Virus record (IMG/VR): IMGVR_UViG_3300034064_001787
Location: 1-63,568 of that record
DNA from: a virus
Reading direction: 5' to 3' (one strand)
DNA: 63,568 nt
Below are positions 1 to 63,568 of this stretch, one piece after another (the stretch's first letter is position 1; each line of letters starts with the position of its first letter). Made by a program: the position numbers and the translations under genes. The notes below the pieces were generated by a model. It was not told the origin of the DNA, did no database searches, and saw only the letters and a program-made list of their open reading frames with translations.

Positions 1-127
1 CCTTCCGCAGCGCGGAATGCAGCACCTGCCCGCCCGCCACATCCACCGCCTTGTTGGCTTTGATGTCGGCCATCGCCCCTTGAATCTTGGCGATCTGCTC
101 CGGCGTCAAATCCCGGCCCAGCAGACG
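1..127. repeat. 127-bp terminal direct repeat, left copy
   Basis: These bases are identical to 63442-63568. A repeat of exactly 127 bp at both ends of a contig matches the overlap left when a circular molecule is assembled with k=127. The interrupted minus-strand reading frame is restored across the join, so I read it as an assembly overlap and not as a biological terminal redundancy. Confidence 0.9.
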
Positions 128-3100
128 ACGGCGCAGCTTGTGGTAATCCCCCACATCCGCCCGGCGATACCCCTTCTCACCCTTGAGCCACTTCGAGAAT
201 GGATCCACGAAACGGCTGTTCTCGAGATCGGCAAGTTGTTCATTGCCCCCGAACTCATGAATCGCCCGCAGCGCCAGCGCATTGAACTCCCCCTCCTCCT
301 TCCGCTGCCGCAGCCCCCCGGTCAGGAACGAACCCGCCGCACCTCCGACAATCCCACCTGCGTTCTCCGTCGCCAAAGCGCCGACGCGAGCAGCCCGCTT
401 TGCCCAGACACCCGGCCCATACTTTTGGCGAATAGCCCGATACACCTTGCTGCGCATTTGACTCCCCGCATATGCCCCGCCCAGCGTCCCTGCAACGGTC
501 CCCAGCGCCCCCAGGATGAACTCGTTCAACGCCTGCCGCGACTGCATCCGCTTCTCCGGCAGTGCCCGCACGGGTAGCCCAGTATCCGCGTCGATCAGCG
601 GCCCTTTACCCCGATGCACCGTCTTGTCGCGCTTCGCCGGATTCCGGCGGCGGGCCATCACCTCCCGCTTCCGCGCCGCTTTCTTCGCCCATTTCATCAA
701 GCCAGGACGCGCCTTCACAAGGCCTGCCGCCCCCAATCCCAGGCCAATCCCTGGCAGCAGATTGTCCTTGATGTTGCGGCCGATCGCCCCAACCACCTTC
801 GCCGCGCGATTGTGCAGTTTGGGTGTGTTCAATTCTTCATCTTCAGCGCGGTTGATTTTCTTCTGCTTCATTGCCCGTGCCAGCAGCGCCGCCGCCGCAC
901 CCGCACCCGCCACCTTGCGGTTCACCCCACGCCGACCCTTGAGCAGCCCACCCCCGGCCAGCGCCAAACCCGCGCCTCCCGCCGCATGCAGCGGATAGGA
1001 CATCGTGCCACCCTCCGCATACGCCTTGGCGAGCGCCGCCTTCGTTTTACCCATCACCGGTTGCTTGTCCTTGGGCGTCATTTTCTCATGCGCTTTGCGG
1101 GCCAGCTTCTCGGCAATCTTCCCGCCAGCCAGTTGCGCAGCCACCGGCAGCAAACCTGCCGCGATGGCGTAGCCTTTTTTCGGCCCCACATCAATCTTTA
1201 CGCCACCCAAAGGATGCCCACCCATCTTCGGCATGGTGAACGTGTCACGCGGCGCTTTTTTCAAGAGGCTCATCGAACCTTTCAAACCAGCCACCAGACC
1301 ACCCGCTTGGCCCACCTTGTCCGCTCCAGCCGCTAGGTATTCACGCTTCCGCCAGCCGTCCAACCGCTCATTCTTCGGCTCCTGATCCTTGGAACTTGGC
1401 ACCTTGAACGTGAAACTTGGAACTTGGCTTTCCAACAGCCGCAGCTTCTTGCCGATCCGCACCGTGCGCTTCGCCCACAACGGCGCAGGCTTGGCAGCGG
1501 CCTCCCGCATGCCACCCTTGAACGCATCCGCCGAATCCGTGACCACCTTGCGGGCCTTGCGATACACGCGGCCCATGTCGGCACCGATGCTGGTGGCGTT
1601 CTGAATGTTGTCCGTCACCTGCGGCACCTGGCGCATGGCGGCACGCCCGCGCTTCGCCAGTCCGGCGATGGCCTTGCCGCCTTGGTGCGCCAGATACCCA
1701 GCACCTCCCACGGTGGCCGCACCGCCCGCGATGAGCGCCCCATCCCGCGTCTTCTGCCAGTTGTCCCGCTGCGGTAGCTGGACGATCACCGGCTCACGCC
1801 GCCGGGCAAAGGCCTGCACCGGACGTGGATCATCGTGCATCCATGAGCCGACAACCTTGGCAGCTTTGATGAACGGTTCTACAACCGCCTTACCGCCTTT
1901 AGCCACCGCCCGTCCCACGGCTTTCCCCCCCCGCGTGACCGCACTCGGCAGCGCCACTGCCTCCTCGATATTGGCCGCTGCTTTGCGGCTGCGGATCGCT
2001 GTGCGCCCCCAGGCACGAGCGGAGGCCTTCACCTGCGGCGCAACGTCGTTGATAGCCTTCCGCCCCGCACGATAGAGCTTCACGCCGCCGATCCCCGCCG
2101 CCGTGATTCCACCCAGCCCGGCCACATCTTTGGCAAGGCCGATCTTGTCCCGCAGATCCCGCACGCGGTTCTTGCGGGCCTCCTCAAAGAGGTGCAGGAG
2201 CATGGCATTGACGCTCATCTGCTTCTCTTCACGCTTGCGTTTCGTCATCGCACCCACGGCAGCACCACCAACCGCCGCGCCTCCCACCGCGCCGCCCACC
2301 AAGGCACGGGTCTGGTAGCTCTTGCGGCCCTGCCCGGCGATGTCGCGGGCGTGATGCTCGCAGTTGTTGCCGATGAGGCACAGATCCCCCCGCTTGGCCT
2401 TGCCCTGCGCGGCATCGTGGCGTTTCTCCATGCCTTTGGCCCACTCACCCCACTTGCTGGAATCCTTCGGCAGCGTGTCGCTGTCCACATGGATGCGATT
2501 TCCCCGGGAGAAACCGTCCTTATCCACCATGCGCTGGCCGTGCGCCTTGGTCTTTTCGATCACGCGACCACCTCCGGCACCCACACCGTAATGCCGCTGT
2601 GGGACGCCCAGGAAGTCATCCACCTTCAGCGCCGCACCAGCCAGCTTCGATCCCTTGAGCGCCTTCTTTTCGAGGCGACGCCGCACCGTCTTGCCGCCGA
2701 TGTTTACCACACTGGCAGGCGTGGTCAGACCCTCATGAGTGTAAAGCACCTTACCCGCCAGCTCCTCACCGTCCTTCAAAGGACGCCCCCGCCGGATTAG
2801 GCGCGGCAGCGTGCGGGCACCCAGCACCGCGCCCGCCGTGGCTCCTGCCGCAATCGCCGCTTTGCGCTTCCATCCAGATTTCTTTTTCTCCTGCTCGAAC
2901 TGAGTCAAAGCCGCGCCATTCGCCATCTGGCAGCCGCATCCGCCCGCCTTCGTGCCCAGCCGCGCCGGCGTCAAATCCAGCACATTCAATGAACTGGTGA
3001 TGCCTGCCCGCTCCGCTTTGGCCAGGAAGTGATGCCCATCGATGATGCGGTCATTCATCAACAGCACATACTTGCCGCCAGCCTTGATCTTCCCCAGCAC

Positions 3101-4036
3101 CTCAGCCGCAGCGCGACTGGCCCGCAGGGTGCCTAGCGCTTTCCGCGCCGTCTTGAGGTTCATGGGGTCGGCCTTGCCGAGCAGTTCTTTCACCGTCATG
3201 CCGTAATGCACCACCGGCGTGCCTTTCTCGGCATCCACAAACCGCAGCACGTCCTGTTGCACCTCCTTGGGCAGGCCAGAGAAGGTCATGTCCTCGATGT
3301 AGGCGCTCAACTGCGTCTCCGCCGGATTCGCGCCGATGTTGGAGACGGCCTTGACCACCTTGCGCTTCAGGCGCTTTTTGACGGTCTTGACCGCGTCTCC
3401 CAGCGTCGGCTCCGTGGGCGCTTTCGGCAGGGCTTCGGCGCGGAACTTGGCACGGGCGGCTTCCACGGCTTGATTGGCCGCGCGGGCATTGCTCAGATCC
3501 TTGCGCTTCTGCTGCGCTTTCATGAGCCGCACCCGGCGCGGATTCCCGCCAGGCGCTTTGGACAGCAGACCGCTCAGCGGATTCCCGCCTGCCATGGCAC
3601 TGCGCAGGGCATTGCGCCCGCGTGCGCTGCCCAGCACCAGCCCACCCGCTGCCAGCGTGCCCCCGGCGGCGAGGGCGGCTTTCTGCCCCGGCGTGAGCGG
3701 TTTTTTACCATCCTCGAAACGCCAGTCGCCACCCCCAGCCACGGAGTCGGCGGTGTCCTTGCTTGGTTTGGCGATGAGGCCCAGGCCCGCGCCTGCGGCC
3801 CCGCCAACCCGAGCGCCATGAATCGTCAGCGTCCTGCGGCGCGTCCGCGCCACCTTGCGCACCACTTGGGGGAGCTTGACCTTGCCATCCAGCACCATGC
3901 TGCCGAGGTAGGCTCCAGCCGTGCCGGAGATGAGCGCGTCCCGCAGGCGATCCCGCACCGTGGGCCGCGCCTCCTTTTTGGCAAAACAGATCAACTTGGA
4001 ACCTAACACTTGAAACTTGAAACGGGGTGAAGCCAT
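1..4036 (-). CDS. Giant internal virion protein, N-terminal 1345 residues (continues at 63441)
   Basis: The frame is open from ATG 4036 to the window edge and continues at 63441 to a stop at 62048, giving 1809 aa after circular joining (5430 nt, divisible by 3). The ATG follows TTTGAC at 4052-4057, 15 nt upstream. The protein is rich in Lys, Arg, Ala and Gly, with repeated glycine-zipper-like stretches. Around residues 300-350 is a ParB-like segment with the motif IIDGHHFLAKAERAG. Around 480-570 is an LRAT/NlpC-P60-like segment with HYGVGAGGGRVIE and NCEHHARD followed by SYQ, where His and Cys would be catalytic. Short A-L-T-Q-F-type motifs lie near residues 377, 610, 1170 and 1255. Two stretches (3991-4022 and 1389-1432) are in-frame copies of the dispersed CTTGAAAC spacer repeat. 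Its role is unknown; an ejected internal protein is my inference. Confidence 0.8.
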   Translation of the reverse strand, partial: MASPRFKFQVLGSKLICFAKKEARPTVRDRLRDALISGTAGAYLGSMVLDGKVKLPQVVRKVARTRRRTLTIHGARVGGAAGAGLGLIAKPSKDTADSVAGGGDWRFEDGKKPLTPGQKAALAAGGTLAAGGLVLGSARGRNALRSAMAGGNPLSGLLSKAPGGNPRRVRLMKAQQKRKDLSNARAANQAVEAARAKFRAEALPKAPTEPTLGDAVKTVKKRLKRKVVKAVSNIGANPAETQLSAYIEDMTFSGLPKEVQQDVLRFVDAEKGTPVVHYGMTVKELLGKADPMNLKTARKALGTLRASRAAAEVLGKIKAGGKYVLLMNDRIIDGHHFLAKAERAGITSSLNVLDLTPARLGTKAGGCGCQMANGAALTQFEQEKKKSGWKRKAAIAAGATAGAVLGARTLPRLIRRGRPLKDGEELAGKVLYTHEGLTTPASVVNIGGKTVRRRLEKKALKGSKLAGAALKVDDFLGVPQRHYGVGAGGGRVIEKTKAHGQRMVDKDGFSRGNRIHVDSDTLPKDSSKWGEWAKGMEKRHDAAQGKAKRGDLCLIGNNCEHHARDIAGQGRKSYQTRALVGGAVGGAAVGGAAVGAMTKRKREEKQMSVNAMLLHLFEEARKNRVRDLRDKIGLAKDVAGLGGITAAGIGGVKLYRAGRKAINDVAPQVKASARAWGRTAIRSRKAAANIEEAVALPSAVTRGGKAVGRAVAKGGKAVVEPFIKAAKVVGSWMHDDPRPVQAFARRREPVIVQLPQRDNWQKTRDGALIAGGAATVGGAGYLAHQGGKAIAGLAKRGRAAMRQVPQVTDNIQNATSIGADMGRVYRKARKVVTDSADAFKGGMREAAAKPAPLWAKRTVRIGKKLRLLESQVPSFTFKVPSSKDQEPKNERLDGWRKREYLAAGADKVGQAGGLVAGLKGSMSLLKKAPRDTFTMPKMGGHPLGGVKIDVGPKKGYAIAAGLLPVAAQLAGGKIAEKLARKAHEKMTPKDKQPVMGKTKAALAKAYAEGGTMSYPLHAAGGAGLALAGGGLLKGRRGVNRKVAGAGAAAALLARAMKQKKINRAEDEELNTPKLHNRAAKVVGAIGRNIKDNLLPGIGLGLGAAGLVKARPGLMKWAKKAARKREVMARRRNPAKRDKTVHRGKGPLIDADTGLPVRALPEKRMQSRQALNEFILGALGTVAGTLGGAYAGSQMRSKVYRAIRQKYGPGVWAKRAARVGALATENAGGIVGGAAGSFLTGGLRQRKEEGEFNALALRAIHEFGGNEQLADLENSRFVDPFSKWLKGEKGYRRADVGDYHKLRRRLLGRDLTPEQIAKIQGAMADIKANKAVDVAGGQVLHSALRK

Positions 4037-4122
4037 AGACCTCCCCGCCGTGTCAAATACCCGCGCCGTTGACAAGCGGCGGAAGACCTCTCCGAGGGTG
4101 CACAACCCTCACTCCATAGCCC

Positions 4123-4155
4123 ACGCGGCAGGTCGCAAGACCTGCCGCGTTTTTT
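4123..4155 (+). terminator. Intrinsic terminator facing rightward, antisense to the surrounding genes
   Basis: A perfect 12-bp stem (4123-4134 with 4139-4150, loop GCAA) is followed by six T on the plus strand. It lies in the 123-bp gap between two minus-strand genes, so it would stop rightward transcription. A second small hairpin (GAGGGT/ACCCTC, 4094-4110) sits beside it. Confidence 0.6.
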
Positions 4156-4159
4156 GTGG

Positions 4160-4384
4160 CTACCCGCCGAACTTCCACGCCTCCTCCTTCTCCCACAGAT
4201 ACACGCGCCGGTTCTGCTCCTCGGAGAGTCCCTCGTGGAAGACGTAGATGTGCGTCTTTTTGGCTTCATCATGGATCCTCACCCGCCGCATGTCCGCCGT
4301 GTGCATGAACTCCTTGCCATCACACGGCCCCCGATGGGCATAACCGCGCAGATGATCAGGTTTGCTGGTGATTGTTTCCGCCAT
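4160..4384 (-). CDS. Hypothetical protein, 74 aa
   Basis: Small charged protein that I do not recognise. The ATG at 4384 lies 2 nt after the TGA of the upstream gene, so it is probably translated by coupling. It contains KEFMHTADMRRVRIHDEA and ends in a Trp/Lys/Glu-rich helix. It sits between the giant internal-protein gene and the gene preceding it in the late minus-strand group. A TTG start two codons earlier (4390) is possible. Confidence 0.6.
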   Translation of the reverse strand: MAETITSKPDHLRGYAHRGPCDGKEFMHTADMRRVRIHDEAKKTHIYVFHEGLSEEQNRRVYLWEKEEAWKFGG

Positions 4385-4386
4385 GC

Positions 4387-4704
4387 TCAATACGGGATGT
4401 CATCATCCGCCGGAGCTGCGCCTGCCTCCTCATCCTCCGCCGCCGGGCCTTTCTTCTTGCGCTCCAGGTCGAACTTCTTTACCCGTGCCGTCGAGCTGCC
4501 CTTGTCCATCATCTGCCGCGCCATGGCGAAGAGCACGGGATTGAGCACGTCGGCATGCAGCCGGATCTCGGACCAGGTGTTGCCATGCCCGTCCTCGAAC
4601 TCCAGCTCGTAACCGATCTCTCGGTAATCAATGGTGGGTTTCTGCGCGCCAGGTTTTTGATATTGCCCCACAGGGAGGCACAGCCGTTTGGTGATGTGAG
4701 CCAT
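4387..4704 (-). CDS. Hypothetical late protein, 105 aa
   Basis: Basic N-terminus, a central segment PTIDYREIGYELEFEDGHG, and an acidic Asp/Glu/Ala-rich tail ending DDDIPY. The start is fixed by GTTGAC at 4719-4724, exactly 14 nt before ATG 4704, the leader shared by many late genes here. It lies downstream of portal across a spacer of GAGTCTCC-type repeats. No family recognised. Confidence 0.65.
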   Translation of the reverse strand: MAHITKRLCLPVGQYQKPGAQKPTIDYREIGYELEFEDGHGNTWSEIRLHADVLNPVLFAMARQMMDKGSSTARVKKFDLERKKKGPAAEDEEAGAAPADDDIPY

Positions 4705-4736
4705 GCCCCGCCCACGGCGTCAACGGGAGCCAGACT

Positions 4737-4808
4737 GGGAGAAGAGGAGACTGGGAGAAGAGGAGTGGAGGAAATTCAGAGTCTCCGAGTCTCAAAGTCT
4801 CCCAGTCT
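4737..4808 (-). repeat. Dispersed spacer repeat, GTCTCC family
   Basis: This gap between portal and the next gene is built from variations of GAGTCTCCCAGTC and its complement GACTGGGAGAAGAGGAG. The same words recur at 12656-12680, 19318-19350, 24338-24372, 30519-30552, 42492-42533, 60819-60853 and 61705-61785. Confidence 0.75.
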
Positions 4809-6572
4809 TCACCCCTCCGGCACCGCCTCCTCCGCCTCCGCCAGATCCAGCCCATAGCTCACGACGAGGATCTGCACCGCCTGCTCCCGCGTGAGCTCGC
4901 CACGGTTCATCTGCTTCATCACATCGAGCAGGCCTTTGACCGCATCCTTGCCATGCGCCGCCGCGAGTCCTGCTGGCACCGGTGGCATGCCTTCTTGACC
5001 GGATTGACTGGATTGACCAGATGGACCTTGCGGACCAGCCGCCTGATCGAGCACCGCACCCTCGGCAGCGGGATCTCCCCGGCCATTCATGGCGGCCATG
5101 AGCTGCGTGGCATTCTGCCAGCGTTGGCTTTGCAGCTCCACCGGCACGCCGGTCTCCGCCGCCACACGCTGGCGGGTCTGCATCTCGCGGGCCTGGGTGT
5201 AGCAGTGCTCTTCGAAGTCGCCGCCATACTTGCCTTCAATGAGGTTGCTCTCACTGAAAATGCCTGCCGAAAGGAGGGAGATGTCGGCATTCGTGTCGTG
5301 GCCGACGTCGCCGGTGATGTCGGGTCCAAAACCCCAGCGGCCTTTGCCAAACTTCGGATGCGCCGGGATGAGGCCCAGCGCGATCCCCCGCCGCAGCACG
5401 CGATCCTTCAACGGATCCAGCATGCGGGTCATGGCCACCGTGCGGATGTCGTCGAGCGTGCGCTTCATCTGCGCCACCTCGATGCGGGCCGTGACGCCGC
5501 CAAGCAGCGCCAGATTCCACACGAAGCCGAACGGCACATTGAGCCCCACACTGATCTCCCGCACCTTGGCCTCAAACCACGCCATGAAGGCTCCCGAAGG
5601 CCGTGAGGCACCGGGGGCGAATTCGATCCTCTGCCCCCCCGTGAGATTCTGGATGGTGCCGGGCTTGACGCTGTATTTGTTCCCACCGTCCGGCTTCTTC
5701 TCGGAGTCGAAGGCCATCGCCGCCTGCTCACTAAACGGCGTCTCGTTGTAGGTGAAGGCCGCGTAGCTGGCGGCGAACTTGATGGCGTCCATCTCCGCGC
5801 CGAGCGCCTCATAGAGATCCCGCATGTGGGGCAGGGCCGGGGCACCCCAGCTCACCCCGCGATACTGATCCACCCGCAGCGGGTCAAAAACGTGCAGGAA
5901 CCGCTCCGGCGGCAGCTCCGCCTCCAGGTCATACTGATTCGAGGGCTTGCGCTTGTAGATCTCGTAAATCAGCGGCTCTCCGTGCTCGCCCAGTTTGATG
6001 CCTTGCACCTTCTTTTCATCCGGCATCACCGGCATCGTGGGATTGCCAATGCGATCCGCCTCGATCCCCCGGATGCGATATTCCCCGCTGGCCTCGTCGT
6101 CATGCAGCGCCAGGCCGAAATCCCGGTCCCGCAACATGCTGCGGATGCCCAGTCGGGCGATGACAGGGAAGGGGTGCCGCTGCGTCAGGTCGGCGCGTTT
6201 GCCCCACTCCTCCCAGTAAGTTTCATGCGCCTCATCAATCGCCGCGTCCCCGGTGCGGCTCTGCCACACGATCTTGCCCAGCGCATACTGCGTGGTGCGC
6301 GTGAGGATGCCGCGCCAGAGGCAGAAATTGCTCTCCATGTCCCGGCTCTCCCACATGAGCTGGATGGCGTCCTGGGAGACCCGTGAACTCTCCGGGCTGC
6401 CATTGCGAAACAGGCTCCCGCCCGCCGTGCCCCGCCGCCCCGTGTTCTTGGCCCCATCGTAATCGAAGCGAGTCAGGAGCGCCCGCGACGCCATCCGCTC
6501 CACCCCCCATTTCGGCGACACAACGGCCACGGCTTTGTCAATGAACGAGGTGAATGCAGACGGTTTTCCCAT
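4809..6572 (-). CDS. Portal protein, lambda gpB type, 587 aa
   Basis: Forms the dodecameric ring at the capsid vertex through which DNA is packaged and ejected. Length and layout fit the lambda-type portal family: an N-terminal SRVSQDAIQLMWESRDMESN, then FLHVFDPLRVDQYRGVSWG and the conserved VPFGFVWNLALLGGVTARIE. The start is ATG 6572, with GTTGAC 14 nt upstream (6587-6592). Near the C-terminus a Gly/Ser/Gln linker (GPSGQSSQSGQEG) is encoded by the dispersed GATTGACTGG repeat at 4994-5030. It lies downstream of the endolysin and gpW-like genes. Terminase is far away at 30685-33116, unlike in lambda. Confidence 0.93.
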   Translation of the reverse strand: MGKPSAFTSFIDKAVAVVSPKWGVERMASRALLTRFDYDGAKNTGRRGTAGGSLFRNGSPESSRVSQDAIQLMWESRDMESNFCLWRGILTRTTQYALGKIVWQSRTGDAAIDEAHETYWEEWGKRADLTQRHPFPVIARLGIRSMLRDRDFGLALHDDEASGEYRIRGIEADRIGNPTMPVMPDEKKVQGIKLGEHGEPLIYEIYKRKPSNQYDLEAELPPERFLHVFDPLRVDQYRGVSWGAPALPHMRDLYEALGAEMDAIKFAASYAAFTYNETPFSEQAAMAFDSEKKPDGGNKYSVKPGTIQNLTGGQRIEFAPGASRPSGAFMAWFEAKVREISVGLNVPFGFVWNLALLGGVTARIEVAQMKRTLDDIRTVAMTRMLDPLKDRVLRRGIALGLIPAHPKFGKGRWGFGPDITGDVGHDTNADISLLSAGIFSESNLIEGKYGGDFEEHCYTQAREMQTRQRVAAETGVPVELQSQRWQNATQLMAAMNGRGDPAAEGAVLDQAAGPQGPSGQSSQSGQEGMPPVPAGLAAAHGKDAVKGLLDVMKQMNRGELTREQAVQILVVSYGLDLAEAEEAVPEG

Positions 6573-6597
6573 GCCTGCCCCGCCGCGTCAACAGAAC

Positions 6598-6672
6598 CAA
6601 ACCGTTTCAAGTTTCAGGTTCAAAGTTCCAAGCTCCCAAACCTTGAACTTTGAACTTTGAACCTGAAACTCA
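6598..6672 (-). repeat. Dispersed spacer repeat, TTGAACTTTGAAAC family
   Basis: The spacer between portal and the upstream gene is made of variants of GTTTCAAGTTTCAGGTTCAAAG. Related copies lie at 1389-1432 and 3991-4022 (inside the giant gene), 19824-19850 and 56785-56816. Confidence 0.75.
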
Positions 6673-6676
6673 AAAC

Positions 6677-6937
6677 TCACAACCCCAACACCTTCCGCAC
6701 CAGCTTCCGCTGCTCCTCCGCCCCGGCGGCCCGCGCTTGCTCCACGATGAGCTTCATCGCCCCGGTGACGTCCACCTCGATGTCGGAGGGGATTTGCAGC
6801 GTGACGCCGTAGCCCATGAACACGCCCCAGAGGGGGGATTCCGTGGGCATCGCCTTCATGCCCACCGCCGCCATGGCCCGCATCGTCACCGGCGGGCAGG
6901 CGGTGTCGAGTTCTTGAAGGTGATCGTAGTGCGCCAT
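6677..6937 (-). CDS. Hypothetical protein, 86 aa
   Basis: I chose ATG 6937, which follows the stop of the 53-aa gene by two bases, over longer in-frame starts that would overlap it. It contains LQELDTACPPVTMRAMAAV and an amphipathic C-terminus with EEQRKLVRKVLGL. It sits just upstream of portal, where small head proteins are common. No family recognised. Confidence 0.6.
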   Translation of the reverse strand: MAHYDHLQELDTACPPVTMRAMAAVGMKAMPTESPLWGVFMGYGVTLQIPSDIEVDVTGAMKLIVEQARAAGAEEQRKLVRKVLGL

Positions 6938-6939
6938 GG

Positions 6940-7101
6940 TCAGAAGGAAATCCAGGTGATGGTGAAAAATGAACGCTGGATGAGCACATTGCGCAGGACC
7001 GCGATCTCCGGGCAGCAAGTCCACACCAGCGGCATCATGAACGCCAGCATGCAGATTCTAAGGCGTGGCCGAAGGTTAAAAAAAACACGCATCAACTTCA
7101 T
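6940..7101 (-). CDS. Small membrane protein, 53 aa
   Basis: A short gene found from its leader: ATTGAC at 7116-7121 stands exactly 14 nt before ATG 7101. It encodes a basic N-terminus and a hydrophobic segment (ICMLAFMMPLVWTCC), then a second hydrophobic stretch ending FFTITWISF. It is followed within 2 nt by the next gene and preceded by the gpW-like gene, whose stop TGA lies within ATTGAC. Membrane location is inferred; the role is unknown. Confidence 0.55.
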   Translation of the reverse strand: MKLMRVFFNLRPRLRICMLAFMMPLVWTCCPEIAVLRNVLIQRSFFTITWISF

Positions 7102-7116
7102 GCTTTACCCCTCCCG

Positions 7117-7356
7117 TCAATACCCGCTGAAACTCACCGTGCCCCGATGGCTGGTGCTGGCGTGGCTGCGCTCATTCTGCACCCGCACCGCTGCCCGCAG
7201 CATGTCGTCGATCCGGCGCAAATCCTGCGTGTAGGCCTTGCTGCCCACGCTTTGGGAAAGGTAGCCACTCCGGGACTTTTTCAGCCGCGTGACCTCCTCC
7301 GTCAGCTCCTGCGTGGAAAACGACTGATAGACTTCGAGGTGATCCGTGTAGGCCAT
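7117..7356 (-). CDS. gpW-like head-joining protein, 79 aa
   Basis: A small protein one step upstream of the portal block, with an N-terminal helical part (TQELTEEVTRLKKSRSG), a central KAYTQDLRRIDDMLRAAVRV and a C-terminal HRGTVSFSGY. Size, fold pattern and position suggest the lambda gpW family that joins head to tail, though identity is weak. Start ATG 7356 is supported by GTTGAC at 7371-7376 with 14-nt spacing; the longer GTG start at 7365 would spoil that spacing. Confidence 0.5.
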   Translation of the reverse strand: MAYTDHLEVYQSFSTQELTEEVTRLKKSRSGYLSQSVGSKAYTQDLRRIDDMLRAAVRVQNERSHASTSHRGTVSFSGY

Positions 7357-7371
7357 GCCTGCCACGCCCCG

Positions 7372-7467
7372 TCAACGCCGCCACATCGCGAGGATCATCC
7401 ACACCAGCAACACGCCAGCGGCAAACACCGCGCCGCAGGCTGTGGCCAGGTTGTGCGGCGTCATCAT
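7372..7467 (-). CDS. Tiny single-span membrane protein, 31 aa, coupled to endolysin
   Basis: The ATG at 7467 overlaps the endolysin stop (ATGATGA arrangement), so translation is probably coupled. After MMTPHNL comes one hydrophobic segment (CGAVFAAGVLLVWMILAM) and a WRR end. Adjacent to a cell-wall hydrolase, it could serve in lysis, but that is inference from position only. Confidence 0.5.
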   Translation of the reverse strand: MMTPHNLATACGAVFAAGVLLVWMILAMWRR

Positions 7468-7967
7468 ACCGTGAAACGGATGCGGCTGCGGATGCTGGAC
7501 GCAGCGCGTTTCTTGCGTAGCACGGCACCCCCCTCCCGACTGCCCGCGCCATCCGTGTTGCCTTCGATGGTGGGCACATCGCCGTTTTTATCGACCGCGC
7601 CCGTGGCGATGCCGACGTGTGAAAACTTGAAAATCACGATGTCCCCGGCACGGATGTCATTGCGGTGCGGCTTGCGTGTGTGTGTGCTGGCATCCTGTGT
7701 CTGGCTCCAGTTCTCCAGATCCCACGCGCCCGCCGTGCGGGGCCGCTTGAAAGTCTTCGTTTCCGGCACACCGCTGATGCGCAGCGCCTCGCGCACGCAC
7801 CAGCACACAAACGCCGCGCACCACGGCCAGGACTTGTCCGCTGGTAGCCAGGTCGCCGCCTTGTATTCATTCACGCGCGGACCGCAGTTGCTGCCGTTGA
7901 TTTCAGTCACACCGAGTTCCTGCGAGGCCACAGCCACCAACACAGGAGGTAGTAAAGGAGCGCTCAT
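7464..7967 (-). CDS. Endolysin, CHAP/NlpC-P60-type peptidoglycan hydrolase, 167 aa
   Basis: Likely cleaves peptide bonds of host peptidoglycan. The Cys motif is WPWCAAFVCWCVREAL (about residues 47-62), the His motif FSHVGIATG (about 113-121), and a downstream TIEGNTDGAGSREGG supplies the third residue, as in CHAP amidases of the TIGR02594 type. There is no signal peptide, so it would need a holin or serve on the virion. GTTGAC at 7982-7987 stands 14 nt before ATG 7967. It is the first gene of this minus-strand group next to the divergent plus-strand region. Confidence 0.85.
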   Translation of the reverse strand: MSAPLLPPVLVAVASQELGVTEINGSNCGPRVNEYKAATWLPADKSWPWCAAFVCWCVREALRISGVPETKTFKRPRTAGAWDLENWSQTQDASTHTRKPHRNDIRAGDIVIFKFSHVGIATGAVDKNGDVPTIEGNTDGAGSREGGAVLRKKRAASSIRSRIRFTV

Positions 7968-7998
7968 GCCCCGCGCCCCGCGTCAACGCCCCGCCTGC

Positions 7999-8063
7999 TT
8001 TCATCCATCATCCTTCCTCCTTCCTCCTTCATCATTCATCATTCATCCTTCATCCTTCCTCTT
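7999..8063 (+). repeat. Dispersed spacer repeat, TTCATCCT family
   Basis: Tandem variants of TTCATCCT/TCCTTCC fill the space between the divergent minus and plus gene groups. The same family precedes ATG at 10452, 11353, 12252, 12879, 13667, 16145, 17761, 19538 and 23051, and as a TTCCTCA variant near 24277. Confidence 0.8.
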
Positions 8064-8132
8064 TCCGCCCTTCCCACCTTGACGCCCAGCGTGAAAGCCC
8101 GCACGCTCCACCCCCCTCGCCACGCCGACACC

Positions 8133-8489
8133 ATGCAGACGCTCCACATCCCATCCAGCTACGACGTGTGGCTCACGGGATTGAAGCACCACCTCGACCG
8201 CCATCGCGGCTCCAAAGCGGAGCTGGCCCGGCATCTGGCGCGGAGTCACGAGATCTCCGAAGCCGGGGCCGTGGTGAAACTCTCCCGCATCCTGGGCGGC
8301 ACGCGCAAACCAGAGATCGAAGTCTTCTTCGACATCGCCGTATGGCTCCAGCAGCGCCAGGACGCGCTGAGTGAGCCGCCCCTGCCAGAGGACGCCCCAC
8401 TCCCACCGCGCCAGGCCGTGACCTACTGGCAGACCCCGCCACCGGCCCCGGCCAAAGTGGCCGAAGGCCAGGCCAGGGAAGGGGAGTAG
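8133..8489 (+). CDS. Helix-turn-helix regulator-like protein, 118 aa
   Basis: Residues 26-72 (SKAELARHLARSHEISEAG, then VVKLSRILGG and IEVFFDIAVWL) look like an XRE-type helix-turn-helix of five helices. A Pro-rich tail follows. It is the first rightward gene after the divergent junction, a usual place for a regulator. ATG 8133 is taken; a TTG at 8079 would add 18 residues of Pro/Arg-rich sequence that looks non-coding. Confidence 0.6.
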   Translation: MQTLHIPSSYDVWLTGLKHHLDRHRGSKAELARHLARSHEISEAGAVVKLSRILGGTRKPEIEVFFDIAVWLQQRQDALSEPPLPEDAPLPPRQAVTYWQTPPPAPAKVAEGQAREGE

Positions 8490-8817
8490 CCCCGCACCAG
8501 TCAACACGGTCAATCCGGTTGCCCCTCCCCGCGGCACGCTGCGGCTGCACACGCACGCGGACGTTTAATTATGAATAGTTAAGCATAACGAGAAAGATCA
8601 ACTTTCGTTTGCAAATCCTATCCAAACGGATAAGATAGTGATGTTCTCCGATGTGAATCAGCTGAACGTGAAGCAGGGCATCCCCTGCAATGGATTTTTT
8701 CAAAAGATGCCCCGCGCGTCTTACGGAAGTCCGTGCCCATAGGCTTCCCTATATAGGGAAGCCGCCCAAACGGAAAAGCGAGCCGTTTAACTCGCTACTT
8801 CTAGCCCCCTACCTCTT
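8490..8817 (+). promoter_or_regulatory. AT-rich control region with promoter and palindromes
   Basis: A 328-bp gap without a gene. It begins with a GTCAACACGGTCAATCC spacer repeat (8499-8525), then turns AT-rich. A promoter-like pair TTGCAA (8609-8614) and TAAGAT (8631-8636) has 16-nt spacing and overlaps the hairpin TATCC-AAAC-GGATA. Further on are GCAGGG/CCCTGC (about 8675-8691) and a perfect 22-bp palindrome centred on TATATA at 8742-8763, and AGCGAG/CTCGCT (8776-8795) just before the next gene. It could be an operator array or a replication origin; I cannot tell which. Confidence 0.5.
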
Positions 8818-9609
8818 ATGTCTCAAAATTCTAAATGGTTCAGCATCGCCAAAGATGCCATTGCCCCCCGCGCTACGGAAATTCTCGATAGCATTCACAG
8901 TGCCATCACTGGCGCGATTCCATGCCTTGGCATTGTGCGATACAATGCCAAAATTGAAGGCGTCTCTTTGAAAGAACTGGTGGCCAAGTATGGCGACGGC
9001 ACGCGCAAAACTTTCGATAATGCACTGCCCCACGCTGAAGTTTTGCGTTTTTGTGAAGGAAAGTTGCCAGAATCGGCTTACTTCGCCATCACCTACGCGA
9101 AAGCAAGAGAAATTCGTGCCGCGTTTGAAGCGCACAAAGACAATACCGCCGCGAAAGAAGCCGCCGAAAAATATCTCTCCGTTTCCAAGTTTCGCGGAGC
9201 ATGGGCGGATGAACTCATTAAACGCATTAATGAGGCCGCTAAGAAGCCGGAAGCCAAGCCGGAAGATGGCAAGCCGGAAGATGGCAAGCCCGAAGATGGC
9301 AAGCCCGAAGATGGCAAGCCCGAAGATGGCAAGCCGGAAGATGGCAAGCCGGAAGATGGCAAGCCCGAAGATGGCAAGCCCGAAGAAACGGCTACGCTAG
9401 ATCAATTCCAGTTTATCACTGAGCTGGAAAAGCTCACACGCCGACTTTCGCCAGATAAGGCGGAAATCACGCGCTCCATGCTGGCTCGCGCGGTGAATGA
9501 TGCGACCGCATGGCGCAAATTCTGCGGTCTTAGCGAGGAAGCCGCCCCCCCTGTCAACGTGATTCCACTTCACACGCCAGCGAAGAAACGCGAGAAAAAG
9601 GCTGCTTAA
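8818..9609 (+). CDS. Hypothetical protein with KPEDG repeats, 263 aa
   Basis: The N-terminal domain (1-145) is helical with ALPHAEVLRFCEGKLPESAY; the C-terminal domain (190-263) is a second helical unit with LEKLTRRLSPDKAEITRSML. They are joined by eight tandem Lys-Pro-Glu-Asp-Gly units, a stiff charged linker. It stands alone between a control region and a strong terminator, so it is probably expressed from its own promoter. Codon use is less GC-rich than its neighbours. I do not recognise a family. Confidence 0.75.
   Translation: MSQNSKWFSIAKDAIAPRATEILDSIHSAITGAIPCLGIVRYNAKIEGVSLKELVAKYGDGTRKTFDNALPHAEVLRFCEGKLPESAYFAITYAKAREIRAAFEAHKDNTAAKEAAEKYLSVSKFRGAWADELIKRINEAAKKPEAKPEDGKPEDGKPEDGKPEDGKPEDGKPEDGKPEDGKPEDGKPEETATLDQFQFITELEKLTRRLSPDKAEITRSMLARAVNDATAWRKFCGLSEEAAPPVNVIPLHTPAKKREKKAA
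9256..9375 (+). repeat. Eight tandem 15-bp units encoding KPEDG
   Basis: The units are AAGCCSGAAGATGGC, with S reading G,G,C,C,C,G,G,C along the array, so blocks of units appear to have been copied together. They encode the linker between two helical domains. Confidence 0.9.
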
Positions 9610-9626
9610 CCTGCCAAGCCTCACGC

Positions 9627-9658
9627 GAGGCGCGGAGAAATCCGCGCCTCGTTTTTTT
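9627..9658 (+). terminator. Strong intrinsic terminator
   Basis: A 10-bp GC stem (9627-9636 with 9641-9650) closed by a GAAA tetraloop, followed by G and seven T. It ends the single-gene unit of the KPEDG protein. Confidence 0.9.
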
Positions 9659-9715
9659 GACCTGGTTCCCGAAAGTGGCGCGTCCGCGCTCACCGGGAGA
9701 ATCATGCCCACCCCT

Positions 9716-9731
9716 GTCCCTATGTAGGGAC
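9716..9731 (+). promoter_or_regulatory. Palindrome GTCCCTATGTAGGGAC
   Basis: Seven-base arms with a two-base centre, lying 31 bp before ATG 9762. The inner TCCCTATRTAGGGA core is shared with the 22-bp palindrome at 8742-8763 that lies upstream of the preceding gene, suggesting a common binding protein. Confidence 0.5.
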
Positions 9732-9761
9732 GCTGTTTGAAACGTCCACTGCTCTTTTGCC

Positions 9762-10325
9762 ATGAAATCGTCCGACTCATTTTTCCAAGAGGGGCTGCCG
9801 CCCCACCTCTCCCGCCCGCGCTGCCACGGTGAATTTTTCGAGGAACCCCTCACCTACGAGAGCGGCTTCCACAACGCGGACATCGTGCTCTCCGGCGACG
9901 GCGTGCATGCCGCCACCTCCGGCGGGCAGGTCATCCTCGTTCGCCATCCGAACGCGCTGTCTCCCGGCATCTACGGCAAGTTCAAGGGCCGCCTCATCAA
10001 GGCCCGCAGCAAGGCGTCCATCCGCGATCGCCGTTGGCTCGATCCCGCCGAGCACGCCCGCATCACCGCGCATCAGGAGCGCAAGCACCGCCTCGCCCAT
10101 CCGCTCACCTACCGCAAGCCGCCACCCAAGCCCTCCAAGGCCGAGCGCGAGCACCTGCACACGGAGCGTGAACGCGCCGACTACGCTGCCGAGCAGAAAC
10201 GCCTGGCCACCGCCGTGCCGCCGGCCCCGCCGGAAATCGTCTGCCCCATGGAAGCTGATCGCCTAACCCTGCTGGCCCGCATCGCCGCGCACAACGCCCG
10301 CTTTGGCAATAAACGCCGCGCCTGA
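9762..10325 (+). CDS. Hypothetical protein, 187 aa
   Basis: The N-terminal half has SGGQVILVRHPNALSPGIYG, a small beta-rich unit. The C-terminal half (from about residue 100) is a long, strongly charged helix (EREHLHTERERADYAAEQKR). A DNA- or RNA-contacting protein is possible from charge alone. It is bounded by the palindrome upstream and a terminator downstream, so it looks like a single-gene unit. Confidence 0.7.
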   Translation: MKSSDSFFQEGLPPHLSRPRCHGEFFEEPLTYESGFHNADIVLSGDGVHAATSGGQVILVRHPNALSPGIYGKFKGRLIKARSKASIRDRRWLDPAEHARITAHQERKHRLAHPLTYRKPPPKPSKAEREHLHTERERADYAAEQKRLATAVPPAPPEIVCPMEADRLTLLARIAAHNARFGNKRRA

Positions 10326-10348
10326 TCTCCCCACCCCAAAACCAAACC

Positions 10349-10383
10349 AGCCCGTGTCCGCCTCCGTGCGGCACGGGCTTTCT
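10349..10383 (+). terminator. Intrinsic terminator
   Basis: AGCCCGTG (10349-10356) pairs with CACGGGCT (10372-10379), with an inner CCGC/GCGG, followed by a T-rich stretch. It closes the preceding gene. Confidence 0.75.
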
Positions 10384-10393
10384 TCTGCCCACC

Positions 10394-10449
10394 TTTCATC
10401 CTTCATCCTTCCTCCTTCATCCTTCATCCTTCCTCCTTCATCCTTTTCC
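10394..10449 (+). repeat. Dispersed spacer repeat, TTCATCCT family
   Basis: About six TTCATCCT/TCCTTCC words ending in a CTTTTCCCC run directly before ATG 10452. There is no purine-rich ribosome binding site, as for the other plus-strand genes with this leader. Confidence 0.8.
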
Positions 10450-10451
10450 CC

Positions 10452-10655
10452 ATGACTCTCTCCTTCACCCCCACCGTCCGCACCGCCGCGCCCGATCTCC
10501 TCGAATCCACCGGCGATGAATCCACCGTCCGCGCCCACTGCGCCAACATCCTGCGCGCCGCCCGCGCCCGTGGGGAGCGGCCCCGTGCCGTGCTCACCGG
10601 CGTCCTGAAGCGCGTCTATCAGCTCTCCAACGGCCTGCTCAAACTCTGCCTGTGA
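10452..10655 (+). CDS. Hypothetical protein, 67 aa
   Basis: Small helical protein with HCANILRAARARGERPRAVL. It is followed directly by the RadC-like gene, 5 bp after its stop, so the two are likely co-translated. No family recognised. Confidence 0.6.
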   Translation: MTLSFTPTVRTAAPDLLESTGDESTVRAHCANILRAARARGERPRAVLTGVLKRVYQLSNGLLKLCL

Positions 10656-10660
10656 CCGCC

Positions 10661-11140
10661 ATGAAACGCCGCGCCCGCTATTCCTTCGGCCAGTTCCGCA
10701 TCGAGACGCTCCGGGAGACGCCCCACGAGGGCCACCTCGAAAGCCCCGCGCAGATCCACACCTACTGGCACCAGCACGTCGCCCCCAGCCCACAGATGCA
10801 GCTCCCAGACAAGGAGCACCTTGTCGTCGTGCTGCTCAACACCCACCTCCGCCCGCTCGGCTGGCACCTGGTGTCCATGGGCAGCCTGAACTCGTGCGAT
10901 TCCCATCCCCGCGAGATCCTGCGCCCCGTCCTCATCGGCGCGGCGCACGGCTTCCTCCTCATGCACAACCACCCCAGTGGCGATCCCACGCCGTCCGATC
11001 CCGACCGCCGCCTCACCCGCCGCATGAAGGACTGCGCCGCGAGCCTCGGCCTCCACTTCATCGACCACGTCATCATCGGCCACGAACTCCCCCACCAATC
11101 CCGGCCCTTCTTCTCCTTCCGCGAACACGGCCTGCTTTAA
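10661..11140 (+). CDS. RadC-like JAB/MPN+ domain protein, 159 aa
   Basis: The C-terminal domain carries the JAMM-type metal motif of the RadC family: LLMHNHPSGDPTPSDPD (about residues 101-117), followed by CAASLGLHFIDHVIIG. The upstream acidic residue of the motif is plausible in DKEHLVVVLLNT. RadC-like proteins are common on phages and mobile elements; their activity is unsettled, and a role in phage DNA recombination or host defence is proposed. The start is ATG 10661; GTG 10652, overlapping the previous stop, is an alternative. Confidence 0.88.
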   Translation: MKRRARYSFGQFRIETLRETPHEGHLESPAQIHTYWHQHVAPSPQMQLPDKEHLVVVLLNTHLRPLGWHLVSMGSLNSCDSHPREILRPVLIGAAHGFLLMHNHPSGDPTPSDPDRRLTRRMKDCAASLGLHFIDHVIIGHELPHQSRPFFSFREHGLL

Positions 11141-11152
11141 TCCCTTTCAACC

Positions 11153-11311
11153 ATGCCTCGAAACACCCGTCCCTGCCGCCGCGCTGCCGAGCGCGAATTC
11201 CTCCACACCCTCATCGCCACCGGCAAAACCCTCGCCCAGCGAGCGCCAGAGCCAGAAAAACGCCAAGCCGCCACCCGCGTCACCCGCCGCCTCAAACTGC
11301 TGCTGCTGTGA
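11153..11311 (+). CDS. Small basic protein, 52 aa
   Basis: An Arg-rich helical protein (CRRAAEREFLHTLIATGK, then TRVTRRLKLLLL). It starts 12 bp after the RadC-like gene and is followed by a TTCATCCT spacer. Coding nature is inferred from spacing and intact frame; function unknown. Confidence 0.5.
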   Translation: MPRNTRPCRRAAEREFLHTLIATGKTLAQRAPEPEKRQAATRVTRRLKLLLL

Positions 11312-11352
11312 GGTCTTCATCCTTCCTCCTTCCTCCTTCATCCTTTCCCCGC

Positions 11353-12213
11353 ATGTCTCTCCCCAACACCGCCCTCCTCGCCCGGCTGCGCATCTGCATG
11401 CCGGGAAATCGCCACAAGGACGCCACCCTGACCCATGACGTGCATGCCCGGCACGGCATGTCCGCAGATTCCGGCCTCTACCAGAAGCTGCTGCTGCCAG
11501 AGACGGCCTACCACCAGCACAAGCGCGTGGCCCACGCCGCCCGCAAGGAGCACCAGCGCCGCACCTTCAGCACGGACTACGGGGCCATCCTGCCCGCCGC
11601 GAAGGTGGACGACTTCATCGAAACCCTGACCGCCCGCCGCACCGAGTGGGACGCAGCAAACACCGACTTCTTCCGCCACTACCCCAAATACCTGGACACG
11701 GCCCGCCGCAAGCTCAACGGAGCCTTCAAGCCGGAGGACTACCCCGCGCCGTCCGAACTGCCACGGCTGTTTGTCTTCGAGTTCCAACTGCTGCCCATGC
11801 CCAGTGTGGACGCGCTGGATCACATCATCGGCCTGGCCGATGGCCGCGTGGCGGAGATGCGGCAGCAGCTCACCCGCACGGCGCAGGCCGCCGGGGAGGC
11901 CACACGCCACCAGCTCCTCCAGCGCATCCTCGACCGCCTGCAACGCCTCGGCTTGTCTTTGGCAAACCCGGACTCACCCCTGCGCCATGACACCGTGGAC
12001 CGCTTCCGCGAGCTCCTCGATGACGCAGCGGCGATGAACCTCACGAACGATCCCGGCATCACCCGCCTCGTCGCCGACTGCCGCGCGCACCTCACCCTCG
12101 CCACCGAGTCCCTGCGCCACGATCCCGTCGTCCGCAACCGCACCCTGGCCGCCACCAGCCTCCTCCTCCAGTCCCACGGCCGCCGCATCGAAACACCGAA
12201 GGCCAGTGCCTGA
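11353..12213 (+). CDS. DUF3150-like protein, 286 aa
   Basis: A long helical protein. The order of motifs (TDYGAILPAAKVDDFIETL, then a charged stretch with EWDAANTDFFRHYPKYLD, then LPRLFVFEFQLLPMP) resembles DUF3150 proteins found in phages and plasmids beside AAA+ ATPases. Function unknown. The start is ATG 11353 after a TTCATCCT spacer. The link to the Ycf46-like AAA+ gene 4 kb downstream is only suggestive. Confidence 0.6.
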   Translation: MSLPNTALLARLRICMPGNRHKDATLTHDVHARHGMSADSGLYQKLLLPETAYHQHKRVAHAARKEHQRRTFSTDYGAILPAAKVDDFIETLTARRTEWDAANTDFFRHYPKYLDTARRKLNGAFKPEDYPAPSELPRLFVFEFQLLPMPSVDALDHIIGLADGRVAEMRQQLTRTAQAAGEATRHQLLQRILDRLQRLGLSLANPDSPLRHDTVDRFRELLDDAAAMNLTNDPGITRLVADCRAHLTLATESLRHDPVVRNRTLAATSLLLQSHGRRIETPKASA

Positions 12214-12251
12214 GTTCATCCTTCATCCTTCACCCTTCATCCTTTCCTCCC

Positions 12252-12446
12252 ATGCCCCGCGAACTCCTCCTCCCTATCCCGCACGCCATCGCCGACAAAG
12301 TGCATCACCTACTCACCGACGAGGCCGAATTCCACCTCGACCCCTCGCGCTGCGATAATCCCAATCCAACCCTTGGCCGCGATTTCGAGCAACTCGCCGA
12401 AAAGCTCGAAACCCTTGCCCGCGAAGCCGGAGTGATCGGCTGGTAA
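12252..12446 (+). CDS. Hypothetical protein, 64 aa
   Basis: Contains LPIPHAIADKVHHLLTDEAEF and a C-terminal helix (FEQLAEKLETLAREAGVIGW). Preceded by a TTCATCCT spacer. No family recognised. Confidence 0.55.
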   Translation: MPRELLLPIPHAIADKVHHLLTDEAEFHLDPSRCDNPNPTLGRDFEQLAEKLETLAREAGVIGW

Positions 12447-12475
12447 CTTCCCCCAAACCCACACCCACACCACCC

Positions 12476-12652
12476 ATGAAAGCCACCATCAAAAACAACA
12501 TCCTCACCATCGAAATCCCGCTCCAGCCACCCACGGCCTCCAAGAGCGGCAAAAGCCTCGTCGTCGCCACCTCCGGCGGCAACATCGCCACCACCGCAGA
12601 GGTGAACGGCAAACCCGTGACCATCGGCCTCAACGCCTACATCAAAGCCTAG
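12476..12652 (+). CDS. Hypothetical protein, 58 aa
   Basis: The beta-strand pattern (KATIKNNILTIEIPLQ, then KSLVVATSGGN and GKPVTIGLNAYIK) suggests a small beta-barrel or sheet. It follows the 64-aa gene by 29 bp. Function unknown. Confidence 0.6.
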   Translation: MKATIKNNILTIEIPLQPPTASKSGKSLVVATSGGNIATTAEVNGKPVTIGLNAYIKA

Positions 12653-12655
12653 TTC

Positions 12656-12878
12656 CCCGTCTCCCAGTCTCCCCGTCTGCATTGACAGACGCCGTCCCTC
12701 GAAGCCCGTCCGCTGGCTGCACGCTCTGCTTCTCCTTCTGTGAGTCGCCACCTGAGCTGCCCCGGACGGGCTTCGCTTTGACACCTCACGAAGCCCGTGC
12801 CGCCCCATGCGCCACGGGCTTCGTCTTTCTCCCCGTTTCATCCTTCCTCCTTCATCCTTCATCCTTGCCACCCCACCC
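12656..12878 (+). other. Non-coding gap with hairpins and spacer repeats
   Basis: No gene is seen in these 223 bp. A GTCTCC spacer (12656-12680) is followed by two inverted repeats built on GAAGCCCG/CGGGCTTC (about 12698-12709 with 12763-12774, and 12789-12800 with 12813-12823, the latter followed by TCTTT, terminator-like). A TTCATCCT spacer follows before the next ATG. Confidence 0.6.
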
Positions 12879-13136
12879 ATGGCCTCCCCCTTCGACATGC
12901 GCCCGGACGCGCGGCAAACGCAAGCCCGGCAGATGCTGCGCGATGCCGCCGCGCACCTCACCCAACTCTCCCACCGCACCGACCTCGACGACGACGAGTT
13001 CGAGATGGCGCTGGCCAATGAACTCCTCCTCGTGACCAACGCCCGCCAGTGGTGGAAGAAGGCCCGCGAGGAAAAACAGCAGGTGCTCCAACACCACCGC
13101 GCCCACCTGAAGCGCGCCGCCCTGCTGGATGTGTGA
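12879..13136 (+). CDS. Hypothetical protein, 85 aa
   Basis: An all-helical charged protein: RQMLRDAAAHLTQLSHRTDL, then DDDEFEMALANELLL and a Lys/Arg/Gln-rich C-terminal helix, probably coiled coil. ATG 12879 follows a spacer repeat. No family recognised. Confidence 0.6.
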   Translation: MASPFDMRPDARQTQARQMLRDAAAHLTQLSHRTDLDDDEFEMALANELLLVTNARQWWKKAREEKQQVLQHHRAHLKRAALLDV

Positions 13137-13162
13137 CCCTCAACCCTCCGCCTCTTCCCGCC

Positions 13163-13450
13163 ATGAACCGACACACCACCGAACGCCTCTACCCAGGCCA
13201 GCAACCCAGCGCCCTCCAGCACATCGACCTCACCCGGCATCTGCCCAGCCTCAAAAGCAGCCTGTCGCCCCAGCCGATCAAACGCTTCGATGAAGCGCCT
13301 GAATTTACCCGGCTGCGCCCACCGCCCACCGCGAAGCCCGACCTCACCCCTCGCCTCCTGCTCGGCGCATTTCTCCTCCTCACCGTCCTCCCCGTGGCCG
13401 CCCTGCTTTACAAGCAGTGGCGGCCCGTGACGACGTCCCAACGCCCATGA
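13163..13450 (+). CDS. C-terminally anchored membrane protein, 95 aa
   Basis: A polar N-terminal part of about 62 residues precedes one membrane span (LLLGAFLLLTVLPVAALLY) near the C-terminus, then a short basic tail. Its stop overlaps the ATG of the next tiny membrane gene (ATGA). It is the first of three consecutive small membrane genes. Confidence 0.6.
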   Translation: MNRHTTERLYPGQQPSALQHIDLTRHLPSLKSSLSPQPIKRFDEAPEFTRLRPPPTAKPDLTPRLLLGAFLLLTVLPVAALLYKQWRPVTTSQRP

Positions 13451-13545
13451 ACTTTTCCGACCTCTCCCCCGCCGCCGAAATCAGTCTGCTGCTGGGGATC
13501 ACCCTCCTCCTCCTCACCGGCCTCCGGCTGCTCCTCAAACGCTGA
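13447..13545 (+). CDS. Tiny single-span membrane protein, 32 aa
   Basis: Nearly the whole product is one membrane span (ISLLLGITLLLLTGLRLLL) with a Lys-Arg end. The start overlaps the previous stop by ATGA, so translation is coupled. Function unknown. Confidence 0.5.
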   Translation: MNFSDLSPAAEISLLLGITLLLLTGLRLLLKR

Positions 13546-13547
13546 CC

Positions 13548-13646
13548 ATGGACCTCGCCCCACCACCTCCCTTCTCCGGCCTGCGCGTCCTCGCGCTGCT
13601 GGCCTTGCTCTTCTGGACCGTCCTCCTCTTCGTCATTTCCCACTAA
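13548..13646 (+). CDS. Tiny single-span membrane protein, 32 aa
   Basis: A short Pro-rich head and one span (LRVLALLALLFWTVLLFVI). It starts 2 bp after the previous stop. Its size equals that of its neighbour, so the two may act as a pair. Function unknown. Confidence 0.5.
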   Translation: MDLAPPPPFSGLRVLALLALLFWTVLLFVISH

Positions 13647-13666
13647 TTCATCCTTCATCCCTCCCC

Positions 13667-14200
13667 ATGACTCTCACCTTCCGCCCCAACGGCACCTACG
13701 CCTGCCCCGGCCTCGGCTCCACCCGTGACCTCGCCGTCTTCTCCACCCTCGGCCTGCCACCCGTGCTCGAACAGCGCGGCTGCAGCGACTGCCCCGTCTT
13801 CACCTCTTGCAAGATGTCCCACTGGACGCAGATGGCTGTGGAAATCTCCGACATCCCCGCCCTCCAGCAGGCCGCGCAGGAACTCGGCTGCTTCTTCATC
13901 GAAAGCGGCCAGGCCCGTGGCTACGCCGGGCGGAACCGGCACGCCGCCTACGTCCTCCAAACCCCCGAACCCTGCCGCTACGACATCGCCGTCGATCCCG
14001 CCGCTGATGGCAAGCTGGCCCTCACCACCGACTGGTGGGGTGGGGACGTGGCCCGCGTCGTCGGCGACAACTACGGCAAGCTCCTCCAGCACTACGGCAT
14101 CGCCAAAGCCGAACTGGCCGCCCACGCCGAAGGCTACCTCACCACCCGCGAAACCTGCGCCAACGGCGACCTCAAGCTCCACATCGACATCCTGGCTTAA
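13667..14200 (+). CDS. DUF1257 (Ycf35-like) protein, 177 aa
   Basis: Residues 50-177 follow the DUF1257/Ycf35 pattern: MSHWTQMAVEISDIPALQQA, then YDIAVDP, TTDWWGGDVARVVGDNYGK and a C-terminal NGDLKLHIDIL. The family is named from plastid and cyanobacterial genes and has no proven function. The first 49 residues are an extra part with a Cys cluster (GCSDCPVFTSC). Translation could instead begin at ATG 13814, where family members usually start. It is followed 21 bp later by a DUF2997 gene, its usual partner. Confidence 0.8.
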   Translation: MTLTFRPNGTYACPGLGSTRDLAVFSTLGLPPVLEQRGCSDCPVFTSCKMSHWTQMAVEISDIPALQQAAQELGCFFIESGQARGYAGRNRHAAYVLQTPEPCRYDIAVDPAADGKLALTTDWWGGDVARVVGDNYGKLLQHYGIAKAELAAHAEGYLTTRETCANGDLKLHIDILA

Positions 14201-14221
14201 CCAAGCACCCCTCTTTTCCCC

Positions 14222-14416
14222 ATGAAAAAACTCATCGTCACCGCCACGCCAACCGGTAAAACCACCATCGAAGCCGAAGGCTTCCAAGGCCAAGGCTGCA
14301 CCCAGGCCAGCGACTTCCTCGTCCGCGCCCTCGGCACCATCGAGTCCCGCACCGACAAACCCGAGATGCACGAAATCGCCCCCGCGCTGGATCAAGGCCT
14401 CCACCTCAACGCATGA
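14222..14416 (+). CDS. DUF2997 protein, 64 aa
   Basis: Short beta-rich N-terminus (MKKLIVTATPTGKTTIEAEG) and the family's GxxC pattern (FQGQGCTQASDFLVRALG). DUF2997 genes typically stand beside DUF1257 genes, as here. The stop overlaps the next ATG (ATGA). Function unknown; the conserved pairing suggests a complex. Confidence 0.75.
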   Translation: MKKLIVTATPTGKTTIEAEGFQGQGCTQASDFLVRALGTIESRTDKPEMHEIAPALDQGLHLNA

Positions 14417-14823
14417 GCCTGTCCGCCGAACTGCGCGCTGAGCGCCTCATGACCTGCGCGGAGCGTGATCGCCTGCTCACGCAGGGATTCTCCGCTGCCG
14501 TGATCGACGCGCTGGCCGAGCGCGGCTACCGCCCCTGCCAACCGCCGGGAAACCCACCCAAGCAGGAAAACCGCTGCGGGTTCCTGCGCCAGACCACCCT
14601 GCCGCACCTCCACCTCTCCCTGTGCCCTGGCGATGGCCTGGAAGAGCTGGACACCGCCCTCTACGAGGCCGGACGTCGCGACGGGCACGACACCCTCGCT
14701 AGTTACTTCATGCGCTTCTTCGAGTGCGTGAAGGCCCGCCCCGCCGCGCCCGACCTCAGCACCCTGGAGCAGCGCCTCGCTGCCCTCGAAGCCCGCCTCT
14801 CAACCGAAACCCCTCCCTCATGA
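14413..14823 (+). CDS. Hypothetical protein, 136 aa
   Basis: Coupled to both neighbours by ATGA overlaps. Two halves: a helical N-terminus (ELRAERLMTCAERDRLLTQG) and a C-terminal helix (LSTLEQRLAALEARLST) likely to be coiled coil. No family recognised; being in the DUF1257/DUF2997 operon it may work with them. Confidence 0.65.
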   Translation: MSLSAELRAERLMTCAERDRLLTQGFSAAVIDALAERGYRPCQPPGNPPKQENRCGFLRQTTLPHLHLSLCPGDGLEELDTALYEAGRRDGHDTLASYFMRFFECVKARPAAPDLSTLEQRLAALEARLSTETPPS

Positions 14824-15131
14824 AAAGCTCCGACTACCTCTTCCTCCCACCGTCCCATGAGACCTGGATCATGCACGTCCCCGTGATCAACACCTGCCAC
14901 ATTCAGCAAGAAGACGATGCCCGTCTGTCACAAGACGACATCGGCAACGGCCCCGTCATGGCCGACCTCAAACCCGGCTACCTGCTCTCGATCGACGATC
15001 TGGCCGACTTTGAAGGCTACTCCGACGCCTTCCTCCACCTCCTCGAAACCTTCCACAACCTCGGCTTCCACTACCTGCGCCTCGACCCCGATGGCAACGT
15101 CCTCGACGACCTGCCGCAGTTCGACTGGTGA
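14820..15131 (+). CDS. Hypothetical acidic protein, 103 aa
   Basis: The ATG overlaps the preceding stop. It contains PPSHETWIMHVPVINTCHI and an acidic C-terminal half (LLSIDDLADFEGYSDAFLHL). It ends the run of four coupled genes and is followed by a terminator. No family recognised. Confidence 0.65.
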   Translation: MKSSDYLFLPPSHETWIMHVPVINTCHIQQEDDARLSQDDIGNGPVMADLKPGYLLSIDDLADFEGYSDAFLHLLETFHNLGFHYLRLDPDGNVLDDLPQFDW

Positions 15132-15162
15132 TCCTCCTCGTCCTCCCACTCCTACTCAACCC

Positions 15163-15186
15163 GCCCGCTTCACGCGGGCTTTTTTA
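15163..15186 (+). terminator. Intrinsic terminator
   Basis: GCCCGC (15163-15168) pairs with GCGGGC (15174-15179), loop TTCAC, followed by six T. It lies 31 bp after the acidic protein gene. Confidence 0.75.
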
Positions 15187-15212
15187 TACCCACCCTCCAC
15201 CCTCACACTCCT

Positions 15213-15641
15213 ATGGGCGACCGCTGCCACATGACCATCTACTGCCGTCCGCAAGACACGGCCCGCTTCGAAGAACTCGGCTTCACCGCGCAAATCCCTG
15301 AAACCGCCTTCAACGACGGCACCGTCGAAATGCTCGACGAAGAAGCCAACTACGCGCACCACGGGTCACTTCCCACCGACATCCCGTGGACCGGTTCCCA
15401 CCATGAAGGCGGCAACTACGGCCCCGCCGAGCTGCACTGCCCCGGCGAAGGCCGCATCTGGGAATGGGAAACCAACACCAACCACAGCGCCTACTGCTTC
15501 TCCCATCCCATCACCGATTCCCACGACTTCATCACCGAGATCCTCCAGTTCAACGCCTTCTACGAAGCCTACCTTCGAACCACCCACCTGCTATGCCCTC
15601 CCGCCCCCGATCCCGCGAGCAGCGCTACGAACGCTGCCTGA
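15213..15641 (+). CDS. Hypothetical phage protein, 142 aa
   Basis: Begins MGDRCHMTIYCRPQDTARF and contains EEANYAHHGSLP and TGSHHEGGNYGPAELHC. This opening and these His/Cys-rich motifs occur in small uncharacterised phage and plasmid proteins. The 3' end overlaps the next gene by 49 bp. Confidence 0.65.
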   Translation: MGDRCHMTIYCRPQDTARFEELGFTAQIPETAFNDGTVEMLDEEANYAHHGSLPTDIPWTGSHHEGGNYGPAELHCPGEGRIWEWETNTNHSAYCFSHPITDSHDFITEILQFNAFYEAYLRTTHLLCPPAPDPASSATNAA

Positions 15642-15817
15642 AGACCGTCCACGCCGCCCTGTGCCAGCAAGCAGAAGATTTGGAAAGCATCGGTGCCACA
15701 CCATACAGCAACGACACCCTCGCCCTCATGAACCGCCTCTGCGCCCGCATCACCCGCACCCTCACCCCACGCCCCATCACCTCCAAGCAAATCCACCGCC
15801 TCCTCTCAAAACCATGA
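15593..15817 (+). CDS. Basic hypothetical protein, 74 aa
   Basis: Arg-rich, helical (SREQRYERCLKTVHAALCQQ). It overlaps the previous gene by 49 bp in another frame and the next by ATGA. The overlap lowers confidence somewhat, but the coupling to the next start supports it. Confidence 0.5.
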   Translation: MPSRPRSREQRYERCLKTVHAALCQQAEDLESIGATPYSNDTLALMNRLCARITRTLTPRPITSKQIHRLLSKP

Positions 15818-16107
15818 CTCTTTCCGATTTCCTTAATCTCCGAGGAGAGAACCACCAGTTCACAGAGGATGCTGAGCAAGCCTCCTTTCGAGCCCGTGGG
15901 TATCAAATCGGTTGGTATAGCACTCAAACCCTTGATGCCCTTCCATCCAAAGCCAAACCCGTCCGATTCAAAGAGATACCCCCGTGCCTCCGCTCCGGCT
16001 TCACCCCCAAAGACATCGTGAAAGCCTGGCGTTACCGCCGCGCCTGCGGCGAGCTCTCCCGCTACTACTTTCAAGACCGCGACGGCGATCTCCAGTCCGC
16101 CCAGTAA
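15814..16107 (+). CDS. Hypothetical protein, 97 aa
   Basis: Contains ARGYQIGWYSTQTLDALPSK and GFTPKDIVKAWRYRRACGEL. Codon use is less biased than its neighbours, suggesting later acquisition. It is coupled to the preceding gene. No family recognised. Confidence 0.6.
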   Translation: MTLSDFLNLRGENHQFTEDAEQASFRARGYQIGWYSTQTLDALPSKAKPVRFKEIPPCLRSGFTPKDIVKAWRYRRACGELSRYYFQDRDGDLQSAQ

Positions 16108-16144
16108 TTCCCCATTCATCCTTCATCCTTCATCCTTCATCATT

Positions 16145-17689
16145 ATGAACCTCAGCCTCCACATCCGCGCCGGTTACGCCGGCCTACTCATCACCACGCA
16201 CGAAGAATCCCGCGCGCTGGACACCTGCCGCAGCGTCGCCACCGAGCTGGACCGCCCGCTCCTCGCGTGGTCCTGCGCCACCGGCCTGTCCGATCTCAAC
16301 GCCACGCCCCAGTTCTCCAATCCCGGCCTCAAGACACCCATCCAGCTCTTCGAGGCGCTGGGAAACCTCCCCGCGCCCTGCCTGCTCGTCCTGTATGACC
16401 TGCCCATCTTCTTCTCGGCACCGAATCCGTCCCTCACCCGCACCTTCCGCCTCGCGCTGAACACCGCGAAGGCCAAGGGCATCACCCTGCTCGTCCTCAG
16501 CCCCGGCACACCCGCCCTGCCGCCAGACATCGCCAAACTCCTCACCCCACTGCCGCTCCCGCTGCCCACGCGGGAGGAACTGGCCGCCGTGATCGACCGC
16601 CTGTGCCACCACCCCAGCGAGTCCGGCGAGATGCACCGCCTGCGCGAGATCCCCACCGGGGATGAGTTGCAAGCCCTCACCGACGCCGCCAGCGGCCTCA
16701 CCGAAAACGAGGCGGAGGACGCCTACGCCCTCTCCCTCGTCCAACACGGACGCTTTGACCCGCCCACCGTCGAGGCGCAAAAAGCCGCCACCCTGGCCGC
16801 CAACGGCCTGCTGCACTACCTCAAACCCAAAGGCACCCTGGCCGACATCGGCGGCTGGGACGCTTACAAAGCGCACCTGCGCACCACCCGTGGCCAGTTC
16901 TCCCAGGCCGCCAAGGACTACGGCCTCGTGCCCACCAAAGGAGACCTCTTCGTCGGCAGCCCCGGCTGCGGCAAATCCCTCGCCGCCAGCATCCTCGGCG
17001 CGGAATTCAAGATCGCCACGCTGCGCTGCCGCCTGGACAGCCTGCGCGGCTCTCTCCTCGGCCAGACGGAGGCGAACTGGCGCAGCGTCGTGGAGACCGC
17101 CCGCACGCTGGCCCCGTGCATCCTCCACCTGGAGGAGCCGGACGGCCTGCTCTCTGGCCACGCCAGCAGCGGCAAGACGGACGGCGGCACCACCGCCACC
17201 CTCGTCAAAGCCATGCTGCAGGACATCGAAGCCAGCGACGGCATCTACTGGATCCTCACCACCAACGACATCGACTGCCTGCCGGATCCCCTCATCGACC
17301 GCCTCAACGTCTGGAACGTCGATCTCCCGAACGAAACTGAGCGCGGCGAAATCTGGCAGATCCAGATGCGCCACACCAAGCGCGATCCCCACACCGTGTG
17401 CCCCAAAGGCCTCGTCGGCATCGTCAAAGCCACGGACGGCTTCTCCGGCCGCCAGATCGAGCGCGTGTGGCACAAAGCCCTCTCCCTGGCCTTTGCCGAT
17501 GCCGCCCGCGAACCGCAGGAGAAGGACATCCTCTCCGCCCTCATCGGCGAGGTGCCCACCAGCAAGACCATGGCCGCCACCATCGAAGCCCGCCGCACCC
17601 GCCTCGAAGGCAAAGCCAAACCCGTCACCAGCCCCACCCTCGGCAAACTCATGACCGCCAAAGGCCGCAACGTCCAAGCCGCAGGGTGA
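16145..17689 (+). CDS. Ycf46-like AAA+ ATPase, 514 aa
   Basis: The N-terminal region (MNLSLHIRAGYAGLLITTHE, AWSCATGLSDL) follows the Ycf46 pattern. The AAA+ core has Walker A GSPGCGKSLAAS (about residues 272-283), a Walker B-like ILHLEEPDGLLSG in which the usual Asp-Glu pair is Glu-Glu, sensor 1 TTNDIDCLP, and LIDRLNVWNVDLP at the arginine-finger position. The C-terminal lid is helical. Ycf46 proteins are uncharacterised ATPases of plastids and cyanobacteria; Ycf35 and DUF2997 proteins are encoded 2-3 kb upstream. A remodelling or motor role in a complex with them is inference. Confidence 0.85.
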   Translation: MNLSLHIRAGYAGLLITTHEESRALDTCRSVATELDRPLLAWSCATGLSDLNATPQFSNPGLKTPIQLFEALGNLPAPCLLVLYDLPIFFSAPNPSLTRTFRLALNTAKAKGITLLVLSPGTPALPPDIAKLLTPLPLPLPTREELAAVIDRLCHHPSESGEMHRLREIPTGDELQALTDAASGLTENEAEDAYALSLVQHGRFDPPTVEAQKAATLAANGLLHYLKPKGTLADIGGWDAYKAHLRTTRGQFSQAAKDYGLVPTKGDLFVGSPGCGKSLAASILGAEFKIATLRCRLDSLRGSLLGQTEANWRSVVETARTLAPCILHLEEPDGLLSGHASSGKTDGGTTATLVKAMLQDIEASDGIYWILTTNDIDCLPDPLIDRLNVWNVDLPNETERGEIWQIQMRHTKRDPHTVCPKGLVGIVKATDGFSGRQIERVWHKALSLAFADAAREPQEKDILSALIGEVPTSKTMAATIEARRTRLEGKAKPVTSPTLGKLMTAKGRNVQAAG

Positions 17690-17760
17690 TCCTACCTCGC
17701 TGCGAGGGCAGGGGCTTTCCCTCTGCTTTCATCCTTCATCTTTTATCCTTCATCCTTTTC

Positions 17761-18057
17761 ATGAACGACCTCAACGACATCTCCCTCCTCATCCTGGCCG
17801 ATCTCGGCTGCCAACCGCGCCGCCTCAAAGCCCGCATTGATTCGCTCTGCCAGAGCCAACAGGGCGTCGGCCACACGCTGCCGCCCAAGCCCCTCCGCGC
17901 GCTGGAGCAGCGCGGCTGGCTCATCCTGCGCGGCGGCCACGAGAGAAAAGCCAACTACTCCATCGAAGTGACCGATGAAGGCCTGGCCGTCCACCGCTCC
18001 CTCATGCAACACCTCCGCGCCTTCCCCGTCGCCGCCCCAGCCGCCGTAGCCGCGTGA
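17761..18057 (+). CDS. Winged-helix regulator-like protein, 98 aa
   Basis: Helices around LIDSLC-type and LRALEQRGWLILRGG, then a wing and YSIEVTDEGLAVHRSL, which is the usual pattern of MarR/PadR-like winged helices. It follows the AAA+ gene across a TTCATCCT spacer. The target is unknown. Confidence 0.6.
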   Translation: MNDLNDISLLILADLGCQPRRLKARIDSLCQSQQGVGHTLPPKPLRALEQRGWLILRGGHERKANYSIEVTDEGLAVHRSLMQHLRAFPVAAPAAVAA

Positions 18058-18081
18058 TCGGACTTCCCTTGACTTCCCGTG

Positions 18082-18978
18082 ATGAACACGCATCCTGATT
18101 TTGGCCACGTGCCAATGACCGCTGCGGCCTCGAAGGCTCTCGCCGCAGGAGGGGCAGCCCGTAAGGGCTGCCCCTCACCTTTTCACCGCGCCCTCCAAAA
18201 CCCGGACCTCTCCTACCACCACTGGTGGATACTCACCGCGCTGCGCGTCCGCACCGCCGCCACCGCCCTCAAACTGCAGGAGCAGGAAAAGCAAAAACTC
18301 CGCGCCGGATTCAAAACCAACGGCTACGGCGACCTCACCACCCTCACCTACGGCCACACCACGCAAGACCGCAGCGTCCAACGCTACGGCTTCACCGTCA
18401 CGAAACTGCACGGCTTCCGCAAATGGAAGAAGCGCTATTCGCCGGAGAAATCCACCCACTACGTCACCAGCCACCTCTTCGACGCCCTCCACGCCGTCCT
18501 CAAGATCACCACGCAGATCGAGAAGCAGGACACCCAGGAAAAAGCCGCCGCGAAGGCCGGGTTTGTCTCGGTGCAGGCGCACTGGCGCTGGCATCAGCGG
18601 CAGGAGCAGGAGAAAGACCGCGCCCGCGCCGATGGCTTCAACAGTGGCGTGCAAGACGAGCGCCGCCGCGCCGCCGAAGCCGACAAGCCCACCGGCTCTT
18701 ACAATGACCTCAACGACTACGGCATCGCCCCTGATCGCGATTGCATCATCGGCCCCACACTCGTGCTGGTGAACTACCAACGCACCCGCGAGCACCGCGT
18801 GAGCCTCATCGAATACCTCAATCTCAGACTCGGAAACATCCGGAAAAACGACTGGCGTGACGCCGGTTGGCGGCTTCCCGCCTACACCCCACCCAAACAA
18901 CCCCGTCCGATCAAACTACGCCTGCAAAGCCACGAACGCCACATTGACGGCATGCCGCCACTCCAACAAACTTCCTGA
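18082..18978 (+). CDS. Hypothetical protein, 298 aa
   Basis: A basic, helical protein with HGFRKWKKRYSPEKSTHYV and ERRRAAEADKPTGSYNDLND. An 11-bp hairpin with GTAA loop (18150-18175) lies inside codons 24-31, but no later start codon is available, so it is probably coding DNA that also folds. GTG 18079 is an alternative start. No family recognised. Confidence 0.65.
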   Translation: MNTHPDFGHVPMTAAASKALAAGGAARKGCPSPFHRALQNPDLSYHHWWILTALRVRTAATALKLQEQEKQKLRAGFKTNGYGDLTTLTYGHTTQDRSVQRYGFTVTKLHGFRKWKKRYSPEKSTHYVTSHLFDALHAVLKITTQIEKQDTQEKAAAKAGFVSVQAHWRWHQRQEQEKDRARADGFNSGVQDERRRAAEADKPTGSYNDLNDYGIAPDRDCIIGPTLVLVNYQRTREHRVSLIEYLNLRLGNIRKNDWRDAGWRLPAYTPPKQPRPIKLRLQSHERHIDGMPPLQQTS

Positions 18979-18981
18979 CCC

Positions 18982-19314
18982 ATGCCACCTCTCGATCTCC
19001 AGCCTTACATTGACCACACCCTGCGCCAAGCCCGCCTTTTGAAACAACGGCACGGCCAGCCGGATGTTCTCACCCTCAGCCTCTACGCCACGGATGACGA
19101 CCTGCACCAACTCCGCCCGGAGGACGGGCCTGATGCCACCGTGAAAGTCCAGCACCGCATCACCCACGCCTGCGCCGACGCACTGCGCCGAGAGGGCTTC
19201 CCCGTGCGGCTCATCACCGTGCGCGCAACCGATTACCTCAAATGGCTCACTGAAAACGAACTCCCCAACCTCCCCGAAAACCGCGCCAAGTGGCTCACCT
19301 GGCAACAGCAGTAA
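18982..19314 (+). CDS. Hypothetical protein, 110 aa
   Basis: Starts 3 bp after the previous stop. Mixed alpha/beta with LTLSLYATDDDLHQLRPEDG and FPVRLITVRATDYLKWL. No family recognised; likely co-translated with its neighbour. Confidence 0.65.
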   Translation: MPPLDLQPYIDHTLRQARLLKQRHGQPDVLTLSLYATDDDLHQLRPEDGPDATVKVQHRITHACADALRREGFPVRLITVRATDYLKWLTENELPNLPENRAKWLTWQQQ

Positions 19315-19315
19315 C

Positions 19316-19537
19316 CTCTCCCAGTCTCCCCCTCTCCCCATCTCCTCCTCTTCTTTTCCTGCGGCCTGAGAGCCCGCAGGCATGGCAAGCAAGGCCCCCC
19401 CCACGAGCCCCTGTCCTCCACGCGAGGGCAGGGGCTTTTCTCTGCCTTCATCCTTCATCCTTCATCCTTCATCCTTCATCCTTCATCCTTCATCCTTCAT
19501 CCTTCATCCTTCATCCTTCATCCTTCATCCTTTCCTT
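19316..19537 (+). repeat. Spacer block: GTCTCC words, then about 11 TTCATCCT units
   Basis: No gene in these 222 bp. A GTCTCCCC-type stretch (19318-19350) is followed by the longest TTCATCC array of the genome (19447-19535), nearly perfect 8-bp-like repeats, ending at ATG 19538. Any short reading frame through it is low-complexity. Confidence 0.85.
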
Positions 19538-19816
19538 ATGCAAGACCTCCTCCCCCTCAAACGCCACGCCGAAGCGCACGGCCTCACCCTCAACCTGTTC
19601 TCCGTCCTTCTGGCCGTGCAAAAGCAATCCCGCACGCACACCGAGATCGCCAAACTGCTCGGCAACTCCACCGCCGCCGTCACCGGCCTGATCGACCGCC
19701 TCGCCGCCGCCGAGTGCGTCTCCTCCCTCCCCAGCGACGGCGACCGCCGCTGCAAATACGTCACCCTCACCGAGCGCGGCCAGACCATCCTGGCCACCGC
19801 GCCGAAGGCCGCGTGA
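19538..19816 (+). CDS. MarR-like transcriptional regulator, 92 aa
   Basis: A winged helix: THTEIAKLLGNSTAAVTGL is the helix-turn-helix, followed by IDRLAAAECVSSLPSDGDRR (the wing) and CKYVTLTERGQTIL, all in the MarR order. It is shorter than free-living MarR proteins, lacking most dimerisation helices. A phage regulator of early genes is likely. Confidence 0.75.
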   Translation: MQDLLPLKRHAEAHGLTLNLFSVLLAVQKQSRTHTEIAKLLGNSTAAVTGLIDRLAAAECVSSLPSDGDRRCKYVTLTERGQTILATAPKAA

Positions 19817-19823
19817 TCCCCAC

Positions 19824-19895
19824 TTGAAACTTGAAACCTGAAACCCTTTCCGGCCCCCGCCGAAACCAAGAACAACGAACCAAGAACAACGAACC
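19824..19895 (+). repeat. Spacer repeats: ACTTGAAAC and CCAAGAACAACGAA families
   Basis: Copies of CTTGAAACCTGAAACC (19824-19850) are followed by two tandem units of AACCAAGAACAACGA (about 19866-19895) just before ATG 19904. Confidence 0.75.
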
Positions 19896-19903
19896 CACCG
19901 CCC

Positions 19904-21106
19904 ATGAAAAAAAACCGCCCCACCCCCGCCGCCGAAACCGACGCCTCCTCCCCCTCCATCCTCACGCTGGACACCCTGCGTGAGATGGCGGAGGCGCAGC
20001 GCGTCGATCTCTACGTCACCACCGAAAACCGCCAGCGCCTCGGCTTCCTACTGCAAGGCAAGATCCTCCACACCCTCGGCATCGAGGGCACGGAGCTCCT
20101 TCGCGCCGCCGGCATCAAGCCCTCCTCCCTCTGCAATGCCCGCAAGGCCGAGTGGGTGCTCCGCGCCTTCACCGAGCCGGACACCGACACCCTGCGCAAC
20201 GCCCGCTTCCACGTCCCCGGCGAGGAAGAGCCCGTCGCGTTCAGTGAGGCACTCTACAACACCCTGACGCTGCGCCAGTGCGAGCTGCTGCAGATCGGCT
20301 TCACCACCATGGGCACCTTCCGCCACCGCCCCACCAGCCGCGAGATGAGTGAGATGCTCACCAAACCGGACTGGGACGAGCATGTGGAGTGCTTCCTCGA
20401 CTACGGCACCGACCTCGACGGCAAAGCCGAGCGCGAGGCCGCCTCCGCCCGCGCCCTGGAGGAGGAACGCCTCCGCCGCGAGGACATGGCACGCCAGATC
20501 GAAGAACTCCAGGCCCGCAACGCCGTCCTGGAAAGCTCCGAGCCGCCACCCCCACCCGTGGTCAACACCGCGCCGACTCCCGGCGAAGCCGAAACCGACG
20601 CCGCCCCCAACAACGTCGTCGCCTTCCCCACCAGTCAATCCAGTCAATCCAGTCAATCCAGTCAATCCAGTCCCACCGCTGAAGACACCGAAACCACCCC
20701 CGAAGCTGAAGTCGCCAACGAACCCGAAGCCACCCCAGAACCCGAACCCGAGACCGAAGACGCCGAAACCGTCGAAATCCCGCCGGCAGACCCCGATGCC
20801 GTCACCCACGAGGAGATCGCCTCCGCCGTGGCCGATGCCACCGAGGGCATGGAGAACTACACCGAAGACGGCCCCACCGTCCTCGCCTCCTGCCTCGACG
20901 AGATGGAAGCCGTCCTCAACGACGGCGCGGTGCATCAGTGCAGCGTGGAGACCCTCACCAGCCTCCTTGTCCGCCTTGACGACATCACCGCCGCTCTGCG
21001 CACCGCCCTCACCGCCAAAGCCGCCCCGCAGGACGACCTGCCCGTCCAGCAGCCCAAGGCCAAAGGCGGCAAACGCAGCAAAAAAACCGACCTCGCCGCC
21101 GCGTAA
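19904..21106 (+). CDS. Hypothetical protein with acidic repeat linker, 400 aa
   Basis: The N-terminal part (1-150) contains LRAAGIKPSSLCNARKAEWV and TLTLRQCELLQIGFTTMGT. A charged coiled-coil stretch (170-205) follows. Residues 245-310 are disordered: first SQSSQSSQSSQSSP, encoded by the dispersed AGTCAATCC repeat (20633-20672), then Glu/Pro/Thr-rich. A C-terminal helical domain (about 305-375) and a Lys-rich end finish it. Function unknown. Confidence 0.75.
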   Translation: MKKNRPTPAAETDASSPSILTLDTLREMAEAQRVDLYVTTENRQRLGFLLQGKILHTLGIEGTELLRAAGIKPSSLCNARKAEWVLRAFTEPDTDTLRNARFHVPGEEEPVAFSEALYNTLTLRQCELLQIGFTTMGTFRHRPTSREMSEMLTKPDWDEHVECFLDYGTDLDGKAEREAASARALEEERLRREDMARQIEELQARNAVLESSEPPPPPVVNTAPTPGEAETDAAPNNVVAFPTSQSSQSSQSSQSSPTAEDTETTPEAEVANEPEATPEPEPETEDAETVEIPPADPDAVTHEEIASAVADATEGMENYTEDGPTVLASCLDEMEAVLNDGAVHQCSVETLTSLLVRLDDITAALRTALTAKAAPQDDLPVQQPKAKGGKRSKKTDLAAA

Positions 21107-21184
21107 CCCGCGCAGATGACAGCCCACGTCCAGTGCCGGCCTGAGAAACCGGCACTCTGATACGAGGCACTTCAATGGTTGAGG

Positions 21185-21222
21185 CACCCGGCTCCCGTCA
21201 CACGGAGCCGGGTGTTTTTTTT
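21185..21222 (+). terminator. Strong intrinsic terminator
   Basis: A perfect 11-bp stem (CACCCGGCTCC, 21185-21195, with 21204-21214) is followed by eight T. It lies in the 155-bp gap after the 400-aa gene; nothing else is seen in that gap. Confidence 0.92.
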
Positions 21223-21261
21223 GCGCTGGCCTCTATTCCAAACCAGCTACTTTCACCCACC

Positions 21262-21687
21262 ATGAACCTCCCCGCCTGCCACATCCCCACCCATCTCCGC
21301 AAAGCCCTGGCACTCGACTACATTCTTTACCCCTACGAGCTGCATGGCTCCCTCGTGTTTGATGATCCCGCGTTTGATCTTGTGGCCGAGGAGCTGGTCT
21401 GTGGGGCCGATACCTTTGTGCGCTATTGCTCACAGCACATCACGCATCCCGCCGTGCATGTCTCCAACACCCACCGCCCTGCCTCCAACTGCCTTCACTT
21501 CCTGCGCATGGAGAACAACGGTTATCACACTTACACCACCGACATCCCGGAGGTGCCACAAATGCAACTGTGCCCGAACTTCCGCTTGTATTATCCCGAT
21601 CCGCCCGCGCACCTGTGGATCAACGTCGCGGAAGTCTCACCATCGGAACAGCACCTTTATACATGGCCTCAGCCTGTTTTGTCGTGA
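21262..21687 (+). CDS. DUF6717-like hypothetical protein, 141 aa
   Basis: Contains LHGSLVFDDPAFDLVAEELV and GADTFVRYC, the general pattern of DUF6717 proteins of phages. The last 22 codons overlap the 3' end of the opposite-strand gene at 21620, so the C-terminus may have been replaced when that gene was inserted. The start is ATG 21262. Confidence 0.55.
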   Translation: MNLPACHIPTHLRKALALDYILYPYELHGSLVFDDPAFDLVAEELVCGADTFVRYCSQHITHPAVHVSNTHRPASNCLHFLRMENNGYHTYTTDIPEVPQMQLCPNFRLYYPDPPAHLWINVAEVSPSEQHLYTWPQPVLS

Positions 21688-22975
21688 TGCCATTCCTTCG
21701 TTGCACCCGCTCAATTTCTTTTGCTTTACGATCCACAAACCCCATGCCTGCGTAATGCCTGGCCAGTTTTTCCGAAGGAACAGACGCATGCCCATACGCA
21801 TTCGCCGTGGTCTTAATGAGGCGGTTGCGTTTGTCCGCGTTCTGCAACAACGGCGTCGCCACCGCTTTCAACGCCCTACCCGAACGAATCATGGAACCTC
21901 CTTGCGGAGCAGACATGACATCCACTTCCCGCAAGCGCCGCCCGCTCCGAATATAATCAAGATGCACATCCGTCGCGGGATTGAACTTCCGTTTGGCTGC
22001 ATCCGCCGCCGTTTGCGGCATCTCCGCCTCATTCACTGGACGAAACAGCCTCACCGGCCTGTCTTTGCCAGACCCATGCTTATTCCAACCACGCGACCCA
22101 CCTCGGAGAGGCGGGCGCTCCACCAAATATCCTGACTTCAACAACGCAAACTCCAACAATCGATCCACCCGATGCAATACCGTCAAAAATTCCCCTGGCG
22201 CGAAGTGCTGCTTGCTTGCGGCATCATCCTTCTGCCTCTCACCTGCGCCAAACTTGCTCGCCGCGGCGCGGAGCGGCTTGAGTCCGTGATATACCGCGTT
22301 TTGGGTCTGTGACAGCATGGGTGATCCCAGCAAATCCGTCACTGCCCGTGATACTCCACTTGCTTTTTTACCCTTCAACCCCGCCATGCCCGCTTTACGA
22401 ACCAAAGCATCTCCCCACGGATGCTTCGCAAGCAAGGCCCGCCCTCCGTTGATCAATGGCATCACGGGCTCCACCAAAGCGGCACCTACTCCAGTCGCCG
22501 CCGCTGCCGACCGGCCTAGCCATTTGCTTTTCGGTGTTGCCGCCTCCTTGGAGGACACCCTCGGCAGTTTTTTCATTAAAGCATCCATGTGCTTGCTGCG
22601 CGGCCCCGCGATGATGCGGGAAACCTGACCCGCCTCGTCATTCCCTGGCATCTTTGCACGCGCTGAGGCGATCAAACGCTGCACCCGCGTGCTTTCACCT
22701 CCTGCCTTGTAAAGGTGGCTGTATTCCGGCCCCAACAGCACATCCGCGCTGCGCTGCAGCATCGGATGCAGCACCTTGCCCTGCTTGGCGTCACGATGTC
22801 CCGCTTGTGCGATGGATGCCAGCACACGCTGCCCGCGTTTGGATTTCAGCAACCCTTTCGTTAGCAGATTCTGGCCGACATGAATCGCCGCACCCATGCC
22901 CAATGTCCCCAGCAAACTGAATTGCCTCAATGAAGCGTCCATCTGGCGGTTCAAACGTGTCAATTCAAGCAACAT
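21620..22975 (-). CDS. Inverted solitary gene for a tagged virion-type protein, 451 aa
   Basis: The only minus-strand gene within 21 kb of plus-strand genes. It has the late leader GTTGAT at 22990-22995, 14 nt before ATG. The N-terminus MLLELTRLNRQMDASLRQFS nearly matches that of the gene at 29469 and carries the L-x-x-F tag shared with the giant protein. The rest is Lys/Arg/Ala/Gly-rich with a glycine-rich stretch (GVGAALVEPVMPLINGGRAL). C-terminal HYAGMGFVDRKAKEIERV. Probably an internal virion protein expressed late; composition is lower in GC than its neighbours. Confidence 0.75.
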   Translation of the reverse strand: MLLELTRLNRQMDASLRQFSLLGTLGMGAAIHVGQNLLTKGLLKSKRGQRVLASIAQAGHRDAKQGKVLHPMLQRSADVLLGPEYSHLYKAGGESTRVQRLIASARAKMPGNDEAGQVSRIIAGPRSKHMDALMKKLPRVSSKEAATPKSKWLGRSAAAATGVGAALVEPVMPLINGGRALLAKHPWGDALVRKAGMAGLKGKKASGVSRAVTDLLGSPMLSQTQNAVYHGLKPLRAAASKFGAGERQKDDAASKQHFAPGEFLTVLHRVDRLLEFALLKSGYLVERPPLRGGSRGWNKHGSGKDRPVRLFRPVNEAEMPQTAADAAKRKFNPATDVHLDYIRSGRRLREVDVMSAPQGGSMIRSGRALKAVATPLLQNADKRNRLIKTTANAYGHASVPSEKLARHYAGMGFVDRKAKEIERVQRRNGITTKQAEAMYKGAVPMVRLPRR

Positions 22976-23050
22976 CCCTCTCTCCTCATATCAACCACCC
23001 CAAACCCGCCTGATCCCCACTTCATCCTTCCTCCTTCCTCCTTCATCCTT

Positions 23051-24262
23051 ATGAAACTCCCCCACACCCTCCTCCGCCGCCTCACCGCCATCCTCGCCTG
23101 CCTGAACCGCAAGCCCTCGCTCCGCATCCTCGGCCACCTCTATTTCACGCCCGTCGGCCCAAACACCCTCATCACCGCGTCTGATCTGGAGCTCCACCTC
23201 CACTGGCCGCTGCCCACCGTCACCTTCGGCTCCCTAGACCAGCCTGCCTCCTGCCCGCTCGACTGGTTCCTCAAGCTCGCCAAGGCCGTGCGCAAAGACG
23301 GGCACCTAGAACTCCGCCTCACCGAAGACGGCCGCACCCTCTGCGCCTATCCCAGCACCGGCCCCAGCGCCCGCAGCCCGGAGCGCAGCCTCCCCATCGC
23401 TGACATGCCACTCTTCAGCACCGCCTCCCACCGCCGAGGCGGCTGGCTTTCCCACGAGACCCTGCAGCACCTGACCGCCGCCAAGGACTTCATCTCCACC
23501 GATGAAACCCGCTACGTCCTGCAAGGTTCCTTCATCAGCGCCACCGGCCACTGCGTGGCCACCGATGGCCGCCGCCTCTGCCACCGCGCCACCGCCGGCA
23601 CCCGCCTGCCAGACGACATCATCGTGCCGGCCAAGTGGTTCCCCGCGCTGCTCGAACTCAGCGACGGACTGCTCCTCGAAAACGGCAGCGGGCGATTCTG
23701 GAAGGGCGAAGTCGGTGGCACCCGCCTCCCCATCTGGCTCAACGGCGGGCACAACCCTGAAACGGACGTGACTCACGCCACCGACTGGATGCTCGTGCAG
23801 TCCGGCGACTGCCTGCTCAACTGCCGTCTCATCGACGGCAACTACCCCAACTGGCGGCAGGTCATTCCCAGCAGCTTCAACGCCCTGGCCGATCTCAACG
23901 ACGACTTCCTCGACACCCTGCGCACCACCCTGGCGCGCAGCCCGAAGCGCAAAGAAACCCGCGTCACCTTCCACCTCGACCCGGACGGCCACCTCCGCGC
24001 GGACATTTACACCAGCAGCGGTCAAAGCCGCACCGATCTCGTCGATGCCCACTTCCTGGCTGGCAAACACGTCATCGACCTGCGCCAGCAGCACTTCAGC
24101 ATCACGTTTGACGCCAACCTGCTCCTCTCCGCCCTCACCACCACCGGTCCCCGCCTCCGCTTCACCAACGACATCAGCCCCATCCTCATCGGCGACCCCG
24201 TCCAAGGCGAAGCCGTCCTCATGCCCATGCGTAATGCAACCCCCGCCACCGCGAAGGCGTGA
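23051..24262 (+). CDS. DNA polymerase III sliding clamp (beta subunit)-like, 403 aa
   Basis: Clamp pattern in three domains: TLITASDLELHLHW (domain 1), RYVLQGSFISATGHCVATDGRRL (opening of domain 2, quoted in part), RLIDGNYPNWRQVIPSS and ISPILIGDPVQGEAVLMPMR at the C-terminus. The length is slightly above the bacterial 366 aa. It tethers DNA polymerase to DNA. No polymerase gene is visible, so it probably works with, or redirects, the host polymerase (inference). ATG follows a TTCATCCT spacer at 23022-23050. Confidence 0.85.
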   Translation: MKLPHTLLRRLTAILACLNRKPSLRILGHLYFTPVGPNTLITASDLELHLHWPLPTVTFGSLDQPASCPLDWFLKLAKAVRKDGHLELRLTEDGRTLCAYPSTGPSARSPERSLPIADMPLFSTASHRRGGWLSHETLQHLTAAKDFISTDETRYVLQGSFISATGHCVATDGRRLCHRATAGTRLPDDIIVPAKWFPALLELSDGLLLENGSGRFWKGEVGGTRLPIWLNGGHNPETDVTHATDWMLVQSGDCLLNCRLIDGNYPNWRQVIPSSFNALADLNDDFLDTLRTTLARSPKRKETRVTFHLDPDGHLRADIYTSSGQSRTDLVDAHFLAGKHVIDLRQQHFSITFDANLLLSALTTTGPRLRFTNDISPILIGDPVQGEAVLMPMRNATPATAKA

Positions 24263-24276
24263 GCCTGCAACAATCG

Positions 24277-24372
24277 TATTCCTCATTCCTCATTCCTCAT
24301 TCATCATTCCTCATTCCCACCGGCTGACACCCCACGCTCTCCGAGTCTCCTCTTCTCCAAGTCTCCCAGTCC
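24277..24372 (+). repeat. Spacer: TTCCTCA variant followed by GTCTCC words
   Basis: A TCATTCC/TTCCTCA array (24277-24318) is joined to a CTCCGAGTCTCC array (24338-24372), ending at ATG 24373. Two spacer families in one gap show that they can be combined. Confidence 0.75.
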
Positions 24373-24624
24373 ATGCCTTCCCTCGTCAAACCGCCCCGCG
24401 AACTCCTCTTCCACACCTACCTCGGCGTCGAAATCTACCTCTTCGATGCCACTCACGGCCACCGCCGTGAAGGCTGGAACCACCACCAGGACCCATACTG
24501 CCTCGTCCAGCTCGATCCCGTCCTCCCTCACAAAGACTTCGGCCTAGTCGGCGACGACCTCGACACCCTCCTCCTCGAAACCAAACACGTCATCGACCGC
24601 CGCAAGAAGGTGAAGCTGAATTGA
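24373..24624 (+). CDS. Hypothetical protein, 83 aa
   Basis: Contains LLFHTYLGVEIYLFDATHGH and LLLETKHVIDRRKKVKLN. Short alpha/beta protein downstream of the clamp. No family recognised. Confidence 0.6.
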   Translation: MPSLVKPPRELLFHTYLGVEIYLFDATHGHRREGWNHHQDPYCLVQLDPVLPHKDFGLVGDDLDTLLLETKHVIDRRKKVKLN

Positions 24625-24647
24625 AGGGGAACAAAAAGGATCAGGCA

Positions 24648-24699
24648 CAAAATGGGCGGACTTGATGCCGCCTCGTCTAGTGCCTCTCCGCCCATTTTG
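24648..24699 (+). terminator. Inverted repeat, possible terminator
   Basis: A 13-bp perfect stem (CAAAATGGGCGGA, 24648-24660, with 24687-24699) with a 26-nt loop lies between two transcription units. The A/T-rich outer base pairs would allow termination in either direction. Confidence 0.5.
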
Positions 24700-24757
24700 T
24701 TGCTCTGCATCCGCTGGTTCTCATTCCGTTCCCCTCGACTGCCGCAATAGATTCTTT

Positions 24758-24796
24758 GAATTGTGTATTGACACAATTATCGGCCTATGCAATACT
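24758..24796 (+). promoter_or_regulatory. Sigma70-type promoter overlapped by an operator
   Basis: TTGACA (24768-24773) and AATACT (24791-24796) stand 17 nt apart. The -35 box lies within the inverted repeat ATTGTGT-ATTG-ACACAAT (24760-24777), so a dimeric repressor bound there would block it. It drives the gene at 24862. Confidence 0.65.
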
Positions 24797-24861
24797 GCTC
24801 TCGTTCCAAAAAGGAACAACGTCCCGGCGTCTCCGGCTCAACTCAGCAAAGAATACAAGCC

Positions 24862-25479
24862 ATGAAACTCAGCATCCGCAATATCACCGCCTCAATCTCC
24901 AGCATGATTGAGGAATACGCCCAAGAATCCGACTCAATCGCCAGCGGAGTCGTTGGACCGTCCTTTTCCTGCTCTGGCCCTGGTTCAGGATGGCAGAAAA
25001 ACCATGATGTCACCGATTACGCCGAGCGGGCACTCTCAGACGATTACGGTGCCAGCAGCTACATCGACAGCGAGGATGGCCGCGAGGCCACGCTAGAAGA
25101 CGGCGAAGTGGTATGGTCTGAGGAATCTGTCGTCGAGATCGAGCTGCCGACTGTCGAGCAAGCTCTCGAAGACATGGAGACTTGGAAGATCATCAAAAGG
25201 GAGGCCGCGAACTACGGCGTCGATCAAAGCGAGATCGACGAACTGGCTGAAACAATTGAAGAGTGCCGGGAGATTATCGCTGAAATCACAACGGCCAAAA
25301 AAGCCGCTGGAGAAGACGCCTATCTCTGGCTGCATGACTCAGGAGATTGCATCCTCTGGGAGTCTGAAGAAGACAGCGAAAACGACAACGGTAGTCGCGC
25401 CATTGAGCGCTGGTCGCTAAGCAAAGCGCAGCGCGATGCACTGATCGAAACCACCAGCCTCGTCGATTGCAACGCCTAA
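24862..25479 (+). CDS. Acidic hypothetical protein, 205 aa
   Basis: Strongly acidic throughout (for example DDYGASSYIDSEDGREATLE and WESEEDSENDNGS), with a helical middle (EIDELAETIEECREIIAEIT). This charge is typical of DNA mimics, but no family is recognised. It has its own operator-controlled promoter and different codon use from its neighbours. The 5' leader (24797-24861) is unusually long for this genome. Confidence 0.7.
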   Translation: MKLSIRNITASISSMIEEYAQESDSIASGVVGPSFSCSGPGSGWQKNHDVTDYAERALSDDYGASSYIDSEDGREATLEDGEVVWSEESVVEIELPTVEQALEDMETWKIIKREAANYGVDQSEIDELAETIEECREIIAEITTAKKAAGEDAYLWLHDSGDCILWESEEDSENDNGSRAIERWSLSKAQRDALIETTSLVDCNA

Positions 25480-25482
25480 CCC

Positions 25483-25923
25483 ATGACACTCCACCACTAC
25501 ACCGTCCAAACCGGCCACCTCACCCTGCAAACGCGGGGTGAGGTGGATCAAAAAGCGCTCGATCTCCTCGCGCCCATGATCAAGCCTGGCACGCACGCAC
25601 TGCCCGGAACAACGATCAAGCTCGACATACCGGCGGGCAACATGGGGCAGACCTCTGGCGTTGGCTCATTCCGCCTCCTCGCCGCCGATGGCGAGCCTGT
25701 GGCGCTCGCCATGCTGGCCTGGAGAGCCAGTGCAGAGGCAGGTGTCATCTGGGGCACATGTCTGCCGAATACACCCCTGCCAGACGCTCCGGCTGGCTAC
25801 CCATGGCTCGCCATCGTCCTCATGCCAGCCATCGCCACACTCAGCCGCGACGATACGCTCATGCTCGGAGACATCGAGAGATGTGTCGCATGGTCAATCA
25901 TCACCCAACAGCCAGCCGGATGA
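25483..25923 (+). CDS. Hypothetical protein, 146 aa
   Basis: Begins 3 bp after the acidic gene. Beta-rich N-terminus (HHYTVQTGHLTLQTRGEV), a middle LPGTTIKLDIPAGNMGQTSG and a hydrophobic stretch (YPWLAIVLMPAIATL). The stop overlaps the next ATG. No family recognised. Confidence 0.65.
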   Translation: MTLHHYTVQTGHLTLQTRGEVDQKALDLLAPMIKPGTHALPGTTIKLDIPAGNMGQTSGVGSFRLLAADGEPVALAMLAWRASAEAGVIWGTCLPNTPLPDAPAGYPWLAIVLMPAIATLSRDDTLMLGDIERCVAWSIITQQPAG

Positions 25924-26120
25924 AAAACGATCTCACACCCACACGCGGAGCGCCCCCCAAACGGGGCGCTACCGCCTCCGCCATCATCAACGTCCGGGTG
26001 GACGCTGATCGCAAAAACCACTACACGCGCTTCGCGAAAAAGCGCCGTGATGGAGACAAGACCCTCGCTGGCCTCGTGATCGAAACACTCGACGCGGCGA
26101 CTGGCTACCGTGAGGAATGA
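25920..26120 (+). CDS. Ribbon-helix-helix-like protein, 66 aa
   Basis: A possible strand ASAIINVRVDADRK followed by two helices (NHYTRFAKKRRDGDKTLAGL and VIETLDAATGY) resembles Arc/MetJ-type proteins. It is coupled to the previous gene by ATGA and may regulate the promoter at 24758 (inference). A GCGCCCC/GGGGCGC hairpin lies in its 5' codons. Confidence 0.5.
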   Translation: MKNDLTPTRGAPPKRGATASAIINVRVDADRKNHYTRFAKKRRDGDKTLAGLVIETLDAATGYREE

Positions 26121-26178
26121 GAACGATTAAAATCAGGCGACGGCGAGCGCAAAAGATCGAAACCACGATAGACGCCCT

Positions 26179-26388
26179 ATGAGCCGTTCCTCTCCATCCA
26201 ATTGTTCGTCTTCCGTTCCGTGGTGGGCATGGGTGTTCATTGCGCCCGCCGCCATCATACTCTCGCCAATCGGCACCTGTATCCTAACGGAATGGCTGCA
26301 TTTAGACTTTATAGGATGCTGCAAGCTCATTGCTGGACAGGTCATCGTGTTTCTCAGTTTAGCGATCTTCGCAGGAGGTGAAGATTGA
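26179..26388 (+). CDS. Two-span membrane protein, 69 aa
   Basis: Ser-rich head, then two hydrophobic segments (VPWWAWVFIAPAAIILSPIG and KLIAGQVIVFLSLAIFAGG). It stands alone in a 393-bp interval before the methyltransferase. Function unknown. Confidence 0.55.
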   Translation: MSRSSPSNCSSSVPWWAWVFIAPAAIILSPIGTCILTEWLHLDFIGCCKLIAGQVIVFLSLAIFAGGED

Positions 26389-26484
26389 AGACGAACGACA
26401 AGGATCACGCGACCGATTACACCGCCCTGCGCAAAGCCGCCTTCCCGTAGCGACTCTCCCCGTCTCAAAACCTCATACTCCCCA

Positions 26485-26507
26485 AGCCCGCCCCGCGCGG
26501 GCTTTTT
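26485..26507 (+). terminator. Intrinsic terminator just before the methyltransferase gene
   Basis: AGCCCGC (26485-26491) pairs with GCGGGCT (26497-26503), followed by five T. The ATG of the next gene lies only 7 bp further on, so the hairpin may also affect its translation. Confidence 0.7.
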
Positions 26508-26513
26508 CATGCC

Positions 26514-28346
26514 ATGAAACTCGTCCAACAACTCCAAGCCGCCGGTCAGGACCACGAATTCTACCCGACCACAAACGAAATCCTTCACGCTCTCTTCACG
26601 CACCTTTGCCGGGGTGATGAGGAAGCCGAATCTCCCCAAAAACAGCGCTTCCACGGCACCGTCATGGACATCGGCGCTGGCAATGGCAAAGTCCTCGCCG
26701 AGTTTGCCAAACGCGGCGCGGACACACTCTACGCCATCGAGAAAAGCCCGCTCCTGCAGCGGGAGCTGCCACCGCAAGTGCTCGTCATCGGCACCGACTT
26801 TGCGGAGCAGTCCCTTTTCACCAAACCGGTCGATCTCCTCTTCTGCAACCCGCCCTACTCGCAGTTCATCTGCTGGATGGTCAAGATCATCCGCACTGCC
26901 GCGGCCAAGGAACTCTACCTCGTCGTCCCCCGCCGCTGGCAGGACAATCCTGACGTCATCGCCGCGCTACGCTTCCGTGGCGTGCTCCTACCCCACGAAA
27001 AAGATCCCAAAGAACCACCGCCAAAGCCTACCCACCTCGTCACCGACCACCCTGAAAACCAAGCCTGGGATGCGCAATGGGGGCCAATCCGAAGCAGCAG
27101 CGGCCAGATCATCAGGTGCCGCTACTACACCCCTCACATTCGCGTCACCATCGTCGGCGAGTTCGACTTCGAAGATGCCGAAGACCGCAAGGCGCGCGCC
27201 AAGGTCCACCTCTTGCACATCCCGCTCGAAACCTCCGGCAAGCACCAGGAAAACGACGATGCCTTCGAACGCTTCTTCCAGGAGCAGTTCGCCGATCTCA
27301 TCGCCCGCTTCCAAGGTCAGAAGGAGAAACCCTCCGCCTATGAGCAGCCCCCGCCACCGCCGGATCGCTTCCCGCTCGTCACCGCAGAGAGCTACATCGA
27401 AGCCCTCGTCCAGTGCTACCACGCCGAGCTGGCGAACATCGAGAAGAACTACAACGCCGTGGCCACGCTCGATGCGGATCTGCTCCGCGAGTTCGAGGTC
27501 TATCCCGCGAAAATCATGGCCTGCCTCAAGCAGCGCCTCAGCGGCCTCCGCCACGACTACTGGCACGAGCTCTTTGACCGCATGGACAAGCTCACCTCCC
27601 GCCTCACCACCGCCAGCCGGGAATCCATGCTCGGCACCCTGCGCCGGCACGTCCAGGTCGATTTCACCGTCTCCAACATCCACGCCATCGTCCTCTGGGC
27701 GCTGAAGAACGTCAATCGCTACATCGACGCGCAGTTCATCGACACCTACGAAACCATGGTGGAGCACTGCAACATCCAGAACTACCACAGCAACCAGCGC
27801 ACCTGGCAGAAGGGTGACTGGCGCTACAACCACGCCCGCGGCCGCAACGAATGGGCGCACGACAACACCCACTTCAAGCTGGATTACCGCATCGTTTTGC
27901 AAGGCGTCGGCGGCATCGCCACCTACGAATACGACTTCCAAAAAGAAGCGCACAATTACCTCAAAGAGAAGTGCTACCACTTACTCCGCGATCTCCTCAC
28001 CATCGCCAACAATCTCGGCTTTTTCTGCTCGGTCAATCCCTACCAACTCGTCGGCAGATGCCACTCCTGGCAGAGCAACCAACGCGAGGAATTCTACTGG
28101 ACCCCAGAACCCGGCAAACAAGAGATTCTCTTCGACGCCCGCGCCTTCAAAAACGGCAATCTCCATCTCCGCCTCCACCCGCGCTTCATCCTGGCCCTCA
28201 ACGTCGAGCACGGCCGCCTCAAAGGCTGGCTCAAGGATCAGCACGATGCCGTCACCGAACTCGGCGACATGGAAGCCGCCCACTTCTGGAAAGCCAATCT
28301 TCACCTCCCCATGCCCACCAACCCCGCCCTGCTCCTCGCCGCATGA
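26514..28346 (+). CDS. DNA N6-adenine methyltransferase with DUF4942 domain, 610 aa
   Basis: The SAM-binding motif MDIGAGNGKVLAEF (about residues 51-64) and the catalytic motif LLFCNPPYSQF (about 108-118) mark an N6-adenine or N4-cytosine methyltransferase. The C-terminal half fits DUF4942 (FTVSNIHAIVLWALKNVNRY, then HNYLKEKCYHLLRDLL). Such orphan phage methyltransferases usually protect phage DNA from restriction. No endonuclease is beside it. The stop overlaps the next ATG, beginning a run of coupled small genes. Confidence 0.88.
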   Translation: MKLVQQLQAAGQDHEFYPTTNEILHALFTHLCRGDEEAESPQKQRFHGTVMDIGAGNGKVLAEFAKRGADTLYAIEKSPLLQRELPPQVLVIGTDFAEQSLFTKPVDLLFCNPPYSQFICWMVKIIRTAAAKELYLVVPRRWQDNPDVIAALRFRGVLLPHEKDPKEPPPKPTHLVTDHPENQAWDAQWGPIRSSSGQIIRCRYYTPHIRVTIVGEFDFEDAEDRKARAKVHLLHIPLETSGKHQENDDAFERFFQEQFADLIARFQGQKEKPSAYEQPPPPPDRFPLVTAESYIEALVQCYHAELANIEKNYNAVATLDADLLREFEVYPAKIMACLKQRLSGLRHDYWHELFDRMDKLTSRLTTASRESMLGTLRRHVQVDFTVSNIHAIVLWALKNVNRYIDAQFIDTYETMVEHCNIQNYHSNQRTWQKGDWRYNHARGRNEWAHDNTHFKLDYRIVLQGVGGIATYEYDFQKEAHNYLKEKCYHLLRDLLTIANNLGFFCSVNPYQLVGRCHSWQSNQREEFYWTPEPGKQEILFDARAFKNGNLHLRLHPRFILALNVEHGRLKGWLKDQHDAVTELGDMEAAHFWKANLHLPMPTNPALLLAA

Positions 28347-28771
28347 AACCTCCACCCATCCTCCGCGCCACCATCGCGCACCCGGTCATCATCTACTACT
28401 GCAAGGCAGGCATTCAAACTGGCACCACCATCCGCGTCCAGCATCACGGCCAGGTGCATGCCTGCCGTGGCGTGTTTCTGCACGGCTGCAATGCCGGCAT
28501 GTTCCACGACAACAGCACCGGCAAACCGAAGGCCAGCGGTGCCCGCTGCGTGCTCACCGTCACCACCGGCATCGTCGGCCTCGAAACCCACCCCCGAAGC
28601 ACCCGCGAATTGGAGATCGCCGACATGCACGCCCTCGAACGCGACTGCCTCATCTTCTTCGACGAAGCAGGCGAGGAGAACCTTTACTACCGCGACGTCT
28701 TCCAGCGCCGCTACGTCTGCAAACCCGGCGGACAGTCCCTCAACGGCCACAAACTCCTCGGATGCCCATGA
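28343..28771 (+). CDS. Hypothetical protein, 142 aa
   Basis: Coupled by ATGA to the methyltransferase. Contains IIYYCKAGIQTGTTIRVQHH, CRGVFLHGCNAGMFHDN and a C-terminal YYRDVFQRRYVCKPG. Several conserved-looking Cys and His could bind metal. No family recognised. Confidence 0.65.
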   Translation: MKPPPILRATIAHPVIIYYCKAGIQTGTTIRVQHHGQVHACRGVFLHGCNAGMFHDNSTGKPKASGARCVLTVTTGIVGLETHPRSTRELEIADMHALERDCLIFFDEAGEENLYYRDVFQRRYVCKPGGQSLNGHKLLGCP

Positions 28772-28980
28772 GCACCACCGTCGCAGAATGTATTCAAGGC
28801 CAATGGGCCGTGGCTGGCTGGCGATTGCACACCCTCCACGAAACGACCGCCACTCTTCGATCTCAGTCCGCTTGCTGCGCGGGACGCATCACCTACAAAA
28901 CCGTCCTCACCGGCCAAATCCGCCTCGTCGGCAAAAACGGCAACCTCGAAAAAGTCCATCCGTCTCCTTTCGATCCATGA
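28768..28980 (+). CDS. Hypothetical protein, 70 aa
   Basis: Coupled to both neighbours by ATGA. Contains VAGWRLHTLHETTATLRSQS and ITYKTVLTGQIRLVGKNG; a small beta-rich protein. Function unknown. Confidence 0.55.
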   Translation: MSTTVAECIQGQWAVAGWRLHTLHETTATLRSQSACCAGRITYKTVLTGQIRLVGKNGNLEKVHPSPFDP

Positions 28981-29195
28981 GCACCCTGCTACGACCGGAC
29001 CTCAACCAAATGATTCGCCGCCGCCTCCATCAGCCTGTGCCGGTCATCGAAATGCACACGGATGCCACCACCCTGCATTACACCTCCGGCAGCAAACGCT
29101 GGCAGATCCCCAACGACGATCTCCGCGCCATCGCCACACGCCCCGGCGCTGCTTACGAACTCGAAATCGAAACCGCACTCAAACACATCACATGA
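28977..29195 (+). CDS. Hypothetical protein, 72 aa
   Basis: Coupled to both neighbours by ATGA. Contains MIRRRLHQPVPVIEMHTDAT and RWQIPNDDLRAIATRPGAAY. Function unknown. Confidence 0.55.
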   Translation: MSTLLRPDLNQMIRRRLHQPVPVIEMHTDATTLHYTSGSKRWQIPNDDLRAIATRPGAAYELEIETALKHIT

Positions 29196-29482
29196 GCACA
29201 CCCCTCCTCGATCCCATCCTGTTCGATGATCCCCGGCTTTCCCACGTCCGCCGCTGCTGGTGTGCCCATGGCAGTAAAAAGGTCAACGGTCCCCACCAGA
29301 AGACCAAGACGCGCGACACCGTGATCTACATCAATGCCAGCCGCGAAACCGTCGCCCGGCGTGTCGCCCGGAAAGAACTCAGCCTCCGCAACTTCAACCT
29401 CACTCACGTCCACGAAATCTCGTGGAACGAATACGCCCGCAGTTTGCCGCAGGAGTATGTCAGCTACGTCACTTCCCGCTGA
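29192..29482 (+). CDS. Hypothetical protein, 96 aa
   Basis: The last of four small genes coupled behind the methyltransferase. Basic, with SKKVNGPHQKTKTRDTVIYI and LTHVHEISWNEYARSLPQEY. Its 3' end overlaps the inverted gene at 29469 by 14 bp. Confidence 0.6.
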   Translation: MSTPLLDPILFDDPRLSHVRRCWCAHGSKKVNGPHQKTKTRDTVIYINASRETVARRVARKELSLRNFNLTHVHEISWNEYARSLPQEYVSYVTSR

Positions 29483-29819
29483 TGTAGCCTTTAGTTTTGC
29501 GTTCTGGCTTGTAACCCCACATGGCCTGACCACGAATCTGGTCATTGATCGTTTTGGCGGTCGAATCTTTCGAATACGCCAACTGCGACGGCACCACCTC
29601 ATTAGGCTGGAGAACCCGATCACCAAAACGCATCTTACCCTTTTTCATCAAGCGCAGATCCGCCGCTTCACGCGCCAGTTTTTTCGCTGACCACTTGCCA
29701 CGCGGGAACTCCGGCAAAGCCGTCTTCCTTCCGATCAATTTAGCCACCTGGTCACCACGAGCGAACTCATTCAAAGCGGCATCCAACTGGGTATTCAGGC
29801 GTGTCAATTCACGAAGCAT
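29469..29819 (-). CDS. Second inverted solitary gene for a tagged virion-type protein, 116 aa
   Basis: A minus-strand gene alone among plus-strand genes. The leader ATTGAC (29834-29839) lies 14 nt before ATG. The N-terminus MLRELTRLNTQLDAALNEFA is close to that of the gene at 21620 and bears the A-L-N-E-F tag. A basic middle (KLAREAADLRLMKKGKMRFG) follows. It is probably expressed with late genes and packaged (inference). It overlaps its plus-strand neighbour by 14 bp at the 3' end. Confidence 0.7.
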   Translation of the reverse strand: MLRELTRLNTQLDAALNEFARGDQVAKLIGRKTALPEFPRGKWSAKKLAREAADLRLMKKGKMRFGDRVLQPNEVVPSQLAYSKDSTAKTINDQIRGQAMWGYKPERKTKGYISGK

Positions 29820-29837
29820 TCCCTTCTTTCCTTGTCA

Positions 29838-30506
29838 ATGAACGTCCAACTCGAAATCCCTTTCAATCCCATCTGGCAAACCGAGGTGGCCCGCCGGTTT
29901 GCGGAAGGCACCGAGCACACCATGGGTCGCGTCATCGGCGTCATCTTACAGCTTCATCTCCACACCGATCCCCACCAATGCACCGCTGTTTTCGTCGGAC
30001 TCCGGTGGAAGAACCCTCGACTCATCGGGCATCGAAATGTGACTCGTGACCACTGGGACCACTCCATCATTCACCTATCCGAACAACCTGATCTCCCGCC
30101 TGTCCCAATCACACGCCACGGCACTACTCCCTTTTGGGCTCAGGACTCTGGAATACCCAAGAAATTGCCCTTTCGTCCGATTTCTCCATTAACCCCTCAA
30201 ATCCTCGAAAAGACAAGCGTTCCACAACCGCAGGAAAGTCTATTTCTTGATGTTTCAAGGCCAAAAGCCAGCATGACATCGTGGAACGCCCATCAATACG
30301 GCCTTCCAGCGCCCTCCTGCAACGGTGCCAGGCTTTTTCGCCCTCCCCGACCCATTCAAACAACACGTTGGACCCCTCAATTCCCCGTTCCCCGTTCCCA
30401 AACCACCTATGCAACCTATGCAAGCATGACACTCTCTGCGTTCCACAAAGCAACGACCAGCGTTCCACACTGCACACCTGTTCACCTGCACCTAAACACA
30501 CCATGA
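29838..30506 (+). CDS. Hypothetical protein, 222 aa
   Basis: The first 90 residues look like a folded domain (RFAEGTEHTMGRVIGVILQL, WKNPRLIGHRNVTRDHWDHS); the rest is Pro/Ser/Thr-rich and low in structure. The ATG lies within the leader of the opposite-strand gene. The stop overlaps the next ATG. No family recognised; the C-terminal half may not be conserved. Confidence 0.45.
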   Translation: MNVQLEIPFNPIWQTEVARRFAEGTEHTMGRVIGVILQLHLHTDPHQCTAVFVGLRWKNPRLIGHRNVTRDHWDHSIIHLSEQPDLPPVPITRHGTTPFWAQDSGIPKKLPFRPISPLTPQILEKTSVPQPQESLFLDVSRPKASMTSWNAHQYGLPAPSCNGARLFRPPRPIQTTRWTPQFPVPRSQTTYATYASMTLSAFHKATTSVPHCTPVHLHLNTP

Positions 30507-30706
30507 CACGCAAACCAGACTCGGAGACCGGGAGACAAGGAGAAGAGGAAACACCTTGCTTCATGCGGTGTGACCGTTGTTACCGCACCTCTGAGTCAGC
30601 AGCGGCAGGCAGCCAATGCCTACGCGGCTACCTCAATCCACCAGGACATGAAGTGCCTCGCTGCACGGGCCGGATGCGGGCCAATCAAATCCCCAGCGTC
30701 TGCTGA
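30503..30706 (+). CDS. Small Cys-rich, possibly zinc-binding protein, 67 aa
   Basis: Cysteines arranged CFMRCDRC then CLRGYLNPPGHEVPRC could form a zinc finger. The 5' codons run through the GTCTCC-family spacer (30519-30552). It is coupled to the previous gene by ATGA and overlaps the 3' end of terminase on the other strand by 22 bp. Confidence 0.45.
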   Translation: MTRKPDSETGRQGEEETPCFMRCDRCYRTSESAAAGSQCLRGYLNPPGHEVPRCTGRMRANQIPSVC

Positions 30707-32424
30707 GTCGGCCCCGAGCCACTGAAGAGACCCGCCGCCGCTGCCATGCAGATCTGCATACGCTCGCAGGCCTCGCCGTGGTCGTCGGTGCGTTTTTGAT
30801 ACCACTCATACGAAGCCACGCCGCGCCCGTTCGTGGTGAGGCGACGGTCCCAGGCGGTGACCTGCTTCTTGTATTCGAGATCGGTATCCTGCGGGATGCA
30901 CCAATCACCGAGGTCGCCATACTGCATCATCACGAGGCGGTCGCGGGTGCCTTCCTTCGAGAACAGCCACAGGGGCACGTTTTGAACCTTGCCCTGCATG
31001 GCGGTGCCGAGCGCGGGATCAAAGTGGCTCATGGTCCAGATGGCCTTGGTGCCATCGGGCTGCGTGAAGAACTTCTTGTCCTCACCGCGCAGGGCCTTCC
31101 ACAGCCCGCCGCTCTCGACGACGAGTTTATACACGTCCGCCGTGGAGTAAGCAGAGTCCACACCGACACAGCGCGGATCCACTTTCCACTCGTTTTGCAG
31201 GCGCACGATGTCCTCGCGATTCCACACCTTCTCAAAATGCAACAACCTCGATCGACCCTGATGTCCCCACGCCCGAATCGCCACCCAGTAGTGCCGTCCC
31301 CCTTTGCCTTGCACATCGACCGTCATGAACCGGCGCACCTCGTGCTCCCACGGATCGCCGACGAGGTAAGCCCGCTGGCGGGCCTTCAGGAAGTCGTCCT
31401 CCTTCGCGAAGCGCAAGCGGTCTGCCCAAGGCAGGCCCCGCGTCTCGTTCCAGTGGTCCTTCATCGCGGTGAAGTCGGCATTGCGCAGCGCCTCGGAGGC
31501 TCGCAGGAATTCCTTGAGCTGATCGTCCCAGCTCGTGAAGTGCGGCAGCAGGGCGTTCCAGGTGAAACTGACGTAGTCGGAAGGCGCGTTCGGATTGTGC
31601 GCGATCCACCGGCCCTCCCGGCAGAACCACTTGCGGTCGCTGCCACCGGGGCGGATGTCGCGGTGCTGATGGCCACAGGCCTCGCACTCGTAGTGAAGGG
31701 TCTTGCACGCCTCCTCCTCGTTCCAGCGTCCACCGGGGCACGTCACCTCGTTTTTGTCCCATTTCACGCCTCCTTTCTTCTCCTTCTCGCCCCAGCGAAG
31801 CTCCTGCTCATGGCCACACTCGGGCGCGCGGCATCGAATATACCAGTGCTCCTGTGAGCCGGCCTGGAAGGCGCGGTCCATCATGTCGCCCTCCATGTCG
31901 GGGCAGGAGATCATGAACTGCTTGTAGTTGTGCGGGAAGGAGCGCGTGCGCTTGCTCACCATCTCCAGCGTGCCTGGTTTCCACTGGCGCACCTCATCGA
32001 GAAAGAGGTAGCGGTAGGGCAGGGACTGCAGCGCGGCTTTGGTATCCGCGCCCGCGATGCGGAAGTAGTTACCGTTGACGTAGAGGTGGAGCTTCTTCTT
32101 TTTCTGCCGGTCCTCTGGTAGCCGGGCACTGAGGCTGGCGGTGTTTTCCCAGAACGGCCACAGGTAGGCCTCAGCGATGGTGACGGCCTCGGGCTTCGAT
32201 TTGGTCACCCACATCATCGGGCCTGGATCCTCCAGGAACGACCAGCCGAGGCAGCCATACATGAGCACCGTCTTGGTGGACTGCGCGGAGCACTGCGCAG
32301 CGATTTTTCGGATGGTCGGATTCTTGTAGCAATCCATGATCCGATGCTGGAACCTCAAGTCCGGGTCCCAGGCGTCGCCATTATGCAGCTTGAAGTTGCG
32401 CTGGGCATACTGCCAGACAGGCAC
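30685..32424 (-). CDS. terL: Terminase large subunit, GpA type, at least 579 aa
   Basis: The packaging motor and nuclease. It has the deviant Walker A of the GpA family (AAQCSAQSTKT), Walker B YRYLFLDEVRQW, a Cys-rich insert (CRAPECGHEQ; CEACGHQHRD) and nuclease Asp motifs FMTVDVQGKGG and CVGVDSAYSTADV. The GTG at 32424 is the only usual start in this frame, but conserved N-terminal sequence (ILADRLYGALRPPSE) lies upstream of it in the same frame, back to the A10 tract at 32471-32480. The real N-terminus may therefore come from frameshifting out of the small subunit gene. Confidence 0.92.
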   Translation of the reverse strand: MPVWQYAQRNFKLHNGDAWDPDLRFQHRIMDCYKNPTIRKIAAQCSAQSTKTVLMYGCLGWSFLEDPGPMMWVTKSKPEAVTIAEAYLWPFWENTASLSARLPEDRQKKKKLHLYVNGNYFRIAGADTKAALQSLPYRYLFLDEVRQWKPGTLEMVSKRTRSFPHNYKQFMISCPDMEGDMMDRAFQAGSQEHWYIRCRAPECGHEQELRWGEKEKKGGVKWDKNEVTCPGGRWNEEEACKTLHYECEACGHQHRDIRPGGSDRKWFCREGRWIAHNPNAPSDYVSFTWNALLPHFTSWDDQLKEFLRASEALRNADFTAMKDHWNETRGLPWADRLRFAKEDDFLKARQRAYLVGDPWEHEVRRFMTVDVQGKGGRHYWVAIRAWGHQGRSRLLHFEKVWNREDIVRLQNEWKVDPRCVGVDSAYSTADVYKLVVESGGLWKALRGEDKKFFTQPDGTKAIWTMSHFDPALGTAMQGKVQNVPLWLFSKEGTRDRLVMMQYGDLGDWCIPQDTDLEYKKQVTAWDRRLTTNGRGVASYEWYQKRTDDHGEACERMQICMAAAAGLFSGSGPTQQTLGI

Positions 32425-33116
32425 CTCCGAAGGTGGTCGAAGAGCTCCGTAGAGACGATCCGCCAGAATGTTTTTTTTTTGGCTGCCTCGGGAATGGCCG
32501 CCAATCGTTCGAGCGTGGCGTCGATGGCGGCCTTGATCCGCGTCGCCGCCTCCGGCACCGTTTCGCCCACGACGGCGGGTGCCAATGGATGATGCACCTG
32601 GCGCATCTCATTCACCACTCGCGTCACCAGTTCCAGAAGGACACCGGTGCATTCTTCACGCGAGATGGTCTCCCCACGCTTCTCAGCAAGCTCAAGCTGC
32701 TTCAGCTCCACGTCGAGGCCAATCGCACGCGAACGCTGATCCTCGATCGTTGCCTTCGGCCTGCCAGCACGCTTGCCTTTGCGCTCCATCCAGTCGCGCC
32801 AGCGGTTCACCGAGTAGCGTCCATCCGGCTCCTGCCCCGGCGCATCCGCCTCCTTCATCCATCGCTGGATCGATTTGCGATCCGAGATGTCCAGAGCCTT
32901 TGCCAACTGCTCCTGCGAGGCCACAAAGACTTCCTCTGACTCCTTCTCCCCCACGGCCATCTCCAGCCGCTTCATTTGCTCGCGAGTCAGCACCTCTCCA
33001 TCGGCCGATTTGAGCCGGATGTTCTGCACATCCATCTTGCGGATACGCTCCAACTCCTCCGCTGTGAATTCACCTAGAGGAGCTTTCTCACCGTCAACCG
33101 TATCCGCTTGCGCCAT
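32355..33116 (-). CDS. Terminase small subunit-like DNA-binding protein, 253 aa
   Basis: N-terminal half has a helix-turn-helix region (EQLAKALDISDRKSIQRWMK, then YSVNRWRDWMERKGKRAG), as in Nu1-type small subunits that recognise packaging sites. The middle is helical. The stop lies 70 bp inside the large-subunit frame, beyond the A10 tract. Start ATG 33116 is fixed by GTTGAC at 33131-33136 with 14-nt spacing. Confidence 0.7.
   Translation of the reverse strand: MAQADTVDGEKAPLGEFTAEELERIRKMDVQNIRLKSADGEVLTREQMKRLEMAVGEKESEEVFVASQEQLAKALDISDRKSIQRWMKEADAPGQEPDGRYSVNRWRDWMERKGKRAGRPKATIEDQRSRAIGLDVELKQLELAEKRGETISREECTGVLLELVTRVVNEMRQVHHPLAPAVVGETVPEAATRIKAAIDATLERLAAIPEAAKKKTFWRIVSTELFDHLRRCLSGSMPSATSSCIMATPGTRT
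32471..32480 (-). other. A10 tract at the terminase junction: candidate frameshift or slippage site
   Basis: On the minus strand the small-subunit codons read GCC AAA AAA AAA ACA. A -1 shift on A AAA AAA continues as AAC ATT CTG, entering the large-subunit frame with residues that look like the conserved GpA N-terminus. An extra A from polymerase slippage would have the same effect. A sequencing error in the run is the simple alternative. Confidence 0.5.
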
Positions 33117-33311
33117 ACGGGACACGTCCCGTCAACCTGTCCCAACACACTACCACCTTCCAAAAACAATGGGACACTCTCAAAAAAACCGAACTCTCCG
33201 CGTCTTCTTGCCCTTCGGGTAACCTAAATGTCCCACGCGAGAAAAAGATTCCTTGCCCTATGGTGGTGGTCAGTCTGAAATTCGCGGATTCATCACTGAT
33301 GTGTTGTCATG
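33117..33311. promoter_or_regulatory. Leader region of the terminase operon with TGTCCC boxes
   Basis: No gene in these 195 bp. There is a palindrome CGGGAC-AC-GTCCCG (33118-33131) and further GGGACA/TGTCCC words near 33137, 33172 and 33229, on both strands. They could bind a late-gene regulator. The strand of any promoter is not clear. Confidence 0.4.
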
Positions 33312-33680
33312 CTAAGCGCTCAAATCCCCACCGGGGAAACGGGGGTATTCCCTCTTTGAGCACGCCAACAACAACAAATCAATCATGATAACGATGAGCC
33401 ACGCCACAAAGAACTCCAAGCTCCACAGTTGTGGCCAGAACAAATACGCGCACAAAGGAGCGACAAGCAGCAGCGCCAACCAAGCTCGCGCATGCTCATA
33501 ATTGGTCACAGTGAGCGTTCCATTACACTTCCAGCGCCGAGCAGGCCACCACTCATGGCCTCCATCAATAGCCACCAGCGATTCCGAAGGAAGCTCGCAT
33601 ACCTCATCGAAGGCCAATGGCCCCACGACCTGCCCATCGGCAGCACGATACGTATAAAATCGCGTCTCTCCAATCTCCAT
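33312..33680 (-). CDS. GYF_2-like domain membrane protein, 122 aa
   Basis: The N-terminal 55 residues follow a GYF_2 (DUF4339) pattern: FYTYRAADGQVVGPLAFDEV, then SLVAIDGGHEWWPA. Two membrane spans follow (ARAWLALLLVAPLCAYLFW and FFVAWLIVIMIDLLLLA). It lies next to the repressor-like gene, so it may be expressed in the lysogen, for example in superinfection exclusion (inference). Confidence 0.6.
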   Translation of the reverse strand: MEIGETRFYTYRAADGQVVGPLAFDEVCELPSESLVAIDGGHEWWPARRWKCNGTLTVTNYEHARAWLALLLVAPLCAYLFWPQLWSLEFFVAWLIVIMIDLLLLACSKREYPRFPGGDLSA

Positions 33681-33689
33681 AAGTTTATC

Positions 33690-34142
33690 TCAGCGTGCTC
33701 CTACCTCTTTGTCAAGCCCAACCCACATCGCCTGCTTCTCCAGCATCGCCACCACCGTCGGGTCACGTCGCGACTCACGCGCCAGGAACTTCAAATAAGC
33801 CTCAGCCAGCGGCGAGATCGGGCTCATACGTTCATCCAGCTCCACCTCACCCTCACGGAAAAGCAGGCCCACATACGGCTCCGGCACCGCATCCAGCACC
33901 GCTGCCGTGATCAGCTTCCGTTGCATCTCCTCATCCAGCACACTCGCCAGTTTCGACAGCGTCTCAGGCTCCGCACGCTTCGTGTGCATCGACGCATACA
34001 CCGTCGAAGGATTCAGGTCCGCACGCGTCGCCAAAGCCACCTGCGTAGCGAACAGCTTATCATCTCCGATCAGCGACCGCACAAACGCAGCCACATGACC
34101 AGACAGTTTCGAAGAGGGGGAAGGTGAGGAAGAATTTCTCAT
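33690..34142 (-). CDS. Repressor-like helix-turn-helix protein, 150 aa
   Basis: Residues 30-65 (LFATQVALATRADLNPSTVY, then ASMHTKRAEPETLSKLASVL) look like an XRE/cI helix-turn-helix. The C-terminal half is helical. It diverges from the gene at 34230 across an AT-rich region with repeats, next to the integrase, which is the usual place of the lysogeny repressor. ATG 34142 is chosen; a start at 34157 would lie in the operator region. Confidence 0.6.
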   Translation of the reverse strand: MRNSSSPSPSSKLSGHVAAFVRSLIGDDKLFATQVALATRADLNPSTVYASMHTKRAEPETLSKLASVLDEEMQRKLITAAVLDAVPEPYVGLLFREGEVELDERMSPISPLAEAYLKFLARESRRDPTVVAMLEKQAMWVGLDKEVGAR

Positions 34143-34229
34143 GCAATAAATATCCATTGCGTTAAAGATTATGCAAGGGGAAATTTAACGCGACAAATGC
34201 GACTCGGTAGAATATCCATCGTGTGAAAT
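34143..34229. promoter_or_regulatory. Divergent lysis-lysogeny control region
   Basis: An AT-rich 87-bp gap in a GC-rich genome. It holds the perfect inverted repeat GCGTTAAA (34159-34166)/TTTAACGC (34184-34191) and two direct copies of AATATCCAT (34149-34157 and 34211-34219). This fits operators and overlapping promoters for the repressor-like gene and the rightward gene. Confidence 0.6.
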
Positions 34230-34433
34230 ATGGCCGCACCCACTGACACCCTCCCTCCCGAAGTCGCCGAAGTCCAAGCCGAAGACGAGCTCATCGACAT
34301 CCTCATCGACCACACCGCGCACCTCGGCCGCCACTCCGGTTCACCCCTCCGCCGCATCGCCTCCGGACGCGTCCAGGTAAAGCTCCAAGGCCTCAAGCAA
34401 GACCTACAGCCCCAGCTCACACCCGCCTGCTGA
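34230..34433 (+). CDS. Small acidic protein in the cro position, 67 aa
   Basis: Mostly helical (VAEVQAEDELIDILIDHTAH) with a basic end. It is the first gene opposite the repressor-like gene, so by position it is the first rightward gene of the switch, but no helix-turn-helix is evident. Confidence 0.5.
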   Translation: MAAPTDTLPPEVAEVQAEDELIDILIDHTAHLGRHSGSPLRRIASGRVQVKLQGLKQDLQPQLTPAC

Positions 34434-34457
34434 TCACCACGCACATCTCTCCCACCC

Positions 34458-34694
34458 ATGCGCGAAATCCCCCTCCCACCCAAAGCCAACCTCACCACCG
34501 CCGAAGCCCACGAATACGTCGGCAACCGCCCCTTCTTCGACTTCCTCATCGAGCACTACGGCCTCAAACCCATCTGGCAAGGCAAAGGCCACAAAACCAT
34601 CCTCTACCGCGTCACCGCCATCGAAACCGCACTCGCCGCTTTGGAAATAAACGGCGGCTTTGACTTCGAGAAGCCCGCCCCCACCGCGCCATGA
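34458..34694 (+). CDS. Excisionase-like helix-turn-helix protein, 78 aa
   Basis: LTTAEAHEYVGNRPFFDFLI and HKTILYRVTAIETALAAL fit the short winged helix of excisionase/AlpA-like proteins. It is next to the convergent integrase gene, which supports a role in excision. Its stop overlaps the next start. Confidence 0.5.
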   Translation: MREIPLPPKANLTTAEAHEYVGNRPFFDFLIEHYGLKPIWQGKGHKTILYRVTAIETALAALEINGGFDFEKPAPTAP

Positions 34695-34966
34695 GCCCTG
34701 AACTCTCCACCGCCATCGCCTGCGCCACCGCCGTGAGAGGCCAACTCCAAAGCGACATCGCAACAACCTTCACACCCGACAAAGCAGCGTTGAGCAAAGC
34801 CATCGACCAATTCCTCACCCAAGCCTTCAGCGGCAGATTCGCAGATCGTGAAGCCCAACAAAACAGCGCAGCACCCCTCAAAAATCGCAGCGGACACAGC
34901 AGTGAGTGCCCTAAAGCCCCGCATTCACATGCTCCCGCACCGGAGCATAGCCCACGTAATTCTTGA
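34691..34966 (+). CDS. Hypothetical protein, 91 aa
   Basis: Coupled to the excisionase-like gene by ATGA. Helical first half (ALSKAIDQFLTQAFSGRFAD), then a Ser/Pro/His-rich end. It overlaps the 3' end of the convergent integrase by 56 bp, so its C-terminus may be unconstrained. Confidence 0.5.
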   Translation: MSPELSTAIACATAVRGQLQSDIATTFTPDKAALSKAIDQFLTQAFSGRFADREAQQNSAAPLKNRSGHSSECPKAPHSHAPAPEHSPRNS

Positions 34967-35996
34967 ACGTCACCTCGATCCCATCGCCCAGCCACTGCGC
35001 CACCGTCGCGATCGGGCACCCACCCATCACCAGCAAAGTCGCAAACGTATGACGCATCGAATGCCACCCCACCCACGGCAGCCCAGCCGCCACCACCAGC
35101 CGCTTCAATGGCTTCCGTGGTTCCCAGCGATACTTATGCTTTGCATGCCCCACATCAGGTCGCACCACGAACGGCCCATCAAACCGCTGGCCATGCAGGA
35201 ACTCATACAGCCGGTCATTCATCGGGATCCGACGAGCCTCCTTATCCTTCGGCACAAAAGTCGAAGTCTCCATCACACACACCTCACCACCACCCGGCCA
35301 GAAGCGCAGCCACTCCGGCCTCATCTCGATCATCTCATGCAGCCGCAGCCCCGCATGAAAGCCCAACATCAGCATCAGCCTCAAATCCTCCCGATCACAC
35401 AGATCGATCAGCCGCTCACGCTCCTCACGCGTGCAGAAACGATCCGCCCGCGTCTTCCGCACCACCGGCACCTTCACCTCATCCGCCACATTCCTCGGCA
35501 GCACCCCACGCTCCACCAACCAGGCCAGGAAAGCATGCAGCCGCAGCAGGTAAGTCTTCACCGTCGCCACCGCCTTCCCAGCCTCACGCAGCCCCTTCAG
35601 CCAACCCTCCACACGCCTTGCCGTGATCAGCGCCACCGGCGTCTCCACCCCCAGGAACACACCAAACAACTTCAAAGCCGACGCATCCGAATCCAGCGTC
35701 CATCGGCTCATCACCCGCTCACGCCGCACCTCCAAAAAACGCTCCCTCTCGAAAGCAAACGTCCCCGGCGTAAACTCCACTGGACGATCCCGATGCAGAT
35801 CCAGCGCCAGCTTCACCGCCTCATCGTAAGAGCGAGTCCCCAGCGCCACCCTCGGCGGCCGACGCCCCTCCCGTTGAGCCGGCCTAAAATACCACCAGCC
35901 CCCGATCTCCGTCAGTCCCTTGATCTTCACGCGACCCCTCAGCGCCCCTCTCGGAGCCTTTTTTTGACCACTTTGGTTGACCACTTTGGAGCGCAT
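34911..35996 (-). CDS. int: Tyrosine site-specific recombinase (integrase), 361 aa
   Basis: Catalyses integration at attP. Catalytic residues are seen in GFHAGLRLHEMIEM (first Arg), HSMRHTFATLLVMGG (His-x-x-Arg) and the C-terminal KNYVGYAP (Tyr). A core-binding helical domain precedes (about residues 90-175). I start at ATG 35996; the frame stays open to 36146, but that stretch is translated tRNA and attP arm sequence. Its first codons overlap the P-arm repeats, so binding by its own product could limit its expression. Confidence 0.92.
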   Translation of the reverse strand: MRSKVVNQSGQKKAPRGALRGRVKIKGLTEIGGWWYFRPAQREGRRPPRVALGTRSYDEAVKLALDLHRDRPVEFTPGTFAFERERFLEVRRERVMSRWTLDSDASALKLFGVFLGVETPVALITARRVEGWLKGLREAGKAVATVKTYLLRLHAFLAWLVERGVLPRNVADEVKVPVVRKTRADRFCTREERERLIDLCDREDLRLMLMLGFHAGLRLHEMIEMRPEWLRFWPGGGEVCVMETSTFVPKDKEARRIPMNDRLYEFLHGQRFDGPFVVRPDVGHAKHKYRWEPRKPLKRLVVAAGLPWVGWHSMRHTFATLLVMGGCPIATVAQWLGDGIEVTFKNYVGYAPVREHVNAGL

Positions 35997-36164
35997 AACG
36001 TGTGTTATATGGTCAAAAAGAGGGACTTTACAAGCCCCATCCCTGTGACCGATGGTGGAGATAAGGGGATTCGAACCCCTGACCTTCTCATTGCGAATGA
36101 GCAGCGTTCCACATGGAACACCTCTTAGTGTCACGAATTTGACCACTTTCGTTGACCACTTCTT
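35964..36164. other. attP: attP: tRNA-Ala 3' core with paired 13-bp arm repeats
   Basis: The core (36053-36101) is, on the minus strand, the anticodon arm (loop TTCGCAA, anticodon CGC), variable loop, T-arm and acceptor end with CCA of a tRNA-Ala. The 5' half of a tRNA is absent. Arm-type repeats TTGACCACTTTGG occur twice in tandem at 35964-35989 and, slightly varied, twice at 36139-36164. Integration would restore the host tRNA gene. Confidence 0.85.
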
Positions 36165-36178
36165 GCCCGTCTCGCACC

Positions 36179-36841
36179 ATGTCCTCGCACTCTCACAAAC
36201 ACCGTCAAAGCTCGCCTGCTGCTCATGCGGGCAACCCTGATACCGATTTCATCCACCGCACCGATGAGAAGAACAAGGAGTATCAAAGGGCCTACAAGGA
36301 ATGGATTTCCAAACAACCTCCCCAGGAGCGGGAAAAACTCGAAAAACTGGGTCTCAGCACCCCGGTGGAGAACCAGTATCGCGTCTCCGGCCACTCCCCC
36401 GATCAGGATCGCGATGCGGCTGAATCCACCCAGAGCCGCACCGAGTTTGATCCAGGCAGCATCGACGACTCACCCGCTTTAGCGGGCAGCAGCGTCATGT
36501 CCCCAGAGGTCATGCAGGTCATCACCCGCATCGTCGGCACGATCATCGCCCATGAGAATGTGAAGATCGCCACCGCCGCCCTCGCCTTCGCCTTGAACAT
36601 GGATGGCCTCAACGGCCTCGGCAGCATCCGTGAATACGCCGCCAACATCGGCGTCTCGCCAGAGGCCATCAGCAAGGCCAAGCGCAAATGGGAAAGCGAG
36701 CTGCAGCTTCCTCCGAACGCCTTCGCGAAAACCGACAAGGCCAAAGCAGCCCTCTCCCTCGCTCAGCGCACGAAGCACTGGAAAAAGGCCCACTGGAAAG
36801 CGCCCAAGAGGTCCACCCACATCACCGAAGCCCTCCCCTGA
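36179..36841 (+). CDS. Hypothetical protein with helix-turn-helix-like segment, 220 aa
   Basis: A polar, disordered first half (Asp/Glu/Ser/His-rich) is followed by a helical domain: GTIIAHENVKIATAALAFAL, then SIREYAANIGVSPEAISKAK, which reads as a helix-turn-helix. It is the first gene beyond attP and precedes the replication genes; a replication initiator is possible but unproven. Confidence 0.65.
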   Translation: MSSHSHKHRQSSPAAHAGNPDTDFIHRTDEKNKEYQRAYKEWISKQPPQEREKLEKLGLSTPVENQYRVSGHSPDQDRDAAESTQSRTEFDPGSIDDSPALAGSSVMSPEVMQVITRIVGTIIAHENVKIATAALAFALNMDGLNGLGSIREYAANIGVSPEAISKAKRKWESELQLPPNAFAKTDKAKAALSLAQRTKHWKKAHWKAPKRSTHITEALP

Positions 36842-36867
36842 TCCCTCACCCTTCACCACCTTGCCCC

Positions 36868-37749
36868 ATGCCCACCGATTCCACCAGCACCCTCACCCTC
36901 GCCTCACAGAGCCCACAGGCACGCCTGCTCTACCTCATCACCGCCATCGGCCCTGGCTGCGATCTCGACACGCTCGACGAGACCCTGCTCAACGAAGGCC
37001 TACAGGCCCACATCTGCCGCATCGTCAATCCCGTCACGGCGGGCGAACCCGTTCGCGTCCACCTCACCGCCCACGGCTTACAGCGCAGCCTAGAGCTGCA
37101 AAAAGGCGGCCACCTACTCATCGGCACCGAGATCACCCGCCACGGCCTCAGCATCACGCATGACCTCAGCATGGAGCAGTGGCGCAGCATGATCGAGCGC
37201 CTTCGCCTCGTGAAGGAGTGCTACCACACCGCCCTCAGCGATGCCATCCGCTACGGCCGCACCCGCTTTGGCAATGACATCGTCGATCAAACCATCGAGC
37301 AGCTCCAGTTCCCTTTTGCCGACATCACCCACGCCGAGAGCATTGGCGAGGTGCCACGCCTTCTGCGGGAGACCTACTCCCTCACGGCAGAGCACTACTA
37401 CATCCTCGGCCTGCTCTTCCCAGGCGATACCACCAGTCAGGAGATGTGGGCACAGCGCACCGTGGAGCACCACCTTTCCCCCATCGCCCTGCGCCGGTCC
37501 ATCGAGACCGGGCAGATCCTCACCGATGAGGCGCTGAAGCAACGCACCGGCAATGGCTCTGGCATCCACGTCCTGCAAGCCGTGAGCCTCCCCTTCACCC
37601 GCTGGACTCGCAGCATCGGCGGTCTTGACGGCGTGAAGAAACTCAAGCGCACCGACCAAATCGCCATCCTCGATGAGCTCACCCCCATTGTCGAATTCGC
37701 CCTTGAGCTGCGTCAGCAGGCCTTTCCAGAGGAGGAGTCCGAGGCATGA
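36868..37749 (+). CDS. Hypothetical protein, 293 aa
   Basis: Contains LITAIGPGCDLDTLDETLLN, ECYHTALSDAIRYGRTRFGN and a helical C-terminal half. It lies between the helix-turn-helix-like gene and the primase group, in one operon (the stop overlaps the next ATG). No family recognised. Confidence 0.7.
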   Translation: MPTDSTSTLTLASQSPQARLLYLITAIGPGCDLDTLDETLLNEGLQAHICRIVNPVTAGEPVRVHLTAHGLQRSLELQKGGHLLIGTEITRHGLSITHDLSMEQWRSMIERLRLVKECYHTALSDAIRYGRTRFGNDIVDQTIEQLQFPFADITHAESIGEVPRLLRETYSLTAEHYYILGLLFPGDTTSQEMWAQRTVEHHLSPIALRRSIETGQILTDEALKQRTGNGSGIHVLQAVSLPFTRWTRSIGGLDGVKKLKRTDQIAILDELTPIVEFALELRQQAFPEEESEA

Positions 37750-37973
37750 AAGTCACGCCCGTTCACTTCAGCGCAGCCGCCGTCGTTCGCTTGGGTGTCG
37801 ATGTCCAGGCCGGACAGATGCTCTTCTCCGATGGCACCAGCCAGCGCATTGAGTCACCCCGCCCATCCCACGCGGCACCCCCACCCGCACGCACTCCCGC
37901 CTGCCTCATCGCCGCCCTCTGCCGCCGGGGCCGCTTCATCCAAGCCCCACCACCCGGGGACACGGGGGCCTGA
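37746..37973 (+). CDS. Hypothetical protein, 75 aa
   Basis: Coupled to the previous gene by ATGA. Contains FSAAAVVRLGVDVQAGQMLF and a Pro-rich second half. Function unknown. Confidence 0.5.
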   Translation: MKVTPVHFSAAAVVRLGVDVQAGQMLFSDGTSQRIESPRPSHAAPPPARTPACLIAALCRRGRFIQAPPPGDTGA

Positions 37974-38015
37974 TCTTTCCACCGCCCTCCAAGCCGCTCA
38001 CCTCAAATCTGCCGC

Positions 38016-38351
38016 ATGACCGCCGACCAAATCAACGAACTCCGCGACGATTTCCGCCTCGACACCCTGCGCACCACCCTGGCGTGCAGCCCGGCCGACC
38101 AAATCAACGAACTCCGCGACAATTTCCGCGTCGCCTTACTCGACTGGGATATTCCCGTCTCCATCACCATTGAGGACGACTACGCCATCGTCCGCTTCAC
38201 GCTTTGGGGCACCAAAATCGAAGGCTGGTTCCACCGCTACAAAAACGAGTGGATCACAAATCCCGACTGCCCACACGCCATCACTGGCAGCACCTCCGTC
38301 TGGCAATGGATTGCCATGCACCTCCACGAACGTCTTCCCGCGCCCAAATGA
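38016..38351 (+). CDS. Hypothetical protein with an internal 72-bp duplication, 111 aa
   Basis: Residues 3-13 and 27-37 repeat DQINELRD-D/N-FR; the DNA copies begin at 38023 and 38095. Between them, 38060-38095 encodes DTLRTTLACSP and matches 23910-23945 of the sliding clamp gene with one mismatch in 36 bases. The rest is alpha/beta (IPVSITIEDDYAIVRFTLWG). The stop overlaps the primase start. Confidence 0.65.
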   Translation: MTADQINELRDDFRLDTLRTTLACSPADQINELRDNFRVALLDWDIPVSITIEDDYAIVRFTLWGTKIEGWFHRYKNEWITNPDCPHAITGSTSVWQWIAMHLHERLPAPK

Positions 38352-39832
38352 CCCCCACCATTCCCATCCGTGAACGCATCGACCGCGTGAAGCACGCCCT
38401 GCCACTCCTCCGCTACCTGGAGAGCACACTCAGCTTCAAGTTCCGCCCGGTCAAAAGCGGCCAGTGGCTCACCCTCTGCCCCTTTCACAGCGAGAAGACC
38501 CCCTCCTTCCACCTCTTCGAGCAGGATCACCACTACCACTGCTACGGCTGCGGCGCTCATGGCGACATCGTCGATTTCATCCAGGCCACCAAAGGCTGCA
38601 GCAAGCTCGAAGCCCTCCAAATGCTCGAGCAGGACGCCCCCGGCCTCCGCTACCTCAATGCCGCCCCACCGCCCAAACCCGAGCCCGAGGCCCCACTCCT
38701 CCCGCTCAAAGACAGCCGCCATCAGGCCTGGCTCAGCGCCTGCGAAAAACTCGCCTCCAACGACCCCGAACTGAAGCGTCTCGCCGACTGGCGCGGCTTC
38801 TCCCCAGACACCTTTCGCGGAGCCGCCCGCGCCGGTCTCATGGCCCTCTGGCGTTACTGGGACCAGCCCCGCGAAGCCTTCCTCGTCCTCGCCCCCCGTT
38901 CCTTCTTCACCGGCCTTCCCCCTGCATGCAGCCCCTCCACCTCTTCCTCATCGTCTTCATCCTCGGACTCAGCCACATCTTCGCTTACCTCCTTGGACGA
39001 CTCCGAGGACAGCGCCTCCGCCCATCTCCCCGTCTCCCCCTCTCCCTATCTCGAACTCCTCCCCCACGCCTTCCACTGCCGCCTCGCCCCAGACACCCCG
39101 GGAAATCCGCATAAAAAGCAGTCCTGGCGTTACGATCCCGCTGGCAGCAAGGCCTGGCCCTTCTTCTGGGGAAATCCCTTCGAGGCACGTTACCTCTTCA
39201 TCCTGGAAGGCCAGTGGGACGCCCTCGCCCTCGCCGATCTCTGCGGCTGGCACAGCCCCGAGAGCATGCCACCGAAGACCTGCATCATCGGCCTGCGCGG
39301 AGCCACGAGCTGGCGACTCCTCCTCCACAAAGAGCACGGCCTCCCCATCGACCCCGAGGCCACCGCTATCTGCATTGGCGATGCCGATGCCGCCGGAGCC
39401 AAATGGTATGAGCCGGACGGCTTCCTCGCCACCCTGCGGCCCCGCGTGAAGCAGCTCCTCACCTACCGCCCCACTGCCAGCGGCTGCAAAGACTTCAACG
39501 ACCTCACCAAAGGCGGCCACCTCACCGCCGCCGACTTCCTTGGTTGGGTCAAGGCCCGCCTCAAACGCCACCCCTGGCGGCAGCCCGGCCCGCCCCTCAC
39601 CTTCGGCGCGTGGTGCAAGTCCGCCGCCCTCCGGGAGGACGATCTCGGCCGCGCCGCTCGCCTCGTCGCCACCGATCCCACCCGTCCCAAAGGCCGGAAA
39701 AACCCCAAGCACTGGCGCTCCTACTGGCGCGCCCAAAAACACCTCACCGAAGCCGATCTCCTCCTCCTCTACACCCTCCTCGACACCTGGAAAACCCGCG
39801 CCGCCCCCGACACCGCCATTCTCGCTGAATAA
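38348..39832 (+). CDS. DNA primase with CHC2 zinc finger and Toprim domain, 494 aa
   Basis: Zinc finger LCPFHSEKTPSF...HYHCYGCGAHGDIVDFI (Cys-His-Cys-Cys, about residues 38-80) as in DnaG. A Toprim domain follows near 280-370, with Glu in LFILEGQWDAL and Asp-x-Asp in CIGDADAAGAKWY. Between them is a Ser-rich linker (about 197-220) whose codons contain the TCTTCCTCATCGTC and GTCTCCCC spacer words. It makes RNA primers for phage replication. The start overlaps the previous stop. Confidence 0.9.
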   Translation: MTPTIPIRERIDRVKHALPLLRYLESTLSFKFRPVKSGQWLTLCPFHSEKTPSFHLFEQDHHYHCYGCGAHGDIVDFIQATKGCSKLEALQMLEQDAPGLRYLNAAPPPKPEPEAPLLPLKDSRHQAWLSACEKLASNDPELKRLADWRGFSPDTFRGAARAGLMALWRYWDQPREAFLVLAPRSFFTGLPPACSPSTSSSSSSSSDSATSSLTSLDDSEDSASAHLPVSPSPYLELLPHAFHCRLAPDTPGNPHKKQSWRYDPAGSKAWPFFWGNPFEARYLFILEGQWDALALADLCGWHSPESMPPKTCIIGLRGATSWRLLLHKEHGLPIDPEATAICIGDADAAGAKWYEPDGFLATLRPRVKQLLTYRPTASGCKDFNDLTKGGHLTAADFLGWVKARLKRHPWRQPGPPLTFGAWCKSAALREDDLGRAARLVATDPTRPKGRKNPKHWRSYWRAQKHLTEADLLLLYTLLDTWKTRAAPDTAILAE

Positions 39833-39833
39833 T

Positions 39834-39870
39834 CCGTCAATCCCGTCACCCCGGTCAATCCGGTCACCCC
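39834..39870 (+). repeat. Dispersed spacer repeat, GTCAATCC family
   Basis: Four words of GTCAATCCGGTCACCCC type fill the gap up to ATG 39871. Related copies lie at 4994-5030, 8499-8525, 20633-20672 and 52602-52640. Confidence 0.75.
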
Positions 39871-40065
39871 ATGAAATACCTTCCCCACATCCTCGCCTCC
39901 CTCTACCTCACTGGCTTCATCCCCACCTTCGGCCACGCCTACGCCCACCACGCGGATCCACCAAAGGCTCCCTTCGCTCCCCCTGGCTGGCGCGTCATCT
40001 CATCGACCATCTGCGCTGCCTTCTGGCCCTTTTACTGGAGTGTTCAGGCCCACACACCGGACTGA
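39871..40065 (+). CDS. Small membrane or exported protein, 64 aa
   Basis: An N-terminal hydrophobic segment (LPHILASLYLTGFIPTFGHA) and a second one near the C-terminus (ISSTICAAFWPFYW). Unrelated in sequence to the other small membrane genes. Function unknown. Confidence 0.5.
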   Translation: MKYLPHILASLYLTGFIPTFGHAYAHHADPPKAPFAPPGWRVISSTICAAFWPFYWSVQAHTPD

Positions 40066-40134
40066 TTTTCAAAAAATTCAGCCCACCCGGAATCCCAATT
40101 CTAAAATTTCGATGACACCCCGCGCCTCCTTGCT

Positions 40135-40680
40135 GTGCCGCCTCCCCCTCTCCATGAAACCGCCCCTTCTCCCACGCGGGCTCGTCCCGGCACCCAGCGT
40201 TCCCGTGGCACCTCTGCCACCGCTCCCCCGGCACTCCTCATCGTCCACATGCCGGATGGCGAGCGCCGCCTCTCCGAGACCGCCCACGATCTCGGCCTCG
40301 CCCTCGCCAGCCTCGCCACCCCGCTCCTCTACCGGCGCGGTCGCCTCCCCGTCTATCCCGACTGGATCGAGCAGGACGGCGAGCGCCGCCGCGCTCTCAT
40401 TCCCCTCGAAGCCGCCGAAGCCCGCACCTTCTTTGACGAGTCCATTCTCTTCGTGCGGATGAAATACGATCAGCGCAGCGAGACCGAGCGCCAGGAGCAC
40501 GTCACCCTGTCCAAATCCGAAGCCGAAGGCCTCCTCGTCGCCAAGCAGCTCCTCCAGCACCTCCCCGAGATCACCGCCATCCATCCACGCCCCCTTCCCA
40601 TCCTCAACCCCGATGGCACCCTCCGCCTCCTCCCTCCCGGCTACGACCCCGATACCGGCATCTACACCTACGGGGAGTGA
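40135..40680 (+). CDS. Probable N-terminal fragment of a split P-loop ATPase, 181 aa
   Basis: Contains LIVHMPDGERRLSETAHDLG and ends IHPRPLPILNPDGTLRLLPP then GYDPDTGIYTYGE. This ending reads like the sequence that in related phage ATPases leads straight into the EFPF segment that opens the gene at 42535. The two genes are separated by 1.85 kb of unlike DNA, so I read this as the 5' half of an interrupted gene. The start is GTG 40135 or ATG 40249; the first 35 residues are Pro-rich. Confidence 0.6.
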   Translation: MPPPPLHETAPSPTRARPGTQRSRGTSATAPPALLIVHMPDGERRLSETAHDLGLALASLATPLLYRRGRLPVYPDWIEQDGERRRALIPLEAAEARTFFDESILFVRMKYDQRSETERQEHVTLSKSEAEGLLVAKQLLQHLPEITAIHPRPLPILNPDGTLRLLPPGYDPDTGIYTYGE

Positions 40681-40748
40681 GGAGCGCCGCAACGTCCCTG
40701 CTCTGGCACAGAGCGTGGGAGAGAAAACTAAACCGAAGGAAAAGGCCA

Positions 40749-41186
40749 ATGAATAAAAACCAACTCAATGATGCCACAGCGCCCCGTTCGGCTTTTCTTG
40801 TGGCGAAAATGTCCGATGGCAGCCGATGGAAATTGCCCGTGGCGAAGCTCTTGGAAAGTATAGCAGATAGCTGGCAGAAATACTGGGAAGATGAAGGAAA
40901 ACCAGGGACACGAGAGGAAGCTCTGGAGGAAGCATGGCTGGAACGCCTGCATCCGATTGTTGTGCCTTGGGTTGGAAAGCTCAGGCATGACCGTGAAAAG
41001 TTCGCTGATTGGGGATGGATCAGAGACGAGGCAGGCGAGTTGATCTTTAAAGTGCCGATTCCACTTTGTCTTTCCGAGGAAGATTTGCAGAAATACCGCC
41101 GCGAGAAAATCGACCCGACTCAAGCGCGGGTCGATGCGCTGCTAAATGCTCTCAATGGGCACAACGGAAAGGATGACCCACGATGA
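40749..41186 (+). CDS. Cassette protein, 145 aa, with duplicated domain
   Basis: The C-terminal 75 residues (HPIVVPWVGKLRHDREKFAD, then IPLCLSEEDLQKYRREKIDP) recur almost unchanged in the gene at 41499. The N-terminal part has SAFLVAKMSDGSRWKLPVAK. Base composition is more AT-rich than its surroundings, and there is a purine-rich AAGGAAAAGG before the start, unlike the other plus-strand genes. This indicates acquisition. Function unknown. Confidence 0.6.
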   Translation: MNKNQLNDATAPRSAFLVAKMSDGSRWKLPVAKLLESIADSWQKYWEDEGKPGTREEALEEAWLERLHPIVVPWVGKLRHDREKFADWGWIRDEAGELIFKVPIPLCLSEEDLQKYRREKIDPTQARVDALLNALNGHNGKDDPR

Positions 41187-41497
41187 CCGCGAATAACGGC
41201 TCCGCTTCACCCTCGACTCCAACGCGGTCAGCGTTGGGTCAATCCGCTGGTTCGGCATTGTGCGCCGGGTGCCAGTGGATAGCCGATAAACCCGGCCAAT
41301 GGTGCGATATGCTCCGTGACGCACCGGAGGAACTGCCATGCACACAACACGACCAATTCGCTCCGATCAGGGAAACAATGGTTAAAACCGGCATGGCAAA
41401 ACTCGTCATCGCTGCGGCGGTTATCGGTATGCCGAACACCAAGGATCAGGCGACCGATGGGGCGCATAACCAGAATCAACCAACGAAGTCCAAGTGA
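41183..41497 (+). CDS. Cassette protein with Cys motif, 104 aa
   Basis: Coupled to the previous gene by ATGA. Contains CAGCQWIADKPGQWCDML and LPCTQHDQF (four Cys and a His, possibly metal-binding), then a hydrophobic stretch (MAKLVIAAAVIGM). It lies between the two copies of the duplicated segment. Function unknown. Confidence 0.5.
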   Translation: MTANNGSASPSTPTRSALGQSAGSALCAGCQWIADKPGQWCDMLRDAPEELPCTQHDQFAPIRETMVKTGMAKLVIAAAVIGMPNTKDQATDGAHNQNQPTKSK

Positions 41498-41498
41498 T

Positions 41499-41783
41499 AT
41501 GAGCGAAGGAATCCAAACTGAAAAGTCCGGCAGCAGCGCCCCATCTGGTCGCCTGCATCCGATTGTTGTGCCTTGGGTTGGAAAGCTCAGGCATGACCGT
41601 GAAAAGTTCGCTGATTGGGGATGGATCAGAGACGAGGCAGGCGAGTTGATCTTCAAAGTGCCGATTCCACTTTGTCTTTCCGAGGAAGATTTGCAGAAAT
41701 ACCGCCGCGAGAAAATAGACCCGACTCAAGCCCGTGTCGATGCGCTGCTAAATGCTCTCAATGGTCACAACCGCCGATGGTGA
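41499..41783 (+). CDS. Cassette protein, 94 aa, second copy of the duplicated domain
   Basis: Residues 17-91 repeat the C-terminal domain of the gene at 40749. The DNA copies (40944-41165 and 41550-41771) differ at about five positions in 222, so the duplication is recent. A different short N-terminus was joined. Function unknown. Confidence 0.6.
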   Translation: MSEGIQTEKSGSSAPSGRLHPIVVPWVGKLRHDREKFADWGWIRDEAGELIFKVPIPLCLSEEDLQKYRREKIDPTQARVDALLNALNGHNRRW

Positions 41784-41870
41784 TGGACGGCGCGAACCCG
41801 CTCCGCCTACTCACTGACTTCCTCGCCGTTCCATCCACCTACTTGTTCTCTGAATCAGCCCGAAATACCT

Positions 41871-42206
41871 ATGAACTTTGACATCAATACAAACGTCCGC
41901 CTCTTCGATCTTGTGCGCTTCATGCGCTCGAAACTCTACGAAGCGGAACTCATCACCGACCGCGAATACATATGGCTCTGTGCCGAAGCCCCAATGGCTA
42001 AAGGCCAAGGAAGCCCTTCACCACGCCGACTGGAAGACTACGACGAGATCCGTGCGAAGATGAAGCGCATGGAAAGCGCACTGAAAAGCATCGCCGCTCA
42101 CGATGGCCCCGGATTCCCGCATGGGACATGTGCCAAGATCGCCGCCGAAGGCTTGGATTCAGAGAACGCCGAGGCCATCCACGGCGAGAAAGGAGTATCG
42201 AAATGA
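41871..42206 (+). CDS. Cassette protein, 111 aa
   Basis: Helical: NVRLFDLVRFMRSKLYEAEL, ITDREYIWLCAEA, then EIRAKMKRMESALKSIAAHD. The stop overlaps the next ATG. It follows an 87-bp gap in which I see nothing. No family recognised. Confidence 0.6.
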   Translation: MNFDINTNVRLFDLVRFMRSKLYEAELITDREYIWLCAEAPMAKGQGSPSPRRLEDYDEIRAKMKRMESALKSIAAHDGPGFPHGTCAKIAAEGLDSENAEAIHGEKGVSK

Positions 42207-42448
42207 AGAAAGACGATGAACGCCGTTGGATGCGCCGCCTTGTTCGCTGGGGCTGGTTTGCATGTTTTCTTGGTAACTACGAGTGGTATCGACGCCTCTA
42301 CGGAGGGCTTTGGGCGCATGTCCACGTAGAGGAACCTTGCTACTCCTGCATGTGGCTCAACTGCCCTGCGGGTGCTGATGAAAGCTACCGCGAATGGAAC
42401 TGGCGTGGCACTCCCGAGTTCCGCAATTACGATTCAGCGAACAGTTAA
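42203..42448 (+). CDS. Cassette protein rich in Trp and Cys, 81 aa
   Basis: Coupled by ATGA. Contains RRLVRWGWFACFLGNYEWYR and EEPCYSCMWLNCPAGADES; ten Trp in 81 residues is unusual. It is the last gene before the GTCTCC spacer (42492-42533) that opens the second ATPase fragment. Function unknown. Confidence 0.55.
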   Translation: MKKDDERRWMRRLVRWGWFACFLGNYEWYRRLYGGLWAHVHVEEPCYSCMWLNCPAGADESYREWNWRGTPEFRNYDSANS

Positions 42449-42491
42449 TATCCCGAACACAATTCGGTATATCACCAGCCAAACCAGAACA

Positions 42492-42533
42492 CTCCCCCTC
42501 TCCCAGTCTCCTCTTCTCCAAGTCTCCCCACCC
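42492..42533 (+). repeat. Dispersed spacer repeat, GTCTCC family
   Basis: CCCAGTCTCCTCTTCTCC words ending directly at ATG 42535. It lies exactly at the right border of the inserted cassette. Confidence 0.75.
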
Positions 42534-42534
42534 C

Positions 42535-43947
42535 ATGCCCCCCAGCGCCGCCTATCTCATCGCCCTCTACAAGGAGTTCCCCTTCCAGGAAGGCCGCCTC
42601 GATGACCTCCTACGCCGGCACCGTGTCCGCATCCAGGACGGACAGGTCGTTGAGGGAGACCTCAACACCATCCCCGCCGAGCAATGGCCGCGCTCCTTCC
42701 GCGTCCATCTCGCGTTCATGGTCACCCTGGCCGCCACCGCTCTGCTGCCGAAAGGATCCAACCGCCTCGGCTTCGCCTACAACGCCAACGCGCCCCGCTC
42801 CGGGAAGACGCTCCTCGTCCAGTCCGCCATCTGCCCCATCTACGGCTGGACGAGCGGACGCTCCTGGCCCGTGAGCGGGCAGGGGAAGAACCACAGCGAT
42901 GAAGCCGAACTGCGGAAATCTCTCGATGCCATCGCCCTCGAAGGCACTCCCTACATCTTCTTCGACAACATCCGCTGCCAGGTCGAATCCCAAGCCCTCG
43001 AAAGCTACATGACCACGCCCACCTGGAGCGGGCGCTTCATGGGCAGGAACGACAAAACCTTCACTGCCGCGGCCTGCGCCACCATCGCCCTCACTGGGAA
43101 CGGCCTCAAAGCCTCCACCGACAACATGGAGCGCTTTCTCTTCTGTGACCTCTTCGTCGAGGAAGTCGAGGCCACCTCGCGCCCCATCGAAAACGTCATC
43201 GAGCAGCCCTGGATCATGGAGAACCGGGAAGAAATCTTCACCGCCGTCATGGGCCTCATCACCCACTGGGATGCCATGGGTCGCCCACCACCGCCCGCCC
43301 GCGTCCGCCGTGGCTTCGAGACCTTTGGAAACATCATCGGCGGCATCATCTCCGCCGCCGGTTTCGGGGATCTCTTTGAGCGCCGTCCCGACAACGAATC
43401 CTCCGGCAACAGCGCCGACACCGACATGCGCCGCCTAGTCCACCTCATGGTCGAAGCCATCGGCCCCCACCTCACCGATCCACGCCCCCGCCACGAGTTC
43501 ACCTTCGATCACCTCGTGCAGATCTCCTTCCAAGACGGCCTCTTCACCTACTACCTCGAAGGCAAGGAGCAGTTCGATGCCCCCACCCAGACCACCAAGC
43601 TCCACCTCACCAATCAGAGCAATGCCCGCTTTGGTGCCGCCCTGCGCTCCTACGCCCCGGAAAAGAAAGGCCGCACCTGGGAGCTGCCCCACAACAGCCG
43701 CCTACGCCTGCAAAGCAACGGCAACGGCCGCAGCAAGCGCTACATCGCCACCCTGGAGCTCACCCCACGCGGGCGGCTGCATCAGCTCCTCCACTACCAC
43801 GAGATCGGCATCGCCACCTTTGACCAATGGTTGCTTGATCAAGGCTTCCCCGTGCTCTCCGGCACCACCGAGGAGGAGCAGCAGCTCCTCCTCCAGGGCT
43901 GGCCCGCCACCTTGCAGGAACTCAAGGCCAGCATGCCCACGAGTTAG
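42535..43947 (+). CDS. P-loop ATPase/helicase-like protein, 470 aa (C-terminal part of split gene)
   Basis: Walker A in FAYNANAPRSGKTLLVQSA (about residues 80-98), Walker B TPYIFFDNI, and sensor-like ATIALTGNGL are those of the D5/VirE-like superfamily III-type ATPases that work as phage replication helicases. A helical C-terminal domain ends in a winged-helix-like region. It begins abruptly at AAYLIALYKEFPFQEG, where related proteins would have an N-terminal part like that encoded at 40135. It ends by touching the convergent tape measure gene (4-bp overlap). Confidence 0.8.
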   Translation: MPPSAAYLIALYKEFPFQEGRLDDLLRRHRVRIQDGQVVEGDLNTIPAEQWPRSFRVHLAFMVTLAATALLPKGSNRLGFAYNANAPRSGKTLLVQSAICPIYGWTSGRSWPVSGQGKNHSDEAELRKSLDAIALEGTPYIFFDNIRCQVESQALESYMTTPTWSGRFMGRNDKTFTAAACATIALTGNGLKASTDNMERFLFCDLFVEEVEATSRPIENVIEQPWIMENREEIFTAVMGLITHWDAMGRPPPPARVRRGFETFGNIIGGIISAAGFGDLFERRPDNESSGNSADTDMRRLVHLMVEAIGPHLTDPRPRHEFTFDHLVQISFQDGLFTYYLEGKEQFDAPTQTTKLHLTNQSNARFGAALRSYAPEKKGRTWELPHNSRLRLQSNGNGRSKRYIATLELTPRGRLHQLLHYHEIGIATFDQWLLDQGFPVLSGTTEEEQQLLLQGWPATLQELKASMPTS

Positions 43948-46835
43948 TTCAGTCGCTGCGCCGCGCCACCCACGTTCAGGCCTTTCACGGTCTGAATGAG
44001 CTTGTCCAGCCGCTCCACCACTTTCTTCGTATCCGCCCCGGCACTCACCCCGCCGCCGCCGCCGATCCGCTGCAGGCTGTCCACCTGCTGGCCGCGTCCC
44101 ATCAAAGCCTGGAATAACCCGCCTTCACGCTCCAGCTCGCGCCCCATGCGGTTGCGCTGCACTTCGGTGTCGGCTTGTTTCTCCGCCTCGGCTTTAGACA
44201 GGCCGGTTTGATCCATCAATTCCCGCGCGCGGCGGGCCTTCCCCGCGTCTTCTTCGATGCGGGCCGCGTCTTCCTCCAGCTTCCGCGCCTCCGCGCCCCG
44301 CCCGCCCAAACGCGCCGCCTGCGCCTCCAGTTTTTTCTGCGCGGACTGTTGATCTGCCGTGTTTTCCGCCACCGCCAGCGCTTTTTTCAGCGCCAGCATC
44401 CGCTCCTCCGCCTTCAGCGCCTTCAAGCGGTTGCGATAAACCTCATCGTCAATTTCTTTGTAAGAGCGCTGCTGCTCCAGCCTCTCCTTTTCAATGCGGA
44501 GCTGCGCCTCCGCCGCCGCCAAAGCGCCCCGCGTTTCCTCCGTGCCCGCCATCCGCGCCGCTTGGCCAGACTCCGCCACCGCCCGCTCCCGCGCCCGTTT
44601 TTCCTGCTCCGCTTGCGCCCGTGCCGCGATTTCCTGCGGCTTATTCACCAGCGCCTGCTGCAGCTCGCGTTTCAGCCGCTCCACCTCCGCGCTCATGACC
44701 TGTGCGGACGCTGGGGTGATCCCCGCCGCGCCCGCCACATTTTCCAGCATGGCACGTTGCTTCTGCGCCTGCACCAGCGCCCGCTCGGCGGCTTCGATGG
44801 CCGCCGCCCGCTTCTCAGCATCCTCACCGCCTTCCGTCTCGGAGTTTTGCAGCTCCCGCAGCTTCGTTTCTGCTGCGCCGATGCTTTGCACCGCAGCTTG
44901 ATACTTCGCATACAGCGTCAGCTTGGCTTGCATCTTCACGATGGCACTGTCCTGGGCCTCCGCCAGTTGCAGCTCCTGCTGCAGCAGCGCCTGCTCTTCC
45001 GTCCTCAGCGCGTCCATCGCACGGACAGCGGCGTCATATTGCGCGAATGCCGCTTCACTCGGGTTGGCCTTGTAGGCGCTCATCGCCATGTCCATCCGCC
45101 CTGTTTGCTCCGCCTGTTGCGCCTGGTTTTTCATCAGGGCCGTGCCCACCCCCTGCTTGTTCTGCTCAAAGGTTTGGATCTCCAGGTTCTCCTTCACCGC
45201 CGCCGCCCGCTCATTGCCCAGCTTCTCCGCCTCCTTGCGCAGGGAGGCCTCCCGCGCCAGCGGGCTCATCGTCTGCCGATCGGCATCGATCTGCGCCTGA
45301 GTTTCCGCCCGCGCATTGCCCCGGCGGGCCGTCTGGTTTTCCACATAAAACGCGTTTTTCTCCAACGTGTCCCGTGGCAAACTGTCCATCTTCTCCAACT
45401 CACGTTTGAGCCGGATCTGCCGCTCAATCGCCGCCGTGCGCCGGTCGGACTGGCCCGCCCCCGCGGCCGCCGCCTCATCACGGTAAGCCTGCGCCAACTC
45501 ATCCAGCGTGCCTTTGTAAGCCGCAGAAAGCTGGTCCAGCGTTTTCACCGCCTGCCGCTGCGCTTCCAGTTTCGCCAGCAGTGCGTCAGTGGCACCCTCA
45601 TACTCGCGCAGCGCCCGGGCGTTTCCCTGGACCCTGTTGGAATACATCTGCCACAGGGCCGCCGCTGCTGCCAACACCACCACCACCGCCCCCAGCGACC
45701 CCGTGACCAAAGCCTTCGCCGCTCTTCCTAGCAAAGCCAGTGCCTTGGAAAGGTTCGTCAGCGCCCGCCCCGTCAGCGTGGACGCACCCGCCAGCCCCGT
45801 GAGCCACACCACGGCCTTCCCACCCACCGCCGAGCCCGCCAGCGCCACCAGTGCCACCGACAGCGTCCCCACGGCCCGCGTCACAAATTCCAAACCTTGA
45901 GCCACCAACGGCAAACCGGTGACAAACGCCAAAAACCGCGATCCCAACGAGTTGACCACGGAAACCAAGCCCCCCAGGCTGTCCCCCAGGCTGGCCACCA
46001 CAGGCTGCAGGTTCTCCATCGCCTTGATCTGCGCTTGCAGGCTTTCTTTCTGGCCTTCCAGGAAATTCTCACTGAACGCCACCTTCAGTGCGTCCGCCGT
46101 GTCATTGGCCGTCTCCTGCAGGCCTTCAAAGGACTTGCTGGTGTAGCTCATGGTGCCGCTGGAACGGGCCAGCTCGCTTTCCACCACCCGCCACACCTCG
46201 GAAAAGCCCGCGCCGCTCTCTTGCAGCCGCTCCAGCGCCGTGCGGGCCTGCCCAGAGATCACCCCCAGCTCCGCCAGTCGGAACAGCACCTCCCCCACCG
46301 GTCGGCCGGCCGCCAAACCGTCATAGAGACGCCCCACATACACCGCCATGTCTTGAAATCCCACCCCCGCTTGGGAGGCCGCATCGCCGATCATGCGCAT
46401 GGCCGCGGCGTTCGAGAGCGCCCCGCGCGTCAGGCTTTCCAGCGCTCGGTTCCCTTGCAGGATGTCCTGCAGATTGAACGGAGACTCCACCCCAAAGCTG
46501 CGCAGCTCCCGCAACCGCTGCTTGGCCGCATCCAGGCCTTTCAGCAGCACCCGGAGCTGGTTCTGCGCCGTCTCGATCTTCGCCGCCGAGCCCGTGCCCA
46601 TGCTGGCAAAGGCCTTGGTCAAGGCGTAAATCCCCTTCGTGGCCCCGTAGGCCACGCCCACAAACTTACCCATCGGCCCCAGCAGATGCGTGGCGATGGC
46701 CTGCCCCACGCCATTGAGCGCCGCCTCCGCCTTGGAGCCTCCCAAGATCAGCGTGCCCAACGCCGCCGCACCACCTTCTTTCAAAGACTGCGAGTTTGCG
46801 TCGATTCGTTTGCGGATGTTGCCGATGTCAGCCAT
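43944..46835 (-). CDS. Tail tape measure protein, 963 aa
   Basis: Sets tail length and helps DNA pass the membrane. A helical N-terminus with hydrophobic stretches (LVAQGLEFVTRAVGTLSVAL, GAVVVVLAAAAALWQMY) is followed by very long coiled coils from about residue 380 to 930. It is the largest gene of the tail block and follows the tail chaperone-like gene, as in siphophages. ATG 46835 is fixed by GTTGAC at 46850-46855 (14 nt); the GTG two codons upstream does not fit. Confidence 0.9.
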   Translation of the reverse strand: MADIGNIRKRIDANSQSLKEGGAAALGTLILGGSKAEAALNGVGQAIATHLLGPMGKFVGVAYGATKGIYALTKAFASMGTGSAAKIETAQNQLRVLLKGLDAAKQRLRELRSFGVESPFNLQDILQGNRALESLTRGALSNAAAMRMIGDAASQAGVGFQDMAVYVGRLYDGLAAGRPVGEVLFRLAELGVISGQARTALERLQESGAGFSEVWRVVESELARSSGTMSYTSKSFEGLQETANDTADALKVAFSENFLEGQKESLQAQIKAMENLQPVVASLGDSLGGLVSVVNSLGSRFLAFVTGLPLVAQGLEFVTRAVGTLSVALVALAGSAVGGKAVVWLTGLAGASTLTGRALTNLSKALALLGRAAKALVTGSLGAVVVVLAAAAALWQMYSNRVQGNARALREYEGATDALLAKLEAQRQAVKTLDQLSAAYKGTLDELAQAYRDEAAAAGAGQSDRRTAAIERQIRLKRELEKMDSLPRDTLEKNAFYVENQTARRGNARAETQAQIDADRQTMSPLAREASLRKEAEKLGNERAAAVKENLEIQTFEQNKQGVGTALMKNQAQQAEQTGRMDMAMSAYKANPSEAAFAQYDAAVRAMDALRTEEQALLQQELQLAEAQDSAIVKMQAKLTLYAKYQAAVQSIGAAETKLRELQNSETEGGEDAEKRAAAIEAAERALVQAQKQRAMLENVAGAAGITPASAQVMSAEVERLKRELQQALVNKPQEIAARAQAEQEKRARERAVAESGQAARMAGTEETRGALAAAEAQLRIEKERLEQQRSYKEIDDEVYRNRLKALKAEERMLALKKALAVAENTADQQSAQKKLEAQAARLGGRGAEARKLEEDAARIEEDAGKARRARELMDQTGLSKAEAEKQADTEVQRNRMGRELEREGGLFQALMGRGQQVDSLQRIGGGGGVSAGADTKKVVERLDKLIQTVKGLNVGGAAQRLN

Positions 46836-46850
46836 GCCCACCCGCCCGCG

Positions 46851-47525
46851 TCAACAGTTGACGCCGCGCATCTTCCGCATCAGCGCCCAGGCCCGCTCCC
46901 GCGCCTCCTCCACCGGGCACAGTTCCGGCTCGGTGATGGCGCGTGTCTGCCGTGCCTTCTCCATCATCTCCCGGTCGGCCTCAGTCTCGAACTTCCGCCC
47001 GCCCTCGCGGCTGTTGATCGTCTCATACAGCCACCGCGCCAGCCCTGCCGGCCATTCCATGATGATCTGCTCCGCTGGCAGCCCGCACTCCGCCAGCCGC
47101 GTCCACACCTCCAGCAGCGGCGGCGCATCCCGCCGGAAAAACACCCCGCCCGCCCCCTCCTCGGCCTCGCGCTCCAGCATTTCCGGCGCGTGCTCGCAGC
47201 TCTTCAGCCAGGCCCGCAGCACCTCGAAGTGTTTCGGCATGCGCCAGCCGTGGCACAGCACCCGCCACCAGGTGCGTAGCCGCACGCAGCGCCGGGGGCG
47301 TGCCAGCCAGCGTGCCGCCGCCTGTGGATGACGGCGGCAGATTTCCACCACCAGATCCACATCCGGCAGCAGCAGCCGCCCACCGGTCATGATCTCACTG
47401 CCCGCCATGCGCAGCAGTTCGCGGTGCATCAGGCTCAGCGGCCGCAGCTCATGCCCCAGCACGCGCCAGCGCCCCGCCCCCAGCCAAGCCAGCAAACACT
47501 CATCCAGACGTGGAAAGTCATTCAT
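46851..47525 (-). CDS. Probable tail assembly chaperone, 224 aa
   Basis: Sits between the tail tube gene and the tape measure, where siphophages encode the tail assembly chaperone. Arg/Trp/Leu-rich helical sequence, with GGRLLLPDVDLVVEICRRHP and EVWTRLAECGLPAEQIIMEW. No frameshift signal was recognised. Its stop TGA is part of the GTTGAC leader of the tape measure gene. Start has GTTGAC 14 nt upstream (47540-47545). Confidence 0.6.
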   Translation of the reverse strand: MNDFPRLDECLLAWLGAGRWRVLGHELRPLSLMHRELLRMAGSEIMTGGRLLLPDVDLVVEICRRHPQAAARWLARPRRCVRLRTWWRVLCHGWRMPKHFEVLRAWLKSCEHAPEMLEREAEEGAGGVFFRRDAPPLLEVWTRLAECGLPAEQIIMEWPAGLARWLYETINSREGGRKFETEADREMMEKARQTRAITEPELCPVEEARERAWALMRKMRGVNC

Positions 47526-47562
47526 GCCCCGCTCAAACCGTCAACAGCCCACCCCAAACGGA

Positions 47563-47589
47563 AAACGGCGGCCCCCACAGGCCGCCGTT
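47563..47589 (-). terminator. Leftward hairpin, probable weak terminator
   Basis: GGCCGCCGTT with AACGGCGGCC (47564-47573 with 47580-47589), followed on the minus strand by four T and CC. It lies after the tail tube gene and would reduce transcription into the chaperone and tape measure. Confidence 0.65.
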
Positions 47590-47621
47590 CTCTCATGTGT
47601 CACTACCTACGACCCAAAAAA

Positions 47622-48014
47622 TCAAGCCGCGATCGTCGAGCTCGCGCTGCTGGTGATCTGGCTGAAGTTCACCGCCGTGATCGTGCCCGTGCGGAAATCG
47701 TCCTTCTTCACGCCTTTTTCCGCCGTGCGGCAGATATAGACCAGACCGCCATAGTTGAAGGTCTTGCCCTTCGCGGCGACGAACAGCGCGTTGTTGGAAA
47801 TGTAGCCATTCAGCGTCAGGCTCTTCTTACCGCCATCGTCCATGACGTAGGCCACGGTGCGGTTGTAGGCGTCCTTGCCCTCGGCTTCGATCTCCGGCTC
47901 ATCGGAAACGGTGACTTCTTGCGGGGTCAGGCCGACTGTGGCCGCAATCGCCGCCGCCTCCGCGTCAGTGAAACCATATCCGTAACCCGTGTTGCCAAAT
48001 TGTTTGAGAGCCAT
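47622..48014 (-). CDS. Probable major tail tube protein, 130 aa
   Basis: Beta-rich with Ala/Gly/Thr content: TPQEVTVSDEPEIEAEGKDA, KKSLTLNGYISNNALFVAAK, and a C-terminal strand. Position before chaperone and tape measure, with a terminator behind it, fits an abundant tail tube protein. GTTGAC (48032-48037) lies 17 nt before the ATG, with ATC directly before ATG. Confidence 0.65.
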   Translation of the reverse strand: MALKQFGNTGYGYGFTDAEAAAIAATVGLTPQEVTVSDEPEIEAEGKDAYNRTVAYVMDDGGKKSLTLNGYISNNALFVAAKGKTFNYGGLVYICRTAEKGVKKDDFRTGTITAVNFSQITSSASSTIAA

Positions 48015-48027
48015 GATGCCCTCCGCC

Positions 48028-48483
48028 TCATGTCAACACCGCGTCAGGCGTGTTGACCGGGCCGCCCTCCTGTTTTTCCAGCACCCCGCAGCCCACACTC
48101 ATCTCAAACAGCGTGCCCTGTTCCTGCTCAGTATTCGCCGCCGTGCTGCGCTGCATCACAAAGCCGTAGAGCCGCAGCTCATGCGTCTCATCCACCCCCG
48201 GACGCGGCAGCATTTCCAGCGCGTCCCGCACTTCCTGCACCACCTTCGCGTGCTCAAGCCCGCTGCCTTCATCGAGTCCATGTGTCACCAGGATCGCCAC
48301 TGAGACGTAAAAAACACCGCTCTCCGGCGTTGTTTCCCGGGCTTCATCGCACTGCACCACGCCATAAGGCGGGTTTCCTTCGGGGCAGTCCTGGCTGGCA
48401 TGCCACGTCAGCTTAGGCACACGCCCGGTCAGTTCCTCACACAGGCTTTTTTCCAGACGGTATTGAATTGGCAGCAGGCTCAT
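48028..48483 (-). CDS. Probable tail terminator/completion protein, 151 aa
   Basis: Alpha/beta protein with LPIQYRLEKSLCEELTGRVP, GVFYVSVAILVTHGLDEGSG and a C-terminal strand. The position between head-tail joining and tail tube genes fits a gpU-like terminator. GTTGAC (48498-48503) is 14 nt before ATG. Confidence 0.5.
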   Translation of the reverse strand: MSLLPIQYRLEKSLCEELTGRVPKLTWHASQDCPEGNPPYGVVQCDEARETTPESGVFYVSVAILVTHGLDEGSGLEHAKVVQEVRDALEMLPRPGVDETHELRLYGFVMQRSTAANTEQEQGTLFEMSVGCGVLEKQEGGPVNTPDAVLT

Positions 48484-48498
48484 GCCCTGGCCTGCGCG

Positions 48499-48846
48499 TC
48501 AACGCCGCGAGGACAACGCCTCCACCTGCAAGTCCAACCCCGCGCCACCCAGATCCTCCACCACCGTCACTTTGCCCGTGAACGCCCCGCGCTGCACCTT
48601 CAGCCCCTTCAGCGTCAGTGCCGCCTGCTCCGCGTCTGGCACCAGCGCCTGAACCTGTGCCCGGCTCAGATGCACCACGAAGGCGATGCCGCTGTTGCGC
48701 AGGCCCCTCTCGCCCAAAAACGAGCCAGCGGCGGCGGGCGCACCCACCACCGCTGTCACGCGTGCTTCACCCAGAATCAACTCCTCACCCATTTCCGTCT
48801 CCAGAAACGCATCAGAAGCCGCCCAGGCGTCGTCAAAAGCGCCCAT
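48499..48846 (-). CDS. Probable head-tail joining protein, 115 aa
   Basis: Begins with a helix MGAFDDAWAASDAFLETEMG, then beta strands including ALTLKGLKVQRGAFTGKVTV, as in the small head-tail connector proteins of siphophages (lambda FII-like). It starts 3 bp after the stop of the upstream gene and lacks the GTTGAC leader, so coupling is likely. Confidence 0.5.
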   Translation of the reverse strand: MGAFDDAWAASDAFLETEMGEELILGEARVTAVVGAPAAAGSFLGERGLRNSGIAFVVHLSRAQVQALVPDAEQAALTLKGLKVQRGAFTGKVTVVEDLGGAGLDLQVEALSSRR

Positions 48847-48849
48847 GGC

Positions 48850-49296
48850 TTATGGAGTGGTGCCACCTGCCAAGAAGCCCAGCTTGATCTGCGTGGCGGT
48901 GTTCGCCACGCCAGCGATGAGCAGTTTGTCACCGCTGTCCGCAGGCGCGGGTTGCAGCTTGCCTGCCGTGCCAGAAAGCACCAGCACCTGCCCTGCCGCC
49001 ATGACTTCCGTGGTCGTTGCCCCAGTGTCCAGGGCGGTGTCGGTGTTCACCACCGAGAAACGGCAGCCATTGCCCGCGCAAGCGCTGGCCGCGAGGCCTT
49101 CGATGCCCGCGTTGGGAGCCGTGCTGCCGCCGCTGGCCGGAGTGCTGCTGTCCGCGTCGCACTTAAACCACTTGTCCAGCGTGGCATCGCGGTAAACCGC
49201 GTCACCCACGGCGATGGACTCGCCCCCGATCACGGTTTGGACGGCGGCGGAGGAAGACGGTTTGAAATCAGCAGCGGTGAAGACGTAGAGGCCCAT
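48850..49296 (-). CDS. Small capsid-decoration-like protein, 148 aa
   Basis: Gly/Ala/Thr/Ser-rich beta protein: GGESIAVGDAVYRDATLDKW, VLVLSGTAGKLQPAPADSGD and a C-terminal LGFLAGGTTP. It resembles DUF2190-type trimeric head or fibre-tip proteins. The leader is GTTGAC (49314-49319), 17 nt before ATG, with ATT before ATG. Confidence 0.5.
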   Translation of the reverse strand: MGLYVFTAADFKPSSSAAVQTVIGGESIAVGDAVYRDATLDKWFKCDADSSTPASGGSTAPNAGIEGLAASACAGNGCRFSVVNTDTALDTGATTTEVMAAGQVLVLSGTAGKLQPAPADSGDKLLIAGVANTATQIKLGFLAGGTTP

Positions 49297-49319
49297 AATG
49301 CCTCACGCAGGATGTCAAC

Positions 49320-49661
49320 TCACCATTGCCCCATCGGGCACCGGCTCGTCGGCAGCGCATGCTTCGCCGCACTGCAGCCGCAGCCCGGATGCCGGCAGCG
49401 GCCCGTGCCTGCAAAAGCGGCCGCATCCCAGTGCGGACACTCTTGGCAGATGGCTCGGCGCTGGGCGATGAGCTCGGGGTCTGCTTTGGGCGCTCCACTG
49501 GCGATCCATTGGCCGACTTCTTTGGCGGCCCGCACGGCGAGCGTGGGCAGGCCCGGCAGTGGCGCTGGCCAGTGCTCACAGTGCGCGGTCGGATCTCGCG
49601 GGAGGCGGCAGAGCGCCCGCTGCGGACAGCGCATGCAGATGGAAAGATGCGCGGGCTTCAT
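49320..49661 (-). CDS. Cys-rich zinc-ribbon-like tail-region protein, 113 aa
   Basis: Two Cys groups: CMRCPQRALC with a following C, and CQECPHW then CRHPGCGCS, typical of paired zinc ribbons. The ATG overlaps the upstream stop (ATGA). The position among tail genes suggests a structural or assembly role. No family is firmly recognised. Confidence 0.6.
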   Translation of the reverse strand: MKPAHLSICMRCPQRALCRLPRDPTAHCEHWPAPLPGLPTLAVRAAKEVGQWIASGAPKADPELIAQRRAICQECPHWDAAAFAGTGRCRHPGCGCSAAKHALPTSRCPMGQW

Positions 49662-50518
49662 GATTCGGGCGCAAATTTCATGGGGCAGACACAACGCAGG
49701 ACTTTATCCAAGGATTGCCAGTCTTCAGCCCAGGTAGGCATGGTGGAGCTGAAGAGCTGGGGGATGCCAGGAACCAGGGTGACACGCGTGAGGGGCAGAT
49801 CCGCAAGAAGCCCTGTGCCTTGGCCGATGACAAGATGCAACGAGAACCCTCCAACGCTGCGCAGCTCACTCTCGTATTGGGCGACGCTGGCGAGCAAGGG
49901 TGGGCCCTCAAGACCGCGGCTGGCACCAGCGAGGTAGAAGCTCAAGTAACCGCCCGCTTCACTGCCTCTGTAAGCGTCCACGGTTAGAACATCTGTCCAG
50001 TCGGACCATGCGCCCCATTCAAAGGCTTCAACCGCTTCAGCCTTGACTGCATCTTCGGTGGTGGAAGCACCACCATAAGTGAGGGTTGGAGTTTCAATGA
50101 TGGAGTAATCGGCTGGCGGGTCAAGCAGCGTTTCCAAACAGTTTTCTGGGTCATAAGTGGTGTCAGCAGGCTCGCCGGCACAGTCGGGCACCTCCTCAGT
50201 GCCCCCCCAAGAGACGAGTGCAGCGGGACCCGCATATTCAAACACGGTTTCTTCACAGGAGCGCACAAGCATGTCGGGCGTGGGAGCGCTGTCGTAGGCC
50301 TTGCGAATGGTGGCGGTGGTGAGTTCGGTGTGGTAAGCGTCGGTTTCAGGGTTTTGGTAGGCAGCGCACTTTTGAGCGTAGGCACCGCCATAACGGGTGC
50401 GGATCTGCAGGCGGAGGTCGCGGTCACAACAACCCACAAGGCAGTGGCTCAAGGGCGGGATACCAGGACCAACGCCGGTGAGCACCTCACTTTCATCATA
50501 TTCCGGCAGGCAAAGCAT
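49658..50518 (-). CDS. Tail-region protein, 286 aa
   Basis: Mixed sequence with several Cys (MLCLPEYDES, LSHCLVGCCDRDLRLQIR) and a later beta-rich domain (GGYLSFYLAGASRGLEGPPL, SLHLVIGQGTGLLADLPLTR). It starts 4 bp after the upstream stop. No family recognised; probably a minor tail protein. Confidence 0.6.
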   Translation of the reverse strand: MLCLPEYDESEVLTGVGPGIPPLSHCLVGCCDRDLRLQIRTRYGGAYAQKCAAYQNPETDAYHTELTTATIRKAYDSAPTPDMLVRSCEETVFEYAGPAALVSWGGTEEVPDCAGEPADTTYDPENCLETLLDPPADYSIIETPTLTYGGASTTEDAVKAEAVEAFEWGAWSDWTDVLTVDAYRGSEAGGYLSFYLAGASRGLEGPPLLASVAQYESELRSVGGFSLHLVIGQGTGLLADLPLTRVTLVPGIPQLFSSTMPTWAEDWQSLDKVLRCVCPMKFAPES

Positions 50519-50522
50519 GCGG

Positions 50523-51179
50523 TTAGGGTGTCCAAATTGCGCCGACGTTGCGGCCTTCCTCGGTGCCGTCAGAGGCGTCACACACGCTCACGTTAAGGTT
50601 GGTTGTGGTGGGCTGCTGGCGCATTACCGCCCCATCCACCACATGAGCGATCAAGCGGTAGGTGATGAGCGTGTTGAGCGTCGCGTCAAAATCATCCACC
50701 ACCGGCGACCCACTGGTATGAATCACCAACGGGTCTGCGTCTGTGAACTCCGCCGACGTCAGAAAAAAGTGGGCACCGAAGACCAGATCAAAGGTCGCCT
50801 TCACATACACCCAAAAACTTCCCGTCAAACTCAGATCATTGCCATCTTCACCGATGGGCTCACCACTCAAGGTTGGAATCCGCCCCCGTGCCGTGCCCGC
50901 GTGGATCGTCCCCTCATAATCCCCTGCCTCATGGATGTAAAAAGGGTGGATCACCAAACCACCCCCGCCACCGCGCCGAAACCGCCCACTCATTGAGATC
51001 GTCGTGCCTTGCGGCCCACTGCGCACACGCACCCCTGGCCCACCGCGCACATGCTTCCCCATCGCCGCTTCCTGCGCCAGCTTACCCATCGCGTTGAACC
51101 GCGCCGCCGTCAGCGCCGCGCTCACTCGGTCTCCCGGCGTCAGCGGTGCCAGATGTTCATTGAATCGGGCCGCGCTCAT
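50523..51179 (-). CDS. Tail-region protein, 218 aa
   Basis: Begins SAARFNEHLAPLTPGDRVSA, a pattern seen in neck or tail-tip proteins, then a Gly-rich loop (GRFRRGGGGGLVIHPFYIHE) and a beta-rich end. It is coupled to the upstream gene by ATGA. A minor tail protein is likely. Confidence 0.6.
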   Translation of the reverse strand: MSAARFNEHLAPLTPGDRVSAALTAARFNAMGKLAQEAAMGKHVRGGPGVRVRSGPQGTTISMSGRFRRGGGGGLVIHPFYIHEAGDYEGTIHAGTARGRIPTLSGEPIGEDGNDLSLTGSFWVYVKATFDLVFGAHFFLTSAEFTDADPLVIHTSGSPVVDDFDATLNTLITYRLIAHVVDGAVMRQQPTTTNLNVSVCDASDGTEEGRNVGAIWTP

Positions 51180-51937
51180 GACGTGTAAATCTGGGTGTCC
51201 CAGCCGTTGCGCCCGGAAAGTTTCCACTCCCGTGAAATTTCATACACGACGCGGTTCACCACCCCACTCGGGTCGCCTCGGCGGCGGTAAGTAAAGCCCA
51301 CATACAGCCAGTTCCGCCGCCCCAGGCTGCCGCGGAAGCCCGGGCCTGGCACATCGCCGCTGATTTCCCCAAACCCGCTAACGTGAGGCAGAGAGTAGCT
51401 CACGTAATTCTCCCGGTAGGTCATCACCGCGTCCAGATAACTCTCAATGCCCGCCTTGCGGTTCAGGCTCCCATCCACATACGGGTAAAAGCTGTCGAAA
51501 ACCGCCAACGTATTATCCGCCGAAGGGTATCCCGTGCTTGGGTCGATGAACAAGGCCCCATTCACCGGGGCGCTCGGTTTTCCCGCGATCGTCAGGAATT
51601 TCGGATGCGTGGAGATGGGCTGCTCCTCCATGCCGATGATCAGCTCATAACTTGGCTTCTCCAGGTTCTCGTAATTGACCCCGGCATACGAGCACACCGC
51701 CTCCGCACCATCCGCCCCATAGACCAACTCCTGCTGCTCCATCCACAACCGCCCATTGTAGGGGTGCGCTCCGCCCAGAGGGCGCGCCCCCTGCAGGATC
51801 AGCCCGGCGCCGTAAGGTTCACCCTTGCAAGAGAACACACACTCCCCCTGCTCCAGTCCGTTGCGCTCACGCCGCGTGCGGGCCGAACCCGGCACGACAT
51901 GAATCGCATAAGCACCTCCGAAAATCTTGATCGCCAT
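51176..51937 (-). CDS. Tail-region protein, 253 aa
   Basis: Beta-rich, with GAYAIHVVPGSARTRRERNG, YENLEKPSYELIIGMEEQPI and RNWLYVGFTYRRRGDPSGVV. The variant leader GTTGAT (51952-51957) stands 14 nt before ATG. It is the first of a coupled series of tail genes. No family recognised. Confidence 0.6.
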   Translation of the reverse strand: MAIKIFGGAYAIHVVPGSARTRRERNGLEQGECVFSCKGEPYGAGLILQGARPLGGAHPYNGRLWMEQQELVYGADGAEAVCSYAGVNYENLEKPSYELIIGMEEQPISTHPKFLTIAGKPSAPVNGALFIDPSTGYPSADNTLAVFDSFYPYVDGSLNRKAGIESYLDAVMTYRENYVSYSLPHVSGFGEISGDVPGPGFRGSLGRRNWLYVGFTYRRRGDPSGVVNRVVYEISREWKLSGRNGWDTQIYTS

Positions 51938-51965
51938 ACCCCCGCTCCTCTATCAACCCACCCAT

Positions 51966-52109
51966 TCAAGGCTGCACTTGACGCGCCCGCTTTTGACGGG
52001 CCGCCTCGCGATCCGCGAGGGCAAACAGAGCGATGAGTCCAAGCGCTCCAACAGCGACCAGCGCAAACAAAATGCCCGCCACCCACGCGATGATTTGCAG
52101 CCAGGTCAT
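51966..52109 (-). CDS. Small membrane protein, 47 aa, holin candidate
   Basis: One long hydrophobic region (IIAWVAGILFALVAVGALGL, then IALFALA) and a basic tail rich in Arg/Gln. It lies directly after the signal-peptide protein gene. Size and pattern fit a small holin or phage membrane protein; no more can be said. Confidence 0.5.
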   Translation of the reverse strand: MTWLQIIAWVAGILFALVAVGALGLIALFALADREAARQKRARQVQP

Positions 52110-52141
52110 GGGATCGCGGAGGTGGTGAAGGTGGTGAAGGT

Positions 52142-52573
52142 TTAATTTTTCGGCTGGACGAGCACCGGCTGCTTCGCGCTGGTGAGCACCTCACGCACCT
52201 CACGCAGAGCGGCAGCGTCGTCAGCGGTGAAAAGCTGCTTACGCTCGCCGTAGCCGATGGCGATGGCGGAGAGGGGCGCGAGGTAGGAGCAGCTCGGCAG
52301 ACTCAGGAGGCAGAGGCAGGCGATGAGGAGCTTCGGCGTGTTGGTGCCGAGCCAAATGGCGGAGAGCCAGCCGCGCATGCCGGTGCCGTTTTGCAGCGCT
52401 TTGAGCCAGCGCCCGAGCATCATGAGGGTGATGAGGGCAAGGCTCGTGTAACCGGCATACTGCGCAGGCACGGCGGTATCCACGGCGGCTTGCAGCGCGG
52501 GATCAACGGCCTGTGCGGAGAGTAGGGGGCAGAGGGCGAAGAGCAGGAGGCAGGAGAGTAGGAGGGTTTTCAT
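52142..52573 (-). CDS. Membrane protein with signal peptide and lipobox-like motif, 143 aa
   Basis: A signal-like N-terminus (MKTLLLSCLLLFALCPLLSA), a span (YTSLALITLMMLGRWL) and a second hydrophobic stretch with lipobox-like LLSLPSC. The C-terminal 45 residues are polar and helical. This layout, next to two other small membrane genes, suggests a lysis unit (holin plus spanin-like). The start overlaps the stop of the 24-aa frame. Confidence 0.55.
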   Translation of the reverse strand: MKTLLLSCLLLFALCPLLSAQAVDPALQAAVDTAVPAQYAGYTSLALITLMMLGRWLKALQNGTGMRGWLSAIWLGTNTPKLLIACLCLLSLPSCSYLAPLSAIAIGYGERKQLFTADDAAALREVREVLTSAKQPVLVQPKN

Positions 52574-52644
52574 GATATTGGAAGCTGCGTGTCAAAAGTG
52601 GGAGGGACGAGGTTGACGGGATTGACCGGAGTGACGGTGCTCAT
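52570..52644 (-). CDS. 24-aa coupled reading frame made of spacer repeat
   Basis: ATGA overlaps at both ends join it to the genes before and after. It encodes MSTVTPVNPVNLVPPTFD and more, of which VNPVN comes from the GTCAATCC spacer repeat (52602-52640). It may serve only to carry ribosomes across the spacer. Confidence 0.4.
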   Translation of the reverse strand: MSTVTPVNPVNLVPPTFDTQLPIS

Positions 52645-52928
52645 TGTTCTCCCTCGCTCATTTTCGCGGCGACTTTGCCGGGCACTTTGCCAAGCTGACT
52701 GGCGATGCCGTGGAGACGGCCTTCGAGGTTGCTGATCTGCTGGCCGTGAGCCTTCACGTCTGGGGAGATGCGGCTTTGCTCGGCTTCGACGCTGCGCAGT
52801 CTCAGCTCCATGGTCGCGGCCCAAATAGCCCCACTGACGATGATCATGAGCGCGGCCAGGAGGAGCTTGGCGAGACGCTCCAGGCGAGAGAGAATGAGGT
52901 CGATACGGGAGAGGGAATCTTCGCTCAT
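52641..52928 (-). CDS. Membrane-anchored coiled-coil protein, 95 aa
   Basis: A helix (LSRIDLILSRLERLAKL), a span (LLLAALMIIVSGAIWAA) and a coiled-coil C-terminus (LRLRSVEAEQSRISPDVKAH). The arrangement is like XhlA- or Rz-type lysis helpers. It is followed by the coupled 24-aa frame and the signal-peptide protein. Confidence 0.55.
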   Translation of the reverse strand: MSEDSLSRIDLILSRLERLAKLLLAALMIIVSGAIWAATMELRLRSVEAEQSRISPDVKAHGQQISNLEGRLHGIASQLGKVPGKVAAKMSEGEQ

Positions 52929-52942
52929 GTGTGGTTCAAGGT

Positions 52943-53395
52943 TCAAATTTGCGCGGCAGCGGCGAAGATGGCGTCGATTTGCTCGGGGGTTTGGCCGATG
53001 GCTAAAGCGAGGGCGATGACGAATGGGTGATCTCGTTGCACCGTGGTGCTCTGCGCCGTTTGCCACCAGATCTTGCCTTCGACGGTGGCGAGTGCGGCGA
53101 CTTCGACTTGCTCGTAAAGCCCGGCTTGAAGGAGTGCAAAGGCCAGGGAGCGAAACGGGACGATGACTGGAGTCGATGGGATGTCGTGGATCTGCCAGCC
53201 AAATGTCAGCGTCTTGGCGGTGTGATCTGCTGTCTCGGTGCGCGTGACGAATTGATTGGCGGTGATTTCCGGCTGCGGGGTTTCGATGACCTCGTAGATT
53301 ACAAGCGAGGGATCAAGTCCGACAATATCGGCATCATCGCTTCGCGGATACGTCGTCAAAAAGGTATGCGTGAGGGTATCGAAGAGTTTTTTCAT
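52943..53395 (-). CDS. Hypothetical tail-region protein, 150 aa
   Basis: Contains FDTLTHTFLTTYPRSDDADI, LTFGWQIHDIPSTPVIVPFR and a C-terminal helix (GQTPEQIDAIFAAAAQI). It is coupled by ATGA to the lectin-like gene upstream. No family recognised. Confidence 0.55.
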   Translation of the reverse strand: MKKLFDTLTHTFLTTYPRSDDADIVGLDPSLVIYEVIETPQPEITANQFVTRTETADHTAKTLTFGWQIHDIPSTPVIVPFRSLAFALLQAGLYEQVEVAALATVEGKIWWQTAQSTTVQRDHPFVIALALAIGQTPEQIDAIFAAAAQI

Positions 53396-54069
53396 GAGTC
53401 AGGGAAAGCAGCGGTGGGAGGCGTAAAATCAGCGGTATATCGAGCAACGCCTTTAGTGACACGAATCTCCAGTCCTCCCGTGAAATTTCCGTTGCCGCCC
53501 GACATGCCGCCAACGAGGAGTGTGTTGGAACTGTTGTTGTAATTGTATGAATCTGTGACCGACGACACCTCGATGCCATTGATATACATTTTATGAGTTG
53601 TTCCTGACCTCACATGCGCGACGTGCGTCCATAGCCCCAAGTAAGCGCTGAAACTGACGCTGTATAAGTTGCCGTCCGTGATAAAACGCTGCCAATAGAG
53701 TCGCGAGTTGTAAAGTATCACATTCCACGCGCCTTGCACATAGGCACGCAGTCCGAAAATTTGGCCTGCCGTGTTGGACGTTTTGATCCAATACTCGACG
53801 GTAAAATCGCCATTGCCGAACGCCCAATGTGAACCGGCGGGAAATGTTACTGCGTTTGAGCCAGAACAACTCAACGACGCCGTTCCAAATTTGGGATCAG
53901 TGGTGCTCGTGATAACTCCCGTGTTTGCTGTTTGCGTCAGCTCTAGGGCGGAGCTGTCGATGATGTCGGTGCTACCGTTGGTGCCGTCGCCGTGGAGCAG
54001 CAAGACCACGCTGGCGAAATGCGGATCGTTGGGCCCAGTGGCAAAGCGATAGGGATTCACCAGGTTCAT
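53392..54069 (-). CDS. Concanavalin A-like/LamG lectin-fold protein, 225 aa
   Basis: Typical LamG/lectin pattern: LLLHGDGTNGSTDIIDSS, FTVEYWIKTSNTAGQIFGLR, THVAHVRSGTTHKMYINGIE and GGLEIRVTKGVARYTADFTP. It likely binds host surface glycans as a tail fibre partner. Coupled by ATGA to the tail fibre gene upstream. Confidence 0.8.
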   Translation of the reverse strand: MNLVNPYRFATGPNDPHFASVVLLLHGDGTNGSTDIIDSSALELTQTANTGVITSTTDPKFGTASLSCSGSNAVTFPAGSHWAFGNGDFTVEYWIKTSNTAGQIFGLRAYVQGAWNVILYNSRLYWQRFITDGNLYSVSFSAYLGLWTHVAHVRSGTTHKMYINGIEVSSVTDSYNYNNSSNTLLVGGMSGGNGNFTGGLEIRVTKGVARYTADFTPPTAAFPDS

Positions 54070-56729
54070 GCGCGAGTCCCGATAAGGGTTACTTTGAGCC
54101 CCGCGCCCGCGATGGTGCTGCCGATCTGGTCGATGTCGATAGTCATCTCGGCATCATCTGCAAGCCCGGTGTCGGAGATGACAGCGGCGGTGGCGGCGGT
54201 AGTGCTGGTCTTTTCTGTCGCGTCGATGCTGAGCTTGGTGCTCAAAATCGTGCTTCCGCTCTCATTGATGTCCACCACCAACGTGCTACCTGTTGGAGCT
54301 GTATTGACGGAGGCGCGAACGGCTGCCAGCGTCATGGCAAAAGGCATTCGGAAAGTGACTTTTGCGGTGCCCGCCGTGAGGGCTGTGGACTCGTCTGAGA
54401 GAGCCACGCTGTATTCTGCTGGCAGGCCCACAAACGATCCGCCTGCGCGATAGAGCAGATTGCCCTCCACCGTGAGATTGCCAGCCGAGCTGCGTGCTAG
54501 GGTCGTGTCGCTCGCGTGACCGACTTCAAGGCTGCCGACACCTAAAGGAGCGGAAGTGCTGCCGGTGATGCCCGCGAGCGGCAGTCCGGTGGCGTTGGTG
54601 AGGGTGGCTGCGCTTGGGGTGCCGAGGTTCGGCGTGACGAGGGTGGGCGAGTTGCCAAAGACGAGCGCTCCACTGCCGGTTTCGTCGGAGATCACTCCCG
54701 CGAGTTGCGCGGAGGTCGTGGCGGCAAATTGAGAGAGCGGATTGCTGGTGAGCGCATTTCCACCGCCGCTCAGTGTCTGCATCGTTGGGGCCGCGCCCGC
54801 GCCGTTGCTCGTCAGCACTTGACCGGCGGTGCCGGTGGCGACGACGGCAGGGTTGCCGCTGGCGTCGTAGGTGATGAGGTTGCCTGCGGTGCCTGCGGCC
54901 ATCTTGGCAAGAGTCACTGCATCATCCACGAGGCCAGCCGTGGGCAGTCCGGTGGCGTTGGTGAGGGTGAGGCTGCTCGGCGTGCCGCCTGCGCCGTTGA
55001 ATAGAACGGGAGCCCCAGCGGAGCCGATGGCAACCGCGAGCGCATCGTAAACACCAGTGCCGAGCGCTCCACTGACGAGCAGTGTGCCGCTGAAATCTGG
55101 CAGCAGCCATTCGCGGTTGGCGGTAAGTGTGGGCGATCGTAAAAACGAATCAAGAGTCGCAGTGCCGAATTTCAGAAAATCGCTGGCAAGCAACGCATAG
55201 GGGTAAGTGCCAGTGGCAGCCCAAACGACGAGAGCATTAGAGATGGTCGCGCCACCGCTGGCGTCAAAGACGATGGCCTTACCCGCGTCTGCGCTGCCGT
55301 TGGCCCCCTCACTTGAGGCGAGAAGTGCGGCGCTGCCTAAACTCAACAGCGTGCGAATGGCGGCGTAGTCTGCGGCGGAGAGCAGGCTTTGCACATTGCT
55401 GCTTGGCGCGATGCCCGCGAACGTGGTGAGGTTGGCGTTGTAGGCCTGGACGTTGGTGCCGATGACGAGACCCAGTAGGGTGCGCATGGCCGCATAGTCC
55501 GCCGCATTCAGCAGGCTCTGCACGTTGGCCGCGGGTGCAATACCCGCAAACGTGGCGAGGTTGGCGCTGTAGGCCTGGACGTTGGTGCCGATGACGAGAC
55601 CCAGTAGGGTGCGCATGGCCGCATAGTCCGCCGCATTCAGCAGGCTCTGCACGTTGGCCGCTGGCGCGATGCCCGCGAACGTGGTGAGGTTGGCGCTGTA
55701 GGCCTGGACGTTGGTGCCGATGATCAGTCCGAGTAGGGTGCGAATGGCGGCATAGTCCGCCGCATTCAGCAGGCTCTGCACGTTGGCCGCTGGAGCGATG
55801 CCCGCGAACGTGGCGAGGTTGGCGCTGTAGGCCTGGACGTTGGTGCCGATGACGAGTCCGAGAGAAGCGGCGGTTTGATCTCCTGTGTTGGTGCCACTCA
55901 GATTCGCCACCGCCTCATTAGCGAGCATCGCGTTGGTGATCGCCCCGTTGGCGATGCTGGTGGCATTGCCGATGCTGGTGACAGGGCCGGTGAGGTTGGC
56001 ATTGGTGGTGACCGTCGCCGCATTGCCGGTGATGTTGACCTGGTCACCCGTGTTGGTGCCGCTCAGTGTGCCGGTGGCCCCATCGGCGATGGTGATGCCG
56101 CTGGCTTGCACCACCTTACCACTGGTGCCGTTGTAGCGCACGATGGCGTTGTCTGCGGCACTCGCAGGGCCAACGACATCGCCGCTGCCAGAACCACCCG
56201 CGACGGCCAATTCTTCGGCTTCATCGTCGTGCGTGAAACCATTGGCTTCAGGAGCGCGGAGTTTCAGCCATTCCCACGGCGTCAGCATCACCAGCGGATC
56301 ACCGCCGCCAGCGCCGGTGCGGCGTTGCAGGGAGAAGATCAGGTCATCGCTCTCTTCTGGCGCGTCCGCGCCTGGAATGGTCCATTCCAGCGCCGCCAGC
56401 ACTTGAAACAGCTCCTTCGTCGGGCTGGCCGCCAGCAGCGCCAGGATGGCATCTGTGTTCAGGCTCAAACGCCCACTGTAAAAGCCTGTGGCGGCGTTTT
56501 CTGGCACCTCAAACTCCGTCAACTCCGCCAGTAGTCCCGCGCTCTTGGTGGCGCGCACGCGCAGCGCCAGCGTGCTGCCGCTTTCCAGCAGCACCGCCTC
56601 GCCGTCCTGATGGAAGCGCACCTCCACCCGCTCTCCCGTCAGCGCCTTGACTTCTTGAGTCACCGGACCACTGCGGGCAGGCCATTCCGCACTGACCACA
56701 CCATTGAGGAGATTCGCATACAACCGCAT
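54066..56729 (-). CDS. Tail fibre protein with tandem 43-aa repeats, 887 aa
   Basis: An N-terminal domain of about 165 residues for attachment (MRLYANLLNGVVSAEWPARS) is followed by collagen-like loose repeats (SGTNTGDQ motif), then four tandem 43-residue units with GTNVQAYSANLATFAGIAPA. A Ser/Thr/Ala-rich shaft leads to a C-terminal domain (KVTFRMPFAMTLAAVRASVN). It probably recognises the host. GTTGAT (56744-56749) is 14 nt before ATG 56729. Confidence 0.85.
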   Translation of the reverse strand: MRLYANLLNGVVSAEWPARSGPVTQEVKALTGERVEVRFHQDGEAVLLESGSTLALRVRATKSAGLLAELTEFEVPENAATGFYSGRLSLNTDAILALLAASPTKELFQVLAALEWTIPGADAPEESDDLIFSLQRRTGAGGGDPLVMLTPWEWLKLRAPEANGFTHDDEAEELAVAGGSGSGDVVGPASAADNAIVRYNGTSGKVVQASGITIADGATGTLSGTNTGDQVNITGNAATVTTNANLTGPVTSIGNATSIANGAITNAMLANEAVANLSGTNTGDQTAASLGLVIGTNVQAYSANLATFAGIAPAANVQSLLNAADYAAIRTLLGLIIGTNVQAYSANLTTFAGIAPAANVQSLLNAADYAAMRTLLGLVIGTNVQAYSANLATFAGIAPAANVQSLLNAADYAAMRTLLGLVIGTNVQAYNANLTTFAGIAPSSNVQSLLSAADYAAIRTLLSLGSAALLASSEGANGSADAGKAIVFDASGGATISNALVVWAATGTYPYALLASDFLKFGTATLDSFLRSPTLTANREWLLPDFSGTLLVSGALGTGVYDALAVAIGSAGAPVLFNGAGGTPSSLTLTNATGLPTAGLVDDAVTLAKMAAGTAGNLITYDASGNPAVVATGTAGQVLTSNGAGAAPTMQTLSGGGNALTSNPLSQFAATTSAQLAGVISDETGSGALVFGNSPTLVTPNLGTPSAATLTNATGLPLAGITGSTSAPLGVGSLEVGHASDTTLARSSAGNLTVEGNLLYRAGGSFVGLPAEYSVALSDESTALTAGTAKVTFRMPFAMTLAAVRASVNTAPTGSTLVVDINESGSTILSTKLSIDATEKTSTTAATAAVISDTGLADDAEMTIDIDQIGSTIAGAGLKVTLIGTRA
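55360..55875 (-). repeat. Four tandem 129-bp units in the tail fibre gene
   Basis: The phrase encoding GTNVQAY recurs at 129-bp steps (near 55441, 55570, 55699 and 55828). Units are almost identical, with the central two most alike, so unit number may change by recombination and alter fibre length. Confidence 0.9.
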
Positions 56730-56751
56730 CCCCACGCGCTCGTATCAACCC

Positions 56752-56782
56752 AAAACAAAACCGCCACCCCAAAGGGTGGCGG
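56752..56782 (-). terminator. Intrinsic terminator after the major capsid gene
   Basis: On the minus strand CCGCCACCC (56774-56782) and GGGTGGCGG (56761-56769) form a 9-bp stem with short loop, followed by TTTTGTTTT. It separates strongly expressed capsid genes from tail fibre genes. Confidence 0.88.
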
Positions 56783-56814
56783 TAACTTGAAACTTCAAAC
56801 TTCAAACTTAGAAC

Positions 56815-57786
56815 TTACGCCCACTGCGTGTTGATCAGGTAGCCCTCGTTCGTGTCGATGATGTGCTCGCCGGTGTTCTGGCGCACGCGGACGATGTCCT
56901 CGCGGGTCGTCTCATTGCGGTAGGTTTCGGCCGTGTAAAGGCCGTCGCCATCCTCAGTCCAGGTGATCGTGCGGCCGATGCCGCCGTTGTTGAAGTCACC
57001 CGCAGCCAGGTTCGCGATGAGCACCGTGCTGGTGCCCCAGATGGCCGTCAGGCTGGCACTGCCACCCTTCTTGCCCGCGTCGTAGTGGCGTCCGGAAACG
57101 ATGATCTCCTTGACCTCCAGCGCATCCGCAGCGGCGGTGAGGGAGAGCTTCACATTGCCCACGTTGGCGTTGTTGCCAAAGGTGTAGCTCAGGAGCTTCG
57201 GCGAGCGGCGCAGGCGATCCCACACCTGGCGGGCCAGCACGATGCTCACGTCATCGGGATTCACCCCACGCGCTTCCAGGTAGCGCTTGGCATCCTGCAC
57301 ATCCCGGGCGATGTCGATGTTCGCCAGCCCGGCTTCCGTGTAGGCCGCCACGCTGTTCACGGCAGTGAAGCCGCTGTTCGCCTCGCTCATCACGAGGTTC
57401 GCCACGCGGCGCTCATAGGAGAGCGCCACATTGCGGCGCACCAGCTTGGCTTCCTTGACTTCCACGTCGAAGAACTTCGCCATTTCAGCCTGCTCAGTGT
57501 CGTCCACCGCGCCTTCGAGACCGCGATCCACGCAGTCGTAAGTGCTCCATTCCCAGGAGCGGTTCACGCGCTTGTAGGCGCTGTGCGGCGCACGTTCGGT
57601 TTCGAGCTCAGTCTTGAGCAGTTCGCCCTTGTCGATCTTGTAGCGCGGGTAGCGCCCGGTCTGGGTTTCGGAGGGGTAGATGCCGAGAACTTTCTCGGCG
57701 ATGAGGCCTGTTTCGGCTTCACGAGCCTGCTCAAGGAAAGTCTTGATGTCAGGGCGATGGACGGCAGCGGCGTTGGAGTAAGGCAT
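56815..57786 (-). CDS. Major capsid protein, 323 aa
   Basis: Forms the capsid shell. Long helix (IKTFLEQAREAETGLIAEKV), a charged E-loop-like segment, and the common capsid pattern NIDIARDVQDAKRYLEARGV then DDVSIVLARQVWDRLRRSPK, ending in beta strands. Order protease/scaffold, decoration, capsid and a terminator behind it are those of lambda-like heads. ATG 57786 is preceded by ATT, without a full GTTGAC box. Confidence 0.87.
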   Translation of the reverse strand: MPYSNAAAVHRPDIKTFLEQAREAETGLIAEKVLGIYPSETQTGRYPRYKIDKGELLKTELETERAPHSAYKRVNRSWEWSTYDCVDRGLEGAVDDTEQAEMAKFFDVEVKEAKLVRRNVALSYERRVANLVMSEANSGFTAVNSVAAYTEAGLANIDIARDVQDAKRYLEARGVNPDDVSIVLARQVWDRLRRSPKLLSYTFGNNANVGNVKLSLTAAADALEVKEIIVSGRHYDAGKKGGSASLTAIWGTSTVLIANLAAGDFNNGGIGRTITWTEDGDGLYTAETYRNETTREDIVRVRQNTGEHIIDTNEGYLINTQWA

Positions 57787-57831
57787 AATCGGATGTCAGT
57801 GAAAAGTTCGTTCTGGGTTTCAGGAAAAGGA

Positions 57832-58545
57832 TCAGGCCAGGTCGGCATCCACCGCGCCTTTCAGCACGCGGAAGTTGATCACCATCAGCGCATTGAGGGC
57901 GTTGCTGGCGTGCAGGTTCGTGATGACGATGTCGAAGCTGCCGTTCGTCACGTTCTTCACGCTGAAGGCAGGCGTTCCCGCGCCGTTGTAGGTGGTGCTC
58001 AAGGGGATGATGTCCTGTGCCTCCACCGTGGTGTTGGTCACTGTGAAGGTTTCCTCAGCGCCACCGGCAGTGGTCAAAGCCACCGTGGTGATCTGGCCCA
58101 CACGCTTGCTCAAGGTCACCCCCGTGCTGGCGCTGGTGATCTGCGTCACCTTGCCACCTTGACCGGCCACCGGATCAGCGGTCTGCTCCTTGGGCAGGTA
58201 GCGGATGCCCCCTTCAACCGCGCCGATGGCTTCGAGGGCGACGCCGATGAGCGCACCGGCCACACGTTTGGTGATCATGCCATTGGCAGCGGCTTCGAGT
58301 TCATCACCGATGGCGATGGCGGACGCGCCGGAGTTGTGACCCCAGTGCTGGCCGTAGGCGAATTCAATGATCGTGCCGTAGGATTTCGAAACAACGGTGG
58401 AGTCGATGTCCGTTTGCAGCGTGCCATCGGCGCGGGTGCCGGGACCGGCATACACGAGCTTGTTGCTGCTGTTGATGGAGACACGGCGGTTGGCCGCGAG
58501 AGCGCCCGAGTTGGCGTAGAAAGTGTGGCGATTGGAGTCCTGCAT
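57832..58545 (-). CDS. Capsid decoration (DUF2190-like) protein, 237 aa
   Basis: N-terminal TFYANSGALAANRRVSINSS and AIAIGDELEAAANGMITKRV are typical of DUF2190-type decoration or head-fibre proteins. The C-terminal half (GVTLSKRVGQITTVALTTAG onward) is a beta domain. It lies between scaffold and capsid genes, as decoration genes do. Confidence 0.75.
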   Translation of the reverse strand: MQDSNRHTFYANSGALAANRRVSINSSNKLVYAGPGTRADGTLQTDIDSTVVSKSYGTIIEFAYGQHWGHNSGASAIAIGDELEAAANGMITKRVAGALIGVALEAIGAVEGGIRYLPKEQTADPVAGQGGKVTQITSASTGVTLSKRVGQITTVALTTAGGAEETFTVTNTTVEAQDIIPLSTTYNGAGTPAFSVKNVTNGSFDIVITNLHASNALNALMVINFRVLKGAVDADLA

Positions 58546-58590
58546 GATCGTGAAAAAGTGAAAGGTTCAGGGGATGGGTTTCAGGACGGC

Positions 58591-59385
58591 TCAGGCGTAA
58601 CGCGGGCGGATGCCGCGAGCCACCTGCCAGGTTTCGTAGAGGTCAGGGTGGTGCTTGGTGGCGAACTCGACCGCACGGGCCTGCACCGTCACCTTGCTTT
58701 CCGCAGGAGCCGCTTTGGCGAACTCCGTGGCGTAGTGCGCCGTGGCCTGCTCGAAGGTCGTGATCTGGCCGCCGCCACCCTGCGGCTTGGCCGCGAAGAA
58801 GGTTTCGGCTCCGGCACTGGTTTTGCCCTTGGCAGAGGCGAACTTGCGCAGCTCGGCGTTCTCGGCCTGCAGCGCTTCGATCTGGTCCTTGGCCTGTGCC
58901 GCGAACTCGGTGAGCTGGCCCGTCTTGGCCTGGAGTGCGTTGAACGCGATGACTTCCTGGCGCTTGGCCTCAGCGGCATCGCGGGCGGCGAGCGCCTGAT
59001 TCACCGCGTGCTGGCTCATGATGCTGAACGCGGTGAGGACATCCCCGCGTGCCATGGCCGCCGCAGCTTCGGCAGGCACACCTTCAGCGGCTTCACCGCC
59101 TTCGCCTTCTTCACCCTCGCCACTGCCGTCGTCATCGCCATCGGCGTCCTCGGCTTGCTCAGCCAGCGAGAAGGTGCCGTCGCCGTTATCGACGAGCGTG
59201 CCGTCTTCGAGACCGGCTTGGATTTCCTCTTGGGAGATCGTATTCTGATCGTTCTCACCAGAGTCTTCCATGGCGTCCATACGCTCATTGATGGAATCGA
59301 GTTTGTCAGAGAGTGCCTGAGCCCAGTCGGGCATCTGCGCATCGGCAGCAGGAATTTCAACAGGGGAAGTAGATGGGTTAGCCAT
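58591..59385 (-). CDS. Nested scaffold protein from an internal start, 264 aa
   Basis: Inside the protease gene, GTTGAC (59401-59406) stands 15 nt before an in-frame ATG (59385), giving MANPSTSPVEIPAADAQM and the complete scaffold domain. It matches the lambda arrangement where Nu3 scaffold is made from within gene C. Because this GTTGAC lies inside a gene, it points to a translation or internal transcription signal. Confidence 0.6.
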   Translation of the reverse strand: MANPSTSPVEIPAADAQMPDWAQALSDKLDSINERMDAMEDSGENDQNTISQEEIQAGLEDGTLVDNGDGTFSLAEQAEDADGDDDGSGEGEEGEGGEAAEGVPAEAAAAMARGDVLTAFSIMSQHAVNQALAARDAAEAKRQEVIAFNALQAKTGQLTEFAAQAKDQIEALQAENAELRKFASAKGKTSAGAETFFAAKPQGGGGQITTFEQATAHYATEFAKAAPAESKVTVQARAVEFATKHHPDLYETWQVARGIRPRYA

Positions 59386-59973
59386 GCTCTCAGGCCCGCT
59401 GTCAACACCTCGCGCCGAAAACATCCCCTCGGGATTCGCCGCCGGGCTAGCCACGAGGTCCGTGCTCACCAGCTCCGTGCATCGGGCAAACAGCTTCGTG
59501 CCCGCCACCACCGCTTGGCGCTGCCCCCCCTTGAGCGTGTAGTGCTGCTTCAGTTCTTGGTCGAAATACACCGCTGTGCCATCCGCCAGCTCGGGATCTC
59601 CCCGGAAGGCCACCGAAAGCCCCACGCTCTCCGGCATCTTCTCCGCCATCTCCATGAGATGCGGCGTCGTTGGGTAAGTTTTGAGCAGCACCCAGTCTCC
59701 GCGCACCTTGTCGCCGTCGATGCGGAAGTTGCACAGGTAACCATTCACCGCATCCACCCCACTGCCGTGATTCGTCTTCACCGGCACCTTCCCCATGCCT
59801 ACCGCGCATTCGTAGATCTGCTTCAGCGTGGTCTTATCCACCTGCAACCCGTGGCCCTTGGCCTCCAGATCCCCGGTGATCATCGAGACCCCATGGATGG
59901 TCCCCTTATCCGCATTGACGACGGCGTCCTTGCTCTTGACCTGAAACGTGTGAACGGCAGAAAGTGTGCTCAT
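58591..59973 (-). CDS. Prohead protease fused to scaffold, 460 aa
   Basis: The protease domain (1-190) has VKTNHGSGVDAVNGYL (His about residue 69) and PESVGLSVAF (Ser about 117), then LVSTDLVASPAANP. The scaffold domain (197-460) is acidic and helical with a Gly/Glu linker and coiled coil. It builds and matures the prohead. ATG 59973 has GTTGAC 16 nt upstream (59990-59995). An internal start for scaffold alone is predicted at 59385. Confidence 0.82.
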   Translation of the reverse strand: MSTLSAVHTFQVKSKDAVVNADKGTIHGVSMITGDLEAKGHGLQVDKTTLKQIYECAVGMGKVPVKTNHGSGVDAVNGYLCNFRIDGDKVRGDWVLLKTYPTTPHLMEMAEKMPESVGLSVAFRGDPELADGTAVYFDQELKQHYTLKGGQRQAVVAGTKLFARCTELVSTDLVASPAANPEGMFSARGVDSGPESMANPSTSPVEIPAADAQMPDWAQALSDKLDSINERMDAMEDSGENDQNTISQEEIQAGLEDGTLVDNGDGTFSLAEQAEDADGDDDGSGEGEEGEGGEAAEGVPAEAAAAMARGDVLTAFSIMSQHAVNQALAARDAAEAKRQEVIAFNALQAKTGQLTEFAAQAKDQIEALQAENAELRKFASAKGKTSAGAETFFAAKPQGGGGQITTFEQATAHYATEFAKAAPAESKVTVQARAVEFATKHHPDLYETWQVARGIRPRYA

Positions 59974-60039
59974 AGGCCCACCGCTGCGCGTCAACGATAT
60001 CGTCTATCCTCTACCATCTATCCTCCATCCTCTACCCCC

Positions 60040-60813
60040 TCAATCCCCACTCACCGGGAAATTTAAGCCAGTCTTGCCTTGGCTGTAAAGCACCTCGCCC
60101 AGGCCTGGCACACGCTCACGATGCCGCCCACGTCCCGGCTTGCTCATCCGCACGCGGCCTTGCAGTTTGTCGCGCCCGCTGCGTGCCAGCCCCTCCACCT
60201 TGCGCAGGCCGCCCGCCAGCAAAGAACGCCCTTTGACCGTGCCACCCAGCAGTCCCGCCGTGCCCAGCGCCGCCGCTGCCGCGCCGGGCACCAGCAGCTT
60301 CGACTTCTTCGGATCTTCCCCGTAAGCCTGCCGCATCGTCACCGGGTCCGCCCCACCCGTCACATTCGCCACAAACTGCCCATCGCCGTCACGGGGACGA
60401 GCGAAGGCATGTGAAGGGAGCGCGGACACTCCTGTCCGCATCTCTGTCTTGTTTTTTCGATACCGTGCACGAGCCACGGCACCCGTGCCCAAGACGGCAC
60501 CCGTGCCCAAGACGGCACCCGTGGCGGCTCGTTTAGCAGATTCAGCATTCTGGATCCGGGCAAGCCGCTCACCGATGCGGGAGACTTTTCGCCCCTCAGT
60601 AGCACTAATGTCATCTAACCTGCCCTGCACCTCTATCCCCCTGTCATCAACACGCACCTTACGGCCAGATTTCTGGATTCCAACCTTCATACGCCGTGAA
60701 CGCACCCCGGCCAGATCTTGAACAAAAGTGCCCACCGCTTTCTTGAAGCCCATCGCCTTGAACAGCGTCAAAGCCGCATCGACCTGGTGGGAGAGTTGAG
60801 TGAGGGAAGTCAT
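60040..60813 (-). CDS. Tagged internal virion-type protein, 257 aa
   Basis: N-terminal MTSLTQLSHQVDAALTLFKA has the A-L-x-x-F tag. The body is Lys/Arg-rich with glycine-zipper stretches (AATGAVLGTGAVLGTGAVAR, quoted DNA has an 18-bp duplication, and AAAAALGTAGLLGGTVKG). It resembles the giant protein next door in composition. Likely an internal or ejected protein (inference). The start has no GTTGAC leader. Confidence 0.65.
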   Translation of the reverse strand: MTSLTQLSHQVDAALTLFKAMGFKKAVGTFVQDLAGVRSRRMKVGIQKSGRKVRVDDRGIEVQGRLDDISATEGRKVSRIGERLARIQNAESAKRAATGAVLGTGAVLGTGAVARARYRKNKTEMRTGVSALPSHAFARPRDGDGQFVANVTGGADPVTMRQAYGEDPKKSKLLVPGAAAAALGTAGLLGGTVKGRSLLAGGLRKVEGLARSGRDKLQGRVRMSKPGRGRHRERVPGLGEVLYSQGKTGLNFPVSGD

Positions 60814-60855
60814 GGCAGAAAGAAGAGGAGACGAGGAGAAGGGGAGACTTGGAGA

Positions 60856-61668
60856 TCAGACTGGCTGTGCCACTCGCGGCATGCTGCCAAACTTGGATCG
60901 ATACCGCTCACCTCTCATCATGGCGTTGCGCATCTTTGGATGACGTTTGGCATACGCCATCAACGCACCGCCCGCCAAAACGCTCGCAACTTTGGCACCG
61001 GTGCCAATCAGCGCACCCTTCACCGCACCTTTAGCGGTGCGTTGCAGGTATTCCGGCGTCGTTTCACCGTCTTTCTTTTGGATCGCGGCATCCACCGCGC
61101 CGATCACAGCACCCGTAGTGCCAAGACTAAACTCCGCCAGCACCCCGTCCATCTTGGCTTCGAGGGCGATGATCTGGTCGGCGCGGCTGGCATGAATCAC
61201 GGCACGCGCCACGCGTCCGATCATCTTGCCCATGCCCTGCTTTTGAGCTTTGCCACGGGCGTAGCTCAATTTACCGGCGGCGACTTTGCGCTTGAGCGGA
61301 TTCAGCACGGGCGCGGCCATATCTTTGGCCTTGGCGATCATCGGCTCGGCAGCGGCTTTCACCTTCGCCACGCCCCCCTTCATCGCATCATCGGCGCGGT
61401 TCACGAGGTCAGCCGCCCCGGTCTTGACACCATCGACGCCGGAGGTGCCGTAGCGCTTGTTGAGCGCGTCCATGCCTTTCTTCGCGCCATACACGCCCGC
61501 ACCCACGGCAACGGTGCCCACCGCGGCACCAGCCACCCGGCGGTTACGCCGCTCCCGCTGCGCCTGCTGCCACGGGTATTCCCCCGCCGGATTCGCCGCC
61601 AGGGCAAACTCGTTCAAGGTGGTGTCAATCGAAGCAGAAAGAGCGGTGATTTGGGCAAGGCGGTTCAT
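60856..61668 (-). CDS. Tagged internal virion-type protein with two tags, 270 aa
   Basis: The tag occurs at the N-terminus (SASIDTTLNEFALAANPAGE) and again near residue 168 (EAKMDGVLAEFSLGTTGAV). Each is followed by glycine-zipper stretches (VAGAAVGTVAVGAGVYGAKK; KGALIGTGAKVASVLAGGAL). Arg/Lys-rich. This two-module build looks like a small version of the giant protein. ATTGAC (61692-61697) is 23 nt before ATG. Confidence 0.65.
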   Translation of the reverse strand: MNRLAQITALSASIDTTLNEFALAANPAGEYPWQQAQRERRNRRVAGAAVGTVAVGAGVYGAKKGMDALNKRYGTSGVDGVKTGAADLVNRADDAMKGGVAKVKAAAEPMIAKAKDMAAPVLNPLKRKVAAGKLSYARGKAQKQGMGKMIGRVARAVIHASRADQIIALEAKMDGVLAEFSLGTTGAVIGAVDAAIQKKDGETTPEYLQRTAKGAVKGALIGTGAKVASVLAGGALMAYAKRHPKMRNAMMRGERYRSKFGSMPRVAQPV

Positions 61669-61699
61669 GGGTGTGAAAACCTGCGGCGGGTGTCAATCA

Positions 61700-61790
61700 A
61701 GCCAGACTTGGAGAAGAGGAGGCAAGGAGAAGAGGAGACTCAGAATCTCCCCATCTCAAAGTCTCCCAGTCTCCTAGTCTCCTAGTCTGG
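61700..61790 (-). repeat. Dispersed spacer repeat, GTCTCC family
   Basis: GAGAAGAGGAGRC and CAGTCTCCTAGTC words in both orientations fill the gap between two internal-protein genes. In the rest of the gap (61791-61840) I see no gene. Confidence 0.75.
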
Positions 61791-61840
61791 CCCTACGCCG
61801 CCGCACTCACCCCCCCGGCTTCGGCACCTCCCACAGCCTT

Positions 61841-62011
61841 TCAACTCTTCTTCTTCATCCGCGCCAATTTCATCTCCAGCTTCCGCGCCAGAGCGCGGTA
61901 ATGCAGCGCTCGTCCATGCGCCGTGGCACCCACCGCATCAAGCTCATGCGTGAGCTTGTCAGTGAGCGGATGCAGCGAGCGTTTTGTCTTGGAAGCAGAG
62001 GAGGTAGGCAT
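61841..62011 (-). CDS. Small basic late protein, 56 aa
   Basis: MPTSSASKTKRSLHPLTDKL then HGRALHYRALARKLEMKLAR and a Lys-rich end. It follows the giant gene. GTTGAC is 30 nt upstream (62042-62047). Strong basic charge suggests DNA contact in the head; not a known family. Confidence 0.55.
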   Translation of the reverse strand: MPTSSASKTKRSLHPLTDKLTHELDAVGATAHGRALHYRALARKLEMKLARMKKKS

Positions 62012-62047
62012 GGCAGAGAAGGTGAATCATCCCTGCCATGCGTCAAC

Positions 62048-63568
62048 CTACGCCGCCGCTGGCGGTTGCTGCGGGGCACTGTCACTGCCGAACTTCCCGC
62101 GCACGATGTTTGTTTCTTTCTTCTTCCAACGCTTCTTCACCGCCGCGCCGATCTGCTGTGCCTGCCGCTTCAGGGCTTCCTTGACGGCTTTGTCCGACTG
62201 CCGCCCCATCAGCTTCCGCATGGCCGCGCCACCGGCCAGCGTGCTCGTCAGCGCCGCCCCGGCCCACAGCTTGCGCTCGTTCTCCACCTTCTCATGCCAG
62301 CGCTTCGGGCGGCGATCCCGCTGCCCGGCCTGCGGTGCAAACACCCGCGCCGAGTTCCCCCGCGCATCGCGGATGTCCCAGCCCACATCGAGCGGGTCCG
62401 CGAACTGCGTGAGCGCCTGAATCGCCATGCAGTTCCACCGGCGCAGGGCCGCACCCTTCGGCGTGAGCTCACCCCCCTTCGACGTCGCCCCCGGCATGCC
62501 GCCCATGCGGGCGCAGAACGACTTCCGCCGCCCCGCCGCTTCCGAGCCTGCCTTCAGCTTCGAGGGCTTCGTCGTCACCGGCCGCTTGAGGTTGCTGCCA
62601 TGCTCACGGTTGTAGCTCTTCCGAAAGCCATCGTTGAGCCCTCCCGTGCGGGCATGCCGCTTCGCGTTGTAACCCGCGAACGGCTTCTCGAACTGCGTGA
62701 GCGCCTGGAGCAGCAGGCGGTTCATCTCCCACTTGCCGGTCTTGCCGTTGTAAGTCGGCTGCTTGGGAGCCGCCACGCCCGGCTTCGGCTTCCGAGGCTG
62801 CTTCGGCTTCGACGCGGCCTTTTGCGGCGCAGGCGTGTTGGAAATCTGCGACTGCCCCCAAACGGAGCCGCCGCCAGAAGACGCGGAGGCCGGGGGAGGC
62901 GGCGACTTGGAGACGGGAGTTTTGGAGACCGCAGGCTTGGCCGGGGCAGGGGACTTCGGCTCCGGCACCAGATTCAGCTCCGGTCCCTTCGCCGCTGTTT
63001 TCTTCTTGGCCTTATCCAACTCAGCCGCCTTTTTACGCGTGGCTTTGGCCTGCGCCTCCGTCTGCTTCAAGATGTCCGCAGGCGTGCTCTGCGGCTTGCC
63101 CGTGACTTTGGCATTGTGCGCGGCCCGCGCGGCTTCCGTGCCTTCATCCGGGAAGACGTTCGCCAGCTTCTTGTTCGCCCAGGTCCGCGCTTTGCCGATC
63201 GCCTCCTCACCCTTGCGCACGGCCCGTGCTCCCACCTTCGTGTGGCGGCCCACGTAGCCTGCCGCCAGCAGCCCCGCCCCAGCGATGAGCTGATTGCGCC
63301 GGCGCTGGAACCACGGCTTTTCCCACTCGCGCTTCTTCTCGCGGCCCCAGCGATCTTTCTCACGCGCCTCACCCTTGGCCGCCTTCACCGCATCGCGCAC
63401 GAGTCCACCGCCACGCTCGGACACCTTGCGCACGGTGTCCGCCTTCCGCAGCGCGGAATGCAGCACCTGCCCGCCCGCCACATCCACCGCCTTGTTGGCT
63501 TTGATGTCGGCCATCGCCCCTTGAATCTTGGCGATCTGCTCCGGCGTCAAATCCCGGCCCAGCAGACG
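62048..63568 (-). CDS. Giant internal virion protein, C-terminal part (residues about 1346-1809)
   Basis: Continues the frame of 1-4036; bases 63442-63568 duplicate 1-127. Contains a long Lys/Pro/Ala linker (KPKQPRKPKPGVAAPK), two tags (NRLLLQALTQFEKPF near residue 1591, MAIQALTQFADPL near 1688), and between them TGGLNDGFRKSYNREHGSNL and RKSFCARMGGMPG...ALRRWNC, a DUF6321-like unit found in phage structural proteins. The end is Lys/Arg-rich with a glycine-zipper (AGAALTSTLAGGAAMRKLMG). Confidence 0.8.
   Translation of the reverse strand, partial: RLLGRDLTPEQIAKIQGAMADIKANKAVDVAGGQVLHSALRKADTVRKVSERGGGLVRDAVKAAKGEAREKDRWGREKKREWEKPWFQRRRNQLIAGAGLLAAGYVGRHTKVGARAVRKGEEAIGKARTWANKKLANVFPDEGTEAARAAHNAKVTGKPQSTPADILKQTEAQAKATRKKAAELDKAKKKTAAKGPELNLVPEPKSPAPAKPAVSKTPVSKSPPPPASASSGGGSVWGQSQISNTPAPQKAASKPKQPRKPKPGVAAPKQPTYNGKTGKWEMNRLLLQALTQFEKPFAGYNAKRHARTGGLNDGFRKSYNREHGSNLKRPVTTKPSKLKAGSEAAGRRKSFCARMGGMPGATSKGGELTPKGAALRRWNCMAIQALTQFADPLDVGWDIRDARGNSARVFAPQAGQRDRRPKRWHEKVENERKLWAGAALTSTLAGGAAMRKLMGRQSDKAVKEALKRQAQQIGAAVKKRWKKKETNIVRGKFGSDSAPQQPPAAA
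63442..63568. repeat. 127-bp terminal direct repeat, right copy
   Basis: Identical to 1-127. Removing one copy closes the circle of about 63,441 bp and restores the giant gene. Confidence 0.9.

Follow-up and report, generated by a model that had tools for sequence, protein, structure and literature searches.

The DNA analysed here (the window, 63,568 nucleotides of a viral record) encodes a portal, a terminase and a major head protein, and is thus a genuine tailed phage. Within 4 kb of it (13667-17689) lie genes for members of three families: DUF1257 (Ycf35), DUF2997 and, at full length, the Ycf46-type AAA+ proteins. This grouping on a phage, claimed by a first-pass annotation from the sequence, was borne out by profile matches and relatives, and the small genes it placed between the three are real open reading frames (ORFs), one of them encoding a DUF5983 protein. 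The features are:

13667..14200, plus strand: DUF1257/Ycf35 protein, 177-aa ORF; conserved domain from MSHW (ATG 13814)
13667..13813, plus strand: Cys-rich N-terminal extension of the DUF1257 protein, 49 aa, C13, CSDC-x5-C; unique to this phage
14222..14416, plus strand: DUF2997 protein, 64 aa (PF11211, 42.1 bits); invariant Cys26 (14297-14299) in G-x-x-C
14413..14823, plus strand: small ORF, 136 aa, no family; overlaps the DUF2997 stop
14820..15131, plus strand: DUF5983 protein, 103 aa (PF19419, 46.6 bits)
15213..15641, plus strand: ORF, 142 aa, no family (ORF translation and profile scan)
15593..15817, plus strand: ORF, 74 aa, no family (translation)
15814..16107, plus strand: ORF, 97 aa, no family (translation and profile scan)
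16145..17689, plus strand: Ycf46-type AAA+ protein, 514 aa (phrog_8638, AF2, Foldseek)
16145..16819, plus strand: AAA-like N-terminal half (D1) of the AAA+ protein, without P-loop (homologue alignment, AF2/Foldseek)
16955..16978, plus strand: Walker A of D2, GSPGCGKS, with P-loop Cys275 (16967-16969) (homologue alignment)
17120..17143, plus strand: Walker B, ILHLEEPD, D330 replaced by E, catalytic E331 kept (homologue alignment)
17291..17314, plus strand: Arg-finger region, LIDRLNVW, 'RKG' of the usual RKGRFD deleted (deletion common to seven phage sequences)

Family assignments and the Cys-rich extension

Two of the three family assignments were upheld directly by profile: the DUF2997 protein scores well above the Pfam cut-off (42.1 vs 24.1 bits) and has the Cys of the G-x-x-C motif, and the AAA+ protein scores 67.7 bits against PF00004 and matches phrog_8638 with an E-value of 1.9e-73 over residues 3-498, the P-loop-less N-terminal half included. 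The DUF1257 protein alone falls short of the PF06868 cut-off (21.6 vs 22.2 bits), and its assignment is secured because its relatives pass this profile. As an example, it is 49% identical to the L109 protein, which reaches 33.3 bits; it shares 38-49% identity with Verrucomicrobiota DUF1257 proteins, and the members of one alignment of the family (A10) match PF06868 in seven out of seven cases. The core motifs are present too (an MSHW start, the YD of RYDIAV and the D-W-W-G of DWWGG), and the AF2 model has a pLDDT of ~90 in the core. No solved structure matched DUF1257 significantly, by sequence or by fold, and the fold search of a viral library gave significant matches only to two unnamed viral proteins; for DUF2997, nothing significant was found. 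Across 103 DUF2997 homologues the G and the C of the motif are 100% conserved, and the homologue alignment also shows a conserved C-terminal tail, T-x-E-Y/F-Y. The name Ycf46 for the AAA+ protein rests on established knowledge and on an slr0374 peptide that matches the cyanobacterial P-loop; slr0374 denotes the cyanobacterial/plastid Ycf46.

The Cys cluster reported in the DUF1257 protein (GCSDCPVFTSC) is present, inside the 49-aa stretch that precedes the canonical 'MSH' start. This start corresponds to the ATG at 13814 and is where all inspected relatives begin. None of these relatives has a counterpart of the stretch, and residues 31-48, within it, are predicted to be disordered (pLDDT <50). 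Codon usage led us to reject a non-coding extension with the protein starting at 13814: the stretch scores 0.52 per codon in the same frame, where right-frame scores average 0.50 and the 99th percentile of wrong-frame scores is -0.20. Internal initiation at 13814 may occur. A conserved small gene ('gene y') occupies the place of the extension in locus L001, and the first residues of the extension align to it with 5.5 bits, while the best of ~900 scored shuffles gave 5.6 and 4.9; this marginal similarity is suggestive, and we do not claim that the extension is a 'gene y' remnant.

Co-inheritance and origin of the three genes

A survey of co-occurrence, proposed along with the idea of one functional complex, supports a functional link between the three genes: in phages, plasmids, bacteria and archaea they occur together much more often than chance allows. 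Among 195 Verrucomicrobiota genomes, the same nine (one of which, G014, was the search centre) encode a full-length AAA+ protein and a DUF2997 protein, and all 10 of the DUF1257 loci adjoin a DUF2997 gene. DUF2997 was found in 33/38 genomes selected solely for the AAA+ protein, compared to 1/14 controls. Both partners accompany the AAA+ gene on the same strand in 58 of 63 viral contigs chosen by AAA+ alone; gene order varies, with DUF1257-DUF2997-AAA in 52 of these loci. In cells, DUF1257 is present at 52 of the 80 AAA+ loci, always on the AAA+ strand. Chance co-location was rejected on these genome, control and viral-locus counts. Functional linkage is further borne out by a viral fusion: a single protein (L125) contains a DUF1257 region (63 bits) and DUF2997 (55.7 bits; 44.1 with Pfam), and a weaker case of the same fusion is found in L119.

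Full sets are found in cultured phages of Pseudomonas, Rhizobium and Aeromonas. DnaB and DNA polymerase are encoded 3-5 kb downstream of the cassette in the Rhizobium phages and a phage-like plasmid, and the Aeromonas and Pseudomonas phages have homologues of both genes at the equivalent position. The AAA+ gene occurs without partners in the Mycobacterium Corndogvirus and a Streptococcus satellite, and a second Verrucomicrobiota AAA+ group, at 315-370 bits, lacks them too. As for the scope of the scans, DUF1257 queries against viral sequences yielded almost nothing, probably due to fast divergence of this family, while the AAA+ query succeeded; divergence within alignments A1 and A4 was too great for them to serve in scans. 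As part of an overall explanation to which we give slightly better than even chances, the three genes would form the core of a single cassette that is both conserved and mobile.

Ycf35 and Ycf46 were named after algal chloroplasts, and have been listed as 'conserved, function unknown' since the first plastid genomes. The label 'plastid-like' given to the trio is nevertheless misleading: the families range over Hodarchaeota, methanogens, Bacillota, Bacteroidota, PVC and Cyanobacteriota, and in the AAA+ tree the window copy branches with Verrucomicrobiota, Lentisphaerota, Planctomycetota and phage copies, away from cyanobacteria. A plastid or cyanophage origin was rejected on this tree. The same placement, together with carriers that are mostly non-photosynthetic, makes it very improbable that the phage took the set from a host as auxiliary genes serving photosynthesis or CO2 uptake, an idea that draws on the lowered activity of the carbonic anhydrase EcaB upon loss of Ycf46 in Synechocystis (Jiang 2015, as cited in PMC7496141).

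Architecture of the ATPase and possible redox control

The AF2 model of the AAA+ protein (pLDDT 90.7) aligns with p97 in Foldseek over 565 columns covering both halves (E 4.5e-23), and the D2-type ATPase domain matches p97/Cdc48/VCP with a phmmer E-value of ~1e-30. A Walker A motif is absent from the N-terminal half in 153/153 homologues. By alignment and predicted structure the protein is p97/Cdc48-like, with an AAA-like N-terminal half that lacks a P-loop followed by a complete ATPase. Judged by its sequence, it is not a type II enzyme, since these have two tandem ATP-binding AAA domains, and is predicted to work like the type II p97/Cdc48 without being one.

The ATPase domain also resembles IetA of the ietAS anti-phage system, where the protease IetS is its partner (84.9 bits with PADLOC, 82.9 bits with NCBIfam). 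This similarity, and the presence of the cassette on phages and plasmids and of the AAA+ gene alone on a phage satellite, could speak for a defence or counter-defence system. Yet the match is restricted to the AAA domain and far from the NCBIfam cut-off (510 bits), resemblance of this degree is to be expected between classical AAA proteins, with Cdc48/p97 matching too, and cyanobacteria carry the same set chromosomally. DUF1257, DUF2997 and the small genes between them match nothing in the defence libraries. We rejected a defence system for want of a supporting defence partner among the cassette genes, and regard this reading as improbable.

The altered Walker B motif (LEEPD) that had been pointed out is real. 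Glu at position 330 is found in just 2/153 homologues (the window and L110), and the change is conservative because the catalytic Glu331, kept in 152/153, is retained. The L001 protein has the usual Asp in Walker B. Walker A and the sensor Asn374 are retained in the window copy as well. Its activity could be reduced, since, besides D330E, its Arg-finger loop is shortened and its pore-loop position (LLG) lacks an aromatic residue. The rarity of D330E and the 'RKG' deletion in seven phage sequences would fit a degenerate, non-hydrolysing scaffold, but this is rather unlikely given the intact Walker A, catalytic Glu and sensor Asn: the Walker B Asp is kept by six of the seven RKG-deleted sequences, and the shared deletion with its conserved replacement loop, DRL(D/N)VW, suggests a functional variant.

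Cys is found at the P-loop column in 122/153 homologues. It is not module-specific evidence, because it is common in the Cdc48 family; in p97 the D2 P-loop Cys is Cys522 (PMC5389986). In Synechocystis, the Ycf46 peptide 260-271, with Cys269, is more reduced in light (PMC13214033), and in cyanobacterial homologues the matching P-loop peptide, 12 residues long, reads GMLILGVPGCGK. Iron-sulfur partners also accompany the genes in cells: a radical-SAM Fer4_12 gene is present in 30/80 cellular loci, always on the AAA+ strand, and cyanobacteria have a DUF2997-ycf35-fed7 cluster (PMC4284462), with fed7, ycf35 and ssl1263 co-regulated by SigD (PMC8875361). No radical-SAM partner adjoins the module in the window or in any viral locus examined, and no ferredoxin was found among the ORFs scanned around the window cassette. 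From the invariant Cys of DUF2997 and that of the P-loop, we infer that thiol/redox control is the likeliest mode of regulation.

The Fe-S partners in cells could also be read differently, with DUF1257 and DUF2997 being dedicated clients of the ATPase (e.g. small redox or cofactor carriers that are loaded, unloaded or turned over) and not parts of it. The linkage would still be functional, with the roles reversed. DUF2997 is small, its Cys is invariant and it ends in a conserved tail, as might be seen in a client or carrier, and the variable gene order is compatible with this too, but a structural pair would account just as well for the fusion of DUF1257 to DUF2997 and for their constant adjacency; we consider clients a minority possibility that deserves some weight. 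A bolder proposal, which we regard as a long shot, is a thiol-gated remodelling machine: DUF1257 would present the DUF2997 Cys, which would react with or protect the P-loop Cys so that the enzyme runs in one redox state only, and phages of many hosts would use it during infection on a replication or takeover target. In this phage, the Cys cluster fused to DUF1257 would replace the missing Fe-S partner.

A putative remodelling machine and its relatives

Our preferred explanation, towards which we lean with modest confidence, is an ATP-driven remodelling machine with the DUF1257-DUF2997 pair as adaptor, substrate-presenter or regulator. The Ycf46-type protein would probably assemble into rings and remodel proteins in the manner of p97/Cdc48; its N-terminal half, lacking a P-loop, would not bind ATP, and its second half would provide the complete ATPase domain. 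The pair would bind this ATPase in a physical complex, with the two Cys allowing thiol/redox regulation. Many cells couple the module to a 4Fe-4S partner (radical-SAM Fer4_12, or the ferredoxin Fed7 in cyanobacteria); phages have the core alone. The phage-borne machine would probably remodel a protein of the host or of the phage itself in the early or replicative phase, presumably to the benefit of the phage.

Ycf35-DUF2997-Ycf46 can thus be approached as a single mobile module that phages frequently carry, cultured and tractable ones among them, and a slow cyanobacterial problem becomes one of phage genetics and biochemistry. Just three papers among the full texts searched name DUF1257 or DUF2997. 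The linkage in unrelated phages and cells points to one shared protein machine with a p97-like ATPase as its driver, and phage-encoded remodelling enzymes would gain a p97-like machine so far known mainly under a plastid name.

Among known systems, IetA is alike in its AAA domain and differs in scoring below the family cut-off, in its N-terminal half and in its partners. p97/Cdc48/VCP share the D2-type ATPase and the two-domain fold, but the window protein has a D1-like half without P-loop, no p97 N domain and 17-19% identity. The cyanobacterial and plastid Ycf46 and Ycf35 belong to the same domain families, and the cyanobacterial AAA+ and DUF1257 genes are adjacent on the chromosome. The window AAA+ protein is 30% identical to the cyanobacterial one beside Ycf35 over 493 aligned positions, the AAA-like N-terminal half included, and the DUF1257 protein is 30% identical to Ycf35 over 76 residues; the window set differs in gene order and spacing, in lacking a ferredoxin, in the N-terminal extension and in the Walker B and Arg-finger changes. 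The published DUF2997-ycf35-fed7 cluster (cluster g in PMC4284462) places DUF2997 next to Ycf35, two of the three families of the phage set, but lists neither AAA+ nor phages, and the phage set is without the ferredoxin. The Pseudomonas phage Samunavirus UF_RH6, the Rhizobium phages RHph_I4 and L338C and the Aeromonas phage HJ05, all cultured, carry the three families in one cluster, yet in the order AAA-x-DUF1257-DUF2997-y, with a canonical Arg-finger region and a shorter DUF1257 N-terminus than the window.

The cassette and its surroundings

The window, an entry of 63,568 bases in the IMG/VR virus collection, is a real tailed phage, since it holds genes for portal, large terminase, scaffold, major head protein and primase and a sliding-clamp-like gene. 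The trio of DUF1257 (Ycf35), DUF2997 and Ycf46-type AAA+ genes belongs to the non-structural part and is read from the + strand. Profile searches of these genes gave the following:

13667-14200, +, DUF1257 (0.6 bit short of the PF06868 cut-off; secured by close relatives above it)
14222-14416, +, DUF2997 (above its own profile cut-off)
between DUF2997 and AAA+, +, small ORFs including DUF5983
16145-17689, +, AAA+ protein of 514 aa (whole-length match to a phage family)

The Cys cluster described earlier as an addition to DUF1257 is indeed peculiar to the window among the sequences inspected. In relatives the protein begins at MSH, several of them with a ribosome-binding site directly 5'; here the open frame extends another 49 residues upstream, to ATG 13667. 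This extension has a clear coding bias. It is a coded N-terminal stretch or a fused small gene, and it has no counterpart in any relative inspected. Its Cys region is predicted to be disordered and could possibly bind metal.

Other features were seen nearby. A RadC-like JAB protein (PF04002, 110 bits) is encoded at 10652-11140, and four Verrucomicrobiota loci (L108, L109, L111, L112) likewise have RadC homologues close to the trio. The 58-aa product of 12476-12652 belongs to no family and has homologues in the compared locus L001 (52%) and, near the trio, in L108 (58%). The heptamer TTCATCC is scattered across 8000-23050, frequently as tandem repeats (12 copies at 19447-19524, within 19447-19530), with 49 copies on the + strand versus 4 on the other; many lie directly 5' of gene starts (10452, 12252, 13667, 16145, 17758, 23051), and L001 has similar repeat runs 5' of genes.

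Association of the three families

Co-occurrence beyond chance is firmly established, and three tests agree on it: cellular loci selected by AAA+, an even draw of Verrucomicrobiota, and viral contigs. The 80 cellular loci, selected solely by AAA+ similarity, span Hodarchaeota, methanogens, Omnitrophota, Planctomycetota, Bacillota, Bacteroidota, Actinomycetota and Cyanobacteriota. Within the fetched flanks, DUF1257 was found in 52, always on the AAA+ strand, DUF2997 in 39, and at least one of the two in 59. At the level of whole genomes, DUF2997 is encoded in 33 of 38 AAA+-selected genomes versus 1 of 14 controls. Among 195 evenly drawn Verrucomicrobiota genomes, seven carry DUF1257 and nine DUF2997, and a full-length AAA+ (over 400 bits) occurs in the identical nine (hypergeometric p = 2e-14, centre genome excluded and genomes taken as independent, a value that kinship makes too small); the direction of this coincidence is clear despite relatedness. 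All ten Verrucomicrobiota DUF1257 loci adjoin a DUF2997. Plasmids of Planktothrix and Paenibacillus also carry the set.

Both partners accompany the gene, on the same strand and mostly adjacent, in 58 of 63 viral contigs selected by AAA+ alone, ordered DUF1257-DUF2997-AAA in 52 and AAA-DUF1257-DUF2997 in 6. A Pfam check on a sample of them (E 0.01) recovered DUF2997 in 17/18 and DUF1257 in 13/18. On inspection, the set is present in cultured phages (one Pseudomonas Samunavirus, two Rhizobium, one Aeromonas) and in a phage-like Rhizobium plasmid. A Mycobacterium Corndogvirus (L006) and a Streptococcus satellite (L007) have the AAA+ without DUF1257 or DUF2997 in the stretch examined.

Protein fusions usually signal parts acting together. 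In locus L125 a single protein joins a DUF1257 region (residues 9-122, 63 bits) to DUF2997 (138-189, 55.7 bits; 44.1 bits with Pfam), and L119 is fused likewise, with a weaker DUF2997 half. The G-x-x-C of DUF2997 is absolutely conserved (103/103), and its C-terminal T-x-E-Y/F-Y well conserved.

Gene y (L004:6862-7230 and relatives), a small family with some 75 conserved residues, is probably a fourth component. It lies near the trio in 45 of the 63 viral loci, six Verrucomicrobiota loci and one Lentisphaerota locus, often directly 3' of DUF2997. The members tested matched no Pfam family, and no recognisable copy was found in the window.

Further neighbours were noted. About 25 cellular loci have an HhH-motif protein (PF12836; e.g. 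L046:3456-4190) near the AAA+, and in the gut bacterial loci L057, L082, L091 and L093, proteins of 420-440 aa with DUF1257-like C-terminal domains adjoin the AAA+. Two viral AAA+ genes (L174:1982-4090; L167:7608-8786) hold a probable intein, with the end ...VSHN/TGKS, exactly within Walker A; neither locus shows DUF1257 or DUF2997.

Origin of the cassette

The label "plastid-like" proved to be a naming artefact. In a FastTree phylogeny of 140 AAA+ sequences, whose long branches are unsure, the window and five phage contigs are placed next to copies from Verrucomicrobiota, Lentisphaerota and Planctomycetota and not with those of cyanobacteria. The host is plausibly a PVC bacterium. The viral label requires at least 5 changes on this tree, and therefore the cassette probably moved repeatedly between phages and cells.

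The ATPase and its possible redox control

The AlphaFold2 model of the window AAA+ is confident (pLDDT 90.7), and in Foldseek both halves align with p97/Cdc48, Rix7 and NVL (best E 4.5e-23, 565 columns). None of the 153 homologues has a P-loop in the first half; the second half keeps Walker A and the catalytic Glu. We confirmed the altered Walker B (LEEPD) noted earlier as D330E, found in 2/153. The Arg-finger loop lacks "RKG"; six further phage sequences have this deletion as well, which points to a variant of the lineage more than to decay. At the pore-loop position (LLG) there is no aromatic residue, as in many homologues. With moderate confidence, we infer that a p97-like AAA+ would remodel proteins with the DUF1257-DUF2997 pair as adaptor, and that this remodeller may be thiol-gated.

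The following clues make redox gating, a putative mode of control in the phages, the most specific testable idea. A P-loop Cys is present in 122/153 AAA+ homologues (Cys275 in the window). Peptide 260-271 of Synechocystis slr0374 (Ycf46), which contains Cys269, shows significantly greater reduction in light than in dark (PMC13214033). Cyanobacterial homologues have a tryptic P-loop peptide, GMLILGVPGCGK, that is exactly 12 residues long and carries Cys at position 10, so that Cys269 can almost certainly be equated with the Cys of the P-loop. Modification of the equivalent p97 Cys522 under oxidative stress lowers ATPase activity (PMC5389986). The slr0373-0374-0376 operon is responsive to high light and oxidative stress as well as to deficiency in iron, sulfur and nitrogen (PMC7496141). 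A radical-SAM Fer4_12 gene is paired with the module in 30 of the 80 cellular loci; in cyanobacteria Fed7 is a module partner (PMC4284462), and Synechocystis ycf35, fed7 and ssl1263 are jointly SigD-dependent (PMC8875361). In red-algal plastids, losses of ycf35 and ycf46 follow a similar habitat-linked pattern (PMC5940233).
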